In this document: piece after piece, positions 1 through 64,000 of the stretch
Layout: each line of letters begins with the position of its first letter
How positions within the stretch are numbered: the first letter of the stretch is position 1
Origin: Fluviicola sp.
Lineage (GTDB): Bacteria; Bacteroidota; Bacteroidia; Flavobacteriales_D; Crocinitomicaceae
Length of the DNA: 64,000 bases
Assembly (NCBI GenBank): GCA_029866325.1
Contig: JARWZO010000003.1
Location: forward strand, 1 to 64,000
Direction of reading: 5' to 3'
The notes under the pieces: model-generated
Seen by the model: the letters and a program-made list of their open reading frames with translations, nothing else
What the model was told of the DNA's origin: nothing
The model's database searches: none
Position numbers and translations under genes: made by a program

Positions 1-107
1 AACTGCTGTACGTTGCGTTTCAGATCCTGATCTGACACTTTTGACCTTAAAACACAGAAAGAGCCATTTTTCACAAGCGGCTATGAATGGCGCAAAAGGA
101 TGTTTTG

Positions 108-137
108 CTTACTTTTTCAGCCTTGGCAAAAAGTAAG
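108..137. repeat. Intergenic palindrome
   Basis: The arms CTTACTTTTT (108-117) and AAAAAGTAAG (128-137) are perfect reverse complements around a loop that contains GCC/GGC. Hairpins of this flavour occur widely between genes in Bacteroidota (recalled, not checked). Positions 1-234 otherwise hold no gene I can support. One frame stays open from base 2 to 138, but it runs straight through this palindrome and has no recognisable protein similarity. Confidence 0.5.
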
Positions 138-234
138 AGAATATTGTGGTAAGTTGAAATCAATCAAAAGTTTATGATGAGCCTTGATTTTAACTTTATC
201 AGAACTTCAAATAATGACTTAGGATAAAATTTAA

Positions 235-1230
235 TTGATTGGTCTCAAACGTACCACTAATTATTTGCAACTGTCGCTACAACTATTCTATTAAAGAGAT
301 TTTCACCGAAGTAGCGTCTGTTTAAGCGGTAGCAAAATTCATTGAGATAGTTCTGTAGATACTTCCCCGCCATCATGTGGTACACACCCAATAGATTCCG
401 TTTGGCGTTGCTTATATTGACATGAACCCATTTTAAGGTCGTTCTAGTTGTTTCTTTATCGGATTTGAAAGATAGGTGTGTTTCAAACAATTTGGAAAAC
501 TCTTCGTAACTCGTGCTTTTGTCTGTGATCAATGTTGCTGTTCTACTAATGTTTTGAGTGGCAACATCATTGATTTCGGAGGATTTGTGCGATGCTAGAA
601 CCTTCATTTTAGCGTACCTGAATTGAGAAGATTGAGCCCCTGTTTCAAGGTCTTCTAAAGCTGTGGATTCAGCCATAACCGCAACATTTGTTTTTGCTTG
701 ACTTCCCCTTCCACGTTTTAGCGGGGTATGGATAGATGTAGTCTTTTCAAAGTACCCTTCATCTAATTCTATCATTCCTTCCAGTGTGTAACGATCATCT
801 CTTTTTCCCATCCCTGATCGAATCTTGTGCATCAAAACCCAAATGGTTCTATAACGTTTGTGACCAAGTTGACGTTGCATTTCCAGAGCCGAAACACCCT
901 TTTTTGTACTGCTCATGAACGCCATACACAAGTACCATTTGTAAAATGATAGCTTTGCTGAATGCATGACTGTGCCACTGCGTAATGTGGTTCGGAAACG
1001 ACAATTTGTGCATTGCCACTGCCACTTAGACTGCAACCAGTAGTGATTGGTAGAACCACATCCTTTACAAATTATTCCTTCTTGTTCTCTTACTGCTTTG
1101 AAGTGCATTTTACAACTGGTTTCGTCTGGAAATTGCTCGGTAAACTCGTATATCTTCATCCTTTTTTTGACAAAGATGTAGCCCCGTGAACGTAATCTAT
1201 TTACGTTGTGGTACGTTTGAGACCAATCAA
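235..1230 (-). mobile_element. IS1595-family insertion sequence, complete
   Basis: This 996-bp element has perfect 23-bp terminal inverted repeats (235-257 and 1208-1230, outer end TTGATTGGTCTC). It is flanked by an identical 8-bp direct repeat, AAATTTAA, at 227-234 and 1231-1238. An 8-bp AT-rich duplication is usual for IS1595. It encodes one intact transposase on the minus strand whose stop codon touches the left repeat. Intact ends, target duplication and reading frame point to a recent insertion, just past the terminator of the purine nucleoside phosphorylase gene, so no gene seems to be broken. Confidence 0.93.
257..1159 (-). CDS. IS1595-family transposase (ISXO2-like DDE)
   Basis: The 300-residue transposase catalyses cut-and-paste movement of the surrounding element. 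The N-terminus holds a zinc ribbon (CKGCG near residue 31 and CTNC near 50), followed by the family's helical linker (TKKGVSALEMQRQLG). The ISXO2-like DDE nuclease region starts near residue 130 (IELDEGYF carries the first acidic residue), has a second Asp in LITDKSTSY near 213, and ends with the typical YHMMAGKYLQNYLNEFCYRLNRR segment split across about residues 258-281. The length is normal for the family and there is no frameshift. It is the only gene in the element. Confidence 0.95.
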   Translation of the reverse strand: MKIYEFTEQFPDETSCKMHFKAVREQEGIICKGCGSTNHYWLQSKWQWQCTNCRFRTTLRSGTVMHSAKLSFYKWYLCMAFMSSTKKGVSALEMQRQLGHKRYRTIWVLMHKIRSGMGKRDDRYTLEGMIELDEGYFEKTTSIHTPLKRGRGSQAKTNVAVMAESTALEDLETGAQSSQFRYAKMKVLASHKSSEINDVATQNISRTATLITDKSTSYEEFSKLFETHLSFKSDKETTRTTLKWVHVNISNAKRNLLGVYHMMAGKYLQNYLNEFCYRLNRRYFGENLFNRIVVATVANN

Positions 1231-1237
1231 AAATTTA

Positions 1238-1268
1238 AAGTCTCATCTGCTTGTGGCAAATGAGACTT
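1238..1268 (-). terminator. Terminator downstream of purine nucleoside phosphorylase
   Basis: The arms AAGTCTCAT (1238-1246) and ATGAGACTT (1260-1268) pair perfectly, with an extra TGC/GCA stem inside. Read on the minus strand the hairpin follows the phosphorylase stop at 1291 and runs into a T/A-rich tail. The insertion sequence sits directly in that tail, its target duplication overlapping the first stem base. Confidence 0.6.
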
Positions 1269-1290
1269 CATAAAAAGTATATTCTGCGAA

Positions 1291-2106
1291 TCAGATACTT
1301 GAAATAAGCTCTCGCATTATCAACGTCATTTTCGGTTCCTGGCGACTTGCCACGTCGATTACATCCTGCAAGCTCACTTTCTGGATTTTGCCCGGTACGC
1401 CCAAATCGGTAATGATTGAAATAGCGAAGCACGGAATTTCCATGTGGCGTGCTACGATTACTTCCGGAATAGTAGACATTCCAACTGCGTCAGCACCGAT
1501 AGCTCTTACATAACCGTATTCTGCCGGAGTTTCCAATGTAGGGCCTGTCAAAGCAGCATACGTTCCAACCGAAACTTTGATGTTGTTTTTCGCTGCAATG
1601 TCTTTCGCCAGAACAATCATCTTATGGTCGTACGGTTCGCTCATATCCGGGAAACGCGGACCTAATTCATCGATGTTTTTACCGATTAGCGGATGCGCAG
1701 GGAACAAGTTGATGTGATCGTCCAAAATCATAATTTCACCCACAACAAAGTCAGGATTCACACCACCAGAAGCATTGCTCACAAACAACTGCTGAATGCC
1801 TAATAATTTCATCACGCGAACAGGAAAAGTCACCTGCTGCATATTGTAACCTTCGTAAAAATGAAAGCGACCTTGCATCGCAACCACTTGTTTTCCACCT
1901 AGGTTACCGAAAATCAATTTTCCGGAATGACTCTCAACCGTTGAAACGGGAAAATGAGGAATCTTTTCGTAAGGAATCTCATTGATGATCTCAATTTCCT
2001 TTACCAATCCACCCAATCCGGTTCCAAGAATGATTCCTACCGTAGGTTTTACGTTTGTGTTTGCGCTGATAAAGTCAGCGGCTTCTTTCATTTGTTCCAG
2101 TAACAT
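1291..2106 (-). CDS. punA: Purine nucleoside phosphorylase (trimeric class)
   Basis: This 271-residue enzyme splits inosine/guanosine-type nucleosides with phosphate into base and ribose 1-phosphate, for purine salvage in the cytoplasm. The N-terminal GIILGTGLG loop, the phosphate-site SHSGK and GRFHFYEGY segments, NASGG and the signature GADAVGMSTIPEVIVARH near residue 200 are all typical of the trimeric PNP/MTAP family, and so is the length. It is translated after lpxK, and the two frames overlap by 32 bases, so coupling is likely. Substrate preference within the family cannot be read from sequence alone. Confidence 0.93.
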   Translation of the reverse strand: MLLEQMKEAADFISANTNVKPTVGIILGTGLGGLVKEIEIINEIPYEKIPHFPVSTVESHSGKLIFGNLGGKQVVAMQGRFHFYEGYNMQQVTFPVRVMKLLGIQQLFVSNASGGVNPDFVVGEIMILDDHINLFPAHPLIGKNIDELGPRFPDMSEPYDHKMIVLAKDIAAKNNIKVSVGTYAALTGPTLETPAEYGYVRAIGADAVGMSTIPEVIVARHMEIPCFAISIITDLGVPGKIQKVSLQDVIDVASRQEPKMTLIMRELISSI

Positions 2107-3115
2107 ATTTCAGTAATAAATTATTAAATGCTTCTTCTCGATCAATTTCCAGCGACATAGTTTGGTAAAACCACGGAAGCGACTTCATTCCCTCAGTTTC
2201 AGCAAAACCAAGTAGTCGAACCGCATCTTTTTCCGTTGTCACAATGGCAAACCGACGGCTCGCAAAAGTAGCAACTTTTTGTCGAATACTTAACAGGTCG
2301 TTTGGTGTGAATGCATGATGATCGGGAAAGGCCATCAATTCTACCTCGTACTGCTTTTCAAGGTGTTGTTTTAACGGCAGCGGATTGGCAATTCCTGTCA
2401 CCAATAAGACAACTTCGGGTGCTGACCAAATGGCTGAAAACACCGGTTTTAAATCGCCGTAAACAACAGTTGTAAAGAATACTTTTTCTGCGGGGAAGTG
2501 CAGTTGCTTGATGTAATGTGTTTTGGTAGCTTCATCAACTTGCTCCGGACATTTCGTTACAACAACGATGTCTGCACGTTTGAGTCCGTTTCTGGTTTCA
2601 CGCAAGTTTCCGGCAGGGAAGGGGAAGTCGTTGAAAATCGGTCGGTCGAACGTGGTCAGCACCAACTGTAATCCTGCTTTCACTTTCCGGTGTTGGAACG
2701 CGTCATCGAGCACAATGGTTGAGTTGGGATAGCGTTCATTTAGGATTTCCACACCGAGTTTACGTTCTTCGGCAACGACAATCGGTACTTCTTTCCCAAA
2801 ACGCTGTCGATACATGAAAGGTTCGTCGCCAATTGTGGAAGCAGTTTCATGATCACCAGCCAAAATAGGTCCTTTAGTAGCACGGCCGTAACCTCGACTC
2901 AGAATAGCGGGGTTAAAATCACGCAATAATTCGACAATGTAGATTGTCATGGGCGATTTACCTGTGCCGCCAACCGTTATGTTTCCTACGCAAATCGATT
3001 TATTGGGAATGACATAACTTTTCAGGAATCCTTTATTGAACAACCAATTGCGCAGGCTTAGGATCAATCCGTAAACTACCGAAAATGGCCACAAAAGAAG
3101 TCGCATGCGTTGCAT
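2075..3115 (-). CDS. lpxK: Tetraacyldisaccharide 4'-kinase
   Basis: LpxK phosphorylates the 4' position of the lipid A disaccharide precursor at the inner face of the cytoplasmic membrane. The 346-residue protein starts with a short hydrophobic membrane-anchor segment, then the family's glycine-rich nucleotide loop GNITVGGTGKSP (residues 44-55). ILSRGYGR, VLDDAFQH and the C-terminal TTEKDAVRL motif are also characteristic. Its end overlaps the start of the phosphorylase gene by 32 bases. Its presence supports a Gram-negative outer membrane with lipid A. Confidence 0.96.
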   Translation of the reverse strand: MQRMRLLLWPFSVVYGLILSLRNWLFNKGFLKSYVIPNKSICVGNITVGGTGKSPMTIYIVELLRDFNPAILSRGYGRATKGPILAGDHETASTIGDEPFMYRQRFGKEVPIVVAEERKLGVEILNERYPNSTIVLDDAFQHRKVKAGLQLVLTTFDRPIFNDFPFPAGNLRETRNGLKRADIVVVTKCPEQVDEATKTHYIKQLHFPAEKVFFTTVVYGDLKPVFSAIWSAPEVVLLVTGIANPLPLKQHLEKQYEVELMAFPDHHAFTPNDLLSIRQKVATFASRRFAIVTTEKDAVRLLGFAETEGMKSLPWFYQTMSLEIDREEAFNNLLLKYVTGTNERSR

Positions 3116-3138
3116 GACGGTAAAAGTAACTATTTACA

Positions 3139-3215
3139 GGGAACTGGGCTTTAGGGAACTGGGGAGCTAGGATTGGAACTACCTAGTTCCCCAGCTCCCC
3201 ATTTCCCAAGTTCCC
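3139..3215. repeat. Long imperfect inverted repeat; first copy of a 28-bp repeat
   Basis: Two arms of about 33 bases (3139-3171 and 3182-3215), rich in GGGAACT and CTCCCC blocks, form an imperfect hairpin between lpxK and the coiled-coil gene. Bases 3150-3177 read on the minus strand are identical to 6075-6102 on the plus strand. Together the two copies bracket the coiled-coil, zeta and AbiH genes. Confidence 0.7.
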
Positions 3216-3223
3216 TCATAGCG

Positions 3224-3607
3224 TTACATCCACTTTGCCGAGAACGTATTGAATTCCTGCCGCAAATCATTGAAGTTTTTCTCGAATGAATTCACCAACT
3301 CCTGCTCCTGAGCATGGTATTCGGTTTTACGATGATCAACTGCAACCGGATTACTATTGATTTCTTTCAATAAAGACGCTTCATTGGCTTTTACCTGATG
3401 ACTGATTTCATCAATGTTATTGCGCTGAACAATCCATTGATTTTGGAAATGTTCTACCTGCGACAATACTTCCGGAGCGTTGTTTTTGCTAGTGATTTCC
3501 TCCAAACGACCTTTCAAAATGGTGATTTCATCCTTGTAGAAATCCAGTTTACTGATCCATTCGGTGTTTTCTTCGTGCTGCTTGTAAATCGATTCTTTTT
3601 GACTCAT
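3224..3607 (-). CDS. Small coiled-coil protein of unknown function
   Basis: The 127-residue product is highly charged and almost wholly helical by appearance, with heptad-like stretches (LKGRLEEITSKNN, VKANEASLLKEINS) and no signal peptide or membrane segment. It ends in a conserved-looking FNDLRQEFNTFSAKWM tail. Similar short coiled-coil proteins are, as I recall, conserved in Bacteroidota without an assigned role. It is transcribed away from the toxin-like cassette. The start is the only ATG in a sensible position. Confidence 0.75.
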   Translation of the reverse strand: MSQKESIYKQHEENTEWISKLDFYKDEITILKGRLEEITSKNNAPEVLSQVEHFQNQWIVQRNNIDEISHQVKANEASLLKEINSNPVAVDHRKTEYHAQEQELVNSFEKNFNDLRQEFNTFSAKWM

Positions 3608-3801
3608 AGTATTTGTTTTTTCGAGTGTGTGTTGTAAGCCTTTTGCCTACACCCAAACTTAGGTAGAATCAACCCCGAAAAACATGATGAAAGTCAGATT
3701 CTATAAGAAATGTGATTTGTTGTGAAGTATAGTGATGCGTTGCGCGATTACTCATCGGATTAATGTTCTTTTTTGTGTGTGTTTATCCTGTTGAAAGCTT
3801 G

Positions 3802-3809
3802 TATTTTTG
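3802..3809 (+). promoter_or_regulatory. -7 promoter box TATTTTTG before the zeta-like pair
   Basis: TATTTTTG matches the Bacteroidota -7 consensus TAnnTTTG and lies 24 bases before the ATG at 3834. No clear -33 TTG is visible at the usual distance, so this is a partial match. Confidence 0.4.
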
Positions 3810-3833
3810 TATCGATTGATTTATCTTTAAAAA

Positions 3834-4091
3834 ATGAAATCGGGAAATAGAAAAAAGAGATTTAACAGAGACGATGAGCATACAGCTATGCTTATCAGAA
3901 TCGGTAAAACGGCTGCTAAAGAAGCTATTCGCTCCTCAAAAGCATTGGGTTTATCTGTTACGTATCTCAAAAAAGGTGAGGTTGTTGAAGAACTTGCGGA
4001 TGGAACAATTAAGGTTCTAAAACCTAAAAGTGTCAACCAAACTCCCAGACCGAAGTTGAAAAAAGGAATGATCTTGCATGTCAAGAAGTAA
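3834..4091 (+). CDS. Small basic protein, putative partner/antitoxin of the zeta-like kinase
   Basis: The 85-residue protein is lysine/arginine rich and has no membrane segment. It starts with MKSGNRKKRFNRDDEH and its tail repeats KPK and LKKG. The gene overlaps the following P-loop gene by 14 bases, which suggests translational coupling. A short gene overlapping the start of a zeta-like kinase resembles toxin-antitoxin order, so an antitoxin or accessory role is plausible. That is inference from context: it does not look like the classical epsilon antitoxin. Confidence 0.7.
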   Translation: MKSGNRKKRFNRDDEHTAMLIRIGKTAAKEAIRSSKALGLSVTYLKKGEVVEELADGTIKVLKPKSVNQTPRPKLKKGMILHVKK

Positions 4092-4818
4092 GCGCATGCG
4101 AATTTTTGCCGGACCGAATGGCTCTGGTAAATCAACTCTTTTTCAGCAGTTTTCAAAAAATTACGATGCAGGTTATTTTGTGAATGCAGATTTGCTGGAA
4201 AATCAATTGCGTGAAACAGGGTTAATTGATCTTAAAGCAATTGGTTTGGAGGTAGAACAAACTGATTTGGATCAATTTAATCAAAGTCAACTGGCAAAAT
4301 CCATTCTAGAGAAAGCCCTTTCCGAAAATTGCCCAATATCAATACAAATTCGAAACGGTTATATCGTTAACCTCTCAAAACAAACGAATAGTTACGAAGG
4401 AGCATTTACAGCTTCTTTTATTCGTGATATGCTATTCAAACAAGAGCAATCGTTTAGTTTTGAAACGGTAATGAGTCATCCTGCAAAAGTTGAAGAAATG
4501 CGTATGGCGAGAGAAATGGGATACAAAGTGTATTTGTACTTTGTTTGCATCGATGATCCTGAAATTAATATTTCCAGAGTTGAGCAACGAGTAGAAAAAG
4601 GAGGACATCCTGTTGAAAAACACCGAATTGTTGATCGTTACACGAAAACATTAAGCAATTTGTATCCTGCCATCCAACAAGCAAACAGAGCTTATTTATT
4701 TGATAATTCGGGAGACAAACAAGTATTGATTGCCGAATTGTCGGATGGAGAATTGGAACTAAAGGTCAATTCTCTCCCCAATTGGTTCTACGAATATGTA
4801 TTACCGTATTGCACCTAA
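4078..4818 (+). CDS. Zeta-toxin-like P-loop kinase
   Basis: The 246-residue protein opens with a Walker A motif, AGPNGSGKST (residues 11-20), followed by FVNADLLENQL, which is the zeta-toxin pattern (nucleotide loop, then N-A-D). Later come FETVMSHPAKVEEM, YLYFVCIDDPEINISRVEQRVEKGGHPV (split near residues 159-186) and the RV-x-R-Y helix, all usual for the family. Known zeta toxins phosphorylate UDP-N-acetylglucosamine and block wall synthesis; whether this member does is unknown. It is intact, lower in GC than the neighbouring housekeeping genes, and followed by AbiH after 34 bases. Confidence 0.87.
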   Translation: MSRSKRMRIFAGPNGSGKSTLFQQFSKNYDAGYFVNADLLENQLRETGLIDLKAIGLEVEQTDLDQFNQSQLAKSILEKALSENCPISIQIRNGYIVNLSKQTNSYEGAFTASFIRDMLFKQEQSFSFETVMSHPAKVEEMRMAREMGYKVYLYFVCIDDPEINISRVEQRVEKGGHPVEKHRIVDRYTKTLSNLYPAIQQANRAYLFDNSGDKQVLIAELSDGELELKVNSLPNWFYEYVLPYCT

Positions 4819-4852
4819 ATAGTAGTATTATACCACTTTTCACATTCATCAC

Positions 4853-5974
4853 ATGAACAGACTTATCATTATTGGAAACGGCTTTGACTTAGCACATGGG
4901 CTCAAGACACGGTATTCGGATTTTATGTTGGATTATTTGAAGGAGACCCTTTCAAAGGCTAATGCAGCGGGTTTATCAAAGTCTTTTTTTTATGAAGATG
5001 AGTTAATAAAAGTCTTTGGAATAAATCGAATTCACCCTATTTCAAAGGAGAATCTTGCACTAATAAACGATCAAAAAACTTTAGCTGATTTTTTTTCTCT
5101 CTTGGAAGAGAATAACTTTGAATATCAACCTCTCTATTCTTTTACTGATAAACTGATCAAAAACAATCGTGATTTTCATTGGGTTGATATTGAAAATATC
5201 TTTCACAAAGAATTACTTCAAATCTTAAAACATTATCATTCTTATGCGTCAGAAGAAACACGCATAAATTTACTTAAAGATCTCAATTTGCAAATGGAGT
5301 TTTTAAGAGCAAAGTTAGTGAAGTACCTTGTTAAGATTGAAAACAAATTCAAATGGGGTAGCATTACTAAGGATAGTAAAGAATTTCTTAAGGTTTTTAG
5401 TTTTGGAGCAGCAAAAAAAAGTGTTCGATATCCTCTTTATACTGAAGCAATTGATACTAGAGTCTTGAATTTCAACTATACAAATATTGCTAATCACTAT
5501 TGCAAAGAATTAGAATCAGAATATTCCATTCGCGAAATTCCTTTACATGGACAACTGGTTGATCCAGAATCGATTGTATTTGGTTTTGGAGATGAGGTTC
5601 ATAGTTCGTATCAGGAAATTGAAGATTTGGATGAAAACTTGTTTTTCGAGCACATCAAATCGTTTAAATACCTTCAAAATGAATACTATCAAGATTTGAT
5701 GGCTTTTTTAGAGTCAGGACAATTCGAGGTTTTTGTTCTGGGGCATTCGTTAGGATTATCAGACAGAACAATGCTTCAGGCAATTTTTAATTCTAATTAT
5801 CTTGAAAAGGTTCAATTATTCTACTACGAAAAGGATGGTAAAAATAATTTTGTCGAAATGACTCATCAGCTTTCCCGGCATTTTACAGATAAAAACAGAA
5901 TGCGAACCAAAGTCGTTCCGTTCAGTAAATCTGAACCATTACCGCAGTTCCCTACGTCACAAGAAAACCTTTAG
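4853..5974 (+). CDS. AbiH-family abortive infection protein
   Basis: The 373-residue product begins with LIIIGNGFDLAHGLKTRYSDF (residues 4-24, given here only as the family signature), the classic AbiH start. It also has WVDIENIF near residue 110, NFNYTN near 207, LHGQL and FVLGHSLG further on. AbiH proteins were first described as phage-resistance (abortive infection) factors in lactococci; the mechanism is poorly understood. The gene follows the zeta-like kinase at 34 bases with no visible terminator, so co-transcription is likely. It shares the AT-rich composition of that pair, which fits acquisition as a cassette. Confidence 0.9.
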   Translation: MNRLIIIGNGFDLAHGLKTRYSDFMLDYLKETLSKANAAGLSKSFFYEDELIKVFGINRIHPISKENLALINDQKTLADFFSLLEENNFEYQPLYSFTDKLIKNNRDFHWVDIENIFHKELLQILKHYHSYASEETRINLLKDLNLQMEFLRAKLVKYLVKIENKFKWGSITKDSKEFLKVFSFGAAKKSVRYPLYTEAIDTRVLNFNYTNIANHYCKELESEYSIREIPLHGQLVDPESIVFGFGDEVHSSYQEIEDLDENLFFEHIKSFKYLQNEYYQDLMAFLESGQFEVFVLGHSLGLSDRTMLQAIFNSNYLEKVQLFYYEKDGKNNFVEMTHQLSRHFTDKNRMRTKVVPFSKSEPLPQFPTSQENL

Positions 5975-6074
5975 TTCTAGCTTCATTCACCTTTTCAACT
6001 TGTCCGCCTCAAGAGTGATTTTACATCGTGTCCGCACTTTGGCTTGATTCCTAAATTGAGAATTCTTCCGACTC

Positions 6075-6102
6075 TCCAATCCTAGCTCCCCAGTTCCCTA
6101 AA
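6075..6102 (+). repeat. Second copy of the 28-bp repeat
   Basis: All 28 bases match the reverse complement of 3150-3177. A partial further copy of the CCTAGCTCCCC unit follows at about 6104-6114. It lies between AbiH and the Nif3-like gene. Confidence 0.75.
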
Positions 6103-6189
6103 ACCTAGCTCCCCGCAATGAACGAAACGAAGTGGAGTCGAAATGCCTCTAAAAAGTTATCTTTGAATCCTCATTTCAGCTCATTCCCC

Positions 6190-7287
6190 ATGACAACAAT
6201 TTCCCAAATCCTTTCCTATCTCCATCAAGTTGCTCCGTTTAACTACCAAGAATCCTACGACAATTCAGGCTTGTTGGTCGGTGACGCTTCACGCGAAGTA
6301 ACAGGCGTGATCGTAGCGCTCGATTGTACCGAAGCCGTGATCGATGAAGCCATTGCAGCCGGAGCCAATGTGGTGTTGACTCATCATCCGATTGTATTTA
6401 AAGGATTGAAACGACTCACGGGTGCCAATTACGTGGAACGAACCGTTATCAAAGCGATTCAACATAATATTGCGCTCATTGCTATTCATACGAACCTTGA
6501 TAACGTCTATTTCGGAGTGAACCATATTATTGCGTCGAGACTGAATCTGACCAATAAACGCATTTTAGCTCCGAAAGCAGCTACTTTATTCAAATTGAGT
6601 GTGTTTGTGCCAAACGATTTTGCTGATGAGTTGCGCAAAGCTATGGCCGAAGCAGGAGCAGGGCAGATCGGTGATTACGATCAGTGTAGTTTTTCGGTGG
6701 AAGGGACAGGACGTTTTCGCCCGCACGGCGATGCCGATCCGTTTATTGGAACTTCCGGTCAACTGGAAGCTGTTGCCGAATCGCGGATAGAAGTGGTGGT
6801 AAATCAGCATGCGTTGAAAGCGGTGGAACAAGCCATGAAAAAAGCGCATCCGTATGAAGAAGTAGCGTACGATGTGGTGGCAATGCTGAATACCAATCAA
6901 TACATTGGAAGCGGAATGGTGGGCGATTTGACCGAACCGATGAAAACCATGGATTTTCTGCAAAGCGTAAAAGAAACCTTCCAATGCGGAGTGGTTCGTC
7001 ACACCAATGCTATTTCTGAAACCGTTCAGCGGGTGGCTGTTTGTGGCGGTTCGGGCGGATTTTTATTACCCGATGCCATTGGCGCGAAAGCAGATATATT
7101 CATTACAGCAGATTACAAATACCACGAATTTTTTGATGCCGACGGTAAAATCGTCATTGCGGATATCGGTCATTTTGAGAGCGAACAATACACTTCTGAA
7201 TGGTTAGTGTTATTACTCATGAAAAAATTTACTAACTTCGCGGTTCGTTTAGCGAACGTGAATACGAATCCGATAAATTATCTCTAA
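6190..7287 (+). CDS. Nif3-like dinuclear metal centre protein
   Basis: The 365-residue protein belongs to the Nif3/YbgI/YqfO family, conserved hexameric proteins that bind two metal ions; the biochemical role is still debated. Metal-ligand motifs are visible: LTHHPIVFKG, AIHTNLDNV and, near the end, DIGHFESEQ. The middle of the chain has the YqfO-type inserted domain (HPYEEVAYD), so it is the long form. I place the start at the ATG at 6190 (MTTISQILSYL). An upstream in-frame ATG at 6118 would add 24 unconserved-looking residues encoded by repeat-like intergenic DNA. The zinc-ribbon gene follows after 4 bases, a pairing frequent in Bacteroidota. Confidence 0.92.
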   Translation: MTTISQILSYLHQVAPFNYQESYDNSGLLVGDASREVTGVIVALDCTEAVIDEAIAAGANVVLTHHPIVFKGLKRLTGANYVERTVIKAIQHNIALIAIHTNLDNVYFGVNHIIASRLNLTNKRILAPKAATLFKLSVFVPNDFADELRKAMAEAGAGQIGDYDQCSFSVEGTGRFRPHGDADPFIGTSGQLEAVAESRIEVVVNQHALKAVEQAMKKAHPYEEVAYDVVAMLNTNQYIGSGMVGDLTEPMKTMDFLQSVKETFQCGVVRHTNAISETVQRVAVCGGSGGFLLPDAIGAKADIFITADYKYHEFFDADGKIVIADIGHFESEQYTSEWLVLLLMKKFTNFAVRLANVNTNPINYL

Positions 7288-7291
7288 TAGT

Positions 7292-8047
7292 ATGGCTGCA
7301 AAAGCAAGTACAAAAGAAACAACAGTAGCTGAAAAGTTGGACGCATTGTATGCGTTGCAAAAAATTGATTCTCAAATCGATAAAATCAGAACCGTACGCG
7401 GTGAATTGCCTTTGGAGGTACAAGATTTGGAGGACGAAATCGAAGGTCTTGACACGCGTATCAAGAAAATGCAAGAAGAAGCCAAAGAATTGGATTTGGA
7501 AGTTTCTGACCGCAAAGGAGCTATGAAAGATGCTGAAATCGCGATTCAAAAGTTCAAAGAGCAACAAAACAACGTGCGTAACAACCGTGAGTTTGAATCA
7601 TTGGGGAAAGAAATCGAATACCAAGAGTTGGAAATCAAATTGCACGACAAACGTATCAAAGAAGCTAAAATCAAAATTTCTTCTAAAAAAGAAATCTTAG
7701 ATGAAGCGAAAGAGCGTTTGGAAATGCGTCGTGAAGACTTGAAAGTAAAACAAGGCGAATTGAACGAAATCGTTGGTGAAACGCAAAAAGAAGAGCAAAC
7801 ATTGATCGATGCATCAAAAACCGCGAAAGACGCGATTGATGAGCGTTTGATCGCAGCGTATGATCGTTTGCGTACCAATGCGAAAAACGGATTGGCTGTT
7901 GTATCGGTTGACCGTGATTCTTGTGGAGGTTGCTTCAACAAAATTCCACCACAACGTCAATTGGATATCGATTCTAAGAAAAAAGTAATCGTTTGTGAGC
8001 ACTGTGGTCGTATCCTCGTGCCTGCAACCGTAGAAGAATTGGTGTAA
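7292..8047 (+). CDS. C4-type zinc-ribbon coiled-coil protein
   Basis: The 251-residue protein has a long N-terminal coiled coil (about residues 10-180, heptad-rich with many Glu/Lys) and a C-terminal zinc ribbon with CGGC and CEHC cysteine pairs (residues 211-240). This is the architecture of the family named after its C4 zinc-ribbon domain (zf-RING_7). The homologous fold is linked to nucleic-acid or ribosome-related roles in some bacteria, but this protein's own function is unknown. It forms an operon with the Nif3-like gene and is followed by two strong terminators. Confidence 0.9.
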   Translation: MAAKASTKETTVAEKLDALYALQKIDSQIDKIRTVRGELPLEVQDLEDEIEGLDTRIKKMQEEAKELDLEVSDRKGAMKDAEIAIQKFKEQQNNVRNNREFESLGKEIEYQELEIKLHDKRIKEAKIKISSKKEILDEAKERLEMRREDLKVKQGELNEIVGETQKEEQTLIDASKTAKDAIDERLIAAYDRLRTNAKNGLAVVSVDRDSCGGCFNKIPPQRQLDIDSKKKVIVCEHCGRILVPATVEELV

Positions 8048-8072
8048 TAACCTTTTAAAATAATTCAATTGT

Positions 8073-8111
8073 AGGTTCGCGTCCGCCTCAGGCTGATCGC
8101 GAACCTTTTTT
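8073..8111 (+). terminator. Rho-independent terminator
   Basis: AGGTTCGCG (8073-8081) pairs perfectly with CGCGAACCT (8098-8106), with a further GCCT/AGGC stem in the loop, and is followed by a T run. It ends the Nif3/zinc-ribbon operon. Confidence 0.9.
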
Positions 8112-8121
8112 GTTTCATGTT

Positions 8122-8146
8122 GGCTCGGGACGCTCCCGGCCTTTTT
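8122..8146 (+). terminator. Second, tandem Rho-independent terminator
   Basis: GGCTCGGGA and TCCCGGCC form a GC-rich stem with one bulge and a CGC loop, followed by TTTTT. It comes 10 bases after the first terminator and before the ccsBA promoter, so it may insulate the two operons. Confidence 0.8.
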
Positions 8147-8239
8147 GTATATTGGTCTATGTGTTGCGGCGCGGAATGCGTTCATCGCCTCCAACCCATA
8201 ATTTATTTTATTTTCCGCGTTCCAACGCCTGCAATTGCG

Positions 8240-8247
8240 TATTTTTG
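8240..8247 (+). promoter_or_regulatory. -7 promoter box TATTTTTG before ccsBA
   Basis: TATTTTTG fits TAnnTTTG and lies 26 bases before the ATG at 8274. It also argues against the in-frame TTG at 8235 as start codon, since that lies upstream of the predicted transcript start. Confidence 0.45.
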
Positions 8248-8273
8248 TGTTCAAATTTTTGAACCCATTTTCA

Positions 8274-11200
8274 ATGGAAAAATTCCTCAATGCCTTGTTT
8301 TCAATGCGCGCCATGGCCATGGCAATGGTTGTGTTTTTCGTATCAATCGGATGTGCAACATTCATTGAATCATATTATAATGTACAAGCCTCCAAATTTT
8401 GGGTATTCAATGCTCATTGGTTTGAAATTCTATTAGCGTATTTGTGCATTAACCTCATTGCGAATATTGTGCGATACAAAATGTGGCGTCGCGAAAAAAT
8501 TGCGGTACTGACTTTTCACCTTTCGTTTATAGTAATCATTATCGGTGCCGGAGTTACGCGCATGTTCGGTTACGAAGGATTGATGTTGATTCGTGAAGGT
8601 GCAACCGTAAACACCATTTATTCCGCCGACCCGTATTTGTGGTTGAAAATCGACAATGGAAAAATACAGCTTACCGATGATAAACAACTTTTTTTGTCTG
8701 ATGCCAACTGGAATGACTTTTCCATTCCTTATGAGTTTCCGGGACATAAAAACGAAATTACGGTCGAATACGTAGATTTTTTACCCAAACACATCGATTC
8801 GTTGGTGATCGACCAAAAGTTCCAAAGTACAGCTCTTGAAATCGTAACAAACGGTAAAAAATCAAATTTTGTTCCTCAAAATGATGTGTTGATTCTGGGT
8901 GCCACGCAGGTTGCTTACGGTTCGCAGAAAGTAAACGGAGTCAATGTGTTCAAAAAGAATGGCAAATTGATGATGCGTCCGACCATCGATATGCAATACC
9001 TTCCAATGGCAATGATGAAACAAGTGCGTCAAACCGGAGGTGAAGTTCCCGATTCGGCCATTGTGAAAGTAGCTCCGGGCGAAGAAGTGGAATTGATGAC
9101 AACCACCCTTTATACCATTGGCGGCGATCAGTTTGTGTACAAAGGCGAAATCAAACACGCCAAAAAAATGAAATTGCCGAGTGGTCGAAAAGATGTAGGT
9201 GCCGATTACCTGATCGTGCGTGTTTCCGATGGTAAAGAATCGAAAATTGTGACCCTTGAAGGTGGTTTGGGGATGATCCCGACTCCGGAGTTTTTCATGC
9301 TCGGCGGCTTACGCTATCAGATGGAATACGGTTCCAAGAAAATCGAATTGCCGTTCAGTATCAAATGCAATGACTTTATGATGGAACGTTATCCGGGATC
9401 AAATGTCGCTTCTTCGTATGCAAGTGATTTGGAAATCATGGATACTACTAACAACTACTATAAAAAGAAACGCGTTTTTATGAACCATGTAATGGATTAC
9501 AACGGGTTTCGTTTTTTCCAATCGGGATATGACGAAGACGAAAAAGGAACGCGCTTGAGCGTGAACCACGATTATTGGGGAACCAATATCACGTATTTAG
9601 GCTATTTATTGATGGCAATAGGAATGGTGATGAGTTTGTTTGCTTCGGGCGGACGTTTCCGTGAGTTGATTGGGAAATCGATGAAAAATGCTAAAAAGGG
9701 TGGAGAAATACTTGCTTTGTTGGCACTATTTACTTTTGCTGGAACGACTTTGTTTGCACAAGATTCGATCCAAGATCATGAGGGGCACAATCATAACCAA
9801 CCTGAAGCTCATGCCGCACCAAGAAAGCCGATTTACCGTGTTATTTCGAAAGAGCACAGTGAGGAACTAGCCCGATTACTTGTGCAGGATTTTGATGGAC
9901 GAATTGTTCCAATGCATACCGTTTGTGATCAGTTGTTACGCAAATTGTACCGTAGCAACAAATACGAAGATTACAATGCCGTGCAGGCAGTTATGAGTAT
10001 GCACATGTATCCGCAATATTGGATGGAACAAGAGGTCATTCAGATTCCTGCCGCTGTGCGCGAAAAGTACAAACTCAAAGGTTATGCCTCCTTTTTAGAA
10101 TTATCGGTTATACTTCCAGATGGTACATTTGAGTTTAAGTGGATCAAAGACTACGATGAAGCGATGCACAAACGTGAGTCGGAACGGGATGAAACGCAAA
10201 AGAAACTCATCAAACTGGTGGAAAAACATCAGGTGTTTTATGGGATTTTGCAATGGAGCTACATCAAAGTGATACCATTAAGCAACGATAAGGCAAATAC
10301 TTGGTACGTGCCATTGCACCCGGAACTCATGCAACACGATTCGGTTTCATCAGGCATTGTTTTGAATTACTTGAACGAACTGGACAGTGCTTGTATGTCG
10401 GACCTGGATAAAGCTTCAGCGGCGGCGAATGAACGATCTGCGTTAAAATTATTGAGTGATCTGAAAGCCTTTCAGCGTGAAACAGCTCCGGTTTCTATTG
10501 TTCCAAGCGAAGAGCATGTGAGCATCGAGATTTCGTACAATAAAATGGGGATTTTTAAGAATGCAATGTACTCTTATTTGTTGTTGGGTTTGATCTTATT
10601 GTTGTTTTATCTCAAAAAGATGTTCGCTGTTGAACCCGAGAAACCGAATAAAACCACATCAGCCTTTTTCAATGCATTGTTGAATTTACGTTATTTCCGC
10701 AAACGGCTTTTTTGGCCCATTGTAAATTTTGTTTTCATCAGAAATTTCAAATGGTTCAGAGGCTTTTTTGTTGTGTTGTTAGCAATTATTTTCTTGTACC
10801 ATGGCGCAGGTTTAGGAATGCGCTGGTATATCAGCGGGCATGCTCCTTGGAGCAACGGCTATGAAGCGGTTGTTTTTATTGCATGGGCAACAATGATCGC
10901 GGGTTTTATTTTTTCGCGTATCAGTTCTGTTATATTGGCTGCAGCAGCTTTACTCGCCTTTTTTATGATTTTTGTAACCGAAATGAATTTATTGGATCCC
11001 GAAATCACGCCGTTACAGCCTGTTTTAAAGAGTTATTGGTTGATGATCCATGTTGCAGTTATTACAGCAAGTTATGGCTTCTTAGGTTTAGCGGCAATGC
11101 TTGGTTTGATTAATTTGTACTTGTATATCAAAAGGAACAAAAGAAATCAAACGGTTGTAACAGATAATATCAATATCCTGACTTATGTTTCTGAAATGAC

Positions 11201-11600
11201 CATGACCATTGGTTTGTTTATGCTAACCATCGGAACATTTCTCGGTGGAATTTGGGCCAATGAATCGTGGGGACGTTACTGGGGCTGGGACCCGAAAGAA
11301 ACTTGGGCGCTTGTTTCGGTATTGGTTTACGCCATTATTCTGCACTTGCGTTACATTCCGGCATTGCGTGGTAAATTTTTGTTCAATGTAGTGAGTTTGT
11401 GGGGTTACTCAGCCATTATGTTTACGTTCTTCGGGGTGAACTTCATTTTGGTTGGTTTGCACTCGTATGCACAAGGAGATGGCTCTGTGAGTTTACCGCC
11501 TTGGGTGATCATTACAATTGGACTTTTTGTGGTGTTCACAGCCATTGCAGCCTTCCGAAACCATCATTTTAAGAAACAACAACGAATTGAACTCTTATGA
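8274..11600 (+). CDS. ccsBA: Fused cytochrome c biogenesis protein CcsB(ResB)-CcsA
   Basis: This 1108-residue membrane protein joins ResB/CcsB and CcsA, the System II heme export and cytochrome c ligation machinery. The N-terminal half has membrane helices near residues 15-35, 50-70 and 80-100, then a long periplasmic ResB region ending in a further helix. A second periplasmic stretch rich in charged residues leads to the C-terminal CcsA part with about eight helices and the heme-handling WGRYWGWDPKETWAL motif near residue 1000. Conserved-looking histidines (HGAGLGMRW, MIHVAVI, HSYAQG) are candidates for heme ligands. The fused form is common in Bacteroidota and Epsilonproteobacteria. It overlaps the peroxidase gene by 4 bases. 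I chose the ATG at 8274 because of the promoter position. Confidence 0.93.
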   Translation: MEKFLNALFSMRAMAMAMVVFFVSIGCATFIESYYNVQASKFWVFNAHWFEILLAYLCINLIANIVRYKMWRREKIAVLTFHLSFIVIIIGAGVTRMFGYEGLMLIREGATVNTIYSADPYLWLKIDNGKIQLTDDKQLFLSDANWNDFSIPYEFPGHKNEITVEYVDFLPKHIDSLVIDQKFQSTALEIVTNGKKSNFVPQNDVLILGATQVAYGSQKVNGVNVFKKNGKLMMRPTIDMQYLPMAMMKQVRQTGGEVPDSAIVKVAPGEEVELMTTTLYTIGGDQFVYKGEIKHAKKMKLPSGRKDVGADYLIVRVSDGKESKIVTLEGGLGMIPTPEFFMLGGLRYQMEYGSKKIELPFSIKCNDFMMERYPGSNVASSYASDLEIMDTTNNYYKKKRVFMNHVMDYNGFRFFQSGYDEDEKGTRLSVNHDYWGTNITYLGYLLMAIGMVMSLFASGGRFRELIGKSMKNAKKGGEILALLALFTFAGTTLFAQDSIQDHEGHNHNQPEAHAAPRKPIYRVISKEHSEELARLLVQDFDGRIVPMHTVCDQLLRKLYRSNKYEDYNAVQAVMSMHMYPQYWMEQEVIQIPAAVREKYKLKGYASFLELSVILPDGTFEFKWIKDYDEAMHKRESERDETQKKLIKLVEKHQVFYGILQWSYIKVIPLSNDKANTWYVPLHPELMQHDSVSSGIVLNYLNELDSACMSDLDKASAAANERSALKLLSDLKAFQRETAPVSIVPSEEHVSIEISYNKMGIFKNAMYSYLLLGLILLLFYLKKMFAVEPEKPNKTTSAFFNALLNLRYFRKRLFWPIVNFVFIRNFKWFRGFFVVLLAIIFLYHGAGLGMRWYISGHAPWSNGYEAVVFIAWATMIAGFIFSRISSVILAAAALLAFFMIFVTEMNLLDPEITPLQPVLKSYWLMIHVAVITASYGFLGLAAMLGLINLYLYIKRNKRNQTVVTDNINILTYVSEMTMTIGLFMLTIGTFLGGIWANESWGRYWGWDPKETWALVSVLVYAIILHLRYIPALRGKFLFNVVSLWGYSAIMFTFFGVNFILVGLHSYAQGDGSVSLPPWVIITIGLFVVFTAIAAFRNHHFKKQQRIELL

Positions 11601-12073
11601 AATTCTATGATTTTACCATCGCGCGATTAAACGGTGAAGCCTTTGATTTGTCGCAGTTTAGCGGAAAGAAAGTGCTCGTTGTGAATGTCGCTTCCGAGTG
11701 TGGATTAACGCCTCAGTATACCGAATTGGAACATCTTTCGGAAGAATTTACTTCGAAAAATGTTGCAATTGTTGGTTTTCCGTGCAATGATTTTGGTGGT
11801 CAGGAACCGGGTTCGGCTGAAGAAATTCAAACATTTTGTTCTACCACTTATGGCGTTACGTTTCCGTTGACCGAAAAAATTCATACCGTTGGTGAACACA
11901 TGCATCCGCTTTATCACTGGCTTACTGAAACGACTGGCGAACAGGTGACTTGGAATTTTCAGAAGTTTCTCATCGATGAAAACGGGAATGTGGTAAAATC
12001 ACTCGCGCCATCGGTTTTGCCAACTGATCCTGAAATTGTAACTTGGCTAAACGATGGAAACACAAACAATTGA
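11597..12073 (+). CDS. Glutathione peroxidase-family thiol peroxidase
   Basis: The 158-residue protein reduces hydrogen or lipid peroxides using thiols. The active-site Cys35 lies in NVASECGLT, with Gln in FGGQEPG and Trp/Asn in TWNFQKF completing the catalytic tetrad. It uses cysteine, not selenocysteine, and such bacterial members usually take electrons from thioredoxin. No signal peptide is seen, so it is cytoplasmic. It overlaps ccsBA by 4 bases and bshB1 by 20 bases, which puts it in a redox-themed operon. Confidence 0.93.
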   Translation: MKFYDFTIARLNGEAFDLSQFSGKKVLVVNVASECGLTPQYTELEHLSEEFTSKNVAIVGFPCNDFGGQEPGSAEEIQTFCSTTYGVTFPLTEKIHTVGEHMHPLYHWLTETTGEQVTWNFQKFLIDENGNVVKSLAPSVLPTDPEIVTWLNDGNTNN

Positions 12074-12779
12074 TATTCTAGCCTTTGGCGCTCATCCGGA
12101 TGATGTAGAATTATCTGCGGCAGGAACGTTGTTGAAACACAAAGCTGCCGGGTATTCCATCGGAATTGTGGACCTCACGCAAGGCGAACTCGGTTCACGT
12201 GGAGATATTCATACACGTTATGAAGAGGCTGGTGCCGCAGCAGAAATATTAGGGCTCTCAGCCCGTGTAAACCTCAAAATGCCCGACGGTTTTTTTACTC
12301 ATTCGGAAGAAAATTTGCGATTGGTCATAGAACAAATTCGCCGATTCAGACCGAAAATCGTATTGATGAATGCGTTTTCAGATAGACATCCCGATCATGG
12401 GAAAGGAAGTAAGTTGGTTTCAGAAGCGTGCTTTTTGGCGGGCTTACAAAAGGTGAAAACGTTTTGGGAAGCACACCCGCAGGAGCATTATCGTCCACCG
12501 GCTGTCTATCATTATATTCAGGATAGACTCATCGAACCCGATTTTGTAGTGGACGTAACAGCTTATGTGGATCAAAAATTTGAGGCAATCAAAGCTTATA
12601 AAACCCAATTTTGGAATCCAAATTCCAACGAACCACAAACGCCGATTTCAGGTGAAGAATTCTTCGATTTTTTGAAAGGTCGTATGTCGGGGTTGGGAAG
12701 AGCTATCGGAGCGCAATACGCAGAAGGTTTTTGTGTCGAGAGAACTCCGGGAGTTGAAAATTTCTTTGATTTAAGGTAG
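12054..12779 (+). CDS. bshB1: Bacillithiol biosynthesis deacetylase BshB1
   Basis: This 241-residue LmbE-type zinc hydrolase is assigned to removing the acetyl group from N-acetylglucosaminyl malate during bacillithiol synthesis. The metal-binding motif AHPDD is at residues 13-17, DLTQGELGSRG near 42, and DRHPDHGKGS near 118, all typical of BshB1 from Firmicutes and Bacteroidota. It starts inside the peroxidase gene (20-base overlap). Its stop codon directly abuts the convergent DUF1801 gene with no visible terminator between them. Confidence 0.93.
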   Translation: METQTIDILAFGAHPDDVELSAAGTLLKHKAAGYSIGIVDLTQGELGSRGDIHTRYEEAGAAAEILGLSARVNLKMPDGFFTHSEENLRLVIEQIRRFRPKIVLMNAFSDRHPDHGKGSKLVSEACFLAGLQKVKTFWEAHPQEHYRPPAVYHYIQDRLIEPDFVVDVTAYVDQKFEAIKAYKTQFWNPNSNEPQTPISGEEFFDFLKGRMSGLGRAIGAQYAEGFCVERTPGVENFFDLR

Positions 12780-13241
12780 TTAACCTTCTCTTTTCAATGC
12801 TTTTTCATACCATTCAATCCACAACTCAGGAGTAACCTTTGTCATAAGCTCTGCTATCAATTCAAACGGAATGTCATTCATTTTTTTGAATCGAACACAG
12901 CTTTTCCCCATATCCAGCTTGGTTTTGGAATGTTTTGGGTATTCGTCAACAAACCACTTTAATAATGCGGAATTACCGTAAATGCCCATGTGGTACAAAG
13001 CAATAAAATTCTTTTGGGAAGCAAGATTCAGAAACGGTAACGGAAGTTTTGGGTTGCAATGATAACCGGCCGGATAATCACTGTGCGGAATCACCCAACC
13101 GATCATACCGTATCCAATTGTTTCCTTAAATCCTGCCGGAAGATGCTCGTTGATCACATCACGCAGTTGCTGAATAGCGGTCTTGCGTTCTTCAGGCAGA
13201 GCATCTAGGTATTCCGTTACTGTTGTAGCTGTTGATTGCAT
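12780..13241 (-). CDS. DUF1801-domain protein
   Basis: The 153-residue cytoplasmic protein has the DUF1801 (YdhG-like) pattern: YLDALPEERKTAIQQLRDVI, then ETIGYGMIGW, FLNLASQKNFIALYHMGIY and a KSCVRFKK turn in the second half. The family is common and its biochemical role is unknown. The gene ends head-on against bshB1. Confidence 0.85.
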   Translation of the reverse strand: MQSTATTVTEYLDALPEERKTAIQQLRDVINEHLPAGFKETIGYGMIGWVIPHSDYPAGYHCNPKLPLPFLNLASQKNFIALYHMGIYGNSALLKWFVDEYPKHSKTKLDMGKSCVRFKKMNDIPFELIAELMTKVTPELWIEWYEKALKREG

Positions 13242-13285
13242 ATTCTTGAATTGAAAATGAAAAATGAAAAATTGAAAAGGGGGAA

Positions 13286-13819
13286 TTAATTTACTTTCAA
13301 TTTTACCGCTTCAACTTTACTCATCAATTCGTTGCGAAGCGATTCGTCGGTTATTCCGGTTTCGGCATTGAAGTTTGTTCCGAAAGAAGGTAATGAAAAT
13401 GTTTCAAGAATTTCAGCTCCATGTCGCGGAAAACGAGTTTCTGCTGCTCCTAAGGCGTTTTTTCCGCCGTAACCGCCCGTTGAAGTGCTCATAAGGAAAA
13501 GAGGCTTGTCTTTGAAGATTTTCGGTTCAATACGCGAACACCAGTCAAACAGGTTTTTGAAAGCAGCCGTATAGTTTCCGTTGTGCTCAGCCATCGAAAC
13601 AATAATCAAATCAGCAGGAGACAGATCCGCAATAAAACGTGCTGCCGCTTCCGGATGACCGATTTCCTTTTCCAAATCGACTGAAAAAAGCGGGACTTCG
13701 TAATTGTTTAAATCGAGTAGGGTGGTTTCTGATTCCGAAAAGTGGGTTAATGTGTGTGCAACCAATTGTTTGTTGATGGAAGCTTTACTGGTACTTGCTG
13801 CAAATGCAATGATGTTCAT
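13286..13819 (-). CDS. NADPH-dependent FMN reductase family protein
   Basis: The 177-residue flavodoxin-fold protein belongs to the NADPH-dependent FMN reductase/azoreductase family. The phosphate loop AASTSKASINKQL sits at the N-terminus, MAEHNGNYTAAFKNLFDWCSR in the middle corresponds to the family's flavin-contacting segment, and STSTGGYGGKNALGAAE follows. I use the ATG at 13819 (MNIIAFAAS); the longer frame from 13843 adds only MRKQNKHN. It comes 20 bases after the membrane protein start-side gene's stop, so the two may be co-transcribed. Confidence 0.88.
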   Translation of the reverse strand: MNIIAFAASTSKASINKQLVAHTLTHFSESETTLLDLNNYEVPLFSVDLEKEIGHPEAAARFIADLSPADLIIVSMAEHNGNYTAAFKNLFDWCSRIEPKIFKDKPLFLMSTSTGGYGGKNALGAAETRFPRHGAEILETFSLPSFGTNFNAETGITDESLRNELMSKVEAVKLKVN

Positions 13820-13839
13820 ATTGTGTTTGTTTTGTTTCC

Positions 13840-14220
13840 TCAAAAGTAACGTTTCATTTTGTGCAATTGGTAACTCAATAAAATGAGTGCAACGATTTCA
13901 AAAGCGGGGAATAAACTAATCGAGAAACGATGTCCGGTTAAAAAAGCGATGGTTCGTATCACAAAAGCAACCAAAAGCATAAAATAGGCTGCTTTCTTTT
14001 TGAACAAAATGCCCATCCAAACCAAGGTCAACAAAGCTGGAAACAACACCCAGTAAGTGGGTTCAATTGATAACTTTTTGTGCATGGACAAATACCACGG
14101 ATACGCGAGCGAGGCTATTTCTACCAGACAAAACACTGATCCCAACAATCCTACCAGGTAAATCACCCAAGCCGTTTCTGTTGGTTGCGGATTGCTGTCT
14201 AATAATTCTTCGTTGCTCAT
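13840..14220 (-). CDS. Small integral membrane protein of unknown function
   Basis: The 126-residue product has four likely membrane helices (about residues 18-38, 55-75, 80-100 and 105-120) and a short polar N-terminus, MSNEELLDSNPQPTETAW. I place the start at 14220. The longer frame from 14280 would begin inside the terminator hairpin of the upstream gene, so it is unlikely. No family was recognised. Confidence 0.65.
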   Translation of the reverse strand: MSNEELLDSNPQPTETAWVIYLVGLLGSVFCLVEIASLAYPWYLSMHKKLSIEPTYWVLFPALLTLVWMGILFKKKAAYFMLLVAFVIRTIAFLTGHRFSISLFPAFEIVALILLSYQLHKMKRYF

Positions 14221-14255
14221 TGTATTTGTACTCAACCAAAGATAAACATCTAAAC

Positions 14256-14303
14256 AAAAAAAACTCCGCAGTAGATGCACTTGCGTACATCACTGCGGAG
14301 TTT
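14256..14303 (-). terminator. Strong Rho-independent terminator
   Basis: AAACTCCGCAGT (14261-14272) pairs perfectly with ACTGCGGAGTTT (14292-14303), with an inner GATG/CATC stem. On the minus strand it is followed by TTTTTG. It ends the T9SS beta-helix-like gene. Confidence 0.92.
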
Positions 14304-14329
14304 AAACCTAACAAGAAAGTGTTTTGAGC

Positions 14330-16888
14330 TTATTTTACAATGCTCAATTTGATTGTTTTCGTTGCTTCGTTTGAACGAATCACCGTGTAGTATAATCCTT
14401 GAGCAAAGTTACTTGCATCGATTGTCAATGAATGTTTACCAGCTTCGAAGTCACCTGCGGCAACCGTTTGTACGATTTGACCGTTAGCGTTCATTACCAC
14501 TACATCCAATGCAGTTTGTTCTGTCAATTCAATCGCAAGCGTTGCGTTGTCAGAAGCAGGGTTCGGGTAGATAACTGCGTTATTCAAAGCAGATAATTCA
14601 TCCAATCCAACTACGATGTTTACAGTAAACGTAGTGTCATCTGTACAGTTACCGTTGATAGCAGTCAATGTTACTGTATAAGCACCACTAGCAGCAAATG
14701 CGTGAGTTGGTTGTGCAGCAGAAGATGAAGTAAAGTCACCGAAATCCCAAGAGTAAGAAGTAGCGTCAGTCGAAGTATTGGTAAAGTTCACAACAAAGTT
14801 GTTGATAGTACCGATAGCACCGTTTGCTTCTGGTTGTGGGTTCACTGTAATTACTACGTTAGCAGATTGACCAACACCATCACATGCATCAGCATTTGTA
14901 GTTGTTACATTGTATGTACCAGCTGTACTTACTACGATTGATTGCGTTGTTGCACTGTTTGACCATGTATAAGTATCAGCAGTAGAAGCAGTAAGCGTTA
15001 CTGTTTCACCATCACATAAAGTAGTTGCACCTGTGATAGCTACAGTTGGAACCGGAGCGTTAGAAACGTTTACAGTTACAGCAGAAGAAGTAGCTTCACA
15101 TCCGTTTGCATCTGTAATTGTTACTGTGTAGTTACCAGAAGTAGAAACTGTGATTGTAGCTGTTGTAGCACTTGTTGACCAATCGTAAGCTGTTGCAGTT
15201 GAAGCTGTCAAATCAACACTTCCACCTGTACAGAACGTTGTTGAACCATTAGCTGCGATAGTTGGAGTAGCCGGAGTAGCGTTTACAGTAATTGTAATCA
15301 ACGTACGTGGACTTTCAAATCCTTCAGCATTCATTTGACTTACGTAGTAGTTAAATGTACCCGCTGTAGTTGTAGAAGGTGTTGGAGCTGTTGAAGAACC
15401 TACACCACCTTGAGCAACTGTGTACCAGTTCAACGTATTACCATTTGTAGCAGTAGCGCTCAATTGCGTAGCAGTTTCATCTTGACAGTATGATTGTGTT
15501 GGAGCACCAACTGCAGGAGCAGTTAATACGTAAGGCAAGATTACAGCATCTGCGAAATCTGCAGTTTCCAACGAATCAGCTAGTAAACCGGTAGGACGGT
15601 AGTCAGGTGCTAAATAATCGTAAGGTGTAACTAAGATATTTGTTGTTGCAGCAAGAGAGTCATTGTTGTTTGCAGCAAAGAATGCAGTTAACGGGAACGT
15701 ACTTAAAGCGATTTTTTCTGTTACTTTTCCTGGTGTGTTACCTGCAACTAGGTTACTTCTGTAACGCAAAGTACCTGCTGTAGCATTTGCTTCAGAACCA
15801 GCGTTTGTGTTGTCTAAGTAAAAACCATTTTTAAAATCCATGAAGATGGTATTGTAGATACTGATAGAAGAGTTTCTACGAATACGAGCTCCACGACGGT
15901 AACCTGTTGCTACAGTAGCACCTACGTTACCACGTAATGGACCGATAGCAGTGATGTTAGAGAAAATGGCACTTGTTTTAGGAGTTGCAGCTGATCCGGT
16001 AGCATCATTATCCGATTCAAAACCTTCTGAAGTAGAAATAGCTGGGGCATCAGCAACGTTCGGGTCACGAACGATCAAACCGAATTGAATTTTACCACTG
16101 AATCCGTTGTCTGTATCAAAATCATCATCTAGGTTACGGTAAGATACCAAGTAACGTGCGTTTACTGTACCACCAAACCATTCAAAAGCATCATCATTAG
16201 AAAAGGAAATTTGAATATGGTCAAGTTGTGTACCTTTTCCAACAGCTCCCATTGTCAAACCATTGATTTCTACGTTAGTTGCGAAAACTTGACCGCAAAA
16301 TTCGATACGTACATACGATAAGATACCTGAATCATCATTGTCATCAGGATTTGTTCCACCACCATACTGGGTATCTGCACCTGGTGCAATACCTTCGATG
16401 TTAGCGATTCCGCCAGGTTGGTTGTTAGAAGCACGTCCCATCAAGATAATTCCACCCCAATCGCCTTTAGCACGAGCACCTGCAGCTTGATTTGATGTGA
16501 AAACGATTGGTTGGCTTGCCGTTCCTTGAGCATTTAATTTAGAACCTTGCGTAACATACAATCCTGAATATAGGACTGCTTTGTCACCCATAACTACTGT
16601 TCCCGGTTGAATCGTTAACGTAGCACCATTTTTCACATAAATTGGTCCAGACAACAAATAGATGTTGTTACTTGTCCAAGTTGTGTTGTTGGTAATGTTG
16701 GTTGTAATAGTTACATTAGAAGTATTGTAATTAGTATTTTGTGGATCCCAGTTAGCCCAGGTGTCTGTCCACATTGCAGTAGGTGCAGGTGCGAAAGCCC
16801 CGCGGTAGTCCGTTTGGACAAAGAATGATTGACTAAACGCCATTGTACCAATTAGTGCAAATAACGCTGATGTGTAAATTTTTTTCAT
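14330..16888 (-). CDS. Secreted T9SS cargo: beta-helix-like, Ig/PKD domains, type A sorting signal
   Basis: The 852-residue protein has a signal peptide (MKKIYTSALFALIGTMAFSQ), then a long N-terminal region (about residues 40-430) with NGATLTIQPGTVVMG and DDDNDDSG-like turns that looks like a parallel beta-helix or surface domain. Ig-like repeats follow (DANGCEATSSAVTVNVS and similar), then a PKD domain (SYSWDFGDF near 730). The C-terminal 80 residues (VIYPNPASDNATLAIEL to IKLSIVK) are a T9SS type A sorting domain, so it is exported and probably surface-anchored. The start at 16888 gives the signal peptide. It sits next to a TonB-dependent receptor and shares upstream motifs with it. The ligand is unknown. 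Confidence 0.85.
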   Translation of the reverse strand: MKKIYTSALFALIGTMAFSQSFFVQTDYRGAFAPAPTAMWTDTWANWDPQNTNYNTSNVTITTNITNNTTWTSNNIYLLSGPIYVKNGATLTIQPGTVVMGDKAVLYSGLYVTQGSKLNAQGTASQPIVFTSNQAAGARAKGDWGGIILMGRASNNQPGGIANIEGIAPGADTQYGGGTNPDDNDDSGILSYVRIEFCGQVFATNVEINGLTMGAVGKGTQLDHIQISFSNDDAFEWFGGTVNARYLVSYRNLDDDFDTDNGFSGKIQFGLIVRDPNVADAPAISTSEGFESDNDATGSAATPKTSAIFSNITAIGPLRGNVGATVATGYRRGARIRRNSSISIYNTIFMDFKNGFYLDNTNAGSEANATAGTLRYRSNLVAGNTPGKVTEKIALSTFPLTAFFAANNNDSLAATTNILVTPYDYLAPDYRPTGLLADSLETADFADAVILPYVLTAPAVGAPTQSYCQDETATQLSATATNGNTLNWYTVAQGGVGSSTAPTPSTTTAGTFNYYVSQMNAEGFESPRTLITITVNATPATPTIAANGSTTFCTGGSVDLTASTATAYDWSTSATTATITVSTSGNYTVTITDANGCEATSSAVTVNVSNAPVPTVAITGATTLCDGETVTLTASTADTYTWSNSATTQSIVVSTAGTYNVTTTNADACDGVGQSANVVITVNPQPEANGAIGTINNFVVNFTNTSTDATSYSWDFGDFTSSSAAQPTHAFAASGAYTVTLTAINGNCTDDTTFTVNIVVGLDELSALNNAVIYPNPASDNATLAIELTEQTALDVVVMNANGQIVQTVAAGDFEAGKHSLTIDASNFAQGLYYTVIRSNEATKTIKLSIVK

Positions 16889-16971
16889 TTTCGAACTTGT
16901 TTTTAAGTGACACAAAGGTCAGTTCGCAACCTTGCTTTGAAATTAGATTAAAATTAAAGTTGAAAGAAATC

Positions 16972-17022
16972 TATATGAAGCTAATGTGAAGAAAAACGAT
17001 TTAGTTTATTGTGAGTTAACAT
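16972..17022 (-). promoter_or_regulatory. Upstream motif cluster shared with the TonB receptor gene
   Basis: On the plus strand this stretch holds TATATGAA (16972), TGTGAA (16985), ACGATT (16996) and GTTAACAT (17015). The same elements in similar order occur 80-135 bases before the TonB receptor start. This suggests co-regulation but may be chance in AT-rich DNA. Confidence 0.3.
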
Positions 17023-17082
17023 TACAGGATGGGAAATAGGGCTTTTGTTAAATTGCTGTTTTACAACGATTATGTATCAGAA

Positions 17083-17110
17083 AGAAAGCCACCCTGTAGG
17101 ATGGCTTTCT
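17083..17110. terminator. Hairpin after the TonB receptor gene
   Basis: AGAAAGCCA (17083-17091) pairs with TGGCTTTCT (17102-17110), plus CC/GG inside. There is no T run on the minus strand, so it may be a weak terminator or an mRNA 3' end structure for the receptor gene. Confidence 0.5.
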
Positions 17111-17164
17111 GAAAAGCTAGTACTGTTGCGCTACTAAGCTTTGGTATATTGGTGTGGGTAAAAC

Positions 17165-20158
17165 TTAAAAGCGAATACTCAATGAAGCTGAAAATGTTCT
17201 ACCGAAAACGGTTGACCAAACGGCATCATCCTTTGTGTCGTCTAATCCGGTACGATTGTCTTGGTCACCTACAAAAATGCTGTTAAACAATCCGCTTACG
17301 CCTTTGCTCCCTTCGTCGATTCCACTGTTTTGATAAAACACTTGTTTCTGAGCAAGAATGTTGGCAATGTTCAACTTAAATTCCGCTTTATTTTGCCAAA
17401 ATGATTTGCTCACTTGAAAATCAAGGAATGTGCGACTGTTTTCCCAAAGATCCGGTTCGTTCACGTTTCCAACGATGGCAATACGTGGTCCTACGCGATT
17501 CAAACTTACGGTTGCATTCCAGTTGTATTTTACGTTGTTGTAATAGATTCCGGCATTAAATACATAAGGAGACTGACCTTGTAACGGACGTGAGTCACTA
17601 GACGCTCCGATTACTTCAGAAACATCAACAGTAGAACGAATGATAGCTAAGTTACTGTAAATGGTAAGCTGTTCAAAGAACGAATTTGTATCAGCGTTTA
17701 AAATAGAAGAAACCAATGAACGAGCTTCAATTTCGATACCATAGTTTTGAGCTGTAGGAACATTTCTGTATGAAATTTCATTGGAAACGTCTGAACGTGT
17801 AATTTGTTCAATAGGGTTTGTAAAGTGTTTGTAGAAAACAGTACCCGATAAAATTTGACCACGTCCAGGGAAAAACTCATAACGTAAATCTAAGTTTTGA
17901 ATACTCGCTCGCAAGAGTGAGTCATTACCCGAAAGTAAGAAGTTTGTAGTAAAGTCATAAAAGGCAAACGGAGCCAACTCACGGTACTCAGGTCTATTCA
18001 ACGTTTGTGAGTAACTAAAACGAGCATTCTGTCTTTTAGTTATTGAATAAATGAAATTCAATGAAGGCAAGATGTCTAGTTTGGTGGTGTTGATTTTTAA
18101 GGTCGTATTATCGTCGCGTAAAGCACTTAATACTTGGTTGAAATATTCTGCTCTCACACCCCAAACAAATCGTAGTTCACTTTTTAGACGATTTTCTAAT
18201 TTAATGCGGTTGTCTAACATTAAGTAAGCGGCTGCTAAGTTTGAGCTAGCTTTATAAGAATCTGTACGTTTTGTTCCATCCGTTAATTTGAAACCACCAA
18301 CACCTAGAGTTGGACCATTAGGAGCTTGAATCAAGCCCATGTTTTCCGGTGCAAATATTTCGGTTTCCGGCAGGTACAACAAAGATTCATCAAAAATGAT
18401 GTTACCACCTGAAATCTCGTATTTTGTATAACCTAACTGACGCGCTTGAAAATCGCGGTTACGCAACTGAGCCATTGCCCCGACTTTAAAATCTGTTTTA
18501 ACAGTTTTAAAAAGAGTCATCGGGTAGGTAACATCCACACGTGCACTCGATGAGTTCTCATTGTTTTCAGAGAAGAACATTCCTCCACCAAATGAAGGAC
18601 CGATGCTTGTAGAAGAAATGTTTGCAACGTAAGTTGTATCCAATGGATTAGGATCAGTTGGATCAGTGATGAATTTATAACGCGAATAAATTGATCTGTT
18701 CAAACTTGGAATGGTACGTTTTACATTACTATACGAAACCAACCAATCTATTCTCAACTTAGAAGTTTTTAATAAATGCTCACCATTCAACTGGCCGGAA
18801 TAAATATTGTTTGATGTAAACCAGCGTGCATTTGAGCGAATAAGTGTGGGGTTGTTATCTTGTGGATCTTTTTCACCGCTACGGTTGATCAATCGATCAT
18901 CTGAGTTGATACTATAGATGTTTTTGAAACTTAGACGATTGTTTTCATTCAGTTTAAGGGAGAGGTTTAATAAAGCTCCGCCTAATACTTGTTCCGAATT
19001 GTTTTTGTCTAAGTAATTGCTTTCTAATCCGGAAGCAATCGTTGGGTCTTGAGAATTGGCATACGATTTTCGTGTAGTTTCATTGTAATTGAATGTTCTA
19101 TTATAGGTAATAGAAGAAATAATTCCCAACTCACGACCTTTTATTGTTGGATTGAACCCCATTGCAAATTGCAAGTTGTAGTTGGGCGCAAATTTTTTGT
19201 CAACCAAGGCCCAATTTGTCGAGAATTGTTGAGCTAAGGTAGCTTGATCATTTATGTTAATCGGGAAATTCACAATAGACGGAATTACTGAAGGCATTTT
19301 ACGTGATCCATCATCCAAACCAATCCAATCGGTTTTACCACCTTCGTAAGTTTGTTGTTCTTTGAAGGTTGTAATGGTATTGTAACCGCCACCGACTGTA
19401 AGCGAGTAGAATTTTTTATCCGGAACATTTTTGGTGTTGATGGAAATGATTCCTCCGGCAAATTCTGCAGGTTGGTCAGGTGTTGCTGTTTTTGAAATAA
19501 TGATATTGTCAAGCATATTGGCCGGGAAAATATCAAATGAAAAGGCTTTTCTGTCTGATTCTGAACTCGGAAGCGGTCCGCCGTTTAAGAAAGCTGCATT
19601 GTAGCGGTCGTTCAACCCGCGAATAATCGCAAATTTATTATCCTGAATACTAGCTCCACTGATACGCTTTAAAGCATCTCCGGCAGTTTTGTCAGGCGAA
19701 CGGCGAATCACCTCGGCTGGAATTCCGTCAGAAAAGTTGGCAGCGGTTCTTTGTTTGAGGTACAAATCATTTACCGATTCGCGGTTTCTTCGTGCTGTGA
19801 TCACCACTTCACCTCCACCTTCGCCTAGGGCATCCTTTGCAATGGTATCGTTCAATGAAACATCAATTATAGTAACCGTATTGTTTACCACCTCAATATC
19901 CGTAATGGTCATGCTTGGATATTCGGTATAACTTACTTTAACGCTGTATTTTCCTTGAGGAAGTTTTCCGAATTTGTAAACTCCTTCAAGATCAGATTGC
20001 ACTTTTGAACCGTTTTGAAGTAATTCTACATCAACAAACGGGATGGTTTCGCCGGTTTTTCCATCGGTGATTTTCCCCTGAATGGCGCCGGAATTTTTGT
20101 CTTGTGCAAAAGCCGGAATGGATAAGCTAATAAGGAATAAGGTTATAATTGCCTTCAT
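17165..20158 (-). CDS. TonB-dependent outer membrane receptor
   Basis: The 997-residue protein begins with a signal peptide ending in PAFAQ, then a carboxypeptidase-regulatory-like domain (GAIQGKITDGKTGETIPFVDV, residues 24-44), a plug domain (IIRGLNDRYNAAFLNGGPLPS near 180) and a C-terminal beta-barrel ending in aromatic SASLSIRF. Such receptors import large or scarce ligands using TonB energy. No SusD-like partner is adjacent. The neighbour is a T9SS-exported beta-helix-like protein, which may be its surface partner (inference). The substrate cannot be read from sequence. Confidence 0.93.
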   Translation of the reverse strand: MKAIITLFLISLSIPAFAQDKNSGAIQGKITDGKTGETIPFVDVELLQNGSKVQSDLEGVYKFGKLPQGKYSVKVSYTEYPSMTITDIEVVNNTVTIIDVSLNDTIAKDALGEGGGEVVITARRNRESVNDLYLKQRTAANFSDGIPAEVIRRSPDKTAGDALKRISGASIQDNKFAIIRGLNDRYNAAFLNGGPLPSSESDRKAFSFDIFPANMLDNIIISKTATPDQPAEFAGGIISINTKNVPDKKFYSLTVGGGYNTITTFKEQQTYEGGKTDWIGLDDGSRKMPSVIPSIVNFPININDQATLAQQFSTNWALVDKKFAPNYNLQFAMGFNPTIKGRELGIISSITYNRTFNYNETTRKSYANSQDPTIASGLESNYLDKNNSEQVLGGALLNLSLKLNENNRLSFKNIYSINSDDRLINRSGEKDPQDNNPTLIRSNARWFTSNNIYSGQLNGEHLLKTSKLRIDWLVSYSNVKRTIPSLNRSIYSRYKFITDPTDPNPLDTTYVANISSTSIGPSFGGGMFFSENNENSSSARVDVTYPMTLFKTVKTDFKVGAMAQLRNRDFQARQLGYTKYEISGGNIIFDESLLYLPETEIFAPENMGLIQAPNGPTLGVGGFKLTDGTKRTDSYKASSNLAAAYLMLDNRIKLENRLKSELRFVWGVRAEYFNQVLSALRDDNTTLKINTTKLDILPSLNFIYSITKRQNARFSYSQTLNRPEYRELAPFAFYDFTTNFLLSGNDSLLRASIQNLDLRYEFFPGRGQILSGTVFYKHFTNPIEQITRSDVSNEISYRNVPTAQNYGIEIEARSLVSSILNADTNSFFEQLTIYSNLAIIRSTVDVSEVIGASSDSRPLQGQSPYVFNAGIYYNNVKYNWNATVSLNRVGPRIAIVGNVNEPDLWENSRTFLDFQVSKSFWQNKAEFKLNIANILAQKQVFYQNSGIDEGSKGVSGLFNSIFVGDQDNRTGLDDTKDDAVWSTVFGRTFSASLSIRF

Positions 20159-20237
20159 GTATCAAATTTTGCACAAAGGAACTACTGACAGTTTACTTTA
20201 TCCTTAGTCTTAAACTAACGGATTGTGAGACTATTGT

Positions 20238-20294
20238 TATATGAATGTGAATTAAGTGAATTTTAAATAACGATTATATTATCTAAATGTTAAC
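20238..20294 (-). promoter_or_regulatory. Upstream motif cluster of the TonB receptor gene
   Basis: The plus strand carries TATATGAATGTGAA (20238-20251), ACGATT (20270) and ATGTTAAC (20287). The same words, differently spaced, lie before the neighbouring T9SS gene at 16972-17022. The GTGAA/ATGAA repeats could be a response-regulator site. Confidence 0.3.
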
Positions 20295-20338
20295 AAGCTC
20301 TTAGTATATCGTTTTTGTGGGAGTTAGGCCATTTTGGG

Positions 20339-20791
20339 TTAATAAACACTTAATACATTAAATTGGTTTCCGTTGAGCATAATTTGAGCACCTGCACTAT
20401 TTCCATTCAATTGCTGAGCTAAAGGTGCAGCGGCCCCAATGCAAAATACAATTTTTTCATCTATTAACAATGAACCCAATGGCAAGCCGATAAAAAACAC
20501 ACCTTTGTTGGTTTCTACAATTGAGCCGTTTTGAACAACTGCTGAACTTGAGATAGTTTCCAGATGTGGAATCAGCGCCAATTGTCGAGCAATTTCCTGC
20601 AATTGTGTATGAATTTTATCCAATTCTTGCTGACTCATAGCTCGGGAGGTCTCGTACTTGTCGCCTGCCGAACTTTTGGTTTCATTTGCGAGTCCTTCCT
20701 GCAAATCGGCTACCATGGCCTGAAAATCGGATTGTTTGGCAACGAGTAAGGCACGAGCTGCTGTTAGCAGTAATTCTTTAGTCATGGTCAA
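20339..20791 (-). CDS. GreA/GreB C-terminal-like protein
   Basis: The 150-residue protein has an N-terminal helical half (SDFQAMVADLQEGLANETKSSAGDKYETSR is spread over residues 21-50) and a C-terminal half resembling the Gre factor C-terminal fold (GAAAPLAQQLNGNSAGAQIMLNG, then NQFNVLSVY). Related Bacteroidota proteins are often labelled 3-oxoacyl-ACP synthase by mistake; nothing here supports that enzyme. Its start overlaps the glycosyltransferase stop by 14 bases (8 if the second ATG at 20785 is used). Confidence 0.65.
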   Translation of the reverse strand: MTMTKELLLTAARALLVAKQSDFQAMVADLQEGLANETKSSAGDKYETSRAMSQQELDKIHTQLQEIARQLALIPHLETISSSAVVQNGSIVETNKGVFFIGLPLGSLLIDEKIVFCIGAAAPLAQQLNGNSAGAQIMLNGNQFNVLSVY

Positions 20792-21920
20792 CGAGGTAGC
20801 GTTCCAAAATCACTTTCAACTGGGTAATCACTTTGTCTTCGCTGTATTCCAGTCCTTTTTCGCGAATAACGGAAGTGTCGAATTCATAGACATTGTCCAT
20901 GAGTTGCTGCAAGACTTCTGCTAGTGCTTCAGGATCGCCGATAGGAATCTGAACACCTAATGACGGATCCAAATCTTTCCCAATTCCAACAGGTGTGGTT
21001 ATAGTAGGTAAACCTGTAAGCCAGGCCTCTGCCAATACGATACTAAACGTTTCATAGGATGATGTCAGCAAAAAGGCATCGTGCTGCCGCATTTGTGCTG
21101 CTATTTCACTCCAGTTCATCGGTCCGAGAAAGGTAACATTGTCAGCTATTCCAAGTAATTGGGCTACCGATTGCCATTTGTCGGAAGGTTGATCTGAAAT
21201 CACGGTTAATTGTAAATCGGGGTATCCCGCTTTTACTGCAAGTGCAACTCCATTTAGCAAGGTTTCGGGATCTTTTACCGATTCATCCAATGTTGACACA
21301 TGTAGAAATCGACGGAAGCTGTTTGTTTTCGATTCATTGGGAAAAAACAACTCAGTATCCACGAAGTTTGGGAGCACCGTACTTTTTGTAGTCGGAAAAA
21401 TGGCTTTCATGTCTTCCTGTAAAAAAGCAGAACAGGCCAGTAATTCATTGATTTGTAGACTTGTGCGTTTTATGATGCTACGTTGTAACTTGCTGAATTT
21501 ATCACTTATTTCCTTGCGATAATACGAAGCATGTTCCATTACAACCAACGAACAATGATAAAAACGTTTGGCTCTTACAAATTGCAAACCTCGGTTGAGG
21601 ATTACGTGAGCAAAGAGCAGATCAACGTCTTCGACCTCGTTAAATGCCGTATTCAGTGCTTTTCGTTGCCAGTACCAATGCATCAATTTGTTTTTACTCA
21701 CCGGATGGTAAATGCGCACGGTATATACACCATCCGATTCGTCTATTTCTTTTTCGATGCGCGAACAAGAAGGATCGCCTAACGTATGGATGACCGAAAC
21801 CTGATATTCTGCTGTAAGCAGTTGCGCAAACCGTTGCACAAAATTCCCCACAAAGGCATCCAATCTGTTCGGAAACCAGGAACTCATTATTAGGATATGT
21901 TTGCGCTCAGTTGGAAACAT
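20778..21920 (-). CDS. Glycosyltransferase family 4 (GT-B fold)
   Basis: The 380-residue cytoplasmic enzyme starts with HILIMSSWFPNRLDAFVGNFVQRF (about residues 8-31), the usual acceptor-side N-terminus of GT4 enzymes. The C-terminal Rossmann half has FLHVSTLDESVKDPETLL, VTFLGPMNW and the donor-binding LLTSSYETFSIVLAEAWLTGLPTI block (about 275-300), with the retaining-enzyme E-x7-E pattern. It probably adds a sugar to a surface glycan; donor and acceptor are unknown. No other glycan genes lie nearby. It is coupled to the Gre-like gene downstream. Confidence 0.9.
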   Translation of the reverse strand: MFPTERKHILIMSSWFPNRLDAFVGNFVQRFAQLLTAEYQVSVIHTLGDPSCSRIEKEIDESDGVYTVRIYHPVSKNKLMHWYWQRKALNTAFNEVEDVDLLFAHVILNRGLQFVRAKRFYHCSLVVMEHASYYRKEISDKFSKLQRSIIKRTSLQINELLACSAFLQEDMKAIFPTTKSTVLPNFVDTELFFPNESKTNSFRRFLHVSTLDESVKDPETLLNGVALAVKAGYPDLQLTVISDQPSDKWQSVAQLLGIADNVTFLGPMNWSEIAAQMRQHDAFLLTSSYETFSIVLAEAWLTGLPTITTPVGIGKDLDPSLGVQIPIGDPEALAEVLQQLMDNVYEFDTSVIREKGLEYSEDKVITQLKVILERYLVDHD

Positions 21921-21937
21921 TGGGGTTTGTTTGAGAG

Positions 21938-21945
21938 CGAAGTTA
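21938..21945 (-). promoter_or_regulatory. -7 promoter box TAACTTCG before the glycosyltransferase
   Basis: Read on the minus strand, TAACTTCG is a one-base variant of TAnnTTTG. It lies 17 bases before the ATG at 21920, predicting a leader of about a dozen bases. Confidence 0.4.
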
Positions 21946-21947
21946 CA

Positions 21948-23234
21948 TTAATTCACCAGCAACCGAATTGTTTTTTGTTCTCCGAATCTGTTAATAGATA
22001 TTAAATAAACACCCGAAGCAAGTTGTGGTAATTCAAGTTGATTGTTTGAAATGGTGGTTGCTAGCCGTTTTCCGTTGAGTGTGGAAAGTGTAACCTGATC
22101 ATCTTCAGTGAGTCCCTCAAGATATACCAAGCCACCTGAAACCGGATTGGGTGAAACGGAAATAAATGAAAGCGACGATTCGGGAACGGAAGAAACGCAA
22201 GAAAGCCGGTTAATCCTTGCCCAAATGCTATCGTTGTAAGTAACTGGAACAAGCGAAACACCATCGGCTTCTCCCATGCGCACCACTACTAATCCTTCGG
22301 AGGGTGCAATATTGATGATCTGTCCGTTTTTACCAAGAGCAGAGTAGGTGTCGGTCGGAGCTTGTGAAAGCGGACTTCCGGGGAATGAAAATTGTGATTG
22401 CGGAAGCATGAATGAGCTTTGCCCGTTGAGCCATGTCAGATATCCATAAGAAGGATTAATGGCTTGCGATGAGCTAGTCATTTCCTGAAAATAAGCCGGA
22501 TTGTTCAATACAGGATTACCGTTCCAGATTCCTTCGCTGTGCATCAATAAGCCAAAACGGGCCATGCTGCGGGCGTTTGAAACAAAGATGTTGTTGTAAT
22601 CAATCGGAATAAATAAGCCGGTCATTCCGGTTGGTGCTTTGATCTTTTGTGTGACCCATTGATTGAGTGTGAATCCGGTTGCATCTTCAATAACGCCGTC
22701 GAGTAATGTATAAGGACCATTGTGATATGCCCAGCGAGTTCCGGGATCAGCCATGTAATTCAAACAAGCCGCATCGGTGCAGAAAATATCGCCCGTATCG
22801 GCCAAGCCGGTTGTCATGGTTAGTTGATGGCGAATGGTGATTTTTTCTTCCTGAGCAGCTGTCATATTCGTCCAACCGACTCCTAGGTAATCGGAAGTGG
22901 TATCACTGATGGAAAGATAACCTTCTTCCTGCGCAATGCCTACTGCAAAACCGGTGAGCGTTTTTCCGGCCGAGTTCCAAAGATGCAGGCTGTCGGCAGT
23001 AAATGTTCCGAAGTATCTTTCCAGTACGATTTTGCCGTTTTTGAGCACGATAAAGGCCTTGGAATTGGTTTGCTGGAGGAAATCGTATAAGGAATTGATG
23101 GAATCCTGACACCAACCTAAGGTTGCAGGATCGGTTGTTTCCCAGGTAGAACCAACCAATGGCGGATAATACAATTGAGCTTTTGCGGTTTGAAAACTAC
23201 AAACAAATACTATCAGGAAGAATAACTGTTTCAT
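21948..23234 (-). CDS. Secreted serine hydrolase (beta-lactamase fold) with T9SS sorting signal
   Basis: The 428-residue protein has a signal peptide (MKQLFFLIVFVCSFQTAKAQ) and a class C beta-lactamase/esterase-like domain: the SxxK motif is SAGK in LWNSAGKTLTGF (near residue 87), Y-x-N is YHN in WAYHNGPYTLL, and GKNGQ may replace the usual HxG/KTG. The last 75 residues (VSPNPVSGG to KTIRLLVN) are a T9SS type A sorting domain. It is therefore a secreted hydrolase, more likely an esterase or peptidase than a resistance enzyme. I use the ATG at 23234; the longer frame from 23285 would hide the signal peptide. Confidence 0.88.
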   Translation of the reverse strand: MKQLFFLIVFVCSFQTAKAQLYYPPLVGSTWETTDPATLGWCQDSINSLYDFLQQTNSKAFIVLKNGKIVLERYFGTFTADSLHLWNSAGKTLTGFAVGIAQEEGYLSISDTTSDYLGVGWTNMTAAQEEKITIRHQLTMTTGLADTGDIFCTDAACLNYMADPGTRWAYHNGPYTLLDGVIEDATGFTLNQWVTQKIKAPTGMTGLFIPIDYNNIFVSNARSMARFGLLMHSEGIWNGNPVLNNPAYFQEMTSSSQAINPSYGYLTWLNGQSSFMLPQSQFSFPGSPLSQAPTDTYSALGKNGQIINIAPSEGLVVVRMGEADGVSLVPVTYNDSIWARINRLSCVSSVPESSLSFISVSPNPVSGGLVYLEGLTEDDQVTLSTLNGKRLATTISNNQLELPQLASGVYLISINRFGEQKTIRLLVN

Positions 23235-23411
23235 GGACACGGAATCTGTTTTGTCATTGAAGTTACAACAATTTTGTAAAATCAAAATGAGGTTTTCTCC
23301 GACAGATATATCTTATAAACCAACTATGTGATCTATTGTTTTCTATGTGGTTAAAATGTGAGTTCTTTGCATGTGTTTTCTTACCACATAGTAAACATAG
23401 GGAGGGCAGTG

Positions 23412-24542
23412 CTATTTTGAGTAAATCGAAACAAGTTGTTCTAACGCAAAATCAATTTCTTCTTTGGTTGTATATCGTGAAAAAGAGAAACGGGCATTGG
23501 GTCTACTGCTGTCGGCACCAATTCCTTCTAACACATGAGAACCTTTGTTGGATCCCGAAGAACAGGCACTTCCGCCGCTACAAGCAACACCTTTCAAATC
23601 GAGGGTAAACAAGAGCATTCCTGATTTTTCAGTTGCCGGCAAACAGACATTAAGAACGGTGTACAAACTTTTCGCAGGATCGGTTTCACCGTGAAAGCTC
23701 ACTCCCGGAAGACGTTCTTGCAACTGAGCAATCATGTATGATTTTAACTCCTGAACCTGTTGTTGGTGTTCTTCGATATCGGTGTTTGCCAGTTCCAGTG
23801 CTTTGGCTAAGCCTACAATTCCATATAAATTTTCGGTTCCGCCACGCAATCCGCGTTCTTGGGCGCCACCATGAATAAATGCTTCTGCTTTTACGTTTTT
23901 GTTTACGTAGAGAAAACCAACACCTTTCGGTCCGTGAAATTTATGTGCTGCACAAGTGATGAAGTCAATGTCCAATTCCTGTAAATTGAAGGCATAATGC
24001 GCCATCGTTTGTACCGTATCAGAGTGAAACCAAGCGCCGTATTGACGACACAATTCACTTACTTTCTTGATCGGTAACAAGGTTCCGATTTCATTATTGG
24101 CATGCATCAGCGATACCATTGTTGGAATAGGTTCTTTGAGGTAGTTTTCCAATTGCTCCAAGCTGATGTTTCCTTTGTTGTCAACATCCAACCAAACTAC
24201 TTCAACACCGTTTTCACGCACCAATGCTTCGATGGTATGTCCTACAGCGTGATGCTCAATAGAACTGGAAATAATGCGTTTGGCTCCCAGCGAAAGAATA
24301 GCGGTTGTAAGCGCCATGTTATCTGCTTCGGTGCCACCTGAAGTGAAAATAATTTCGGAAGGAGAGCAATGCAAAAGCTTGGCAACGGTGCGCCTTGAAG
24401 TTTCAATAACGCCTTTTGCTTGTCTGCCGTAAAAGTGCGTGGAAGACGGGTTTCCGAATTCATTCAGGATATAAGGAATCATCGCCTGAGCTACTTCAGG
24501 AGCTATTGGAGTTGTTGCTGCATTGTCAAGGTAAACCCGCAT
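23412..24542 (-). CDS. Cysteine desulfurase (NifS/IscS family)
   Basis: The 376-residue PLP enzyme takes sulfur from cysteine for Fe-S clusters or thiolated tRNA. Motifs include YLDNAATTP at the N-terminus, TSGGTEADNMAL near 67, HSDTVQT near 173 (one residue from the usual HxDxxQ), the PLP lysine in AAHKFHGPKG (Lys201) and the sulfur-carrying cysteine region ACSGGSACSSGS (about 323-334). It stands alone, without iscU or suf genes, so its sulfur acceptor is unclear. A -7 box lies just upstream. Confidence 0.94.
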   Translation of the reverse strand: MRVYLDNAATTPIAPEVAQAMIPYILNEFGNPSSTHFYGRQAKGVIETSRRTVAKLLHCSPSEIIFTSGGTEADNMALTTAILSLGAKRIISSSIEHHAVGHTIEALVRENGVEVVWLDVDNKGNISLEQLENYLKEPIPTMVSLMHANNEIGTLLPIKKVSELCRQYGAWFHSDTVQTMAHYAFNLQELDIDFITCAAHKFHGPKGVGFLYVNKNVKAEAFIHGGAQERGLRGGTENLYGIVGLAKALELANTDIEEHQQQVQELKSYMIAQLQERLPGVSFHGETDPAKSLYTVLNVCLPATEKSGMLLFTLDLKGVACSGGSACSSGSNKGSHVLEGIGADSSRPNARFSFSRYTTKEEIDFALEQLVSIYSK

Positions 24543-24555
24543 TACTTTTTTTTCG

Positions 24556-24563
24556 CAAAGTTA
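24556..24563 (-). promoter_or_regulatory. -7 promoter box TAACTTTG before the cysteine desulfurase
   Basis: On the minus strand TAACTTTG matches TAnnTTTG exactly and lies 13 bases before the ATG at 24542, predicting a leader of about 9 bases. A TTTG lies further upstream but a few bases too far for a clean -33 box. Confidence 0.45.
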
Positions 24564-24632
24564 GAATTTTGTTTGCTTGTAGTTTCCAAATGTGGAAATC
24601 ATCCTTGAAAAGCTACCTATTCCAAATGGAAG

Positions 24633-25157
24633 TTACTTACCCAGTAATTCGCGGAATGATTCCTTTCCTTCGGTAGATCGGAGCAGATTGCGCATCAATA
24701 AAAGCGTGCGTTCCAGCCGTTTGTCCGGATTTTTTACAGTGGTTATGTAATTGAGAATGTAACGCTGCATACTTGGTGTCAGTTGGCTAAACCGCCGAAA
24801 CGCTTCCGCATCTTGTGACCAATATTCGGCTATTTCTTCAGCTACCTCAACTCCATAGGTTGATTCATCTTTGAAAAAACGCACTTCCACATCGTCGCCA
24901 ATAACTTTTTTTAATTCCTTTAGGCGTTTACTTTGAATGGTCACGCAAGCACTTCCTTCGCCCATAGCCAGCAAACCACATTGCCACTCGATAGCATTAT
25001 CAAGGCGAATAATGAGGCGCTGATTGTAATTTCCTTTTTCAAACTTCCCGGGAAGCCGGTCCAGAATAACAGGCGGTACCTCGATTACTACATAATTGAG
25101 GTAATGTAACTTTACTACAGGAGTTGTATAGGTAACGATGCTTTGTTCCATAGTCAA
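24633..25157 (-). CDS. DUF1905 and YdeI/OmpD-associated domain protein
   Basis: The 174-residue protein combines an N-terminal DUF1905-like beta domain (VVIEVPPVILDRLPG, then QCGLLAMGEGSACVTIQSKRLKELKK) with a C-terminal helical YdeI-like segment (LTPSMQRYILNYITTVKNPDKRLERTL). The family is widespread and its function is unknown. No signal peptide is visible. The second ATG, two codons in at 25151, is an equally good start. Confidence 0.82.
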   Translation of the reverse strand: MTMEQSIVTYTTPVVKLHYLNYVVIEVPPVILDRLPGKFEKGNYNQRLIIRLDNAIEWQCGLLAMGEGSACVTIQSKRLKELKKVIGDDVEVRFFKDESTYGVEVAEEIAEYWSQDAEAFRRFSQLTPSMQRYILNYITTVKNPDKRLERTLLLMRNLLRSTEGKESFRELLGK

Positions 25158-25163
25158 AACTAC

Positions 25164-25209
25164 AAAAAAGCCCGTTAATCCTTTATTGCTTGGACTAACG
25201 AGCTCTTTT
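25164..25209 (-). terminator. Rho-independent terminator with an 18-bp stem
   Basis: The arms 25164-25181 and 25192-25209 pair over 18 positions, three of them G-T wobbles on the minus strand RNA, with a 10-base loop. The minus-strand 3' arm ends in TTTTTT. It ends the VWA gene; the A-rich 5' arm means it could also work on the plus strand. Confidence 0.9.
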
Positions 25210-25226
25210 GAACGGATGTAATGTTA

Positions 25227-26384
25227 TTATTGACCGGTTGTATAACCTTGTTTTTCTGCGGAGGTTTTCATGGATTTAATGATGGAAGTTCCCAAATCTT
25301 CCTGACCACTTTCCAATGCACGTTTTTCTTTTTCGGCTTGAATGAACTCACTGCGTTTTTTTGCCAATTCATTGATGTTATCTTGGTATTTGGATCGGTT
25401 GGCTGTTTTTTCGGCAATGATTTTTTCCTGCTCTTCGCGTGTTTTTCCCTGCAATTCCTTCGGAAGTTCATCTTCTTTCAGATCATCAAGTTTAAAATCT
25501 TTACGTTTTTGTGCATCAATCAAATCCCAGCTTCCGTTATCATAGTTAGCGTTTGATTTTGAAACGGCGCGTTCCGATTTATTTGATGCTCCTTTCGAAC
25601 CTGCGTTGTTGTCTTCTTCTGCCTGTTTATTGATACGGTATTCGCCGGAAGAGCCGTAACCCATGTAGGTTGTGTTCAAGGAATCATTGTAGGTGTTGAT
25701 ATCTTGATCGTAAGGTGTTTCAATGTTGAATGCTTCGCGATTCGAATCAATGTTAAAGTAATTTCCCTGACTGATCAACGCACCATCGTACCAAAATTCA
25801 GTAACACCCTGATCATATGGCCCGCAGTAAATGGTATTGACAATTATACCTTTGTTAGCCGCATTTTTGAGCACTACTTTGTAATCTGCCGGACCTTGAT
25901 TAAAGGGTTCGTTTCCGGCGATGTAAATGATTTTCAAATCTTGCGGGTCGGTACTCCAGTTCAATTCAGCCATGGCATCTTCAATGACGGCGCCACAATA
26001 TTCATCGCCACCATTCGTAAACAAGCCAAACAATTTGCCTGAAATAGAATCCAAATCGCTGATTAGATCAACATGTTTGCGCACATAACGCGGATTGGCA
26101 ATGGTAGTATTACCGTAATCGTACAATGCAATTTCAAGTTTAGGTACAGCACCGTCTACTCTTAATTGCGAAGCGGCATTTACAATTTGCCAAATGGTGG
26201 TTTTGGCTTGTTCAATCAATCCGTCCATACTACCGGATGTATCAAACAGAATGGCAATCTGTATTTTTTTCGCGGTTGTAGGAGGTGGAGCAGCAACTCC
26301 CGGATTAATTACTGCAGGTTGTTGTACTTGTGCATAGCTCAACAGGCCCAGGCAACATGCTAAAAGAGAAACGAACGTTTTCAT
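25227..26384 (-). CDS. Exported von Willebrand factor A domain protein
   Basis: The 385-residue protein has a signal peptide (MKTFVSLLACCLGLLSYAQ) and a VWA domain with the metal-ion site DTSGS at residues 48-52 (IQIAILFDTSGSMDGLIEQA), a later threonine (LFTNGGDEYCGAV) and an IIYIAGNEPF strand. The C-terminal 130 residues are highly charged and coiled-coil-like (RSKYQDNINELAKKRSEFIQ). It may act in the periplasm or at the surface in protein contacts; the role is unknown. No moxR/ATPase or BatA-type partners are nearby. Confidence 0.85.
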   Translation of the reverse strand: MKTFVSLLACCLGLLSYAQVQQPAVINPGVAAPPPTTAKKIQIAILFDTSGSMDGLIEQAKTTIWQIVNAASQLRVDGAVPKLEIALYDYGNTTIANPRYVRKHVDLISDLDSISGKLFGLFTNGGDEYCGAVIEDAMAELNWSTDPQDLKIIYIAGNEPFNQGPADYKVVLKNAANKGIIVNTIYCGPYDQGVTEFWYDGALISQGNYFNIDSNREAFNIETPYDQDINTYNDSLNTTYMGYGSSGEYRINKQAEEDNNAGSKGASNKSERAVSKSNANYDNGSWDLIDAQKRKDFKLDDLKEDELPKELQGKTREEQEKIIAEKTANRSKYQDNINELAKKRSEFIQAEKEKRALESGQEDLGTSIIKSMKTSAEKQGYTTGQ

Positions 26385-26615
26385 AACAAAGGGTTTTGAA
26401 AGGCTTACAACTCAGTTCAATAAAGGTTCAAAACAAGGTGTTTGGAATGAAATATATGTTTGTATTTTAACAAATAGTTAATAAAAAAACTTCGTGATTG
26501 AAAAATATTCATTGTAAAAGGTGTTCTATTCAATAGAAATAAACAAATGTTCATTCACCTTTTTCATTGAATATTAAGGTTTTATTATTGTTGCGTTAAT
26601 TATAAGTCCTCTACA

Positions 26616-26999
26616 ATGGCTAAAATTAGGCTACTATTACTCCTTCTTGTCTGCTCATCCTCAGTGATAGCGCAAGGAAACGAACCTCAGCAAGAAATAG
26701 GATACGTGCGTATTCTTTTGAATGATTTAACTACTTGGGAGCAAGTGACAACCATTGATAATTTCGTTCGTACCAAAAACGGTGTCGTCATTACGCGTAC
26801 AGATCAATACAGTGACACTTTTTTTGCGCAGTACAACATCAATTCCGGTGTAACAGAACAAGATTTTGTTTTGTGGATCACATCACTTGGTTTTGAAGCA
26901 AAATGTGTTGTTTCAGGTATTCGAAACGGAGAACCGATAAAAGAGTTTCCGCGCGAATGTTATTCGGTTAACAAAGAATCAATCGATTACCAACGTTAA
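26616..26999 (+). CDS. Small exported protein of unknown function
   Basis: The 127-residue protein has a signal peptide (MAKIRLLLLLLVCSSSVIAQ) and a compact mixed domain with LNDLTTWEQVTTIDNFVRTKNG, FAQYNINSGVTEQDFVLWITSLGFEAKCV. A single-residue-spaced pattern like this resembles heavy-metal-type ferredoxin-like folds, but no metal motif is seen. It lies 12 bases before the next T9SS gene, so the two are probably one operon. Confidence 0.75.
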   Translation: MAKIRLLLLLLVCSSSVIAQGNEPQQEIGYVRILLNDLTTWEQVTTIDNFVRTKNGVVITRTDQYSDTFFAQYNINSGVTEQDFVLWITSLGFEAKCVVSGIRNGEPIKEFPRECYSVNKESIDYQR

Positions 27000-27011
27000 A
27001 AAAGTAGCTTT

Positions 27012-28580
27012 ATGAAATTTCAAATCACTTCTTTTTTTCTGAGTTTTTTAACCGTTGTTGTAACGAACACCTCTTTGGCACAATCACCCAATTGCGATGA
27101 CGTAGCCGGTGCGCAATTAGCGGTTGGTACCAGTTGCACTCCAGTGACATTTAACTCCAATGCAAATTCCGATTATTGGAATAGTGCCGGTATATGGGGC
27201 TTTTGTGGCGAAACCGATGTGGATGATTACTGGATGTGGTTTGATGCCACTTCTACTTCTACAACCGTTACATATACACCGTCAAACGGAGATGCGATAT
27301 TGACCATTTTTAATGGACCTTGTTCGCCTACCATGAGTTCCAATATTGCTTGTTCGGATAATATCGGTACTGTCGCGGAAACAATTACGTTTGCTACTGT
27401 ACCCGGCACAAGATACCGTATCCGCATTCAAAATTATTTTAGTAATACCACCATGAATGGAACTATTTGTGCGTATAGTGTTGGTGGAGGAACAACAACA
27501 GCTTCTGATTGTTCGGCTGCAGTAAATGTCTGTACCGATTTGAGTTTTTCGATTGATCCAAATGGTTTTGGTACGATCAATGAAATTCCTGTCTCAGGTT
27601 CTTTCGGAAATCCCAATATTAATCCGGCCAGTTCAAATTTTGGATGCTTACAAGTAGGGGAATACAATAGTACCTGGATGATTGTCAACATTGCTACTTC
27701 CGGAAATCTTGAATTTGTTTTCGGTGGCTTGGGAGCGCAAGCAGGTTATTATGATTGGATCATGTATCCCTATTCCGGAGTTGCTACGTGTGCAGCTATT
27801 CAAGCAAACACCTTGGCTCCAGTACGTTGCAACTGGAATTGGGTCAATTTTGGTGGAACGGGGATTTCTGATGTAGTACCTGCAGGAGGAGACCCTGGAA
27901 ACTATGAGCCTCCATTGGCAGTTACAGCAGGTCAACGCTACATTATTTGTTTTTCCAATTACAGTAATGCTTTGACCACGGTACCGCTTCAGTTTTTGAC
28001 CGATCCGGGTGACGCTACTGTAAGTTGCACACCACTTGGATTTTCGATGGAAGGACTTTCTGTTGAATGCACAGAAGATCATCGTGTGATTCAATGGTCT
28101 TCACCTGTTCAAAATACGTCAGCTCAATTTATTGTAGAAAAAAGTCGCAATAATGCTGAATGGGAAACAGTTGGAACTGCGTTTAATGGCGAGATTTCAG
28201 ACGGTAGAATTCGTTTCTCAATTGTTGATCCAACAAATCCGGATGTGTTGGAGTATTACCGTGTAAAACAGGTTTTAATCAGTGGTGAAATGCTTCTTTC
28301 TTCAACTATTTCTGCTGATTGCGACTTTGAGCAAGAGTTATTTTCGGTATACCCGAATCCGTCAACCGGCTTGATGAATCTGCAGTACAAAAGCGCTTCA
28401 GATGCCGTATTACAAATTCATGACGTCTTTGGAAAGCTGGTTTATGAACAAGCGCTGGAATCAAGCCAGAAGATGAAAACGGTTCAAATCACAGCGGAAC
28501 AAGTGCCCGCAGGAGCATATAGTTACCGTATTGTCATGGAAAATGAAGTGAAATCGGGAACGGTGGTTATTGTAAAATAA
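27012..28580 (+). CDS. Secreted T9SS cargo protein
   Basis: The 522-residue protein has a signal peptide ending in TSLAQ, a jelly-roll-like region (TVTYTPSNGDAILTIFNGPC and GTRYRIRIQNYFSN), a second similar module (FVFGGLGAQAGYYDWIMYPYSG), an Ig-like stretch (AQFIVEKSRNNAEWETVGTA) and a C-terminal T9SS type A sorting domain (FSVYPNPSTGLMNLQY to SGTVVIVK). It is exported, probably to the cell surface. Enzymatic motifs were not recognised. It follows the small exported gene at 12 bases. Confidence 0.85.
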   Translation: MKFQITSFFLSFLTVVVTNTSLAQSPNCDDVAGAQLAVGTSCTPVTFNSNANSDYWNSAGIWGFCGETDVDDYWMWFDATSTSTTVTYTPSNGDAILTIFNGPCSPTMSSNIACSDNIGTVAETITFATVPGTRYRIRIQNYFSNTTMNGTICAYSVGGGTTTASDCSAAVNVCTDLSFSIDPNGFGTINEIPVSGSFGNPNINPASSNFGCLQVGEYNSTWMIVNIATSGNLEFVFGGLGAQAGYYDWIMYPYSGVATCAAIQANTLAPVRCNWNWVNFGGTGISDVVPAGGDPGNYEPPLAVTAGQRYIICFSNYSNALTTVPLQFLTDPGDATVSCTPLGFSMEGLSVECTEDHRVIQWSSPVQNTSAQFIVEKSRNNAEWETVGTAFNGEISDGRIRFSIVDPTNPDVLEYYRVKQVLISGEMLLSSTISADCDFEQELFSVYPNPSTGLMNLQYKSASDAVLQIHDVFGKLVYEQALESSQKMKTVQITAEQVPAGAYSYRIVMENEVKSGTVVIVK

Positions 28581-28589
28581 TCCATTCGA

Positions 28590-29069
28590 TTATTCTCCTT
28601 TGTTTTCTTCCTGACGTTCAAATACACGACGTTTTTCACGAATCGTTTTTAAGATGTTTTCCAATCCTTCAGGTGTGGAATGCGCGTCGTACATGACTTT
28701 TTTACTTCCTTTTTCAGTGTTGATGATGAGGTATTCTGCTCCGCGGTCGGCACAGTCTGGGCAACCGATAACACTGTCCAGTGCTTCCCATTTTTTCCAA
28801 TCGATCTGCGCTGCCAGTTCATCCAACTGCGTTTGTGTGAATTTCTCGTTGGTTGCTTTCACCGGAAAATTGATCGAATCGCGGCTTATTTCTTTGTAGT
28901 CAAGAGACGATGACGAAAAGTGGATTTCTTTGATACAGTAGCCTCTGCAATGACCAAAGCTGGTTACATGCACAATAGAAAGCATCTGATTGGTTTTTGC
29001 TGATTCTTTCGAGGTATTGCAACCGATTAAGATGGAAATAACGGCGAGAAATAAGAAAAGCGTACGCAT
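28590..29069 (-). CDS. DUF6438-like lipoprotein
   Basis: The 159-residue protein has a lipoprotein signal with lipobox-like ILIGC near residue 17. The mature part has FGHCRGYCIKEIHF, the acidic-aromatic IDWKKWEALDSVIGCPDCADRGAEYLI and KVMYDAHSTPEGLENILKTI, which resembles the DUF6438 family. Four cysteines could bind metal or form disulfides. Function is unknown. I use the ATG at 29069, which gives the short lipoprotein signal; the longer frame from 29099 does not. Confidence 0.75.
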   Translation of the reverse strand: MRTLFLFLAVISILIGCNTSKESAKTNQMLSIVHVTSFGHCRGYCIKEIHFSSSSLDYKEISRDSINFPVKATNEKFTQTQLDELAAQIDWKKWEALDSVIGCPDCADRGAEYLIINTEKGSKKVMYDAHSTPEGLENILKTIREKRRVFERQEENKGE

Positions 29070-29139
29070 GGTTTTATCAATTATCTGAACAAACTTCATT
29101 CACCGTCGAAAGTACAATTATTCTGCCATTTTTGCGGAA

Positions 29140-29290
29140 GTTGGTGAGTTTGTAAGTTTATCAGTTCATAAGTTGGTAAGGTAGGCAGTTCATGAGTTTT
29201 GAGTTGGTAAGTTGATTTCCGAACTTGCAACCGATGAACTTAACACCCCAAGAAACTCAACACCTCTTAAAACTTACAAAACTCACCAAC
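29140..29290. repeat. 151-bp long inverted repeat
   Basis: The left arm (29140-29159, starting GTTGGTGAGTTT) and right arm (29270-29290) pair with one bulge over about 20 bases, and the interior holds further imperfect repeats of AGTTGGTAAG and AACTCA words. It lies between the divergent lipoprotein and recF genes, just upstream of the recF promoter. It looks like a non-coding intergenic repeat. Confidence 0.65.
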
Positions 29291-29320
29291 TTATAAAACT
29301 CATTTTAACTCACCTTTAGC

Positions 29321-29328
29321 TACCTTTG
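29321..29328 (+). promoter_or_regulatory. -7 promoter box TACCTTTG before recF
   Basis: TACCTTTG matches TAnnTTTG. Its last base is only 4 bases before the recF ATG, so the predicted transcript start falls on or next to the A of the ATG. A -33 TTG is not evident. Confidence 0.45.
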
Positions 29329-29332
29329 CATC

Positions 29333-30430
29333 ATGTACATTCAGTCGCTGTCGTTACTCAATTTCAAAAATCACGAAGAAGCCGATTTTCAATTGGTAGA
29401 TGGCGTGAATTGTATTGTAGGCAGAAATGGAGCAGGAAAAACCAACGTATTGGATGCGGTGCATTATTTGAGTATGTGTCGTTCGTACCTCAATCCGATT
29501 GACCGCCAAAACATTCGGTTTGAGCAGCAATTTTTTGTCATTCAGGGTGAATGGGTGAAACAGGAAACCACGCATTCGTTGTACTGTGCCGTAAAGGCCG
29601 GCGCCAAAAAAGTGTTCAAAAGAAACAAAAAGGAATACGATAAACTTGCCGATCACATCGGACAATTTCCGGTGGTGATGATTTCACCTTACGATGCCGA
29701 TTTGATTTCGGAAGGAAGCGAAGTGCGCCGCAAGTGGATCGATGGCATCATCAGTCAGTTTGACCGTGCTTATCTGGACGACTTGCAGAAGTACAACAAG
29801 GTCTTGGAGCAGCGCAATGCACTGTTGAAACAACAATACGAAAACGGGTTCTTTGATCGCGAATCAATGGAAATTTGGGATGTACAGCTCATCCGTTACG
29901 GAAATGCGATCTATGAAAAAAGGGTGAGTTTCATTGAAGCGTTCATTCCTTTGTTTCAGCGCTATTATCAATGGATTTCGGGCGGAGAAGAACAAGTGTC
30001 CATGGAATACCAATCGGCGTTGCATTCCGGGTCGTTTGAAGAGTTACTGCAACAAGCTCAGCCGAAAGACAGTCGTGTGCAATACTCCACGGTTGGTGTG
30101 CACAAAGACGATGTGCTTTTCAAGATCGAACAACATCCTATCAAACGTTTCGGATCGCAGGGTCAACAAAAAAGCTATCTCATTGCTATGCGACTCGCGC
30201 AATTTGAATGGTTAAAAGAACGCCTAGATTTGGTTCCGGTATTATTGCTCGATGATATTTTCGATAAACTAGACAATCACCGCGTGGCTCAATTGATGTC
30301 GTTGGTTTCGCAGCACATTTTCGGTCAGGTATTGGTCACCGATACGGATGAAATTCGTGTTTCAGGCATTTTTCAAGCAATAGGAGTAACGCCCAATATG
30401 GTCATTTTCGGAGAGGAGGAACTGGTATGA
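29333..30430 (+). CDS. recF: DNA repair and recombination protein RecF
   Basis: RecF is an SMC-like ATPase that binds gapped DNA and helps load RecA. The 365-residue protein has Walker A GRNGAGKTN (residues 30-38), the family's LSMCRSYL, the ABC-type signature region FGSQGQQKSYLIAMRLAQ near 277 and Walker B VLLLDDIFDKLD near 307. The length is normal. The gene overlaps the DUF721 gene by 4 bases. dnaA, dnaN and gyrB, which often lie near recF in other phyla, are not in this window. Confidence 0.97.
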   Translation: MYIQSLSLLNFKNHEEADFQLVDGVNCIVGRNGAGKTNVLDAVHYLSMCRSYLNPIDRQNIRFEQQFFVIQGEWVKQETTHSLYCAVKAGAKKVFKRNKKEYDKLADHIGQFPVVMISPYDADLISEGSEVRRKWIDGIISQFDRAYLDDLQKYNKVLEQRNALLKQQYENGFFDRESMEIWDVQLIRYGNAIYEKRVSFIEAFIPLFQRYYQWISGGEEQVSMEYQSALHSGSFEELLQQAQPKDSRVQYSTVGVHKDDVLFKIEQHPIKRFGSQGQQKSYLIAMRLAQFEWLKERLDLVPVLLLDDIFDKLDNHRVAQLMSLVSQHIFGQVLVTDTDEIRVSGIFQAIGVTPNMVIFGEEELV

Positions 30431-30738
30431 GTGAATGGAATGAAAACAAACGTTCGGGCGAGTTTCAGCCGATGAAAGATGTCGTAGATAAACTCTTGAG
30501 AGCCTACCAGCTGAAAGGCAAAATGGCCGAATTGGATGTGCTGAACCAATGGGAAGAAATGATGGGGAAGGCCGTGGCTTTTCGCACCACCAAATTGTCG
30601 ATTAAAAACAAGGTACTACATATCGAACTCAACTCTTCCGTCATGCGCGACGAATTATTGCATGGTAAGCAAATCATCATTGAACGCGTGAATCAACAAG
30701 CCGGTTTTCGGATTATTGAAGATGTGTGGTTTGGGTGA
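30427..30738 (+). CDS. DUF721/DciA-like protein
   Basis: The 103-residue protein has the DUF721 pattern: MKDVVDKLLRAYQLKGKMAELDVLNQWEEMMG, then KLSIKNKVLHIELNSSVMRDELLHGKQIIIERVNQ (each spread over about 30 residues). DciA proteins of this family load the replicative helicase where DnaC is absent. Overlap with recF by 4 bases (ATGA) implies translational coupling and a tie to replication or repair. Confidence 0.9.
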   Translation: MSEWNENKRSGEFQPMKDVVDKLLRAYQLKGKMAELDVLNQWEEMMGKAVAFRTTKLSIKNKVLHIELNSSVMRDELLHGKQIIIERVNQQAGFRIIEDVWFG

Positions 30739-30744
30739 AATACG

Positions 30745-31941
30745 TTAAACTTCCTCTGCAAAAAATTCTTCTTCCTCTTTCACAACCGTTTCGCGTGATC
30801 GTAAGGAAAATGACAACACCAGAAATCCCACCAACGCCGATGCTGCCGAAGCTAACAGAATAGCCATCTTCGAACTGGTGATAACCTGTTGATCTTCAAA
30901 TGCTAGTAAGGAAATAAAGATCGACATTGTAAAACCGATTCCGGCTAACATACCGATTCCTATAAAACTTAGAAAGCGGTTTCCTTGCGGAAGTTTGCAA
31001 ATGCCTAACAAGCTTCCCAGCAGTGAGAACCCGACGATTCCAATAGGTTTTCCGATAATGAGTCCCGCGGCAATTCCCATACTATTGATCGATCCCAATT
31101 GAAGCATCCAATCGTTTTCAATCACAATTCCGGTATTGGCTAATGCAAATAAGGGTAAAATGAGAAACGAAACAGGTAAGTGCAGCCAATGCATGAGTTT
31201 CACTGATGGACTTTGTTCTCCGCCACCCACAAACGGAATGGTAAACGCCAGTAAAACTCCTGAAATGGTTGCGTGAATACCAGATTGCAAAAGGAAATAC
31301 CACATTACGCCTCCTAAAACCAAGTAGGGAAAGAGCATTTTTACTTTTAGGTTATTCAACAGCAATAAAATCAGAAACACGCCGATTGCCAGTAAAAACG
31401 GAACCACAAAAAATCCTTTCGAGTAAAAGATGGCGATGACCACAATGGCGCCCAAATCGTCGATAATGGCTAAGGCTGTGAGAAACACTTTGAGTGAAAC
31501 AGGTACTTTTTTTCCGAGCAATGACAAAATTCCCAGCGAAAAAGCGATATCAGTTGCCATCGGGATTCCGATTCCGGATTGTGTGGGTGTTCCGTTGTTG
31601 AAAAAGAAATGAATTCCTGCGGGCACCAGCATTCCGCCAAGTGCAGCAACGATCGGAAGCATTGATTTTTTGACGTCTGATAACTCTCCAATGTAAATTT
31701 CTTGTTTAATATCGAGTCCGACCAACAAGAAAAAGATGGTCATGAAGCCATCATTGATCCAAAATTCGACCAGTTTACCCGCCACATCATTGTGCCAGAA
31801 ATGGGTGTATGATTCTCCAATACCGGAGTTGGCCAAGTAAAGCGAAACGAGCGTACAAAGAATGAGCGTAATTCCAGCCGATTTCTCATTCCCGATAAAA
31901 GCATGGTAGAGTTTTCGTACTGCCGTAGCTCGTTTTTTCAT
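30745..31941 (-). CDS. nhaA: Na+/H+ antiporter NhaA
   Basis: The 398-residue inner membrane protein has about 11-12 helices. It exchanges external protons for internal sodium. Family motifs are MATDIAFSLGILSLLG, the ion-binding double aspartate in ALAIIDDLGAIVVIAIFY and the IGKPIGI segment near residue 300. The length is normal. It ends head-on with the DUF721 gene 6 bases apart, with no visible terminator between them. Confidence 0.95.
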   Translation of the reverse strand: MKKRATAVRKLYHAFIGNEKSAGITLILCTLVSLYLANSGIGESYTHFWHNDVAGKLVEFWINDGFMTIFFLLVGLDIKQEIYIGELSDVKKSMLPIVAALGGMLVPAGIHFFFNNGTPTQSGIGIPMATDIAFSLGILSLLGKKVPVSLKVFLTALAIIDDLGAIVVIAIFYSKGFFVVPFLLAIGVFLILLLLNNLKVKMLFPYLVLGGVMWYFLLQSGIHATISGVLLAFTIPFVGGGEQSPSVKLMHWLHLPVSFLILPLFALANTGIVIENDWMLQLGSINSMGIAAGLIIGKPIGIVGFSLLGSLLGICKLPQGNRFLSFIGIGMLAGIGFTMSIFISLLAFEDQQVITSSKMAILLASAASALVGFLVLSFSLRSRETVVKEEEEFFAEEV

Positions 31942-31983
31942 GGGGTGAAGATACGAAATAGCGACTAATTGGCCGGTATTGTG

Positions 31984-32775
31984 TTATTCGATTCCGATTG
32001 AAACAATCGGTTTTGGGTTTGTAAACGCAGGTTGAGTGAAGAGGATCGGGGCACCAACCCATTCTGTAGTGTTACCGGAGGCATCAATCAACATAAAGGT
32101 AACTTGATATAGATCTCCTTGGTTGAGTAAGAAGGCTCCTGAACACATGCTATGGCCAATGAATAAACTCGAATCTCCATGATCTAGATAATAAGACGCA
32201 GAATCGTTGGTGGTCAAACTCTTCACAGTTGCTTTTATTAAGACTTCTGAGCTATCATTTACAAGGCAACTAAAACGAACCCAAACTTCAGGACCACAAC
32301 CATACATGACATTCTTTTTATCGATTTCTTGCGGAACGGCGGTGAAAATTGGTTTTATCAGATCATTGTTTCCTATTACATCAAACGCAATGGCTACGTC
32401 TTTTCCAAGATTTTCATCCCATACAGTAAGCTTTTCTTCTTCTTTAGGAAGATTTTCGATGACAAACGTATATCGAACTCCTTTTTTTGGTGGACGTTCA
32501 GGGATCAAAACTGCTTGTGTAAGTAAATAACCTCCTTTCAAGGTTTCTTTAACGGTTAATCTGATTTTTGTTTTGCCGTTTATTAAGTATACGGGATAAG
32601 TCGTACCTAGCTTTTCGATTACACCTTGGCTTAGTGAATATCCTTCAACAACAAAAATAGTGTTTGGACGAATCGTCTTTCCGGACGGAAAAACCGAAAT
32701 TCCCCGAGAAGTACAAAAACCGCTGACATGGAGACTGATACTGGAAAGAAAAAACACTAAAAGGATGGTTCTCAT
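31984..32775 (-). CDS. Exported protein of unknown function
   Basis: The 263-residue protein has a signal peptide (MRTILLVFFLSSISLHVSG) and no other membrane segment. The mature part looks beta-rich, with Ig-like turns (VRFSCLVNDSSEVLIKATVKSL, YQVTFMLIDASGNTTEWVG) and two or three cysteines that may form disulfides. It has no T9SS tail. No family was recognised. The ATG at 32775 starts the signal; three earlier codons are possible. Confidence 0.7.
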   Translation of the reverse strand: MRTILLVFFLSSISLHVSGFCTSRGISVFPSGKTIRPNTIFVVEGYSLSQGVIEKLGTTYPVYLINGKTKIRLTVKETLKGGYLLTQAVLIPERPPKKGVRYTFVIENLPKEEEKLTVWDENLGKDVAIAFDVIGNNDLIKPIFTAVPQEIDKKNVMYGCGPEVWVRFSCLVNDSSEVLIKATVKSLTTNDSASYYLDHGDSSLFIGHSMCSGAFLLNQGDLYQVTFMLIDASGNTTEWVGAPILFTQPAFTNPKPIVSIGIE

Positions 32776-32905
32776 GTAGATCACTTTTTAAGATCATCTA
32801 AAAATATGATAAAATTTGTCGGTAATGGATTTGATAGCATTATTAAAGAATTCTATGTTTCTAGATGAAAAACAATTTGTTTCATCAGCTTAACTTAGGA
32901 AGTTG

Positions 32906-32934
32906 TTTGGTTCAACACACAATTCGTACCTTCG
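32906..32934 (+). promoter_or_regulatory. Promoter of panB: TTTG and TACCTTCG
   Basis: TTTG (32906-32909) and TACCTTCG (32927-32934) are 17 bases apart. The -7 box ends 20 bases before the panB ATG at 32954. This rules out the in-frame TTG at 32903 as a start, since it lies in the -33 region. Confidence 0.5.
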
Positions 32935-32953
32935 CAGTCCAAATTTGTACAAC

Positions 32954-33769
32954 ATGTCTGTTCACAAAAATGTAAAACGCGTTACAACGCACGTATTGCA
33001 GGAGATGAAAAACTCGGGCCAAAAAATTTCAATGCTCACAGGCTACGATTTTTCCATGGCGCGGATCATCGATTCTGCGGGAATAGATGTGATTTTGGTA
33101 GGTGATTCGGCCTCGAATGTGATGGCGGGTCATGAAACTACCTTACCGATTACACTCGACCAAATGATTTACCACGCTTCGTCGGTGGTAAGAGCGGTTG
33201 AACGTGCTTTGGTAATTGTGGATATGCCGTTCGGTTCGTACCAAGGAAATTCCAAAGAAGCCTTGTCGAATGCCATTCGCATCATGAAAGAATCGGGTGG
33301 ACATGCTGTGAAACTGGAAGGTGGAATCGAAATCATCGAATCGATCAAACGCATTCTCACTGCCGGTATTCCGGTGATGGGACATCTTGGGTTGACACCG
33401 CAATCGATCTATAAATTCGGAACGTATGTGGTTCGTGCGAAGGAAGAAGACGAAGCACAGCGATTAATGGAAGATGCCATTGCCTTGCAGGAAGCAGGGT
33501 GTTTTGCTATTGTTCTCGAAAAAATCCCTGCCGAACTAGCCCGACAAGTAGCTGCTGCAGTGACCATTCCGATTATTGGGATCGGTGCCGGAAATGGCGT
33601 AGACGGACAAGTGTTGGTAGTGCACGATATGTTGGGAATCAATAACGAATTTAGTCCGCGATTCTTGCGCAAATACGCCAATCTTTACGACCAGATGATG
33701 GGTGCTTTCCAGCAATATATTTCCGATGTGCGCTCTGGCGATTTTCCCAATCAAAGCGAACAATACTAA
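32954..33769 (+). CDS. panB: 3-methyl-2-oxobutanoate hydroxymethyltransferase
   Basis: PanB adds a hydroxymethyl group from methylene-tetrahydrofolate to 2-oxoisovalerate, giving ketopantoate for pantothenate and CoA. The 271-residue enzyme has [17 protein letters not shown], the Mg-binding [43 protein letters not shown] and [15 protein letters not shown], all diagnostic. The stop codon TAA is immediately followed by the GTG start of the pseudouridine synthase, so the two are one operon. Other pan genes are not in the window. Confidence 0.97.
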
Positions 33770-34465
33770 GTGCAGGATTTCAACGATTTAGAGGTTTTGT
33801 ATGAAGATAATCACTTGATTGTCATCAATAAACGCGCTTCTGAAATTGTGCAGGGCGACAAAACCGGCGATGAACCCTTGGTGGAAAAAGTGCGTGAATA
33901 CATTCGCAAGAAATATGACAAACCCGGGAATGTGTTTTGCGGATTGGTGCATCGGTTAGATCGACCAACAAGTGGTGTGTTGGTATTTGCCCGCACAAGT
34001 AAGTCGCTTGAACGCATGAATAAACTCTTTGCAGAACAACATCCTGACAAAACCTATTGGGCTGTTGTGGAAAAAGCTCCGAAGCAAAAGAGTGGAGCCT
34101 TGAAGCATTACCTCACACGCAACGAAAAACAAAACAAATCCTATGCTTCTGACGTTGCTAAAACCGGAAGTAAAGAAGCGCGACTTTCTTATAAACAGTT
34201 GTTGCAATCGGATCGGTACACCTTGTTGGAAATCGCTTTGGAAACAGGTCGTCATCACCAGATCAGAGCGCAATTGGCAACAATTGATTGCATAATAAAA
34301 GGCGACTTAAAATACGGTGCCAAACGTTCCAATCCGGATGGTTCCATTCACCTGCACGCACGTTCACTGCGATTTAAACACCCAACACGAGAAGAAGAAA
34401 TCACTGTTGTAGCTCCTGTTCCTTCAGAACCGTTGTGGCAGTGGTTTGAAAAGGAACTTTCTTAG
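33770..34465 (+). CDS. RluA-family pseudouridine synthase
   Basis: The 231-residue enzyme turns specific uridines in rRNA or tRNA into pseudouridine. The catalytic Asp64 lies in HRLDRPTSGVLVFARTSK (residues 61-78), and LLEIALETGRHHQIRAQLA near 160 is the usual second motif. It lacks an N-terminal S4 domain, so it is of the short RluA/RluC-like kind, and the target base is unknown. It starts with GTG directly after the panB stop. Confidence 0.93.
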   Translation: MQDFNDLEVLYEDNHLIVINKRASEIVQGDKTGDEPLVEKVREYIRKKYDKPGNVFCGLVHRLDRPTSGVLVFARTSKSLERMNKLFAEQHPDKTYWAVVEKAPKQKSGALKHYLTRNEKQNKSYASDVAKTGSKEARLSYKQLLQSDRYTLLEIALETGRHHQIRAQLATIDCIIKGDLKYGAKRSNPDGSIHLHARSLRFKHPTREEEITVVAPVPSEPLWQWFEKELS

Positions 34466-34485
34466 CCCTGTTGATGAGCGGAAAA

Positions 34486-34517
34486 TTGTCCGTTGAACCC
34501 CTGTTTTGTCCAATTGA
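34486..34517 (+). promoter_or_regulatory. Candidate LytTR operator: direct TTGTCC repeats
   Basis: TTGTCCGTTGA (34486) and TTGTCCAATTGA (34506) are direct repeats on a 20-base period, just upstream of the kinase/regulator promoter. LytTR proteins bind direct repeats about two helical turns apart. A third TTGTCCGTT lies at 36385, before the next gene. Confidence 0.4.
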
Positions 34518-34530
34518 CCAATTAACTTTA

Positions 34531-34558
34531 TTGGAATGACAAGGTATTTGTTACTTTG
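34531..34558 (+). promoter_or_regulatory. Promoter of the LytS/LytTR operon
   Basis: TTG (34531-34533) and TACTTTG (34552-34558) are 18 bases apart. This is close to the Bacteroidota consensus but one base short in the -7 box. It ends 6 bases before the GTG at 34565. Confidence 0.4.
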
Positions 34559-34564
34559 TGGTTC

Positions 34565-35632
34565 GTGTCCGAAAAAAATCCATATAAAAAGTTAGCGCTC
34601 AATGCGTTTATTAGCTCTTGTTTGATCGGGCTTTTGGCTATTGCAACTCATGCTCTGATGCACCCGAAATCACTACTTTGGTTAATTCAAATCGGGAGTT
34701 TGATTGCAGGATTGTTTTTGGTCATCTCGGCTATCAATATCCTGGTTCTGTTTATACTTGAAAATACTAGGCAAAAATCCACATTCACCTTTTCGCGTTA
34801 TGTACTGAGTTTCGTATGTGTTTCGATTGTTGCGGGTGTAGGTTATTTTCTTTCGGATCACTTTCAACAGGAACCGAACGGAATGCTGCGGCTCGTCAGA
34901 CAAAAACCGTTTGCAGAAGACAATTGGAGGGGGTATGCCTTTTTCATTTTGATTTTGGCTATCAATTCCATCGTTTTGCTCATTCAAAACTTGCTTTTGA
35001 TGAAGGATTTGAAAAACAAAGTCGAATTGGAAAATACCGAGTTGAAGCTCAAAAATCTGGAGGCCACCTATGAACAATTAAAACAGCAGATTCACCCGCA
35101 CTTTTTGTTTAACAGTCTTAGTACGCTTAAATCGCTTATTCAGCGGAATCCTAAAACTGCAGAAGAATACCTGATAAAATTATCGGGTTTTCTCCGCACA
35201 TCGATGGATCAGACCAAACCGGATTTGGTTACACTTAAGGAAGAATTGGAAATATGCAGACAATACCTGGAAATGCAAAAGATGCGTTTTGGTGACACCT
35301 TGAATTATAGCATTGAAATACCTTCTGTGGAAGCATCGATAAGATCTATTCCCTTTTTCTCTATTCTTCCCCTGTTGGAAAATGCGATCAAACACAACAG
35401 CCTCACCACAAAACAGCCCTTGGATATTACCATTCGTTCCATTGACGGATACATTGAAGTAGTGAACCGTAAGCAATTCAGGGAATCTGTTGAACAAGGT
35501 CTGAATTCCGGGTTGAACAACCTGAAAAGACGTTACCGGATTCTTTCAGACGATGATGTGCTTATACAGGAAAGTGAAAATTGGTTCAGTGTGAAAATTA
35601 AAATGCTTTCAAATGAGAATCGTAATCATTGA
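34565..35632 (+). CDS. LytS-type membrane histidine kinase
   Basis: The 355-residue kinase has about four membrane helices in the first 145 residues, a short coiled coil (LKNKVELENTELKLKNLEATYEQL) and a His_kinase (PF06580) domain. The phosphorylated histidine is in IHPHFLFNSLSTLKSLI, followed by the N box LLENAIKHNS and a glycine-rich GLNNLKRRYRIL. I propose the GTG at 34565, because the upstream TTG at 34556 overlaps the -7 box. It overlaps the LytTR regulator by 20 bases and is its presumed phosphodonor. No sensor domain is seen apart from the membrane part. Confidence 0.88.
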   Translation: MSEKNPYKKLALNAFISSCLIGLLAIATHALMHPKSLLWLIQIGSLIAGLFLVISAINILVLFILENTRQKSTFTFSRYVLSFVCVSIVAGVGYFLSDHFQQEPNGMLRLVRQKPFAEDNWRGYAFFILILAINSIVLLIQNLLLMKDLKNKVELENTELKLKNLEATYEQLKQQIHPHFLFNSLSTLKSLIQRNPKTAEEYLIKLSGFLRTSMDQTKPDLVTLKEELEICRQYLEMQKMRFGDTLNYSIEIPSVEASIRSIPFFSILPLLENAIKHNSLTTKQPLDITIRSIDGYIEVVNRKQFRESVEQGLNSGLNNLKRRYRILSDDDVLIQESENWFSVKIKMLSNENRNH

Positions 35633-36356
35633 GGATGAAAAGCTGACTGCCGAAGACTTGCGGGATTCCATTTTAGCGGTAGCACCTGAAAGTGTCATTG
35701 AAACCATTCTTCATTCGGTGCAGGATGCAGAAGAATATTTCTTAAATCACAAGGTGCCTGAACTCTTGTTTTGTGATATTCAACTTGGTGACGGATCGAT
35801 TTTTGATTTATTGAACAAGGTGCGCATTGATGCCCCGATTATTTTTTGCACGGCTTACGATGAACACACTTTACAGGCGTTTAAACTCAATGGGATCGAA
35901 TACATATTGAAACCGTTTAGCACGAATGATATTCGTTTGGCATTCAATAAATTTGAACGATTGAAACAGACCTTTAATAACCAATTTGATTTTGCGCAAC
36001 TCCGATTGCAAAGTCAACAAAATCTACTTGTTCATTTTCGTGATACCATTATCCCCGTGAATTGTGCAGACATTGGAATGATTTACATTTCACATCAAAT
36101 GACCTACGTTCAGACACTTGAAAACAAAAAGTACATTCTAAGCAAGACGTTGGAAGAATTGGAACAAATCCTCGATCACCGTTTTTTTCGCATGAACCGC
36201 ATGGCTATTGTTAATAGAAAACTGGTTCTGAATGTGAACAAACAATTGAACAGAAAATTACTCATTAACGTTTCTCCGGATTTCGAAACAGACATAAAAT
36301 TAACGGTCAGCAAAACAAAATCTCCACAGTTTTTAAAGTGGCTGAAAGATACCTGA
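35613..36356 (+). CDS. LytTR-family response regulator
   Basis: The 247-residue regulator has a receiver domain with Asp55 (LLFCDIQLGDG), acidic pocket IIEDEK and FCTAYDEHTLQAFKLNGIEYILKPF, then a LytTR DNA-binding domain (about residues 140-245: YISHQMTYVQTLENKKYILSKTLEELEQIL, FRMNRMAIVNRKLV). It is the partner of the upstream kinase, with which it overlaps by 20 bases. TTGTCC repeats before the operon may be its own operator. Confidence 0.94.
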   Translation: MRIVIIEDEKLTAEDLRDSILAVAPESVIETILHSVQDAEEYFLNHKVPELLFCDIQLGDGSIFDLLNKVRIDAPIIFCTAYDEHTLQAFKLNGIEYILKPFSTNDIRLAFNKFERLKQTFNNQFDFAQLRLQSQQNLLVHFRDTIIPVNCADIGMIYISHQMTYVQTLENKKYILSKTLEELEQILDHRFFRMNRMAIVNRKLVLNVNKQLNRKLLINVSPDFETDIKLTVSKTKSPQFLKWLKDT

Positions 36357-36384
36357 TCATCAACCGGCCAGTTGGGCTCTCAGA

Positions 36385-36394
36385 TTGTCCGTTT
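36385..36394 (+). promoter_or_regulatory. Further TTGTCCGTT box before the 74-residue membrane protein
   Basis: TTGTCCGTT occurs again here, 69 bases before the start at 36463. A second box 20 bases away is only weakly similar, so this is a half site at best. Confidence 0.25.
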
Positions 36395-36462
36395 CATTCA
36401 TTTATTGGTGTTTCTACATTTAATATTGAAGCATATTCGCTTGAATTTTAAATTATAAGCAA

Positions 36463-36687
36463 ATGTTTCCATTTCACATCATCGGGTTGTTGACCCTGCA
36501 ATTTATTGCCTTAATAGGCGCTTTTTTCTTCAAATCTCATGTTCAGCGACATGAATTGGATAAACGGTTTCAACGCTCAAGTAAGTTCCTGCTGATTGCG
36601 GCATATGTTCTAATTGTTTTGACCTTGGCACATGCTGTTGTTTATCATTTAATGCATGGATGTCTTATGCAGCATCATAGCTGTTAA
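36463..36687 (+). CDS. Small two-helix membrane protein
   Basis: The 74-residue protein has two likely membrane helices (about residues 3-23 and 41-62) with a basic loop (KSHVQRHELDKRFQRSSK) between, and a short tail rich in His and Cys (YHLMHGCLMQHHSC) that could bind metal. It follows the LytTR regulator and is closed by a terminator. It may be a target of that system (inference). No family recognised. Confidence 0.65.
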   Translation: MFPFHIIGLLTLQFIALIGAFFFKSHVQRHELDKRFQRSSKFLLIAAYVLIVLTLAHAVVYHLMHGCLMQHHSC

Positions 36688-36712
36688 AGATATGATCATA
36701 AGTACGCAAAGT

Positions 36713-36744
36713 GGCTGTCTAAAAAATTAGATGGCCTCTTTTTT
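36713..36744 (+). terminator. Rho-independent terminator
   Basis: GGCTGTCTAA (36713-36722) pairs with TTAGATGGCC (36727-36736) over 10 positions with two wobbles and an AAAA loop, then TCTTTTTT. It ends the small membrane protein gene. Confidence 0.85.
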
Positions 36745-36834
36745 ATACTTGAATTACTCAGGTAAAATTACCTGTTGCAAGTTATCGTTAAAAAGTTAGC
36801 CGCAATCGTTTAAACGTTTAGAAATTACGGGAGA

Positions 36835-36868
36835 TTTGTAGCTGAATCGGCTGAAAGTAATACCTTCG
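36835..36868 (+). promoter_or_regulatory. Promoter of the beta-propeller sensor gene
   Basis: TTTG (36835-36838) and TACCTTCG (36861-36868) lie 22 bases apart. The -7 box ends 4 bases before the ATG at 36873, the same geometry as at recF. Confidence 0.4.
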
Positions 36869-36872
36869 TAGT

Positions 36873-39098
36873 ATGAGAATTTTTGGACTATTCCTGTTGT
36901 GTATACTTGGCGTCATCCGATTGAACGCTCAAGTTACTCCTTATCACTATACCATTCGCGCCGAGCTTTCATCTCAGTTGATTTATTGCCTGGCACAAGA
37001 CAGTTATGGTCGCTTGTTAATAGGTACGGATGAAGGATTGTACCGCTATAATGGCTTCAAATCGAAACACATTATCGCTTCTGGGAATTCGTCTAAAGAA
37101 ATCACTCAATTACTGGCTTACGAAGACGGTTTTTTGGCTACCAATGGCTCAGGGCAGTTGTTGGAGCTAAAGGGCGATAAGCTGAAAGTGATCAACCTTT
37201 CGGGGTTTCGCGGAGATATTCGCCAGTTGTTGATTGTCAAAAAAGAACTCATCATTACCGGTTCCAAGTACATTACTGTTTTTTCGTTGCCCGATTTTAA
37301 GTGGGTGAGTCAAGAAGTCATTCCATACACAGAACCTGAAGCTACGGTTGCCAATCACGTATTGCGTTACGGAAAATCGCGTATGGCGGTTCTCAATTCG
37401 GGCGAATTGGTGAATATTGATAAAGGTGAATCGCGCAATATTCCGAATACAACCGGAAAAATGCTCGTGACATTCGGAAAACAACTGGTGATTGTTCCTT
37501 CATTCATGGCCGAAGATCCGGTTTATACCTATGGAGACGGGTTGTTTCGCAGCTGGGGAACACTCTTGAATAAAGGGAATCTGCGTGTAAACAACGCCAA
37601 GGTTGTTGGAAACCAACTGTTTGTGCTTTCTGAAAACGGCGTTTTTGTGTATTCGAATAAGATTTCAAAAAAACCGGCACATTGGTTTCAAGGTATTGCT
37701 ACCACTGATATTTTCAAAGACAAAAGTGGCAATGTGTGGATCGCCACAAAGGGAAAAGGATTGCTGTTCATTCCGTCGGGAAGACATGAGATTATTTATG
37801 GTGGAACCTTGCTAAGTATTGTTCCCGGTCCGGCAGGATCTTTTTTCGGAGGAACACTCGACGGATCGATTGTACAATTTGATCGCCGCGGTCGTGAATT
37901 GAATACCTATGCAAGCCCGATCAACAATCAGGAGGCGGTATTTATGACCTACGACCTGTATTCCAACCAATTGTTTTCCAACATCGGATTATTTGCAGTT
38001 GGAAATCCGAAGGCTGTAAACAAAACCAATGAAGCATTGAAAGGTGTGGCGCGTTTGGCCGACGGTTCGGTTTACCTCGCAAAATCAACAGGTGTTGTTT
38101 TTATACCGAAACCCGGCAAAAAAACACCGCTTTTCGGACTTACCGATTCAACCAAACTTCAGTTATTGCGGTCAGAGCCTGCAAAAGGTATCGCGTTAAA
38201 CGAGCGGAATCAGGAAGTAGCGTTTAGCACCGTAAAAGGTGTTTTCAGAAGAGTGGGCGAGGAACCGTACCAAGAAATTACCCTGAATGGAAAATCAATA
38301 GATGCGCAGGCAATCACGTGGTTTAAAAACGATTTGATCATTGCAACCGCTCAACACGAATTGCTGTTGGTACAAAACGGAAGAGTAATGAAACGCAAGG
38401 ATTTGTCGCTGAATTCGGGCGAATTGTTTGTGCTGAAAATGACCGCTACGGAAGGGTATGTGTATATATTGACGGAAAAAGGAATGTATCGTTTCAATGA
38501 TTTGGATAAAAACATTGAAGGCTTAAAAGAATTGACCGGTCTTGACGGTTTGGTGATGCGTGATTTTGCCGTGGTGAAAGACCAACTCTATATCGTTACA
38601 CAGCGTGGTGTGTTGTTCTTAACCTGGAAACAGTCTGAAACGATGAACTATTCACTGGTACTAAGCGAAATTACCGGTCGTAAATACGATCATTACAATT
38701 ACAAAGACGACCGCATTCAGTTTCCGTTTGATGAAAAACTGATTGTGATTCCGTTTGAATGTGTGGATTTATCAGGAAATCAGCAATTCATCATCCGGTA
38801 TGCAATTCACACCAAGAGAGAACGTGGTTACTGGAATGCATTACCTGCCAGTGCCGAGCAACTCAACCTTTCGCACCTGAACCCCGGCAATTATACGGTG
38901 GAATTTTACCTCTACGATCCGGTTTCTCAAACCAAAGGTCCAATACAACGTAAGCAGTTTACGGTCTTGTACGAATGGCACAATCGTCCATACTTGTGGT
39001 GGTTTATCGGCATTCTATTTGCCTTTTTCGTTGGCTTGACCTGGCGTTGGAGTTTGCGCAGAGAGCGGAAAAAGTATGAGGTGGTGAATGAGAGATAA
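36873..39098 (+). CDS. Beta-propeller sensor protein lacking its output domain
   Basis: The 741-residue protein has a signal peptide (MRIFGLFLLCILGVIRLNAQ), repeated propeller blades of the two-component-regulator type (CLAQDSYGRLLIGTDEGLYRYNGF, DIFKDKSGNVWIATKGKGLL), a Y_Y_Y-like Ig domain (YNYKDDRIQFPFDEKLIVIPFECVDL to NYTVEFYLYD) and one membrane helix (YLWWFIGILFAFFVGLTW, near 710-728). It then stops after about 15 residues (RRERKKYEVVNER), where relatives carry a histidine kinase or LytTR domain. It is probably truncated, or works as a separate sensor for another kinase. HigBA lies 13 bases downstream. Confidence 0.85.
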   Translation: MRIFGLFLLCILGVIRLNAQVTPYHYTIRAELSSQLIYCLAQDSYGRLLIGTDEGLYRYNGFKSKHIIASGNSSKEITQLLAYEDGFLATNGSGQLLELKGDKLKVINLSGFRGDIRQLLIVKKELIITGSKYITVFSLPDFKWVSQEVIPYTEPEATVANHVLRYGKSRMAVLNSGELVNIDKGESRNIPNTTGKMLVTFGKQLVIVPSFMAEDPVYTYGDGLFRSWGTLLNKGNLRVNNAKVVGNQLFVLSENGVFVYSNKISKKPAHWFQGIATTDIFKDKSGNVWIATKGKGLLFIPSGRHEIIYGGTLLSIVPGPAGSFFGGTLDGSIVQFDRRGRELNTYASPINNQEAVFMTYDLYSNQLFSNIGLFAVGNPKAVNKTNEALKGVARLADGSVYLAKSTGVVFIPKPGKKTPLFGLTDSTKLQLLRSEPAKGIALNERNQEVAFSTVKGVFRRVGEEPYQEITLNGKSIDAQAITWFKNDLIIATAQHELLLVQNGRVMKRKDLSLNSGELFVLKMTATEGYVYILTEKGMYRFNDLDKNIEGLKELTGLDGLVMRDFAVVKDQLYIVTQRGVLFLTWKQSETMNYSLVLSEITGRKYDHYNYKDDRIQFPFDEKLIVIPFECVDLSGNQQFIIRYAIHTKRERGYWNALPASAEQLNLSHLNPGNYTVEFYLYDPVSQTKGPIQRKQFTVLYEWHNRPYLWWFIGILFAFFVGLTWRWSLRRERKKYEVVNER

Positions 39099-39110
39099 GA
39101 AGTTGGTTTC

Positions 39111-39515
39111 TCAAGCAACACGAGGAGACTTGTTAATCAATTCGTATTCTTTAAAAAAAGATTCCTGATTCAGGTTGAATTTAGTCGCAAACTTTCGAAT
39201 CAAATCTTTACTGAAACCTCTTCTATAATTAAGAATATCAGAGATAGTTGATTGAGGAATGCTTAATTCTTTTGATAGCTTATAACCGGAATATCCGTAT
39301 TCCTCCATCAACGCTTTTAGCAAATCGACAGGGGTTAATGCATCAAAAGGATTGTTCTGCTTACGTGAATAATCATCAATAATTAATTGAAGTACATAAT
39401 AATCACTTTCTAGATCATCATTTCCATTTCCTGCACTTAATTTTTTTCCTAGCTCCATGTGCAGTTTACAGTATTCATTATACTGTTTTTTGGTTACAAT
39501 TTCTGAGTATTTCAT
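39111..39515 (-). CDS. higA: HigA-like antitoxin with HTH domain
   Basis: The 134-residue protein has an N-terminal helical part and a C-terminal XRE-type helix-turn-helix (about residues 85-125: SGYKLSKELSIPQSTISDILNYRRGFSKDLIRKFATKF spread over 38 residues), as in the HigA antitoxin family. It should bind and neutralise HigB and repress the operon. It follows HigB by 21 bases (toxin-first order, typical of higBA). Its codon use and base composition look more AT-rich than the sensor gene it faces. Confidence 0.9.
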   Translation of the reverse strand: MKYSEIVTKKQYNEYCKLHMELGKKLSAGNGNDDLESDYYVLQLIIDDYSRKQNNPFDALTPVDLLKALMEEYGYSGYKLSKELSIPQSTISDILNYRRGFSKDLIRKFATKFNLNQESFFKEYELINKSPRVA

Positions 39516-39536
39516 AATCGTTTTTTTAAATTCTGC

Positions 39537-39857
39537 TCAAAAGAGTTGAACAGTACACGCATCAATCTTATCGTATTCGGCATGCGTTCCAATGAAAGCA
39601 ACATACAGGCAACAATTTTTGTAAAAATTATAATCGCATATCATTCGAAAGTTATTTCCTCCAATATCAAACACAGTCCGATCATTTTCACAATTGCCAA
39701 TGATACTCATATTAGGGAAATCAGTTTTAATATCATTTAAATCATTCCAATCACAATTTTTAAGTCGCTCCAAAAAGATTTGAAAACTTGGTAGTGCTCT
39801 AGCGTTTTTCGTACAATAGTTCCATATGGATACTTCCGTTATTACCCTTACCTTCAT
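39537..39857 (-). CDS. higB: HigB-family mRNA interferase toxin
   Basis: The 106-residue protein matches the HigB_toxin family (RelE-like fold): it starts VRVITEVSIWNYCTKN, continues with FLERLKNCDWNDLNDIKTDFPNMSII and has the core strand VFDIGGNNFRMICDYNFYKNCCLYVAFIGTHAEYDKI (spread over about 37 residues), ending with the His/Asp/Lys region that usually contacts mRNA. HigB cleaves mRNA on the ribosome. It is the first gene of the pair and has its own -7 box. Confidence 0.9.
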   Translation of the reverse strand: MKVRVITEVSIWNYCTKNARALPSFQIFLERLKNCDWNDLNDIKTDFPNMSIIGNCENDRTVFDIGGNNFRMICDYNFYKNCCLYVAFIGTHAEYDKIDACTVQLF

Positions 39858-39878
39858 TTATTTAAATCCATTATTTAT

Positions 39879-39886
39879 CAAAGGTA
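39879..39886 (-). promoter_or_regulatory. -7 promoter box TACCTTTG before higB
   Basis: On the minus strand TACCTTTG matches TAnnTTTG and lies 22 bases before the higB ATG. HigA usually represses this promoter; an obvious palindromic operator was not seen. Confidence 0.45.
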
Positions 39887-39960
39887 TAAAATACTTTGCA
39901 ATTTGCGAAGTAGTTTTCATTGTTTAATGTTTCAAAGAAGATGATTAGCTGGAGCCAACA

Positions 39961-40005
39961 ATGAAGAAACTCAAGTTAAGTGAACTCACGAAAATTATTC
40001 GCTAG
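39961..40005 (+). other. Possible 14-codon micro-ORF (MKKLKLSELTKIIR)
   Basis: A 14-codon frame starting with ATG lies alone between higBA and the TPR kinase gene. The peptide begins like leader peptides of ribosomal peptides in Bacteroidota (lysine/leucine rich) but has no core peptide or GG site before its stop, and no modification enzyme is nearby. It may be chance or a remnant. Confidence 0.15.
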
Positions 40006-40020
40006 ACACTATCTGTTTTA

Positions 40021-40050
40021 TTGCTACTTCTCTAATCTTCATTACTTTCG
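40021..40050 (+). promoter_or_regulatory. Promoter of the TPR histidine kinase: TTG and TACTTTCG
   Basis: TTG (40021-40023) and TACTTTCG (40043-40050) are exactly 19 bases apart, the consensus spacing. The -7 box ends 6 bases before the ATG at 40057, predicting a leader of about 2 bases. Confidence 0.5.
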
Positions 40051-40056
40051 TGTACC

Positions 40057-41919
40057 ATGAAACTACGCACGGTTCAAACCCTACTTTATTGCTGCATTTT
40101 TGTAGTACACGGTTTTTCGCAAGCCGATACTAACACCGTGAATAAATGGAATCAGGAAGCGCTTGATTTGGCTTATTCTGATCCGAAACGTGCAATGGAA
40201 CTGTCTGAAAAGGCGCTGAAACTTTCTCAAAAGCTCTCTTTTTCAAGAGGCGAAGTCCGCGCATTGATCCGCAAGGGAATTATCTACGATGTGCAGTCAA
40301 AAAATGATCAGGCAATTGAAATGTATCAGGAGTCGCTTCAGTTGTCTAAGAAAACTGACGATCTGAAAGCCATTGCTTCCAACCTCAATAATCTGGCTTT
40401 GATTTACTGGAAAAAGAGTGAACTCACCGAAGCACTAACCTATCTCAATCGTGCCTATTCCATGTTCGGAGAATTGGAAGACGAATACAACATGGCTTCT
40501 GCTGCCAATAACCTTGGATTGATTTACGAAGAAATGGAACTGTATCGCAAATCGCTTTCATGGTGCCGAAAAGGATTGGTTCACGCCAAACGTTCGCAGG
40601 ATGAAGCCATTCAGTATGATATTTACAGCAACATGGGCAATGCCTACCAAAGCCTTGGTCTGCAGGATTCATCCGGGCTTTATAGCCGGAAGGCCATCGA
40701 AGGATATCGCAAGACAGGAAATAAATACGGTCTGGCAATGTCGTTGTGCAACCTGGGAATCTCACTGAAAAACGATAAAGCAGCAACCGAGTCTATTCCT
40801 TTGTTTATTGAATCGATGGAAATCGCTAAGGAGATCGGCAATGAGCATTCGTTTGTGAGCTCGGGAATTAATTTATCGCAGAGTTATTATTCCTTGAAAC
40901 AATTTGACAAAGAGCGTGATATTCTGCTGCAGATCTATCCATTAGCACTGCAATTGAAGTCAAATGAGCTGGCGCATAAGGTTTGTTATGGTCTGGGGAA
41001 AAATAGTGTTCATTTCGGTGATAGTGAAGGAGCAAGAAGTTATTTTGAGCAATTTGAAAAGTACCATGCGGCTTATTTCAGAGGAATCATGACCAAAAAC
41101 CTTTCGGAGGCCGAGAAGAAATTTCAGGTACGCGCCGAGCGTCAGCAATCGGTTTTAAAGCTAAAAGAGCAGGAACAGGCACGTTTTGTAGATAACCTGA
41201 TTTGGTTTGCGGGTCTGATGGTTCTGATTCTGATTGGGATTCTGACCTTTTTCGTGATCCGCAAACGCAACCTACAACAAGAACTCATCAACCAACGTTC
41301 GGTGTTTGAAGCTACAATCGAGGAACGCAAACGCATTTCCTATGATCTGCACGATCATGTGGGGTCACAGCTGAGCTACGTAGTCAATAACTTGGAACTG
41401 ATTCAGCATTCCGACAGCGAAAACGAGCGGGTGAAACGCACTTTTAACATGAGTCAGGCGGCAATGAACTCGCTGCGAGATACCGTTTGGGCGCTGCATT
41501 CGGAGGAATTAACCATGGGTGCATTGACCGAGCGTATGGAAAACTTAGCACGTAAAATGCTGGAAAACACCACCGAAATAGCGTTAAAATTTAGTTCCTC
41601 AGTTCCGGCCGATTTGGTCATTCCACAGCATTATACCATGCATATCATGCGTGTTTTTCAGGAATCCATTCACAATGTATACAAACATGCTCAGGCAAGT
41701 GTATTGACAGTCAACGTTGCCGAAACAGCCGGTGAAATCAGCATTTCAGTTGCAGATAACGGTATCGGAATCAGTGATGATCCGGAGAAACCGTTTCACT
41801 ATGGATTGCAAAGTATGAAAGACCGCGCAGCCAAAATCAACGGAACATTGACGATCTCATCAAAACCCGATGGAGGCACGGAAGTGGTGCTGACTTGGTT
41901 GAAAAATGGTCTCCGCTAA
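40057..41919 (+). CDS. TPR sensor histidine kinase (HisKA_3 type)
   Basis: The 620-residue protein has a signal peptide, about seven periplasmic tetratricopeptide repeats (residues 25-330, e.g. AIASNLNNLALIYWKKSELTEALTYLNRAY), one membrane helix (near 378-397) and a cytoplasmic HisKA_3/HATPase kinase. The phosphorylated His lies in RISYDLHDHVGSQLSYV (near 430), the ATP site in NVYKHAQASVLTVNV and DNGIGISDDPEKPFHYGLQSMKDRAAKINGTL (spread over 32 residues). TPR/HisKA_3 kinases pair with NarL-type regulators, and one lies downstream after a 287-bp gap. The stimulus is unknown. Confidence 0.93.
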   Translation: MKLRTVQTLLYCCIFVVHGFSQADTNTVNKWNQEALDLAYSDPKRAMELSEKALKLSQKLSFSRGEVRALIRKGIIYDVQSKNDQAIEMYQESLQLSKKTDDLKAIASNLNNLALIYWKKSELTEALTYLNRAYSMFGELEDEYNMASAANNLGLIYEEMELYRKSLSWCRKGLVHAKRSQDEAIQYDIYSNMGNAYQSLGLQDSSGLYSRKAIEGYRKTGNKYGLAMSLCNLGISLKNDKAATESIPLFIESMEIAKEIGNEHSFVSSGINLSQSYYSLKQFDKERDILLQIYPLALQLKSNELAHKVCYGLGKNSVHFGDSEGARSYFEQFEKYHAAYFRGIMTKNLSEAEKKFQVRAERQQSVLKLKEQEQARFVDNLIWFAGLMVLILIGILTFFVIRKRNLQQELINQRSVFEATIEERKRISYDLHDHVGSQLSYVVNNLELIQHSDSENERVKRTFNMSQAAMNSLRDTVWALHSEELTMGALTERMENLARKMLENTTEIALKFSSSVPADLVIPQHYTMHIMRVFQESIHNVYKHAQASVLTVNVAETAGEISISVADNGIGISDDPEKPFHYGLQSMKDRAAKINGTLTISSKPDGGTEVVLTWLKNGLR

Positions 41920-41951
41920 TTATAATGTTTAGGTGACAGACTTATTTAACT

Positions 41952-42092
41952 CCCACAGATGCACTGATTTTTGTTTCCGCCTTGGGCGGACACTCACGTT
42001 TTTTATAGTATTGTTTATCGCCTAAAATTGGAAAAATGTTCACACACAATGGCACGTCCGTTAGGCGTGCAAAAAATCTGTGCATCTGTGGG
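41952..42092. repeat. 141-bp inverted-repeat element, copy 1
   Basis: The left end CCCACAGATGCACTGATTTT and the right end (42071-42092, AAAAAATCTGTGCATCTG..) are inverted copies with one mismatch. The interior holds a TCCGCC/GGCGGA hairpin (about 41975-41990) and other short stems. A related element lies at 44352-44475. It fills much of the gap between the TPR kinase and NarL-type regulator; no ORF of note is inside. Confidence 0.75.
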
Positions 42093-42100
42093 AAAAGAAA

Positions 42101-42120
42101 CGTCGCGGCTAGCCGAGACG
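42101..42120. repeat. GGCTAGCC-centred palindrome, copy 1
   Basis: CGTCGCGGCTAGCCGAGACG is a near-perfect palindrome 8 bases after the inverted-repeat element. An 18-bp perfect version lies at 44288-44305, next to the second element. It could be a protein-binding site or a hairpin. Confidence 0.6.
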
Positions 42121-42206
42121 CGGTGTGATCGCACCTATTCATTTGAGGTAAAAAATAATCCAAATGCGTAATTGCTTTGTACGTGTTTTTGGTCGACATT
42201 TGATAC

Positions 42207-42869
42207 ATGGAAAAGTGTAGAATTGCCTTGGTAGACGACAAGCCTTACAATGTGCAGGTTTTAGCCGAAAAGTTGGGCTCGAAACCCGAATATGAGATTG
42301 TAAGTACCACTTATGGCGGTTTGGCATTTCTGGAAGCACTCAAAAACATGACACACGCTCCGGATGTAGTGTTTATGGACATCGATATGCCCGATTTGAA
42401 CGGCATTGAAACCGTACAGCGCGCCAAGAACACCCATCCTGAAATTCATTTTTTGATGATCACTGTGTTCGACGATGAAGAACGCGTTTTTCAGGCCATT
42501 CAAGCCGGAGCGAGCGGTTATCTACTCAAAGACGAATCGATTTCAGGCCTTCACAAAGCGGTCGACGATGTGCTGAATTACGGTGGAGCACCCATGTCAC
42601 CCTCAATTGCCCGCAAAGCATTTCAATACATTCAACGCATGCAAGCGGCAGCAGCCACGGCTTTGGTGGTGAATCAATCGCCACTCAGCTCGCGCGAAAT
42701 GGATATCCTTGCCGGTTTAGCCGAAGGAAAAAGCTACATGATCATTGCCGAAAAACTGTTTATCAGCCCGCATACGGTGCGCAAGCACATGACCAATATC
42801 TACGAGAAATTGCACGTCAATTCAAAGGTAGAGGCGGTAAGAATGGCGTTGGAAAAAAAATGGGTGTAG
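42207..42869 (+). CDS. NarL/LuxR-family response regulator
   Basis: The 220-residue regulator has a receiver domain with Asp58 (DVVFMDIDMPD), acidic pocket LVDDK and the K-containing GYLLKDESI, then a GerE/LuxR helix-turn-helix (about residues 155-218: LSSREMDILAGLAEGKSYMIIAEKLFISPHTVRKHMTNIYEKL, spread over 43 residues). It is very likely the partner of the TPR kinase before it. The Kelch T9SS gene that follows is a possible target (inference). Confidence 0.93.
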   Translation: MEKCRIALVDDKPYNVQVLAEKLGSKPEYEIVSTTYGGLAFLEALKNMTHAPDVVFMDIDMPDLNGIETVQRAKNTHPEIHFLMITVFDDEERVFQAIQAGASGYLLKDESISGLHKAVDDVLNYGGAPMSPSIARKAFQYIQRMQAAAATALVVNQSPLSSREMDILAGLAEGKSYMIIAEKLFISPHTVRKHMTNIYEKLHVNSKVEAVRMALEKKWV

Positions 42870-42899
42870 TAGGCGTGGGACGCCTCCCGCGCAGACTAC
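42866..42899 (+). terminator. Hairpin at the end of the NarL-type regulator gene
   Basis: GCGTGGGA and TCCCGCGC pair around CGCC, flanked by GTAGT/ACTAC; the stop codon is in the outer stem. There is no clear T run, so termination would be weak. The GGGACGCCTCCC core resembles the second terminator at 8122-8146. Positions 42900-43114 hold no recognised feature. Confidence 0.5.
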
Positions 42900-43114
42900 A
42901 ACCAGTCTTTTAGATATAACATCAGAGCAGTGGATTTCACGCCGATTAACCACCAAATTAAACCATATCGTGATTTGTTGGGATGTATTTCAACCATTTT
43001 ACAACCTTTTAATGTGAGGTAGTTCACCAATAAACATTTATAGGCTTGGGATACTCCCATTCAATTACAGAGATCCTATCAAAACATTTCCCCTAATCAT
43101 TCGTTAGAAGCTGA

Positions 43115-44284
43115 ATGACAAAATACCTTTTGTTCCTATTGTTTGCTTGTTATCTGTTGACAATCCACGCGCAAAACTGGGAAACCAAAACTCCCGTTCC
43201 GGCGTGGGGCAGAGACGATGCATGCGCATTTTCGCTTTTAGGAAAAGGATATGTGGTAACGGGCAACCAAGGAGGTTTTACGCAAAGCAGCCGTCTTTGG
43301 TGTTATGATCCAATTGCGGATGAATGGACTGAGAAAACAGCCTTTCCGGGAATTCCACGACAATATGCTGGTTCGTTTGTGATGAACGAAGAAGTATACA
43401 TCATTATGGGCATTGCTGAAAACGGTACGCCGCTCAACGATTGTTGGAAATATATTCCCAAAACAGATACTTGGCTGCAATTGGCCGATTTCCCCGGGCA
43501 AGCGCGCTGGTCGATGTTTTCGTTTGCAACCTTGCTTTACGGTTATGTTGGAACAGGAGCCATGCCGGGAGTTTTGCTGAGCGATTGCTGGCGTTATAAT
43601 CCCGCTGGTGATACGTGGATTCAATTGAACAACTTTCCGGGGGGAGCAGTGCGCGAAACGGTGTCGTTTTCCATTGCAGAAAGCGGTTATGTTGGTCTTG
43701 GATTTCAATCCGTTAACGGAACAAATCTGACAGACGCGTTTTACCAATGGAATGATCTCACGAAGACCTGGACGGTTTTGCCCGATTTTATGGGGGGGCC
43801 GCGATCGTATGCCACAGCTGTTGCAAATAGCCATCAGGGATTTGTAGCAACAGGACAGGATGCCTTAGATAATTTTTACAACGATTGTTTTACATTCGAC
43901 CCCGAAACGGTCTCTTGGTCTATCGTTGATCCCTTACCCGAGCTTGGCATGCGTGGTATGAGCGCTTTTACAATCGATAAACACCCGTACTTTCTCACAG
44001 GATTACGTCAGGATTTTGTGCGTGTATCGAGCGTGTTTCGTTACAATGCTCCGGCGATTGTTCATTCAGATGTGTCGGTATATCCCAATCCTTCCTCCGG
44101 AGAAGCGATTGTGAAAGGCGAGGCGCTGAAACAGATTCAACTACTGACCCTCGATGGACGCTTGCTGCGCGAGGTGATTCCTACCGAGACTGCTACATGG
44201 TTGGGGGAACTTCCTGCCGGGATGTTGCTGCTAAGATTGCAAACCGGAGACGAGTGGATATGTAAACGGTTGTTGGTGTATTGA
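43115..44284 (+). CDS. Secreted Kelch-repeat protein with T9SS sorting signal
   Basis: The 389-residue protein has a signal peptide (MTKYLLFLLFACYLLTIHAQ), about six Kelch repeats (WETKTPVPAWGRDDACAFSLLGKGYVVTG and LNDCWKYIPKTDTWLQLADFPG, each about 50 residues) that should form a beta-propeller, and a C-terminal T9SS type A sorting domain (VYPNPSSGEAIVKG to WICKRLLVY). It is probably a surface or secreted binding protein; its ligand is unknown. It sits between the two inverted-repeat elements together with the NarL-type regulator. Confidence 0.88.
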   Translation: MTKYLLFLLFACYLLTIHAQNWETKTPVPAWGRDDACAFSLLGKGYVVTGNQGGFTQSSRLWCYDPIADEWTEKTAFPGIPRQYAGSFVMNEEVYIIMGIAENGTPLNDCWKYIPKTDTWLQLADFPGQARWSMFSFATLLYGYVGTGAMPGVLLSDCWRYNPAGDTWIQLNNFPGGAVRETVSFSIAESGYVGLGFQSVNGTNLTDAFYQWNDLTKTWTVLPDFMGGPRSYATAVANSHQGFVATGQDALDNFYNDCFTFDPETVSWSIVDPLPELGMRGMSAFTIDKHPYFLTGLRQDFVRVSSVFRYNAPAIVHSDVSVYPNPSSGEAIVKGEALKQIQLLTLDGRLLREVIPTETATWLGELPAGMLLLRLQTGDEWICKRLLVY

Positions 44285-44287
44285 CTT

Positions 44288-44305
44288 GTCTCGGCTAGCC
44301 GAGAC
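44288..44305. repeat. 18-bp perfect palindrome
   Basis: GTCTCGGCTAGCCGAGAC is a perfect palindrome 4 bases after the Kelch gene stop. It could form a strong hairpin but lacks a T run, so it may act as a weak terminator or as part of the repeat element family seen also at 42101-42120. Confidence 0.65.
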
Positions 44306-44351
44306 GTTACCCTGATAACGCTTGTTTCACCGAAAGCTATTCTTTTTCTTT

Positions 44352-44475
44352 CCCACAGATGCACAGATTTTTGCGCTCCTAACGGCAGCGCTAATAATCA
44401 TATAATTTCAATAAATAACAACAATATTAAAAATGTGCGAGGGCGTTAGCCGAGCTGAATCTGTGCATCTGTGGG
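44352..44475. repeat. 124-bp inverted-repeat element, copy 2
   Basis: The ends CCCACAGATGCACAGATT (left) and AATCTGTGCATCTGTGGG (right) are perfect inverted copies of 18 bases, the same ends as the element at 41952-42092. The interiors differ in sequence but keep a CGTTAG-containing stem. It lies between the convergent Kelch and PorP genes. No target duplication could be recognised. Confidence 0.8.
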
Positions 44476-44513
44476 AGAATATTTTATTTTGAAATAACTT
44501 GGCGGTTCTGTTC

Positions 44514-45569
44514 CTACTGATACCCCTTAAAATCACTTGGGCACTGATACATCCTACGTGTAGAGCGGTTTTTGAGGTATCTACCAAATAAGATTTTATC
44601 CCCGAAATCAATCACCAAACTCAACTCATGCGTGCCGTAAGAAGAGGTTTTTAAACGAGAAATCGTCATGTCAAAACCGTACATCACACGCCAGCTATTG
44701 GCCGTTTGCGAAGGCAGGTTCAACCCAACGGTAAAGATGAACGAATCGTAGCTTTTTACACTCAAGGCTGCATTGCGGTTGCGGAACCAAATACCGAAGG
44801 TAAACGGACGGTTCACAAGGTTCATTCCCACAGTAAAAGTCTGAAACTCGCGTTGCGTTTCGAAGATAAAACCGGGCGAGTAGATGAGGTCGTTGAACAA
44901 CAAGTTGGCATTGGCGTGAATCACCGTGCGGGTAGGCAAGAGCTGATCATCGCCCAAAAAAGCATCCCTAGGTTGCGATAAATGGTGCAAACTGGCGCCA
45001 ATGGTCATGGAATATTGTTTGAACGCCCCGCTCGATTTGCGCGTTCTTCCGTTAAATCGGGCTACCAAACCGGTATTAAAATCGGCATACGAAACGCGGT
45101 AATAATCCGGGCGATTAAATGCTGTTGGATTCACGTCACCCAATGTTTCGTCCAGTTGATCGGAGAACGTAAGTTTTGACCAATCAATGCGTTTGGAAAT
45201 AAATCCACCCCCAACTCCGGCCTGAATGATGAGGTTCTTAGTATCTACAGGACGGTAGGAATACGTTAAATAACCGCCTGTTGTGCGCAGCATGGCTTCT
45301 CCGGCCACGTCGCTATAGATATTGCCGCCAATACCCATTTTAAAGATGGATTGTGCTTCAAACGATCCCGAGAAGGTATTGAACCGTCCGGGAATTGGTC
45401 CCCACAGGTTGCGCGCATTGGCACGGAAGGTGAGTCCGTTGTTGATGGCCGTCATCGCCGGATTGTAGTAAATGGGATTGTTGTAAAACTGCGAGTAGTT
45501 GGGGTCTTGCGACCATCCAACCATGCTAAGCGCACAACAACCGATCAGTAAAAGAAGGAATTTTTTCAT
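44514..45569 (-). CDS. PorP/SprF-family outer membrane protein
   Basis: The 351-residue outer membrane beta-barrel protein starts with a signal peptide (MKKFLLLLIGCCALSMVGWSQ) and the family's DPNYSQFYNNPIYYNPAMTA, and ends with GTHELSLVIDFGDKI. PorP/SprF proteins act with T9SS and are often encoded next to the large type B adhesins they help to export or anchor, as SprF does for SprB in Flavobacterium johnsoniae. Here the gene follows such an adhesin after 3 bases, so the same role is very likely. Confidence 0.93.
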   Translation of the reverse strand: MKKFLLLLIGCCALSMVGWSQDPNYSQFYNNPIYYNPAMTAINNGLTFRANARNLWGPIPGRFNTFSGSFEAQSIFKMGIGGNIYSDVAGEAMLRTTGGYLTYSYRPVDTKNLIIQAGVGGGFISKRIDWSKLTFSDQLDETLGDVNPTAFNRPDYYRVSYADFNTGLVARFNGRTRKSSGAFKQYSMTIGASLHHLSQPRDAFLGDDQLLPTRTVIHANANLLFNDLIYSPGFIFETQREFQTFTVGMNLVNRPFTFGIWFRNRNAALSVKSYDSFIFTVGLNLPSQTANSWRVMYGFDMTISRLKTSSYGTHELSLVIDFGDKILFGRYLKNRSTRRMYQCPSDFKGYQ

Positions 45570-45572
45570 GGC

Positions 45573-48500
45573 TTAACGAATTACGGTTACGGTTCCTGAA
45601 CGTTTCTTTTTCCCATTCGGGTATTCCTTGCCTTCCCACACGCGTTCGTTGAGGAAAGTGGCGGTGGCTTTCCATACATAGGCATCTTGCTGTACGGGTT
45701 CGCCGTTGAAGGTTCCGTCCCAGTATTCGGTTGGTCGGCCGTCGGCATCCAGAGCGGTTGTTTGCCAGATCAAGTTGCCCCAATCGTCGTAAATCAGCAA
45801 TTCAAACGATTTTAAACCGACGCCTTTCGGGATAAAGTTCGATACCTCAAAGTCACCGCTTCCCGGACTCAAGGCATTCGGAATGAACAAGCCGTAGAAG
45901 AAGTCGACCCCAACGGTTTGATTGGTGGTATCCGCACATCCGAACTGGTTGGTGGCAATCAGAATCACATCAAAATCACCGAAGGTATTGTAACGTTCGA
46001 TTGGGTTTTCGAAGGTCGATGTATCGCCGTTGCCGAATTCCCAATAATAGGTCGTTGCTCCCACAGAAGTATTGGTAAATTCAACGGTTCCGCTCAATGG
46101 ATCGGGGTTTTGAATGTTCACAAAGTCAAAGCCGGCTGTCGGAGTAGGATGCACCACAATCGGTGTGTTGACCGTAAGCGTATCCGAACAACCACCGGCA
46201 CCGTAAGCAATAATGGTAATTGGGAAAACACCTGAGTTGTTAAATGCATAATTGACACTGGTTCCGTTGTAAGTGGTTCCGTTTCCGAAATCCCAGACTA
46301 CCGAATCGGCAAAAATACTGGTGGAATTAAACACAACAGGTTCGCCTACACAAACAGTATCTTCAGGCAACACAAAATTGGCAGTAGGAACTTGATACAC
46401 GTCTAGATTTTGAGACGTGGTATCGGCGCAGCCATAAATATTGGTAACGATCAATTGTATTGTATACGTTCCCGGAGTAGCATAACTGCTGGTTGGACTA
46501 TTAAGCGTAGAAGTATTGCCATTTCCAAGATCCCACGCATAATCAATCGCACCCGAGCTGGTGTTGGTAAACGTTGCTGTTACCGGCGGGTAACATGAAT
46601 TGGAGTTGGCGATTGTGAATGCTGCTACCGGAAGCGGGTAAACGGTGATGACTTGTTCCACAGAATCGGCGCAGCCATTGGCGTTTTCTACGTACAACTT
46701 GACGGTGTAATTGCCGGCAGTGGTATACGTATGCGCCGGGCTAAACTGAGCTGAAGTATTTCCGTCACCAAAATCCCACGACTGGAAACTGGTATTGGTA
46801 CTTGTATTGGTAAAGCTTACCTGCAGCGGCATACAACCTGCAACCGGGTTAGGTGTAAAGGTCGCAATCGGATTGGTGCTTACTACCACAGGCTGTGTAA
46901 CTGAAGCTGCACAACCGTTGGTTTGACTGATTCCTGTGAGTGTTACCTGATACGTACCACTGGCGGTATAAGTATGTGTTGGGTCGTAAAGCAATGAAGT
47001 GGTTCCGTCGCCGAAATCCCAGCTAACACTTGCCAAGCCCGAAGACAGGTTGGTAAACGTAAACAACTGATCGATACAAACCGAATCGGGATCGGAACTA
47101 AACGCCACATTGGGTGAAGGGAACACGGTAATGACTGCTGTTGTAGTGTCATACCCGCAACCGTCGTTGGCAAACAAGGAAACGGTATAGGTTCCCGCCT
47201 GTGTAAAGGTGTGTACAGGACTGTAAACTCCCGAAACGTTTCCATCGCCGAAATCCCAGTTCGAGAACGTAGCTCCGCTAGAGAATTGCGTAAAGTTGAC
47301 CGTATGCGGAACACAACCCGAAGGCGCATCTATATTGAAGAAAGCAGTGACTTGATTTGGTAAAACGGTAATGGAATGGTAGGTTGTATCGACACCGCAT
47401 TCGTTGGCAACCGCTAGCATAATGGTATAAGTAGTGTCGTTTACGCCCGTAGTGAACGTATGCTGAAATTGACCGATTCCGTTGGTTCCGGTAGTTCCAT
47501 CGCCAAAATCCCAGGAATAACTATCCGGCAAACCAATGCTGTTGTTAGTAATGTCTAAGATCAATGGCGAACAACCGATATTGGTGGCTGTTCCGAAAAT
47601 CGCTTGCGGACTCGGCATGGCAATGACTTGCTCCGAATGGGTGTCGGTTCCGCAGAAATTGGTAGCTGAAAGTACAATGGTATAGGTCGAATCGGCAATA
47701 ATTCCTGCAGCAAACGTAATGGCAGGCGGTGTAGCCAGATTGGATACTTGCCCGTTGCCAAAATCCCAGTTATAGGTAACCGACGGTCCGGTAGAATTGT
47801 TTACAAAAGCAACGGTCACAGGTCCGCAGGCCGAATCGGGTGCAAAAGCAAAATCGGCTACCGGTGGTTCGCGCACTTCTATTTGTTGCGTGATCGAATC
47901 CATGCAACCAAAAGCGCTTGTCACAATCAGTTCAATGTCGAAGAAACCGATACTGCTATAGGCATGCGAAGGGCTTTGGATCAATGATGTGTTTCCGTCG
48001 CCGAAATCCCAATCATAGGTCACACCCAATGTACTTGTATTGGTGAACAGTTCGTTTGTTCCCAAACAGGTAATAGCGTTGTAGGTGAAATTGACTATCG
48101 GAGTAGGATGAACGATGGCCAGCATGTTGTCGCTGTTCACACATCCCGTTACCGGTTCGGTAAATGTATACGTAATGGTATGCGAGCCTGTTCCTGCCGT
48201 TGCAGGATCAAATGTCCCGGCAGCTGCGTTAGTAATTCCTGTTCCTGACCATGTTCCGCCCACAGGTGTTCCACCGATATTCACGGCGACATCACTCGGA
48301 CAAAAATCCAGATCAGTTCCTGCGTTTACAATCGGTAGTGGATTTACGGTAAAGAACATCGTATCTCGGATGAGGCAATTGCCCGCTCCGTTAGAGATGA
48401 TCAATTCAAACGTTCCGGCAACCGTTGGGTCGAAGATTCCACCTGAAGTAACACCCGGTCCTGTCCATGTTCCGGAAGCAGGCGTTCCGTTCAATACAAC

Positions 48501-51500
48501 GTTGGCAGCATCGATACAGGCATCCAAGTCCGGTCCTGCGTTTGATGGTACAGGAGCTACCACAGTGATGGTTCGCGCGTCGGAGTTGATACAACCATTG
48601 GCGTTGGTAAATGTATAGGTGACAATGGTAGAACCAACTCCGGCAGGGGTGAAGATTCCACCAGCAGTGATATTTGCACCAGACCATGTTCCGCCCGCAG
48701 GTGAACCATTGACTTGAATAGGAAATGGTTGATCACAAAGCGTAGTGTCGTTTCCTGCGTTGACAACCGGTAAAGCAAAAATGGTGGCAGTAAGTTGATC
48801 GCTGTTTACACAACCCGTAACAGGATCGGTGTAGGTATACGTTAAATTATGAATGCCGGCACCAGCTGTGTTCGGACTGAATGTTCCTAAAGCGGCGTTG
48901 GTAATTCCTGTTCCCGACCAGGTTCCACCAACCGGAGTGCCACTCAGATTAAAGCCGGGATCATTGACACAATAGGAGAAATCAGCCCCCGCATTCACAA
49001 TCGGTAACGGGTTTACAGTAAAGATCATGGTATCACGTACAAGGCAGTTTCCTGCTCCGTTGGAAATGATTAGCTGAAAGGCTCCTGCAACCGTTGGGTC
49101 GAAAATACCGCCTGATGTCACTCCGGGACCAGTCCATGTTCCTGAAACAGGACTTCCGCTCAATACCACGTTCGCGGCATCAATACAGGCGTCCAAATCA
49201 GGTCCTGCGTTTGATGGAGTAGGAGCGATGACGTTTACCGTTCTGGTATCGGAGTTGGTACAACCGTTTGCATTGGTAAATGTGTAGGTTACAATGGAAG
49301 GGCCAACTCCGGCAGGGGTGAATATTCCGCCTGCAGTGATGTTTGCACCAGACCAAATTCCGCCACTTGGTGTTCCGTTGAGTTGAATCGGGAAGGGTTG
49401 ATTACAAACTGTGGTATCGATTCCGGCATTTACAACAGGAAGCGCAAAAATGGTAGCTGTCAGTTGGTCGTTGTTCACGCATCCCGTTACAGGATCGGTG
49501 TACGTATATGTTAGCGTATGGATTCCTGCTCCGGCTGTAGTTGGGTTGAAAGTTCCCAAAGCGGCATTGGTGATTCCGGTTCCAGACCAGGTTCCTCCAA
49601 CCGGAGTTCCACTCAGATTAAAGCCCGGATCGCTCGCGCAATTAGAGAAATCAAGACCTGCGTTTACAACTGGCAATGGATTTACGGTAAAGAACATCGT
49701 ATCACGCACAAGGCAGTTTCCTGCTCCGTTGGAAATGATCAATTCAAACGTTCCTGCTATTGTAGGGTCGAAAACACCTCCTGATGTCACTCCAGGACCT
49801 GTCCAAATTCCACCAACAGGACTTCCGTTCAACACTAGGTTAGCAGCATCGATACAAGCTTCCAGATCAGGTCCTGCGTTGGATGGAACTGGAGCTACAA
49901 CGTTTACGATGCGTGTATCAAAGTTGGTACAGCCGTTTGCATTCGTAAAGGTATAGGTCACGGTAGTTGATGCCACTCCGGCAGGGGTGAATTGTCCCCC
50001 AGCAGTAATATTTGCTCCTGTCCAGGTTCCACCCGCAGGTGTTCCGTTGAGTTGAATCGGTAAAGGTTGATCGCACAATGAGGTATCAATACCGGCATTT
50101 ACAACAGGAAGAGCAAACACGGTTGCGCTTAGCTGATCCGTTCCGATGCAACCTGTCACCGGATCGGTATAAGAATAGGTGATGGTATGAACGCCTGCGC
50201 CTGCTGTGGCGGGGTTGAATGTTCCAAGTGCAGCATTTGTGATACCTGTTCCCGACCAAGTTCCACCTACAGGTAGTCCATTCAAGTCAAAAGGAGCAGC
50301 GTCGATGCAACGCAATAAATCGCTTCCTGCATTGGCCACAGGCAATGGATTTACGGTGACAAGCATGGTGTCTGTTGTTAAACAACTTCCTGCTCCGAAT
50401 GTATAAACCATTGTAAAGGTTCCCACCAATGTTGGATCAAAGATTCCTCCCGAAGTGATTCCGCTTCCGGACCAGGTTCCACCTACCGGAGTACCTGTTA
50501 TCACCGTATTTGGCGCATCAATACACAAGGCAAGATCACTTCCTGCATTGGCAGGTGTTGGAGCTGTTACGGTAACGGTTCGTGTATCGGAGTTGGTGCA
50601 ACCGTTTGCATCCGTAACGGTGTACGTTAATACAAATAATCCCGGTCCGTTGGGTGTGAAAATTCCTGCAGCTGTAGTGTTTGCTCCGCTCCATGATCCA
50701 CCAACTGGTGTAGCAGTGAATTGTACAGGAACAGGTTGGTCGCATAAAGTTGTATCTATACCTGCATTCACAATAGGAAGCGGATTGACTATTGCTGTAA
50801 GCACATCGCTGGCGCTGCAGCCTGTAACAGGATCGGTATAAGAATACGTTAAAGTATGATTGCCTGCTAAAGCTGTTGCTGGAGTAAATTCCCCCGAAGG
50901 GTTGGTAATTCCGGTTCCTGTCCATGTTCCACCGACCGGAGTTCCAGAAAGCGTTACCATAGCAGCATCGAGACATAAGGTGAAATTAGCTCCTGCATCT
51001 ACTACTGGCAGTGGATTTACAATGGCAATGAGTGTATCTGTAGTAACGCAGGTACTCGAACCGATTGTATAAACCAAGGTAAACGATCCAACAGAAGCCG
51101 GAGTGAAAACTCCACCGGTAGTAACCGAAGTTCCCGACCATGTTCCTCCGGCGGGAGTTCCGTTTAAAACCGTTGCAGGAGCGTTTAAACAAGTCAAGAA
51201 ATCAGGTCCGGCATTGGCCAAAACCGGTGCAACAATCGTGATATCTACTACATCTGTATTGGTACATCCGTTGACATCGGTAAAGGAATAAGTGAGCGAA
51301 TTGATTCCAGCTCCGTTGGGAGTAAAAAGTCCTGATGGAGTGATGTTTGGTCCTGACCAAGTTCCACCGGCAGGTAAACCGTTCAATTGTATGGGAATTG
51401 GCTGATCACACACTGTTTGGTCTGTTCCTGCATTCACAACCGGAAGTGGATTTACCGTAACGGTGACGTTGGCATTACCAGAGCAACCAAGAGTTGTTCC

Positions 51501-53903
51501 TGTGACCGTATAAGTTGTTGTAGTTGTTGGTGATGCCGTTACCGGACTTCCGATAGTAGTGTTGAGGCTTGGGTCGGCATTCCAAACATAACTGGTGGCT
51601 CCGTTGGCGGTTAAAACAACCGAACTTCCGTTACAAATGGTAGCACTTGGAGGAGTTACAGTTACTACAGGTAAGGGATTCACTACTAAATTAACCGTGG
51701 TGATTGGCCCCGGACAGCCACCAATTGAACCGTTTACCTGATATGTTCCGGCATTTGCGGCTGTAACATTGGGTATGGAGAAATTTTGCGCAGATGAAGA
51801 AAATGCTCCCGGACCGGTCCAGCTATAAGTGATCCCCGGCACAAAATCAGAAGTAAAATTGGCTGTTTGTCCGGCACAAAGCGGAGAATTGACCGTCGGA
51901 TTGAGCGCAGGAGGAATGGGATTTACAACCAATGGAGTTGAAGCAGTTTGCGATCCGCAAAGATTGGTTGCCGTTAATGAAATTGTAAACGATCCGTTTG
52001 TTGGATACGTAATTGAACCCGGTACCAACGTTGATGCAGTTGTTGGGCTTCCACCCGGAAAACTCCAAGCATACGTATCAATTCCTTCGTAACAATTATT
52101 GATTACAGCTGTCGGATTAACAGCCGTTCCTGCACAAATAGGAGCAAGTGGGTTTACTGTGAGTTGTGGAGGTGCCTGAACTGTTACAGGTTGGTCGTAT
52201 AGAAACGAACCACAGGAATTGGTTAATGTGAGGCGCACTGTATACGTTCCCGGTTGCAAAAAGGTAATCTGCGGATTCAATGACGATGCATTGGTTGAAT
52301 TGGTAAACTGGAACTGACCGGTTGACGGTAAACAGGTACTTCCGTTAAAAATAACACTACATACACGGGTCACGTTGCAGGTATTGGTCAATGTAGATAG
52401 GTTGGTTGTTTGCGTCACCAAAGGCATACAGCCGGTATTGGGTGTGATGGTAAAATTGGGAACCGGAGGAATCTCCACACAGACGGTTCGTGTAATGGAA
52501 TTGGATCCGCAGCCGTTGGTCGTAGTGAGCGTCACTGTATATGTTCCTGGGGCTGCGTAGGTATGAGCAGGACTTGTAAGTGTTACTGTTGTAAGCGTTT
52601 GACCGTCACCGAAATCCCAGTTAAAAATAGTCGATGAATTACAGGAACTGTTGAAACCGGCGATACTTGTGTTGAGCATGGTTACCGGAGAACCGACACA
52701 TACATTGGGTTGCGAAACGGTAAAATTGGCTTGCGGACCCGCATAGACACGTATGGGAGAAATGGATGCTTCACTACTGTCGCAACGATTGATGGCTTTT
52801 ATGCGAAAAACAAAGGCATTTCCTGCTTGACCGCACGAAGAAGTGCTATACGTATGACATACAGTTGCCGGTGGTGGATGCGATAAGTTAGTCAACGGTG
52901 ATCCGTCACCGAAATCGACAACATAATAAGTAGTTGGGTGATTGGAAGCAAAGTTGTTGAGTGGGAAACAAAGTGTAATTGGTCCGCAGCCCGTTGTTCC
53001 CCCGGGATTGGCCGCACCGATTGCCGGATTGGTGATGTTGGCAATGTTGTAAGTTGTGGTGTCTACACAGCCATTTGTGCCGGTTACGATAAACAATAAA
53101 TCAAAAATATCGGCAGTGGTATAGGTATGTCCCAATCCTCCTCCGGGGAATGTTCCGCTTGAAAAATCGGGTGTTCCGTCTCCCCATTGAATGGTGTAAT
53201 TGGAATTGGAACCGCTTGCTGTAGTATTGAAAACCGTCATGGCGAAATTGGTGCCGTCGCAGTTTTTCATATCCGAAATCGGATCAAGTAAGCTTGGTCC
53301 TGGAGTCCGTAAAATGGTAATCGTTTGGTTGATACTAGCCGAACAGCCGTTGGCGTTTGTTACAACCAGTGTTACAGTAAAGTTTTGAGAACCCGTTCCA
53401 ATTGCGTCAAAGAGGTGAGTCGGGTTTTGTTGTGTTGATGTATTGGCTCCTCCAGAAGCCGGATCACCGAAATTCCATTGATAGGTCAATCCGACGCCGG
53501 TAGATGTATTGGTGAAAACAACCGGAACATTGGCACACCCGTTGTTGGGTGCAAAGGTAAATCCTGCAGTTGGAACACTCAAAGCGGTAACCGTAACATT
53601 ATCAGTAGATGTACAACCCAAACCGTCGGTTACTGTAAGTGTGTAGACCTGAGTAGCAATGGGCGATGCAACAGGATGCTCGCAATTGGTGCAGGAAAGT
53701 CCCGCTGCCGGACTCCAGCTGTAAGTAATTACCGGAGCACCCGATCCCGCGGTGGGAAGTGCACCGATTTGAACACCGGCTCCGATGCAAACAGTTGTGT
53801 CAGGACCTGCATCTGCTGAACATTGTGCATTGACTTGCACTACAGAAAAAGTGGGTATAATGAGAAGAAGTAGTAACTTTTTAGCTAGACGCGTCATTTT
53901 CAT
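45573..53903 (-). CDS. Giant PKD/Ig-repeat surface adhesin with T9SS type B sorting domain
   Basis: The ~2776-residue protein has a signal peptide (MKMTRLAKKLLLLLIIP.. to VQVNAQ), an N-terminal region with PKD/Ig-like domains (residues 30-830), a middle array of five near-identical super-repeats of 222-223 residues (about 820-1930; DNA 51440-48085), nine PKD domains (WDFGDGNTS-type, about 1940-2640) and a C-terminal gliding-motility-associated domain (IPNALSPGSGDFEVSNFI to GTVTVIR, about 100 residues). Such proteins are exported by T9SS and move or anchor on the surface, as SprB does. The start at 53903 is the second ATG; codon 1 of the frame is at 53915. Its gene is followed by porP/sprF. 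It may serve adhesion or gliding. Confidence 0.93.
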   Translation of the reverse strand: MKMTRLAKKLLLLLIIPTFSVVQVNAQCSADAGPDTTVCIGAGVQIGALPTAGSGAPVITYSWSPAAGLSCTNCEHPVASPIATQVYTLTVTDGLGCTSTDNVTVTALSVPTAGFTFAPNNGCANVPVVFTNTSTGVGLTYQWNFGDPASGGANTSTQQNPTHLFDAIGTGSQNFTVTLVVTNANGCSASINQTITILRTPGPSLLDPISDMKNCDGTNFAMTVFNTTASGSNSNYTIQWGDGTPDFSSGTFPGGGLGHTYTTADIFDLLFIVTGTNGCVDTTTYNIANITNPAIGAANPGGTTGCGPITLCFPLNNFASNHPTTYYVVDFGDGSPLTNLSHPPPATVCHTYSTSSCGQAGNAFVFRIKAINRCDSSEASISPIRVYAGPQANFTVSQPNVCVGSPVTMLNTSIAGFNSSCNSSTIFNWDFGDGQTLTTVTLTSPAHTYAAPGTYTVTLTTTNGCGSNSITRTVCVEIPPVPNFTITPNTGCMPLVTQTTNLSTLTNTCNVTRVCSVIFNGSTCLPSTGQFQFTNSTNASSLNPQITFLQPGTYTVRLTLTNSCGSFLYDQPVTVQAPPQLTVNPLAPICAGTAVNPTAVINNCYEGIDTYAWSFPGGSPTTASTLVPGSITYPTNGSFTISLTATNLCGSQTASTPLVVNPIPPALNPTVNSPLCAGQTANFTSDFVPGITYSWTGPGAFSSSAQNFSIPNVTAANAGTYQVNGSIGGCPGPITTVNLVVNPLPVVTVTPPSATICNGSSVVLTANGATSYVWNADPSLNTTIGSPVTASPTTTTTYTVTGTTLGCSGNANVTVTVNPLPVVNAGTDQTVCDQPIPIQLNGLPAGGTWSGPNITPSGLFTPNGAGINSLTYSFTDVNGCTNTDVVDITIVAPVLANAGPDFLTCLNAPATVLNGTPAGGTWSGTSVTTGGVFTPASVGSFTLVYTIGSSTCVTTDTLIAIVNPLPVVDAGANFTLCLDAAMVTLSGTPVGGTWTGTGITNPSGEFTPATALAGNHTLTYSYTDPVTGCSASDVLTAIVNPLPIVNAGIDTTLCDQPVPVQFTATPVGGSWSGANTTAAGIFTPNGPGLFVLTYTVTDANGCTNSDTRTVTVTAPTPANAGSDLALCIDAPNTVITGTPVGGTWSGSGITSGGIFDPTLVGTFTMVYTFGAGSCLTTDTMLVTVNPLPVANAGSDLLRCIDAAPFDLNGLPVGGTWSGTGITNAALGTFNPATAGAGVHTITYSYTDPVTGCIGTDQLSATVFALPVVNAGIDTSLCDQPLPIQLNGTPAGGTWTGANITAGGQFTPAGVASTTVTYTFTNANGCTNFDTRIVNVVAPVPSNAGPDLEACIDAANLVLNGSPVGGIWTGPGVTSGGVFDPTIAGTFELIISNGAGNCLVRDTMFFTVNPLPVVNAGLDFSNCASDPGFNLSGTPVGGTWSGTGITNAALGTFNPTTAGAGIHTLTYTYTDPVTGCVNNDQLTATIFALPVVNAGIDTTVCNQPFPIQLNGTPSGGIWSGANITAGGIFTPAGVGPSIVTYTFTNANGCTNSDTRTVNVIAPTPSNAGPDLDACIDAANVVLSGSPVSGTWTGPGVTSGGIFDPTVAGAFQLIISNGAGNCLVRDTMIFTVNPLPIVNAGADFSYCVNDPGFNLSGTPVGGTWSGTGITNAALGTFSPNTAGAGIHNLTYTYTDPVTGCVNSDQLTATIFALPVVNAGNDTTLCDQPFPIQVNGSPAGGTWSGANITAGGIFTPAGVGSTIVTYTFTNANGCINSDARTITVVAPVPSNAGPDLDACIDAANVVLNGTPASGTWTGPGVTSGGIFDPTVAGTFELIISNGAGNCLIRDTMFFTVNPLPIVNAGTDLDFCPSDVAVNIGGTPVGGTWSGTGITNAAAGTFDPATAGTGSHTITYTFTEPVTGCVNSDNMLAIVHPTPIVNFTYNAITCLGTNELFTNTSTLGVTYDWDFGDGNTSLIQSPSHAYSSIGFFDIELIVTSAFGCMDSITQQIEVREPPVADFAFAPDSACGPVTVAFVNNSTGPSVTYNWDFGNGQVSNLATPPAITFAAGIIADSTYTIVLSATNFCGTDTHSEQVIAMPSPQAIFGTATNIGCSPLILDITNNSIGLPDSYSWDFGDGTTGTNGIGQFQHTFTTGVNDTTYTIMLAVANECGVDTTYHSITVLPNQVTAFFNIDAPSGCVPHTVNFTQFSSGATFSNWDFGDGNVSGVYSPVHTFTQAGTYTVSLFANDGCGYDTTTAVITVFPSPNVAFSSDPDSVCIDQLFTFTNLSSGLASVSWDFGDGTTSLLYDPTHTYTASGTYQVTLTGISQTNGCAASVTQPVVVSTNPIATFTPNPVAGCMPLQVSFTNTSTNTSFQSWDFGDGNTSAQFSPAHTYTTAGNYTVKLYVENANGCADSVEQVITVYPLPVAAFTIANSNSCYPPVTATFTNTSSGAIDYAWDLGNGNTSTLNSPTSSYATPGTYTIQLIVTNIYGCADTTSQNLDVYQVPTANFVLPEDTVCVGEPVVFNSTSIFADSVVWDFGNGTTYNGTSVNYAFNNSGVFPITIIAYGAGGCSDTLTVNTPIVVHPTPTAGFDFVNIQNPDPLSGTVEFTNTSVGATTYYWEFGNGDTSTFENPIERYNTFGDFDVILIATNQFGCADTTNQTVGVDFFYGLFIPNALSPGSGDFEVSNFIPKGVGLKSFELLIYDDWGNLIWQTTALDADGRPTEYWDGTFNGEPVQQDAYVWKATATFLNERVWEGKEYPNGKKKRSGTVTVIR
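48085..51440 (-). repeat. Five-copy tandem super-repeat inside the adhesin gene
   Basis: The conserved cysteine codon of a C-(D/N)-Q-P motif lies at 51408, 50742, 50073, 49404 and 48735, that is 666, 669, 669 and 669 bases apart. Each unit codes for three related modules (CDQP module, CIDAAN module, GGTWSGTGITNAA module) ending in TYTYTDPVTGC. High identity between units points to recent duplication or gene conversion, and to possible copy-number variation. Confidence 0.85.
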
Positions 53904-54021
53904 GTAGTTGTGCACGCAAATATCGCTAAAATAATCAGGTCATCCAATACACCAAATGCAGTATAATGTCTTAATTTTCAGTTCTGTTATTTATCACATT
54001 AGACTGTTTGGTAATTCATTC

Positions 54022-54064
54022 AAAAACGAAAGCGGGTAAACCATGATTGATTTACCCGCTTTCG
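54022..54064 (-). terminator. Strong Rho-independent terminator
   Basis: CGAAAGCGGGTAAA (54027-54040) pairs perfectly with TTTACCCGCTTTCG (54051-54064), a 14-bp stem with a 10-base loop. On the minus strand it is followed by TTTTTG. It ends the lipoprotein gene. Confidence 0.93.
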
Positions 54065-54097
54065 TGCAACTTAGAGTCGCGTTATTGGTTGAATAAA

Positions 54098-54520
54098 TTA
54101 TTTTTTCTCAAATGTAAGATAGTCAGTACCTCCATTACCTCCTGAAATATCTTGTAACTCAAGTTTGTCTTTCGTTTGAGATTTAATTTCCCAATCATCT
54201 GTCAACTCATCCAAGTCGTTTAATACGGCAAAAGCAATGTTAAAATCAACGTCACTGTTGCTGTCGTCATTACTGTTGTCTTCACTTGTAGACCATGTTC
54301 CGCTGAAATTACCGGCTGAAACGGTTCCATTGGAATCGAACGTAAAGGTGTACGTGCTGAATTGTGCCGTTTCGTCAACACCATCATCCGAATATTTGGT
54401 GATTTCCCATGTGCCGTCTGACATGTATTTATCAGCCTTTTTTGTTGTTACTTTTTTGCAAGAGAACAATGACATTGAACCAACTGCTACTACTACTGCT
54501 AAAAAACCTACTCTTTTCAT
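54098..54520 (-). CDS. Small lipocalin-like lipoprotein, predicted ECF target
   Basis: The 140-residue protein has a lipoprotein signal (MKRVGFLAVVVAVGSMSLFSC, about 21 residues with LFSC as lipobox). The mature part has DGTWEITKYSDDGVDE, FTFDSNGTVSAGNFSGTWS and DYLTFEKK, like lipocalin-type Bacteroidota lipoproteins. Its promoter has the same boxes and spacing as that of the sigma operon, so it is probably controlled by the sigma factor encoded just upstream. It is closed by a strong terminator. Function is unknown. Confidence 0.8.
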   Translation of the reverse strand: MKRVGFLAVVVAVGSMSLFSCKKVTTKKADKYMSDGTWEITKYSDDGVDETAQFSTYTFTFDSNGTVSAGNFSGTWSTSEDNSNDDSNSDVDFNIAFAVLNDLDELTDDWEIKSQTKDKLELQDISGGNGGTDYLTFEKK

Positions 54521-54530
54521 AATTGCTTTC

Positions 54531-54564
54531 TCTTAGGACTGTTGTGGTTGACTTTTGGTTGGAA
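54531..54564 (-). promoter_or_regulatory. ECF-type promoter before the lipoprotein gene
   Basis: Read on the minus strand: TTCCAACCA, 13 bases, then ACAGTCCTAAGA, ending 10 bases before the ATG at 54520. The same boxes with the same spacing lie at 57116-57149 before the sigma operon. AACC followed 17 bases later by GTC fits the general ECF promoter form. It lies between the anti-sigma stop and the lipoprotein start. Confidence 0.7.
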
Positions 54565-54568
54565 AGAA

Positions 54569-55861
54569 TTAAAATCTTTTTCCAATTTTTAAGTAAACAC
54601 CTGAATAAAAGCTGTTTGTATAATCAAAATGTTTAAGCGGTCCATTGTTCAGGTTAACCAATCCCCATTCACTTCTGATTCCATAGTCGACAACGAATTT
54701 GTTGAATGATCTGTTGATTCCGAATGAAAGGGTGAGACCGGCATCGTATTTTTGATACTCGCTTTGGTCTTCTGCCGATTTGAGTGTAATTTCAGGTTGT
54801 TTCGTTGTAACTGTGGATGCAAAAAGGCCGCCGGCCAATCGCACATCGGAACGAAGTAACCTCGATGGTGCGAAATATGAAAATTCAAGATCTAGTTTTT
54901 TGCGGGTCAGTTGAATTTCCTCCTTTACTAACGCACCTCCTTCAAAGCAACTGTATTTCTGATCCAGTCTCGAAACAATGAACACATTTGCTCCTAATGC
55001 CATTCTTCGATTTATTCGCCAGGAGAAATAACCACCTAAGCCATACCCAACAGAGAAATCATTTGAAACCAGGGTTTTGTTGTTGATGCCACTTCTGACT
55101 TCATTGTTAAAGATCCATGAATTGCCAACGGTTGCAATTACTCCTGCGTCAAACAATTTCGGTTTTGCCGGTTTATTGTTTTCGGAAAGACGCGAATCGT
55201 GCGTTGAATTGGCAATGAGCCATGCTTCACGGAAAGGTAAATCGGTCATTGATCCGGTTTCTACCAATGAATCGTTTGGTAAAGGAGAATTAATTGTGTT
55301 GCGAGGATCTTTGCTGTGTTCAAGCGCATCATTGGTTTCGGCAATGTTATCAGGTTGTTCAGAAGCCGGTTCTGAAGTATTTGCAGTGAACGCTGACGAA
55401 TCTGACATTAATGGCAAAGGATTAACGATAATGTATTGAATGCAATTGTCCATATCAATGATTGTAGTGTCGTAATGCTCTTTTTTGGGTTGTGTATGAG
55501 CAATTTTCGGGACTGATGATCTGCCTGTCGGATTGTTTAAAAAGACAATGGAGCTGATCAGAAGCAGCACTCCTGCCGTGCCAAACCACCACCAAAATGC
55601 TTTTTTACGATCATCTTTGTCGAGTGAAACAGTAATTTTTGTCCAAACATCATCAATGATCAGTTGACGTTTTACAACATCCCATGTTTTTGAAGGAGCT
55701 CGTTTTATGGTTCCGTCAAATCCTTCGCGTATTTTTTCGGTGTCGGAAAAGGTCATGTCACCGGTGTCGATTTTATCCCACATTCCGGTTGGAGCTTTCC
55801 GCTGAACGGAATCAAAGCTCGATTTGACCCTGGATTCGATATGTCGGTTTTCCTCAGCCAT
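54569..55861 (-). CDS. Anti-sigma-like membrane protein with beta-barrel-like C-terminus
   Basis: The 430-residue protein has a cytoplasmic N-terminal part of about 85 residues (MAEENRHIESRVKSSFDSVQRKAPTGMWDKI, then a second similar block APSKTWDVVKRQLIIDDVWTKI), one membrane helix (FWWWFGTAGVLLLISSIVFL, about 90-110), a periplasmic linker rich in Ser/Asn (about 115-235) and a C-terminal domain of about 195 residues with alternating strands (GVIATVGNSWIF, GGYFSWRINRRMALGANVFIV, GVYLKIGKRF) typical of outer membrane beta-barrel proteins. It starts 8 bases inside the sigma gene, so it is the likely anti-sigma partner. Such a trans-envelope arrangement is predicted, not shown. Confidence 0.78.
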   Translation of the reverse strand: MAEENRHIESRVKSSFDSVQRKAPTGMWDKIDTGDMTFSDTEKIREGFDGTIKRAPSKTWDVVKRQLIIDDVWTKITVSLDKDDRKKAFWWWFGTAGVLLLISSIVFLNNPTGRSSVPKIAHTQPKKEHYDTTIIDMDNCIQYIIVNPLPLMSDSSAFTANTSEPASEQPDNIAETNDALEHSKDPRNTINSPLPNDSLVETGSMTDLPFREAWLIANSTHDSRLSENNKPAKPKLFDAGVIATVGNSWIFNNEVRSGINNKTLVSNDFSVGYGLGGYFSWRINRRMALGANVFIVSRLDQKYSCFEGGALVKEEIQLTRKKLDLEFSYFAPSRLLRSDVRLAGGLFASTVTTKQPEITLKSAEDQSEYQKYDAGLTLSFGINRSFNKFVVDYGIRSEWGLVNLNNGPLKHFDYTNSFYSGVYLKIGKRF

Positions 55862-56402
55862 TTGCTTGTTTGATCATGCCTCTTAGCAATTCTTTGGCTC
55901 TGCTAAGTTGCGATTTGGATGTTCCGATAGAAATGCTGAGCGCTTCGGCTATTTCGTGGTGTGCAAAACCTTCAATGGAATAGAGTTTCAGCACCATTTG
56001 TGCTTTTGACGGCAAGGTATTCACCAGCTTGATCACGTCAGCCGCTTCCAGTTCTTCAAAAATGTCGTTGTTTGATTGGTCTTTGGTAAAATTGTAATCT
56101 TCCACCACTTCAAAATAGCGTCTTTTTTGCTTGAAACTCTCAAGTGCCGTATTGATAATGATGCGTCTAATCCATCCACCCAGCGATTTGCTTGTGTCGT
56201 GTTGCTTCAGATTTCGGAATACTTTGATAAACCCCTCTTGCAGTATTTCGGCAGCTTCATCATCATCGTCAGAATAGTTACAGGCAACAGTGAACATAGC
56301 ATCGGCATATTTGCGATACAATTGTTCCTGCATAAAGCGATCGTTGTTTAACGCACCGCTAATCAGTTCCTCATCCGAATGACTTACTGCTTGATTCACC
56401 AT
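55854..56402 (-). CDS. ECF RNA polymerase sigma factor
   Basis: The 182-residue protein has sigma region 2 (FMQEQLYRKYADAMFTVACNYSDDDDEAAEILQEGFIKVFRNL, spread over residues 23-65, and the RIIINTALESFKQKRR segment) and region 4 (LPSKAQMVLKLYSIEGFAHHEIAEALSISIGTSKSQLSRAKELLR, about 130-175), with no region 1 or 3, as in ECF sigma factors. It starts with an ATG that overlaps the lipoprotein stop (TAATG) and its end overlaps the anti-sigma gene by 8 bases. The likely promoter target boxes are at 57116 and 54531. Confidence 0.95.
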   Translation of the reverse strand: MVNQAVSHSDEELISGALNNDRFMQEQLYRKYADAMFTVACNYSDDDDEAAEILQEGFIKVFRNLKQHDTSKSLGGWIRRIIINTALESFKQKRRYFEVVEDYNFTKDQSNNDIFEELEAADVIKLVNTLPSKAQMVLKLYSIEGFAHHEIAEALSISIGTSKSQLSRAKELLRGMIKQANG

Positions 56403-57088
56403 TAAAAATTGAAGATGATTTTGTCCGATTCTTCTAACCGGTCTATGATGTTATCGTAAATGGATTCATTGCTGGTGCTGCTGATCACAATAGCATCGAT
56501 TCCATTCACGGATGTAAGAATTGCATTTTCAAAAGAATTCATCGGCACCGATTCAAACCAATACGAAACATTGAAAAGAACCTTGGCTTTTGTAGCTACA
56601 TCTTTGTCTAATACGATGTTTTGCCCTGAGGAAGCTGTTCCTTTTAACTCGAACACTTCACTTTCGTTGATCTCCAAATATACGGGAATGTTGTCACCGG
56701 ATGTGTTTTGATAATTACCAACCACTTTTAACGAGACAATTCCATTATCATCGTCGGTTTCAAACTTCATTTCAATTTTTTCATAAATGCCTTGCGGAAT
56801 AGTAAACATCAACTCCTGAGAAGCATTGTTGGGATCGAAGGCCACCTGCAAGGGCGAAGTGTATTCTTTTTCAAAATTAACATCGTCGCCCTTTTTGCGT
56901 TTACCGTCAAACGAAAGTTTGTACAAACTGAAATAACCGCTCGAAAAGGTGAGCTTTCCATTGTAAATAGGACTCGCTTCCATGTCCATGTAAAATGCCA
57001 CAGATGTCGGCTTCTTGTATTTTTTGCAGGATTGCACCATTAAAACAGCGAATACTAAGCAAACCAATATGTGGATTTTTCGAACCAT
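56402..57088 (-). CDS. Lipoprotein, first gene of the ECF sigma operon
   Basis: The 228-residue protein has a lipoprotein signal with lipobox MVQSC near residue 21, then a beta-rich mature part (VAFYMDMEASPIYNGKLTFSSGYFSLYKLSFDGKRKKGDD, spread over 40 residues; IPQGIYEKIEMKFETDDD; VKVVGNYQNTSGDNIPVYLEINES). This looks like a DUF4382-type domain. It sits first in the operon, with a TAATG link to the sigma gene, so it might sense or transmit the signal from outside. The role is unproven. Confidence 0.78.
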   Translation of the reverse strand: MVRKIHILVCLVFAVLMVQSCKKYKKPTSVAFYMDMEASPIYNGKLTFSSGYFSLYKLSFDGKRKKGDDVNFEKEYTSPLQVAFDPNNASQELMFTIPQGIYEKIEMKFETDDDNGIVSLKVVGNYQNTSGDNIPVYLEINESEVFELKGTASSGQNIVLDKDVATKAKVLFNVSYWFESVPMNSFENAILTSVNGIDAIVISSTSNESIYDNIIDRLEESDKIIFNF

Positions 57089-57115
57089 AATTTACACCGT
57101 TTTGTCCTTTTTCAA

Positions 57116-57149
57116 TCTTAGGACTGTTTTCGTAGTACAATGGTTGGAA
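57116..57149 (-). promoter_or_regulatory. ECF-type promoter of the sigma operon (autoregulation)
   Basis: Read on the minus strand: TTCCAACCA, 13 bases, then ACAGTCCTAAGA, ending 27 bases before the lipoprotein ATG at 57088. The boxes and spacing are identical to those at 54531-54564, although the 13 bases between the boxes differ. It suggests that the sigma factor drives its own operon. Confidence 0.7.
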
Positions 57150-57225
57150 TTGAACCGTTTGTTTTAGTGATTTTTATTATGTTTATTCTTAATTAACTGA
57201 TAATTAAGTGTTTAATAAACTTTTT

Positions 57226-58068
57226 TTATTGGTTTTCATTCAATTTCACGGCTTCCAAGCCTATCATCAATGACTTACGTGGAGTTCCCCAACGGTAACC
57301 ACCCAATTTTCCTGAGGTTTGCAATACGCGGTGACACGGAATCAGGTAAGCGATAGGATTGTCACCAATAGCGGTTCCAACTGCTCTTGATGCTGTGGGT
57401 TGATGGATATTGGCAGCCAATTTTCCGTAAGAAGATAATTCACCACTTGGAATTTTCAAGAGAGCTTCCCATACTTTCAACTGAAAGGCAGTTCCTTTTA
57501 AATGCAAATGAACAGGCAGTTCTGCATTGATTTCCAATCCGTTGAGTAATTGAAGGGCTGCTTCATGCAAAGAGTGCTGACCTTCCTGAAATGTGGCTTT
57601 GGGGAAGCGGTGTTGGAGTTCGGTCAATGCTTCATTGTGGGTGTTGATGAACATCAAATGACAAAGTCCTTTTTGCGTAGAGGCAATCAGCACTGTTCCG
57701 AAAAGTGTTTCAGCGAATTGATAAGTAATGTTGAGTAATTCACCGCCGTTTTTGTATTCGCCGGGTGTCATTCCTTCCAGTTTCACAAATAAATCGTGTA
57801 AACGTCCGGTTCCGGATAAACCGGTTTCAAGAGCAGTATCGAATAAAGTGGCTTGTTGTTCGCCCAATAAACGTTTGGCGTATTCGATGCTGGTGTATTG
57901 AAGAAATTTCTTCGGACTCACACCTGCCCAGTTGCTAAACAAACGTTGGAAATGAAACGGACTCAGGTTTACATGTGCTGCTACTTCATCTAAATCGGGC
58001 TGTTCCTTAAAATGTTCCTGAATGTAGGCGATTGCATGTGCTATGCGTTCAAAATCATCTTGTTTCAT
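57226..58068 (-). CDS. AraC-type HTH/methylated-DNA cysteine methyltransferase fusion
   Basis: The 280-residue protein joins an N-terminal AraC helix-turn-helix (about residues 5-105: EVAAHVNLSPFHFQRLFSNWAGVSPKKFLQYTSIEYAKRLL, spread over 41 residues) to an O6-alkylguanine methyltransferase domain whose active cysteine is in PCHRVLQTSGKLGGYRWG (near residue 245). It repairs O6-methylguanine and may act as a regulator of its own gene. It lacks the N-terminal zinc domain of classical Ada, so it cannot repair phosphotriesters in the Ada way. Confidence 0.93.
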   Translation of the reverse strand: MKQDDFERIAHAIAYIQEHFKEQPDLDEVAAHVNLSPFHFQRLFSNWAGVSPKKFLQYTSIEYAKRLLGEQQATLFDTALETGLSGTGRLHDLFVKLEGMTPGEYKNGGELLNITYQFAETLFGTVLIASTQKGLCHLMFINTHNEALTELQHRFPKATFQEGQHSLHEAALQLLNGLEINAELPVHLHLKGTAFQLKVWEALLKIPSGELSSYGKLAANIHQPTASRAVGTAIGDNPIAYLIPCHRVLQTSGKLGGYRWGTPRKSLMIGLEAVKLNENQ

Positions 58069-58233
58069 GAATCAAAATTACGGATTGTGAAAGGCGTTGC
58101 AACCCGAAACTTGCTTTTTTGATGAAGTAACTTCAAGTGTGTTGGTTTGAACGTAGTTTAAACTATTAAACATGCTGTTTATAAGATTGCTCTCTGACTA
58201 ATGTTAAAGGGAAAATCATTGTGTAAAGGGAAA

Positions 58234-59097
58234 TTATTTCCACCTGAATGCGCAACGGAAACCAACAGAAGTTGAAGGAGTTAGTTGGTTGAAAATAATA
58301 TCTCCTTCGGTCAAAGAAGTAGACCCTTTCCAGTTTTCGCCAGCCACTTTAGTAGAATCTGATAATTGTTCGCTGACGTTTTGGTGCATGTTGTACAACG
58401 CGCCCTTTACCTCGTACTTTTTGGAGGGTCTAACCGGGTATGTTGCGTCAGAAGTAGTTGCCTTGCTATAGTAAACAGAAGGGCTGCGTTTCATTTTACG
58501 CTTTGTTATCTTGGAATAAACCGCTTGTGCATAAGCTTCTGCTTTTTTCCATTCTTCTTCGCTTGGCAAGTAATAATGTGGGATAGGAGGGTGGGCATTT
58601 CCGGTTTTGTAATGGCCGTATTTCCCACCGAAGTAATGCTCTATGCTAAAATGATGAGTTGCCGTTTGATTGGTGTCGAATTCGATAAGATCTTCTTTGA
58701 TAAGCATGTATTCAAATACCCGATCAGACCGCCAGTTGCAATAATTCACCATTTGCTGATAACTCAAACCAACTACCGGATAGTCACTGTAAGCAAAATG
58801 CCTCAGATAAAATTGTTCGTTTTCCTGATAATTTGCTTCATTCTTCCAAAGCGAAACATCGGGCAAAGCCGCCATGTATTCTGCACTGCTGTCGCCATAA
58901 ATTTTACTGACCCAATGAAGGTATTCCAGCCAGTGAAAATTGGTGATTTCCGTTTGATCCATATACAAATGTGTATCAATCTGAACAACTCCGGGAGCTG
59001 TATAAACGGGTGCTTTTTTCTTTAATGAAAAAGAGAAAAAAGAGATCACAATCACGAATGAGGCAATTGCAAAAACGGAAACACGCATAGTATTCAT
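58234..59097 (-). CDS. SUMF1/formylglycine-generating-enzyme-fold membrane protein
   Basis: The 287-residue protein has an N-terminal membrane anchor (MRVSVFAIASFVIVISFFSFSL) and an SUMF1-type domain: MDQTEITNFHWLEYLHWV, YPVVGLSYQQMVNYCNWRSDRVFEYML, YLPSEEEWKKAEAYAQ and the C-terminal VGFRCAFRWK. In Bacteroidota such domains occur in gliding proteins (GldJ/GldK) and other surface proteins, mostly without formylglycine activity. This one is single-standing and lacks the metal/cysteine pair needed for full FGE activity, as far as can be seen. Confidence 0.85.
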   Translation of the reverse strand: MNTMRVSVFAIASFVIVISFFSFSLKKKAPVYTAPGVVQIDTHLYMDQTEITNFHWLEYLHWVSKIYGDSSAEYMAALPDVSLWKNEANYQENEQFYLRHFAYSDYPVVGLSYQQMVNYCNWRSDRVFEYMLIKEDLIEFDTNQTATHHFSIEHYFGGKYGHYKTGNAHPPIPHYYLPSEEEWKKAEAYAQAVYSKITKRKMKRSPSVYYSKATTSDATYPVRPSKKYEVKGALYNMHQNVSEQLSDSTKVAGENWKGSTSLTEGDIIFNQLTPSTSVGFRCAFRWK

Positions 59098-59137
59098 TTG
59101 AAATAACTAACGATAAAAAGAAAATCGGTTACGACTG

Positions 59138-59572
59138 CTAATCCTCAAAACCGCATTTCACATGTGTTCCGTCGCAATACGGTTTGTTGGCCGATTGTCC
59201 GCAGCGGCAGAAGGCGGTGACATTGCTTTTGGACGTCTGATTACCGTCTTTGTCTTTCACCATAATGTTTCCGTAGACCAACAGCGGACCATTTTTCAAC
59301 ACTTCCACCACTTGTGATTCCTTGATTTCAGCAGCGACCTCGGTTGCTTCATTGTAATAATAACTCAACGCCCCAGACGGACATTTTTCAATCTGGGCCA
59401 CGATGGCCTCCGTAAGAGCTCCTTCGGGTTTGATCCACGGACGTTCTCTCGGATTAAATACATCGATCAATCCTTCTTCACCCTTCCAGCATTTGGTAGA
59501 ATGAATGCACATGCCCGGTTTCCAGACAATCGTAACTTCTCCGTTGGTGTATTTTTTGGTAATCTCACTCAT
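59138..59572 (-). CDS. Fe-S protein with CDGSH domain
   Basis: The 144-residue protein has an N-terminal ferredoxin-like part (Fer4_19 type: MCIHSTKCW and CPSGALSYYY, with three cysteines) and a C-terminal CDGSH iron-sulfur domain (FCRCGQSANKPYCDGTH, residues 121-137, the C-x-C-x2-S-x3-P-x-C-D-G-x-H pattern). It should bind a 2Fe-2S cluster by three Cys and one His. The redox partner is unknown. I use the ATG at 59572; the frame from 59620 adds a hydrophobic stretch with no clear signal function that partly overlaps the repeat element. Confidence 0.9.
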   Translation of the reverse strand: MSEITKKYTNGEVTIVWKPGMCIHSTKCWKGEEGLIDVFNPRERPWIKPEGALTEAIVAQIEKCPSGALSYYYNEATEVAAEIKESQVVEVLKNGPLLVYGNIMVKDKDGNQTSKSNVTAFCRCGQSANKPYCDGTHVKCGFED

Positions 59573-59612
59573 AAAGTAAATGTAAGGGTTTAACCAAAAC
59601 AACAACAAGAAT

Positions 59613-59887
59613 TTCACCACAAAGGCACAAAGTTTTTTTGATGAACGAGACGTGTTAAGAACACAAAGATGATTTCCTTAAGATCTTAAAATCACGTTTG
59701 TTTCTTTGGAGATTTGTGCAAAAAACTCAAGTTTGCATTCAGGTAGTTTGTAGTGCTAAATTGAACAGTAAAACACAATGTTCTTAAAGGTGTGCTTGTA
59801 AGAGGAGCACAGTTGTTCTACCTGAATCTCCTTTGTGGCCTTTGTAATACGTCAATCTTGTTCTTTCCTTTGTGCCTTTGTGGTGAA
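59613..59887. repeat. 275-bp inverted-repeat element
   Basis: The ends TTCACCACAAAGGCACAAAG (59613-59632) and its exact reverse complement (59868-59887) bound an element filling most of the gene-free stretch 59573-59920. A nested ATTCAGGTAG/CTACCTGAAT pair lies inside. Short ACACAAAG words recur. Such CACAAAGGCACAAAG-type repeats occur between genes of many Bacteroidota (recalled). No ORF of note lies inside. Confidence 0.8.
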
Positions 59888-59920
59888 TATTTTTACTTTT
59901 AGAAACTCAAACCAACTTCA

Positions 59921-60400
59921 ATGCAGGATAAAATTACATTTCAGTTTGTCAGCGAACCGTCTGACGTTAATTTCGGAGGAAAAGTTCACGGAGGATCAGT
60001 TATGAAATGGATAGACCAAACTGCTTATGCCTGTGCATCTTCTTGGTCTGAAGGTTACTGCGTAACGGTTTACGTAGGTGGAATTCGTTTTTTTAAACCC
60101 ATCCATATTGGTAGTTTGGTGAAAATCCAAGCTCGTGTCATGTACACAGGAACATCGAGTATTCACATTGCCGTTGATGTGTTTTCACGCAAAATGACAG
60201 CTCCCAAATTTGAGAAAACCACGCATTGTGTCATCGTTTTTGTTGCGGTTGATGAGGCCGGTAATCCCAAACCGACCCGCCAATGGGTTCCGGATACCGA
60301 GCGAGAGCGCCATTTGGAGCAATACGCCATTAAACTTATGCAATTGCGCAAAGACATCGAAAGCGAAATGGAACCTTATTTGAAGGATTATTTGGGTTAG
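59921..60400 (+). CDS. Acyl-CoA thioesterase, hotdog fold
   Basis: The 159-residue protein has the YciA/BACH-like hotdog pattern: PSDVNFGGKVHGGSVMKWIDQTAYACASSW (spread over residues 13-42, with the catalytic-type N-x-G-x-x-H-G-G), VGGIRFFKPIHIGSLVKIQARVMYTG and a coiled C-terminal tail (HLEQYAIKLMQLRKDIESEM). It hydrolyses acyl-CoA thioesters in the cytoplasm; chain-length preference is unknown. It is divergently oriented to the CDGSH gene, with the repeat element between them. Confidence 0.92.
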   Translation: MQDKITFQFVSEPSDVNFGGKVHGGSVMKWIDQTAYACASSWSEGYCVTVYVGGIRFFKPIHIGSLVKIQARVMYTGTSSIHIAVDVFSRKMTAPKFEKTTHCVIVFVAVDEAGNPKPTRQWVPDTERERHLEQYAIKLMQLRKDIESEMEPYLKDYLG

Positions 60401-60452
60401 ATCCATATTCAAACTATTTAAAGAAATAGATTGTCATGATGGGGATAGATGA

Positions 60453-61187
60453 TCATTGAAACACCCTAAAATACATCGTTGCCAAAATAGAACACATAAC
60501 TAGGAGCGAAATCCAGGATTTGTTCTTGCTGTGTTGATCGTACATTTTACTTTTTTGGACAATAACAAAAGAATAGATTAACACAATGCACATCGTTGTT
60601 CCCGTTGAAATAATAATGACCGGATGATCTGAGAGAATGAAGGCTCCAAACAGCAATAACATGGACAATACGATTGGTAAGCCAAGTTTTTCAAGTAAAG
60701 TGGACTTTTCGGTAATGGTAACTGTTGGAATTGCTATGAGGAGTTCTTCTACACGTTCGATGTTTTCAACTTGAGCCGGAATAAAAAGCGTGTTGAGGCG
60801 CAATGATCCTATAACAGCAAAACCACCCATGGCTGTTTTTTTGACCTGTGTGATCTCCTGAAACGGGATAGTCAATGTTGGCATCATCGGCGCAGTGCGG
60901 GTAATAGATTCGTTTTCGAAAGTCAGGCTGTAGCCACTATAGATTTTTTCAAGCCGCTTTTTTGTTCGGAAAATGGAAATGAGTAGAAAGACAGCAATGA
61001 TGCCAACCGGAATCAAATCAAAGACGTCAAGATTCTCTTTTTCACCCATTTTTATTTCTTGTAAAATGGGAATGGTGATTCCTCCGAGTACAAGCACAAG
61101 GATAAGTGGAAACACTCTGTTGAATGTTTTTCGCAAAATGTCGCGAATGCCAGCGCTCGTGATGCCAAATTCTTCGGTTTGTTGCAT
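60453..61187 (-). CDS. Membrane protein of unknown function
   Basis: The 244-residue protein has about five to six membrane helices: two near residues 25-45 and 55-75, then a soluble beta-rich middle (GYSLTFENESITRTAPMMPTLTIPFQEITQVKK, like a PH-type domain) and more helices near 170-190, 195-215 and 225-242. It sits 6 bases after the preceding gene's stop, so it belongs to a small operon. No family was firmly recognised. Confidence 0.7.
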   Translation of the reverse strand: MQQTEEFGITSAGIRDILRKTFNRVFPLILVLVLGGITIPILQEIKMGEKENLDVFDLIPVGIIAVFLLISIFRTKKRLEKIYSGYSLTFENESITRTAPMMPTLTIPFQEITQVKKTAMGGFAVIGSLRLNTLFIPAQVENIERVEELLIAIPTVTITEKSTLLEKLGLPIVLSMLLLFGAFILSDHPVIIISTGTTMCIVLIYSFVIVQKSKMYDQHSKNKSWISLLVMCSILATMYFRVFQ

Positions 61188-61193
61188 GAATTG

Positions 61194-61643
61194 TTAGTGT
61201 TTAAGTTGTTCAAAGTAATGGATTAAATCATGTTTTACAGTTGAAAGCACGATTTTTTTTTGGAGTATCACAACTAACCAGATGACAGCTGGTATCACTA
61301 TCGTCATAACCAAAGTGAAATTAAAAGGGCCAAAATACAAGATACAAAACAAAACTAGACAATAAAATGTAAGTCGTACGATTTCTGTTTTTAGTGTAAC
61401 TAAAATCAGTCGGTTATTGGTTTCTAAGTGAACCTCCAACGTTCTTAAGATGTTTTTCCGGTTCATCATTTTGATGAAATCGGTTTTACGATAAAAAAGC
61501 GCATTTTCATTTAATCGTTCAACTTGCATGTTTAAATTACTTAATGCTTCTTCGGTATGATTCAATAAATAACCTTCCGAAGTAATGTGGAAATCACTTT
61601 GGTTGAATGAAAAAGTACGGGTCACATAGAATGGTAAACGCAT
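61194..61643 (-). CDS. Small membrane protein of unknown function
   Basis: The proposed 149-residue protein starts at the ATG at 61643 (MRLPFYVTRTFSFNQSDFHIT), has a helical middle and two close membrane helices (LTFYCLVLFCILYFG and VMTIVIPAVIWLVVIL, near 100-130). A longer frame from 61823 overlaps the upstream gene by 128 bases, which is improbable. No family recognised. The next gene starts 6 bases later. Confidence 0.6.
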   Translation of the reverse strand: MRLPFYVTRTFSFNQSDFHITSEGYLLNHTEEALSNLNMQVERLNENALFYRKTDFIKMMNRKNILRTLEVHLETNNRLILVTLKTEIVRLTFYCLVLFCILYFGPFNFTLVMTIVIPAVIWLVVILQKKIVLSTVKHDLIHYFEQLKH

Positions 61644-61695
61644 CTTACTCAAAGGTACGATTATTCTGTTTTTTCCGATTAACCGAAATAGCCGT

Positions 61696-62124
61696 TTATT
61701 GAATGAAGAACTTGATTTTAAAGATGGACTCTTCGCAAGTTGTCTGATGCGAAAATAGGTATTGACCAAGTTGATTTTCGTTAACCGCACGTAAGATTTC
61801 ATCGCAAAAGACGGCTGCTTCACGATTAAAACTTTCCAATACGCCGGTTCTTTTTATCACAACGGAAGTAAGTTGACAATTCTGATCAAACACAAAAGCA
61901 GCATATAAGCCATCTTCTGTAATATTTTTCGATTCGGCTTCTAAGATTACCGTTTCACTTGCTTTAAAAGCGAATTGTGCAAACATTGAATTGGTTCTGC
62001 CGGTTATGCGTATGTCGCCGTGTTCGGTTTGTAGATGAATGGTTGTGTCTTTGCCATCAATCGCTGCGAAAGTCAACTGATAAACCAACAGAGAGAGCAG
62101 AATCAGTATTATTGATCTTATCAT
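61696..62124 (-). CDS. Small exported protein of unknown function
   Basis: The 142-residue protein has a signal peptide (MIRSIILILLSLLVYQLTFA) and a mature domain with repeated basic/acidic strands (TTIHLQTEHGDIRITG, ETVILEAESKNITEDGLYAAFVF). The cysteines in DQNCQL, AVFCDEIL and TTCEES could form disulfides. I use the ATG at 62124; the frame from 62145 adds seven residues. It seems to be the first gene of a three-gene set running down to 60453. Confidence 0.65.
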   Translation of the reverse strand: MIRSIILILLSLLVYQLTFAAIDGKDTTIHLQTEHGDIRITGRTNSMFAQFAFKASETVILEAESKNITEDGLYAAFVFDQNCQLTSVVIKRTGVLESFNREAAVFCDEILRAVNENQLGQYLFSHQTTCEESIFKIKFFIQ

Positions 62125-62188
62125 TCGGAAAGAATTGTAGTGCAAAATACCTAAAATGCGCTAGCAATGACAAGCAAGTTGATAAGCT

Positions 62189-62227
62189 GTTGGTTTAATT
62201 GATTGAACGGTTTCCCATTAAACCAAC
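62189..62227. repeat. Hairpin 1 after the TonB-type barrel gene
   Basis: GTTGGTTTAAT (62189-62199) and ATTAAACCAAC (62217-62227) are perfect inverted repeats, 17 bases apart. It lies downstream of the barrel gene on the minus strand, next to a second hairpin. There is no T run. Confidence 0.5.
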
Positions 62228-62229
62228 TA

Positions 62230-62285
62230 ACGTAATAGTGCACATTTGAGGTAAGATCACCACAATTGATTTCGCACTATTACGT
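62230..62285. repeat. Hairpin 2 after the TonB-type barrel gene
   Basis: ACGTAATAGTGC (62230-62241) and GCACTATTACGT (62274-62285) are perfect 12-bp inverted repeats, 32 bases apart. They lie side by side with the first hairpin in the gap of the minus-strand genes. Function is unknown; an operator or folded mRNA end is possible. Confidence 0.5.
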
Positions 62286-62320
62286 GTCGTCAGTTGTCTT
62301 TAAACTAGCATTTTTAAATG

Positions 62321-64000
62321 TTACTTCTTTATCCGGTTAAACTCCGCATCATTCACATTCTTGTTCATGTACTGAAAGGTTGTTTTGGAAGTCAGGTTAT
62401 ACGTCAGCGAAAACCGCAAGTAATCTGAAGAAAAGCGCTGACTGTAATTGTTACTGAAGGTATTCACTTCAAACGTTCCTGCAAAAAGCGCTGTTCGGGC
62501 AAAGTCATTCCACATAATAGTGGCATTCAGTGTCTCGTTTAGAAATGATTTTGAAAGTCCGAAGGTCAGGTAATAATACGGTTTTCGTTTGGTAAAACCA
62601 TCGAAGGAAGCGCCATAATATTCTGCTGTTAATTCAACTGTAAACCAACGTGGAATGGCATAACTGTGGTAGGAATAGAGGTAAAGCTGCGGACTACTTT
62701 TTAACGCCTGATACATTGCGCGCTTGTCGTGATACTGCATCGCATTCAAGGCAAGTATATTAAATCCTGAATAGTTATTGCGTTCCAACGGTACATCAAA
62801 CGCGATGGTATGCAAGGTGCGTTGTTGGATATTGTCTTTTGTGAAAACAACGCTGTTTATTCCGGCAATGCCTTGTTTCATGATGGAAGTAATGGTGCTG
62901 TTGGAAAGTGTAAAACCGTAGCGTAGCGCACATTGTTTATAGATCACTTTTAGTTCAGATTGATGAAGCAGCTCCGGAATCAGTCTTGAATTTCCCTGAA
63001 TGCTCGTTAAACTATCCAAGTACCACAAAAAAGGATCGAGGTCTTGGTACAACGGACGGTTGATTTTGTGACTGTAGGTAACACCAATTCGCCAGTTGTT
63101 GTTGAGTTTGTAAAACGCTTTTGCGCTCGGGAAAAAGTTCATGTAAACCGTATCGATCAACACACTGTTCATTTTTTTGGAAATTCCTTTTGCGGTAGTG
63201 TGTTCCCAACGCAAGCCGATAGAAGTAGTCCATTTTTTATGGGTTAACTTGTAAATGGCATACAGCGCCGGAGCGTATTCGGTATACACCGTCGAATTGG
63301 AAAATGCCTCATTTTCCTGGTACTGACTTTCGGAGCTGTTTTTAGAATAGAAACGGATCTGCCCTTCGTTGGTGGTATGCGCGAATTTTCCACCGAAATC
63401 AAAGCTTCCCCGTTTCGTCTTCCGGGTATAATCTGCTTGAAATGCCGCCAAACGAATCTGATTAAAACCGTCGTTGATGCGATTATTGCTAGTTGCTGTC
63501 ACATCGGTACCAATGGTTTCGGTTATCCGATCAAGCAAACTGTTCTCAAATTGATTGAATTGCGCTCCGATAAACAGGTTACTTCCAAGCGTATCAGTTT
63601 TCAGGTTGTAATTGATGTTCGCCGAATGATTCAGTAACATTGTGGAAGCGTCATTGACCATTCGAATCGGAGTCAAGGTATTATCCGGAGAATAATAATC
63701 ACCGTTTTGGGCTACATCCAACCCGAATTTATGGTGCAAACCATCATATTGCGCCGAGATACTGGAGCGTTCAGTGAGTTTATATCCGACTCCGAAACGG
63801 TAATAGTGTATGCTTTTTGAATGGCTGTCTTCGGTGTAATAACCGATTTTTCGGTACAATCCATTCGCAGCTTTTACACCGGTTATAAACGTGTTTTCAG
63901 CCCAGGTAGTTCCCAATTCATTGGCGTAGTAAGCCGAAAAATCCCATTTGTTTTTCCTGAAATTAATGGTCGCGTTCGGAGCGTTGAGCAAGTATTGATT
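62321..64000 (-). CDS. TonB-dependent outer membrane beta-barrel protein (partial, cut by window end)
   Basis: The frame is open to the window edge, so the N-terminus lies beyond 64000. About 559 C-terminal residues are seen. They form a beta-barrel of the outer membrane OMP_b-brl_3 kind: many alternating aromatic strands (NYNLKTDTLGSNLFIGAQFN, FPSAKAFYKLNNNWRIGVTYSHKINRPLYQDLDPF spread over 35 residues), ending LRFSLTYNLTSKTTFQYMNKNVNDAEFNRIKK. The SHKINRP-like block is typical of this TonB-receptor-related family. Plug and signal peptide must lie outside. The ligand is unknown. Confidence 0.85.
   Translation of the reverse strand, partial: NQYLLNAPNATINFRKNKWDFSAYYANELGTTWAENTFITGVKAANGLYRKIGYYTEDSHSKSIHYYRFGVGYKLTERSSISAQYDGLHHKFGLDVAQNGDYYSPDNTLTPIRMVNDASTMLLNHSANINYNLKTDTLGSNLFIGAQFNQFENSLLDRITETIGTDVTATSNNRINDGFNQIRLAAFQADYTRKTKRGSFDFGGKFAHTTNEGQIRFYSKNSSESQYQENEAFSNSTVYTEYAPALYAIYKLTHKKWTTSIGLRWEHTTAKGISKKMNSVLIDTVYMNFFPSAKAFYKLNNNWRIGVTYSHKINRPLYQDLDPFLWYLDSLTSIQGNSRLIPELLHQSELKVIYKQCALRYGFTLSNSTITSIMKQGIAGINSVVFTKDNIQQRTLHTIAFDVPLERNNYSGFNILALNAMQYHDKRAMYQALKSSPQLYLYSYHSYAIPRWFTVELTAEYYGASFDGFTKRKPYYYLTFGLSKSFLNETLNATIMWNDFARTALFAGTFEVNTFSNNYSQRFSSDYLRFSLTYNLTSKTTFQYMNKNVNDAEFNRIKK

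Follow-up and report, generated by a model that had tools for sequence, protein, structure and literature searches.

Related sigma/anti-sigma systems

Anti-sigma factors of the Dma/Reo type have been studied in gut Bacteroides and Phocaeicola. Bacteroides thetaiotaomicron possesses Dma1-3, whose N-terminal domains are described as binding the sigma factor, Das, a member of ECF21, and loss of Dma2 is reported to raise expression of its own operon and of adjacent genes, which count among its main targets (PMC13088901). EcfO-Reo is described as controlling nigD surface lipoproteins (PMC13114119), and the EcfO promoter motif is stated to be known (PMC7366714); apart from EcfO, the accessible parts of the literature surveyed give no promoter for the sigma partners of Dma/Reo anti-sigma factors. 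The SM6 promoters of F. psychrophilum are reported to be of the ECF type with a CGT -10 element, one of them preceding an ECF sigma/anti-sigma pair (PMC9723704).

The window, that is, the whole 64-kb stretch of Fluviicola DNA analysed here, contains a cassette in which two identical pairs of boxes precede an operon and a further lipoprotein gene. We think it likely that these boxes are two promoters of the local ECF sigma factor, which would be restrained by an outer-membrane-linked anti-sigma factor. The features of the cassette are as follows.

57116..57149, minus strand: putative promoter P1 of the lipoprotein-sigma-anti-sigma operon, TTCCAACCA-N13-ACAGTCCTAAGA; boxes exact, -35 kept before related operons
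56402..57088, minus strand: LIPU, 228-aa lipoprotein encoded first in the operon; its family has no Pfam name, all-beta model
55854..56402, minus strand: ECF sigma factor, 182 aa; Sigma70_r2 and r4_2
54569..55861, minus strand: Dma/Reo-like anti-sigma factor of 430 aa; its N-terminal part holds two [GS]F-x6-AP-x3-W motifs
55538..55609, minus strand: only predicted transmembrane helix in the anti-sigma factor; residues 85-108 in the model, one hydrophobic stretch at residues 90-108
54575..55156, minus strand: predicted outer-membrane-type beta barrel of 8 strands at the C terminus of the anti-sigma factor; residues 236-429, model and Foldseek
54531..54564, minus strand: putative promoter P2; boxes same as P1
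54098..54520, minus strand: LIPD, putative output gene; encodes a lipoprotein of 140 aa, lipocalin-like domain (GH43_C)
54026..54065, minus strand: intrinsic terminator past the output gene; 18-bp stem, T run
53969..57235, minus strand: whole cassette, missing from the syntenic site of G070; includes 10 bases at the end of the neighbouring gene 57226-58068

The lipoprotein-sigma-anti-sigma gene order is also found in related loci, and the sigma and anti-sigma ORFs of the cassette overlap by 8 nt. The sigma factor is of the ECF type, with regions 2 and 4 (Sigma70_r2, 1.7e-12, residues 28-95; r4_2, 8.1e-12, residues 123-173) and no region 3 match, and it scores 85.7 against TIGR02985 (cut-off 126.4).

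As described for Dma/Das, the anti-sigma gene lies beside an ECF sigma gene and its predicted product combines one transmembrane helix, a long linker and a C-terminal barrel (PMC13088901); unlike Dma/Das, the cassette operon is headed by LIPU and its output would be a lipocalin-like lipoprotein. The predicted pairing of a cytoplasm-to-surface anti-sigma factor with a surface-lipoprotein regulon resembles what is reported for EcfO-Reo of Bacteroides and Phocaeicola (PMC9308784, PMC13114119), whereas the EcfO targets given there include three nigD genes, at several genome places by their locus tags, rather than two local exact sites. Like the promoters proposed here, those of F. psychrophilum SM6 are of the ECF type and belong to a flavobacterium; their targets, unlike those inferred for the cassette, include type IX secretion genes, and the available text describes no TTCCAACC box (PMC9723704). 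A NigD lipoprotein as target, as in an EcfO/Das1-type regulon, was rejected, as NigD_N (PF12667) is matched in none of the 118 genomes sampled from the phylum, the present one among them; among 14 control genomes, Bacteroides ihuae was the sole positive. In E. coli, RpoE (sigma-E) is an autoregulating envelope-stress ECF sigma factor with the small RNAs MicA and RybB. The autoregulation that we propose for the cassette recalls RpoE, as does a paralogous module with its putatively sigma-dependent small RNA, although the anti-sigma design is unrelated and small private modules stand in place of one large regulon.

Two sites with identical boxes and unrelated spacers

The first-pass annotation had reported two minus-strand sites with identical boxes exactly 13 bases apart, unrelated spacers and the form AACC, 17 bases, GTC, with no other copy in the window. 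A pattern search bears this out in full: TTCCAACCA-N13-ACAGTCCTAAGA has two matches in 64 kb at up to three mismatches, both with 0 mismatches, and no third copy at that threshold, against a chance mean of 0.01 in 100 dinucleotide-preserving shuffles. Between the two sites all 21 box positions agree, AACC and GTC are 17 bases apart in each, and the 13-base spacers, AAAGTCAACCACA and TTGTACTACGAAA, are unlike. P1 is separated by 27 nt from the lipoprotein ATG at 57088, while P2 starts 4 nt past the anti-sigma stop and ends 10 nt ahead of the ATG at 54520.

The genome-wide box search that had been suggested was also run. Across 4.68 Mb, CCAACC-N17-GTCCTAA gives 57 matches at up to two mismatches (2 exact, 3 with one, 52 with two), compared with 172 for a reversed control pattern, and its only exact matches are P1 and P2. 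Among the 30 matches inspected, the remaining 27 all being two-mismatch sites, four are intergenic by a simple ORF call, namely both exact ones, L016, which has no ORF nearby, and L027, which lies 119 nt ahead of an ORF; all three one-mismatch sites fall within genes.

Between the anti-sigma and output genes we found no terminator, and the second box pair begins merely those 4 nt past the stop, as would be expected if P2 were redundant, the lipoprotein being made mostly by readthrough from P1 and the second box copy being a duplication leftover. Twenty-one identical box positions around unrelated spacers argue against such redundancy, as do the second promoters with variable spacers found directly after the anti-sigma stop in 11/11 paralogous loci of the genus and those before lipoproteins elsewhere, and we regard it as very improbable. 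A recent P1-to-P2 duplication was set aside because the spacers are unrelated.

A common -35 element and a probably private -10 element

At the syntenic site, the close relative G070 has 222 bp instead of 3.27 kb. The regulon is a presence/absence cassette, with both promoters inside one all-or-none unit. Because it was not found in 13 other genomes of the genus, conservation is testable between genera only, where the nearest relatives have a sigma identity of 60-62%.

A comparison of both boxes in related genomes had been proposed in the first-pass annotation. TT[CAG]CAACC stands ahead of 25 of 37 LIPU genes (homologous leading lipoprotein genes); one paralogue in the genus accounts for 11 of these 25, and the -35 box also precedes neighbouring lipoprotein genes in other genera and at one locus of another family. 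The -10 form GTCCTAA was met in this genome only, so that its assignment rests on its register and on the pair itself. Counted by eye, 25 of 26 systems with the sigma helix QL[NS][RY]A carry TT[CAG]CAACC before LIPU, compared with none of nine with QL[FAS]KAK, five of which have GGCAACC; two of the latter systems (L204 and L205) carry TTCCAACC 73 nt ahead of the sigma gene, which speaks against a strict link between helix and box.

Of 277 other genes at the same loci, 15 have a perfect TTCCAACC ahead of them, and 11 of those encode lipoproteins or DUF2490 proteins; the control genes in this count may contain true regulon members. The box count in the comparison of 37 LIPU genes is higher because the 277-gene count used start codons set by rule and missed promoters at L067, L079, L138 and L217. 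An expected 7.5 occurrences of TTCCAACC is a figure that presumes equal base use. Class-wide, 19 of 29 related sigma genes have CAACC no more than 150 nt away, with 3.5 expected from control genes that may likewise include true regulon members.

A -10 element of one of three types was seen near the expected place for 53 of 59 intergenic boxes versus 8 of 36 boxes inside genes. The type agrees between operon and output promoters within 15/15 loci, an agreement reached by 0 of 200,000 permutations, with types defined after the sites had been viewed and labels assigned by hand. This test took in one of the 11 paralogue copies and two sites in over-extended ORFs (L068 6969, L074 6870); the single-site locus L067 and sites without a class (L066 3557, L070 4287 and boxes lying outside the operons) were set aside. 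Promoter types differ in all five genomes that have two examined LIPU systems, and in the present genome the co-resident paralogue on contig C24 has the same -35 as the cassette, with TATCAAT/CATCAAA rather than GTCCTAA as -10.

The common -35 box, the 25 matches to the cassette sigma factor in this genome (itself included) and the reported upregulation of the B. thetaiotaomicron dma3 locus in dma1 and dma2 mutants, read in the available text as possible crosstalk (PMC13088901), would fit promoters that belong to another ECF sigma factor, such as the paralogue on C24, or to several, in which case the cassette would not be self-contained. We consider this quite unlikely, given that the -10 differs between co-resident modules, that types agree within all 15 compared loci, and that the cassette and both its promoters are gained or lost as one unit. 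Recurrence of the -35, the agreement of -10 types, the uniqueness of the pair and its all-or-none occurrence instead favour, at the level of sequence, the original proposal of a sigma factor that controls both its own operon and the gene of the 140-residue lipoprotein.

Predicted anti-sigma barrel and the two lipoproteins

The anti-sigma protein appears to span from the cell interior to the outer membrane. In a low-confidence model (overall pLDDT 46, alignment of three sequences), it has the build of the Dma/Reo dual-membrane-spanning family, with one transmembrane helix, a linker and an 8-strand OmpA/OmpW-like barrel. Among the matches listed, Foldseek relates the barrel model to OmpA, OprG and OmpW, the lowest E value being 8.7e-7 and the highest TM score, by target length, 0.63. 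OMP_b-brl_2 is matched in 8 of 15 aligned anti-sigma sequences (best 1.8e-8), the cassette protein's own Pfam barrel match being sub-threshold (E 0.08), and a PDB profile search with the anti-sigma alignment gave no match. Residues 110-233, modelled from the same three-sequence alignment, have a pLDDT near 30 and two short strands only. The barrel, the cassette nature of the locus and the paralogous small-RNA module were all absent from the first-pass annotation.

LIPU, whose Cys21 is invariant across 15 aligned sequences, is given no function here because its model (pLDDT 64) has no PDB or viral fold match at E up to 0.001, its own Pfam scan returns no family and its sequence has only two weak PDB matches (E 0.085 and 0.14). 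LIPD matches GH43_C at 24.3 bits (cut-off 23.4), and lipocalin-like families are matched by four of eight scanned output lipoproteins, one of them above the cut-off. Lipocalins are frequent binders of small ligands. Such outputs, together with a lipoprotein lacking a fold match at the head of the operon, could point to a module that senses a specific extracellular ligand, for example via LIPU or the barrel, through FecR/TonB-like signalling and not through outer-membrane damage. However, the scanned neighbouring genes of the cassette include no TonB-dependent receptors, the anti-sigma factor matches no FecR-type family, and a Phocaeicola relative is reported to be induced by an envelope-stressing toxin (PMC9308784, available text); ligand sensing thus seems to us rather unlikely, and we retain a response to outer-membrane disturbance.

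Proposed mechanism

The promoter logic of the cassette is unusually clear. In the mechanism that we infer, each pair of boxes would form the -35 and -10 elements of a promoter, and both promoters would be recognized by the ECF sigma factor whose gene lies between them. The anti-sigma protein would hold the sigma factor at the inner membrane and carry its outer-membrane barrel via a periplasmic linker, such that disturbance of the outer membrane or of the barrel would release the sigma factor. From P1 it would transcribe LIPU, itself and its own inhibitor, a loop that may amplify and reset the response, and from P2 one further lipoprotein. The -35 TTCCAACC appears to be common to related sigma factors and the -10 GTCCTAA private to the cassette, and because of this private -10 the module would be kept apart from its co-resident paralogue.

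A putative structured small RNA behind a paralogous module

In a paralogous module of the genus, the second promoter lies 0-1 nt past the anti-sigma stop and is followed by a conserved, putative structured small RNA in 11 of 14 genomes. These operons were found via a genome pattern with a 16-base gap, which is not the register of the window sites and has 0 matches in G000. Across the 11 small-RNA promoters the -35 and the next three bases are invariant and the -10 region has a mean identity of 0.88, with variable spacer positions 12-22 (identity 0.45). Base pairs were counted on an alignment that had itself been fitted to the structure, and of the five measures one did not rise above shuffles (further pair types, 18 vs 19.5); an Rfam scan covering six small-RNA loci gave no hit at gathering thresholds. 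Membership of the small RNA in the cassette was rejected because its model has no above-chance match in the window and 15 other loci (best E 0.72).

More tentatively, we suggest as a possible generalization that the Dma-type sigma modules found in Bacteroidota act as plug-in regulons that are portable and insulated from one another. Each would combine a common -35, read by a sigma recognition helix that hardly varies, with a -10 of its own, and would place an exchangeable output gene right behind the anti-sigma stop. That output would be a lipoprotein in the cassette, a structured small RNA in the paralogous module that most genomes of the genus carry, and another small RNA, unlike the first, in a different genus of the same family. 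Since the two proposed promoters, the output gene and the empty site together delimit a whole module, ~3.3 kb long, in a bacterium from fresh water, sigma specificity, insulation from the paralogue and the outer-membrane signal are directly testable. We know of no earlier report of the cassette promoter or of the small RNAs, in literature surveyed by means other than the motif letters. Should the paralogous module's small RNA be transcribed, it would stand as a candidate for a flavobacterial small RNA that depends on an envelope-stress sigma factor.

Paired predicted promoters of a compact sigma factor cassette

The first-pass annotation described two promoters with identical boxes, and the pattern TTCCAACCA-N13-ACAGTCCTAAGA is indeed found with 0 mismatches at 57116-57149 (P1, before the LIPU-sigma-anti-sigma operon) and at 54531-54564 (P2, before the output gene LIPD), both on the minus strand, with 13 bases between the boxes and spacers that are unrelated in sequence. 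A third match is absent from the window even when 3 mismatches are allowed (0.01 matches in shuffled sequences). In a genome-wide search of the host (4.68 Mb), which that annotation had called for, CCAACC-N17-GTCCTAA occurs exactly only at P1 and P2. Allowing up to two mismatches adds three sites with one and 52 with two, for 57 matches in all, fewer than the 172 of the reversed control pattern. Among the 30 of these 57 sites that were inspected, all three one-mismatch sites are intragenic, and apart from P1 and P2 the only intergenic sites, L016 and L027, do not lie directly before a gene start. The cassette is arranged as follows:

Elements of the cassette, in order along the minus strand
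minus strand, LIPU, lipoprotein, 228 aa, no Pfam family matched
minus strand, ECF sigma factor, 182 aa
54569-55861, minus strand, anti-sigma factor, 430 aa
minus strand, promoter P2, 4 nt past the anti-sigma stop
minus strand, LIPD, a 140-aa lipocalin-like lipoprotein
54026-54065, minus strand, strong terminator

The LIPU, sigma and anti-sigma ORFs overlap by 1 nt and 8 nt, and the predicted leader of the LIPD mRNA is very short, with 10 nt from the end of the -10 box to the ATG, as at several related loci.

A shared -35 box and apparently module-specific -10 elements

Comparison across loci places TTCCAACC upstream of the operon and of neighbouring genes in related LIPU-sigma-anti-sigma loci of other genera. 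Counted by eye, TT[CAG]CAACC precedes 25 of 37 LIPU genes, 11 of the 25 representing a single paralogue within the genus; a rule-chosen search finds perfect TTCCAACC before 18/37 LIPU genes and 15/277 other genes of the same loci, 11 of these 15 encoding lipoproteins or DUF2490 proteins. When systems are sorted by a helix of the sigma factor, TT[CAG]CAACC stands before LIPU in 25 of the 26 whose helix ends in QL[NS][RY]A and in 0 of 9 with QL[FAS]KAK. The one exception among the 26 is L071, where a LIPD-like lipoprotein gene precedes LIPU and the TTCCAACC box lies before the LIPD-like gene (3383-4707), an arrangement in which one promoter may be common to output and operon. Five of the nine QL[FAS]KAK systems (L078, L209, L211, L212 and L214, helix QL[FA]KAK) carry GGCAACC, a possible case of sigma helix and -35 box changing together, and in two others (L204, L205) TTCCAACC is present closer to the sigma gene. 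For the remaining LIPU genes of the 37, L207 and L213, no adjoining sigma gene was found.

Across the class, 119 genomes were searched, and the best related sigma genes from other genomes gave 29 loci for comparison. CAACC lies within 150 nt upstream of 19 of these sigma genes, 13 with an in-register -10, versus 3.5 and 0.6 in resampled sequences and 8/44 and 3/44 for other genes of the loci. Given 19 of 29 against 3.5 expected, the CAACC core seems to be widely common across the class; the bases ahead of it differ (ATG, GTG, ACC), with TTC recurring in L232 and L249.

The -10 elements fall into three types, CG[AG]CT, [CT]ATC and GTCCTAA, the last seen in the window only. One of them lies near the expected place at 53/59 intergenic boxes versus 8/36 intragenic ones, and three of those eight are promoters within over-extended ORFs. 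Wherever a locus has two or more classified sites (15 loci), all of them agree in type, 15/15, and none of 200,000 permutations of the 35 sites reaches 15 (mean 5.4). This figure is no strict probability: the types were set with the sites already in view, the distance to the -10 is not constant but shifts slightly, by a few bases, and relatedness is left out of account in the permutation. Six genomes have two LIPU matches; leaving out G010, whose second match is a 54-residue fragment, the two systems differ in promoter type in 5/5 (the host, G000, and G004, G026, G038 and G086). This pattern suggests that the -10 is private to each module.

Predicted anti-sigma factor architecture and proposed mechanism

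An AlphaFold model of the anti-sigma factor (three sequences in the alignment, mean pLDDT 46) predicts N-terminal helices, a helix at 85-108 spanning a hydrophobic stretch, a largely unstructured region at residues 110-233, and eight long strands at 236-429. Foldseek matched these last residues to OmpA, OprG and OmpW (best E 8.7e-7), and the Pfam family OMP_b-brl_2 was found in 8/15 aligned anti-sigma sequences (best 1.8e-8), the window's own protein matching weakly (E 0.08). Published accounts describe the same build for Dma and Reo, the dual-membrane-spanning anti-sigma families of Bacteroides/Phocaeicola (PMC13088901; PMC9308784; PMC13114119). The cassette is a variant of the known Dma/Reo type and is notable for its compactness, apparently private -10 and cassette nature. 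The N-terminal part of the anti-sigma factor contains two tandem copies of [GS]F-x6-AP-x3-W about 30 residues apart, with four copies in two homologues (L070, L079) and at most one in several others; these repeats might be repeated sigma-binding sites.

Most likely, an outer-membrane disturbance sensed via the anti-sigma barrel would free the sigma factor, whereupon transcription from P1 would amplify and reset the response and transcription from P2 would provide the effector output. We infer box recognition, the signal and lipoprotein function in this scheme. Overall, the observation of the first-pass annotation is confirmed, and its interpretation, in which the sigma factor would drive its own operon and the 140-residue lipoprotein, is supported.

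Presence and absence of the cassette as a unit

The anti-sigma protein is matched in 17/200 family genomes including the host (7/24 genera) and in 0/13 other genomes of the genus, at a threshold (E up to 0.001) that also misses the distant paralogue; the LIPU profile is matched in 31/299 genomes of the order (13/65 genera). Window positions 42527-53968 and 57236-58126 align to 1-11443 and 11666-12556 of a locus in the genome of the relative G070 at 80-82% identity. There, 222 bp without detectable similarity replace 3.27 kb of the window, a segment holding both promoters, four genes and the terminator, along with the final 10 bases of the adjacent gene. Between these two genomes, therefore, the regulon differs as a whole: it is complete in the host and missing from the G070 locus, which may reflect either gain in the host or loss in G070. 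No repeats or mobile genes were noticed at the cassette ends by inspection. Separately, window positions 45573-53915 encode a 2780-aa PKD-repeat protein with a CHU_C-type match at its C-terminal end, whose internal repeats align with each other in the relative.

A paralogous module and candidate small RNAs

The paralogue pattern TTMCAACC-N15-YATC has 13 matches in the host genome versus 1 for the reversed control; seven are intergenic, and two of these seven lie at the paralogue's own operon and small RNA, so the paralogue regulon may be wider than that of the cassette. In the genus, the paralogous LIPU85-SIG85-ANTI85 operon has a second TTCCAACC promoter directly past the stop codon of its anti-sigma gene. 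The stretch behind this promoter is conserved, carries a terminator and lacks any ORF of 60 aa. Five of the six first small-RNA sequences do contain ORFs of roughly 15-30 codons, so the stretch might encode a tiny peptide.

Candidate small-RNA loci
L085 (host contig C24) 5714-5945, plus strand, small-RNA candidate with TTCCAACC-N16-ATC promoter, terminator and conserved structure
L147-L155 and L157, small-RNA loci in 10 further genomes of the genus
L070 4041, L076 1667 and L079 4280, plus strand, second putative small RNA with TTCCAACC box, conserved ACCAGTTAACCAA segment and terminator-like end

A covariance model of the first candidate is matched in 11/14 genomes of the genus (absent from G046, G118 and G124), in 0/226 other family genomes and nowhere in the window, and the box begins 0-1 nt past the anti-sigma stop in 11/11 loci. 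In an alignment fitted to the structure, which bears on the pair counts, 9/30 pairs changed on both sides, a number reached by 0/500 shuffles, and the count of further pair types was no greater than in shuffles. No Rfam family matched in six of the loci. The box of the second candidate, in three loci of another genus, occupies the equivalent position and is oriented convergently with the anti-sigma gene; by eye, the stretch behind it differs from the first small RNA, is conserved and has a terminator-like end. Elsewhere in the host, at L250 (contig C1, near 20449), a TTCCAACC-N15-CATC box lies 3 nt past a gene stop, with no ORF called behind it and a terminator-like hairpin about 110 nt downstream, possibly marking another sigma-dependent small RNA.
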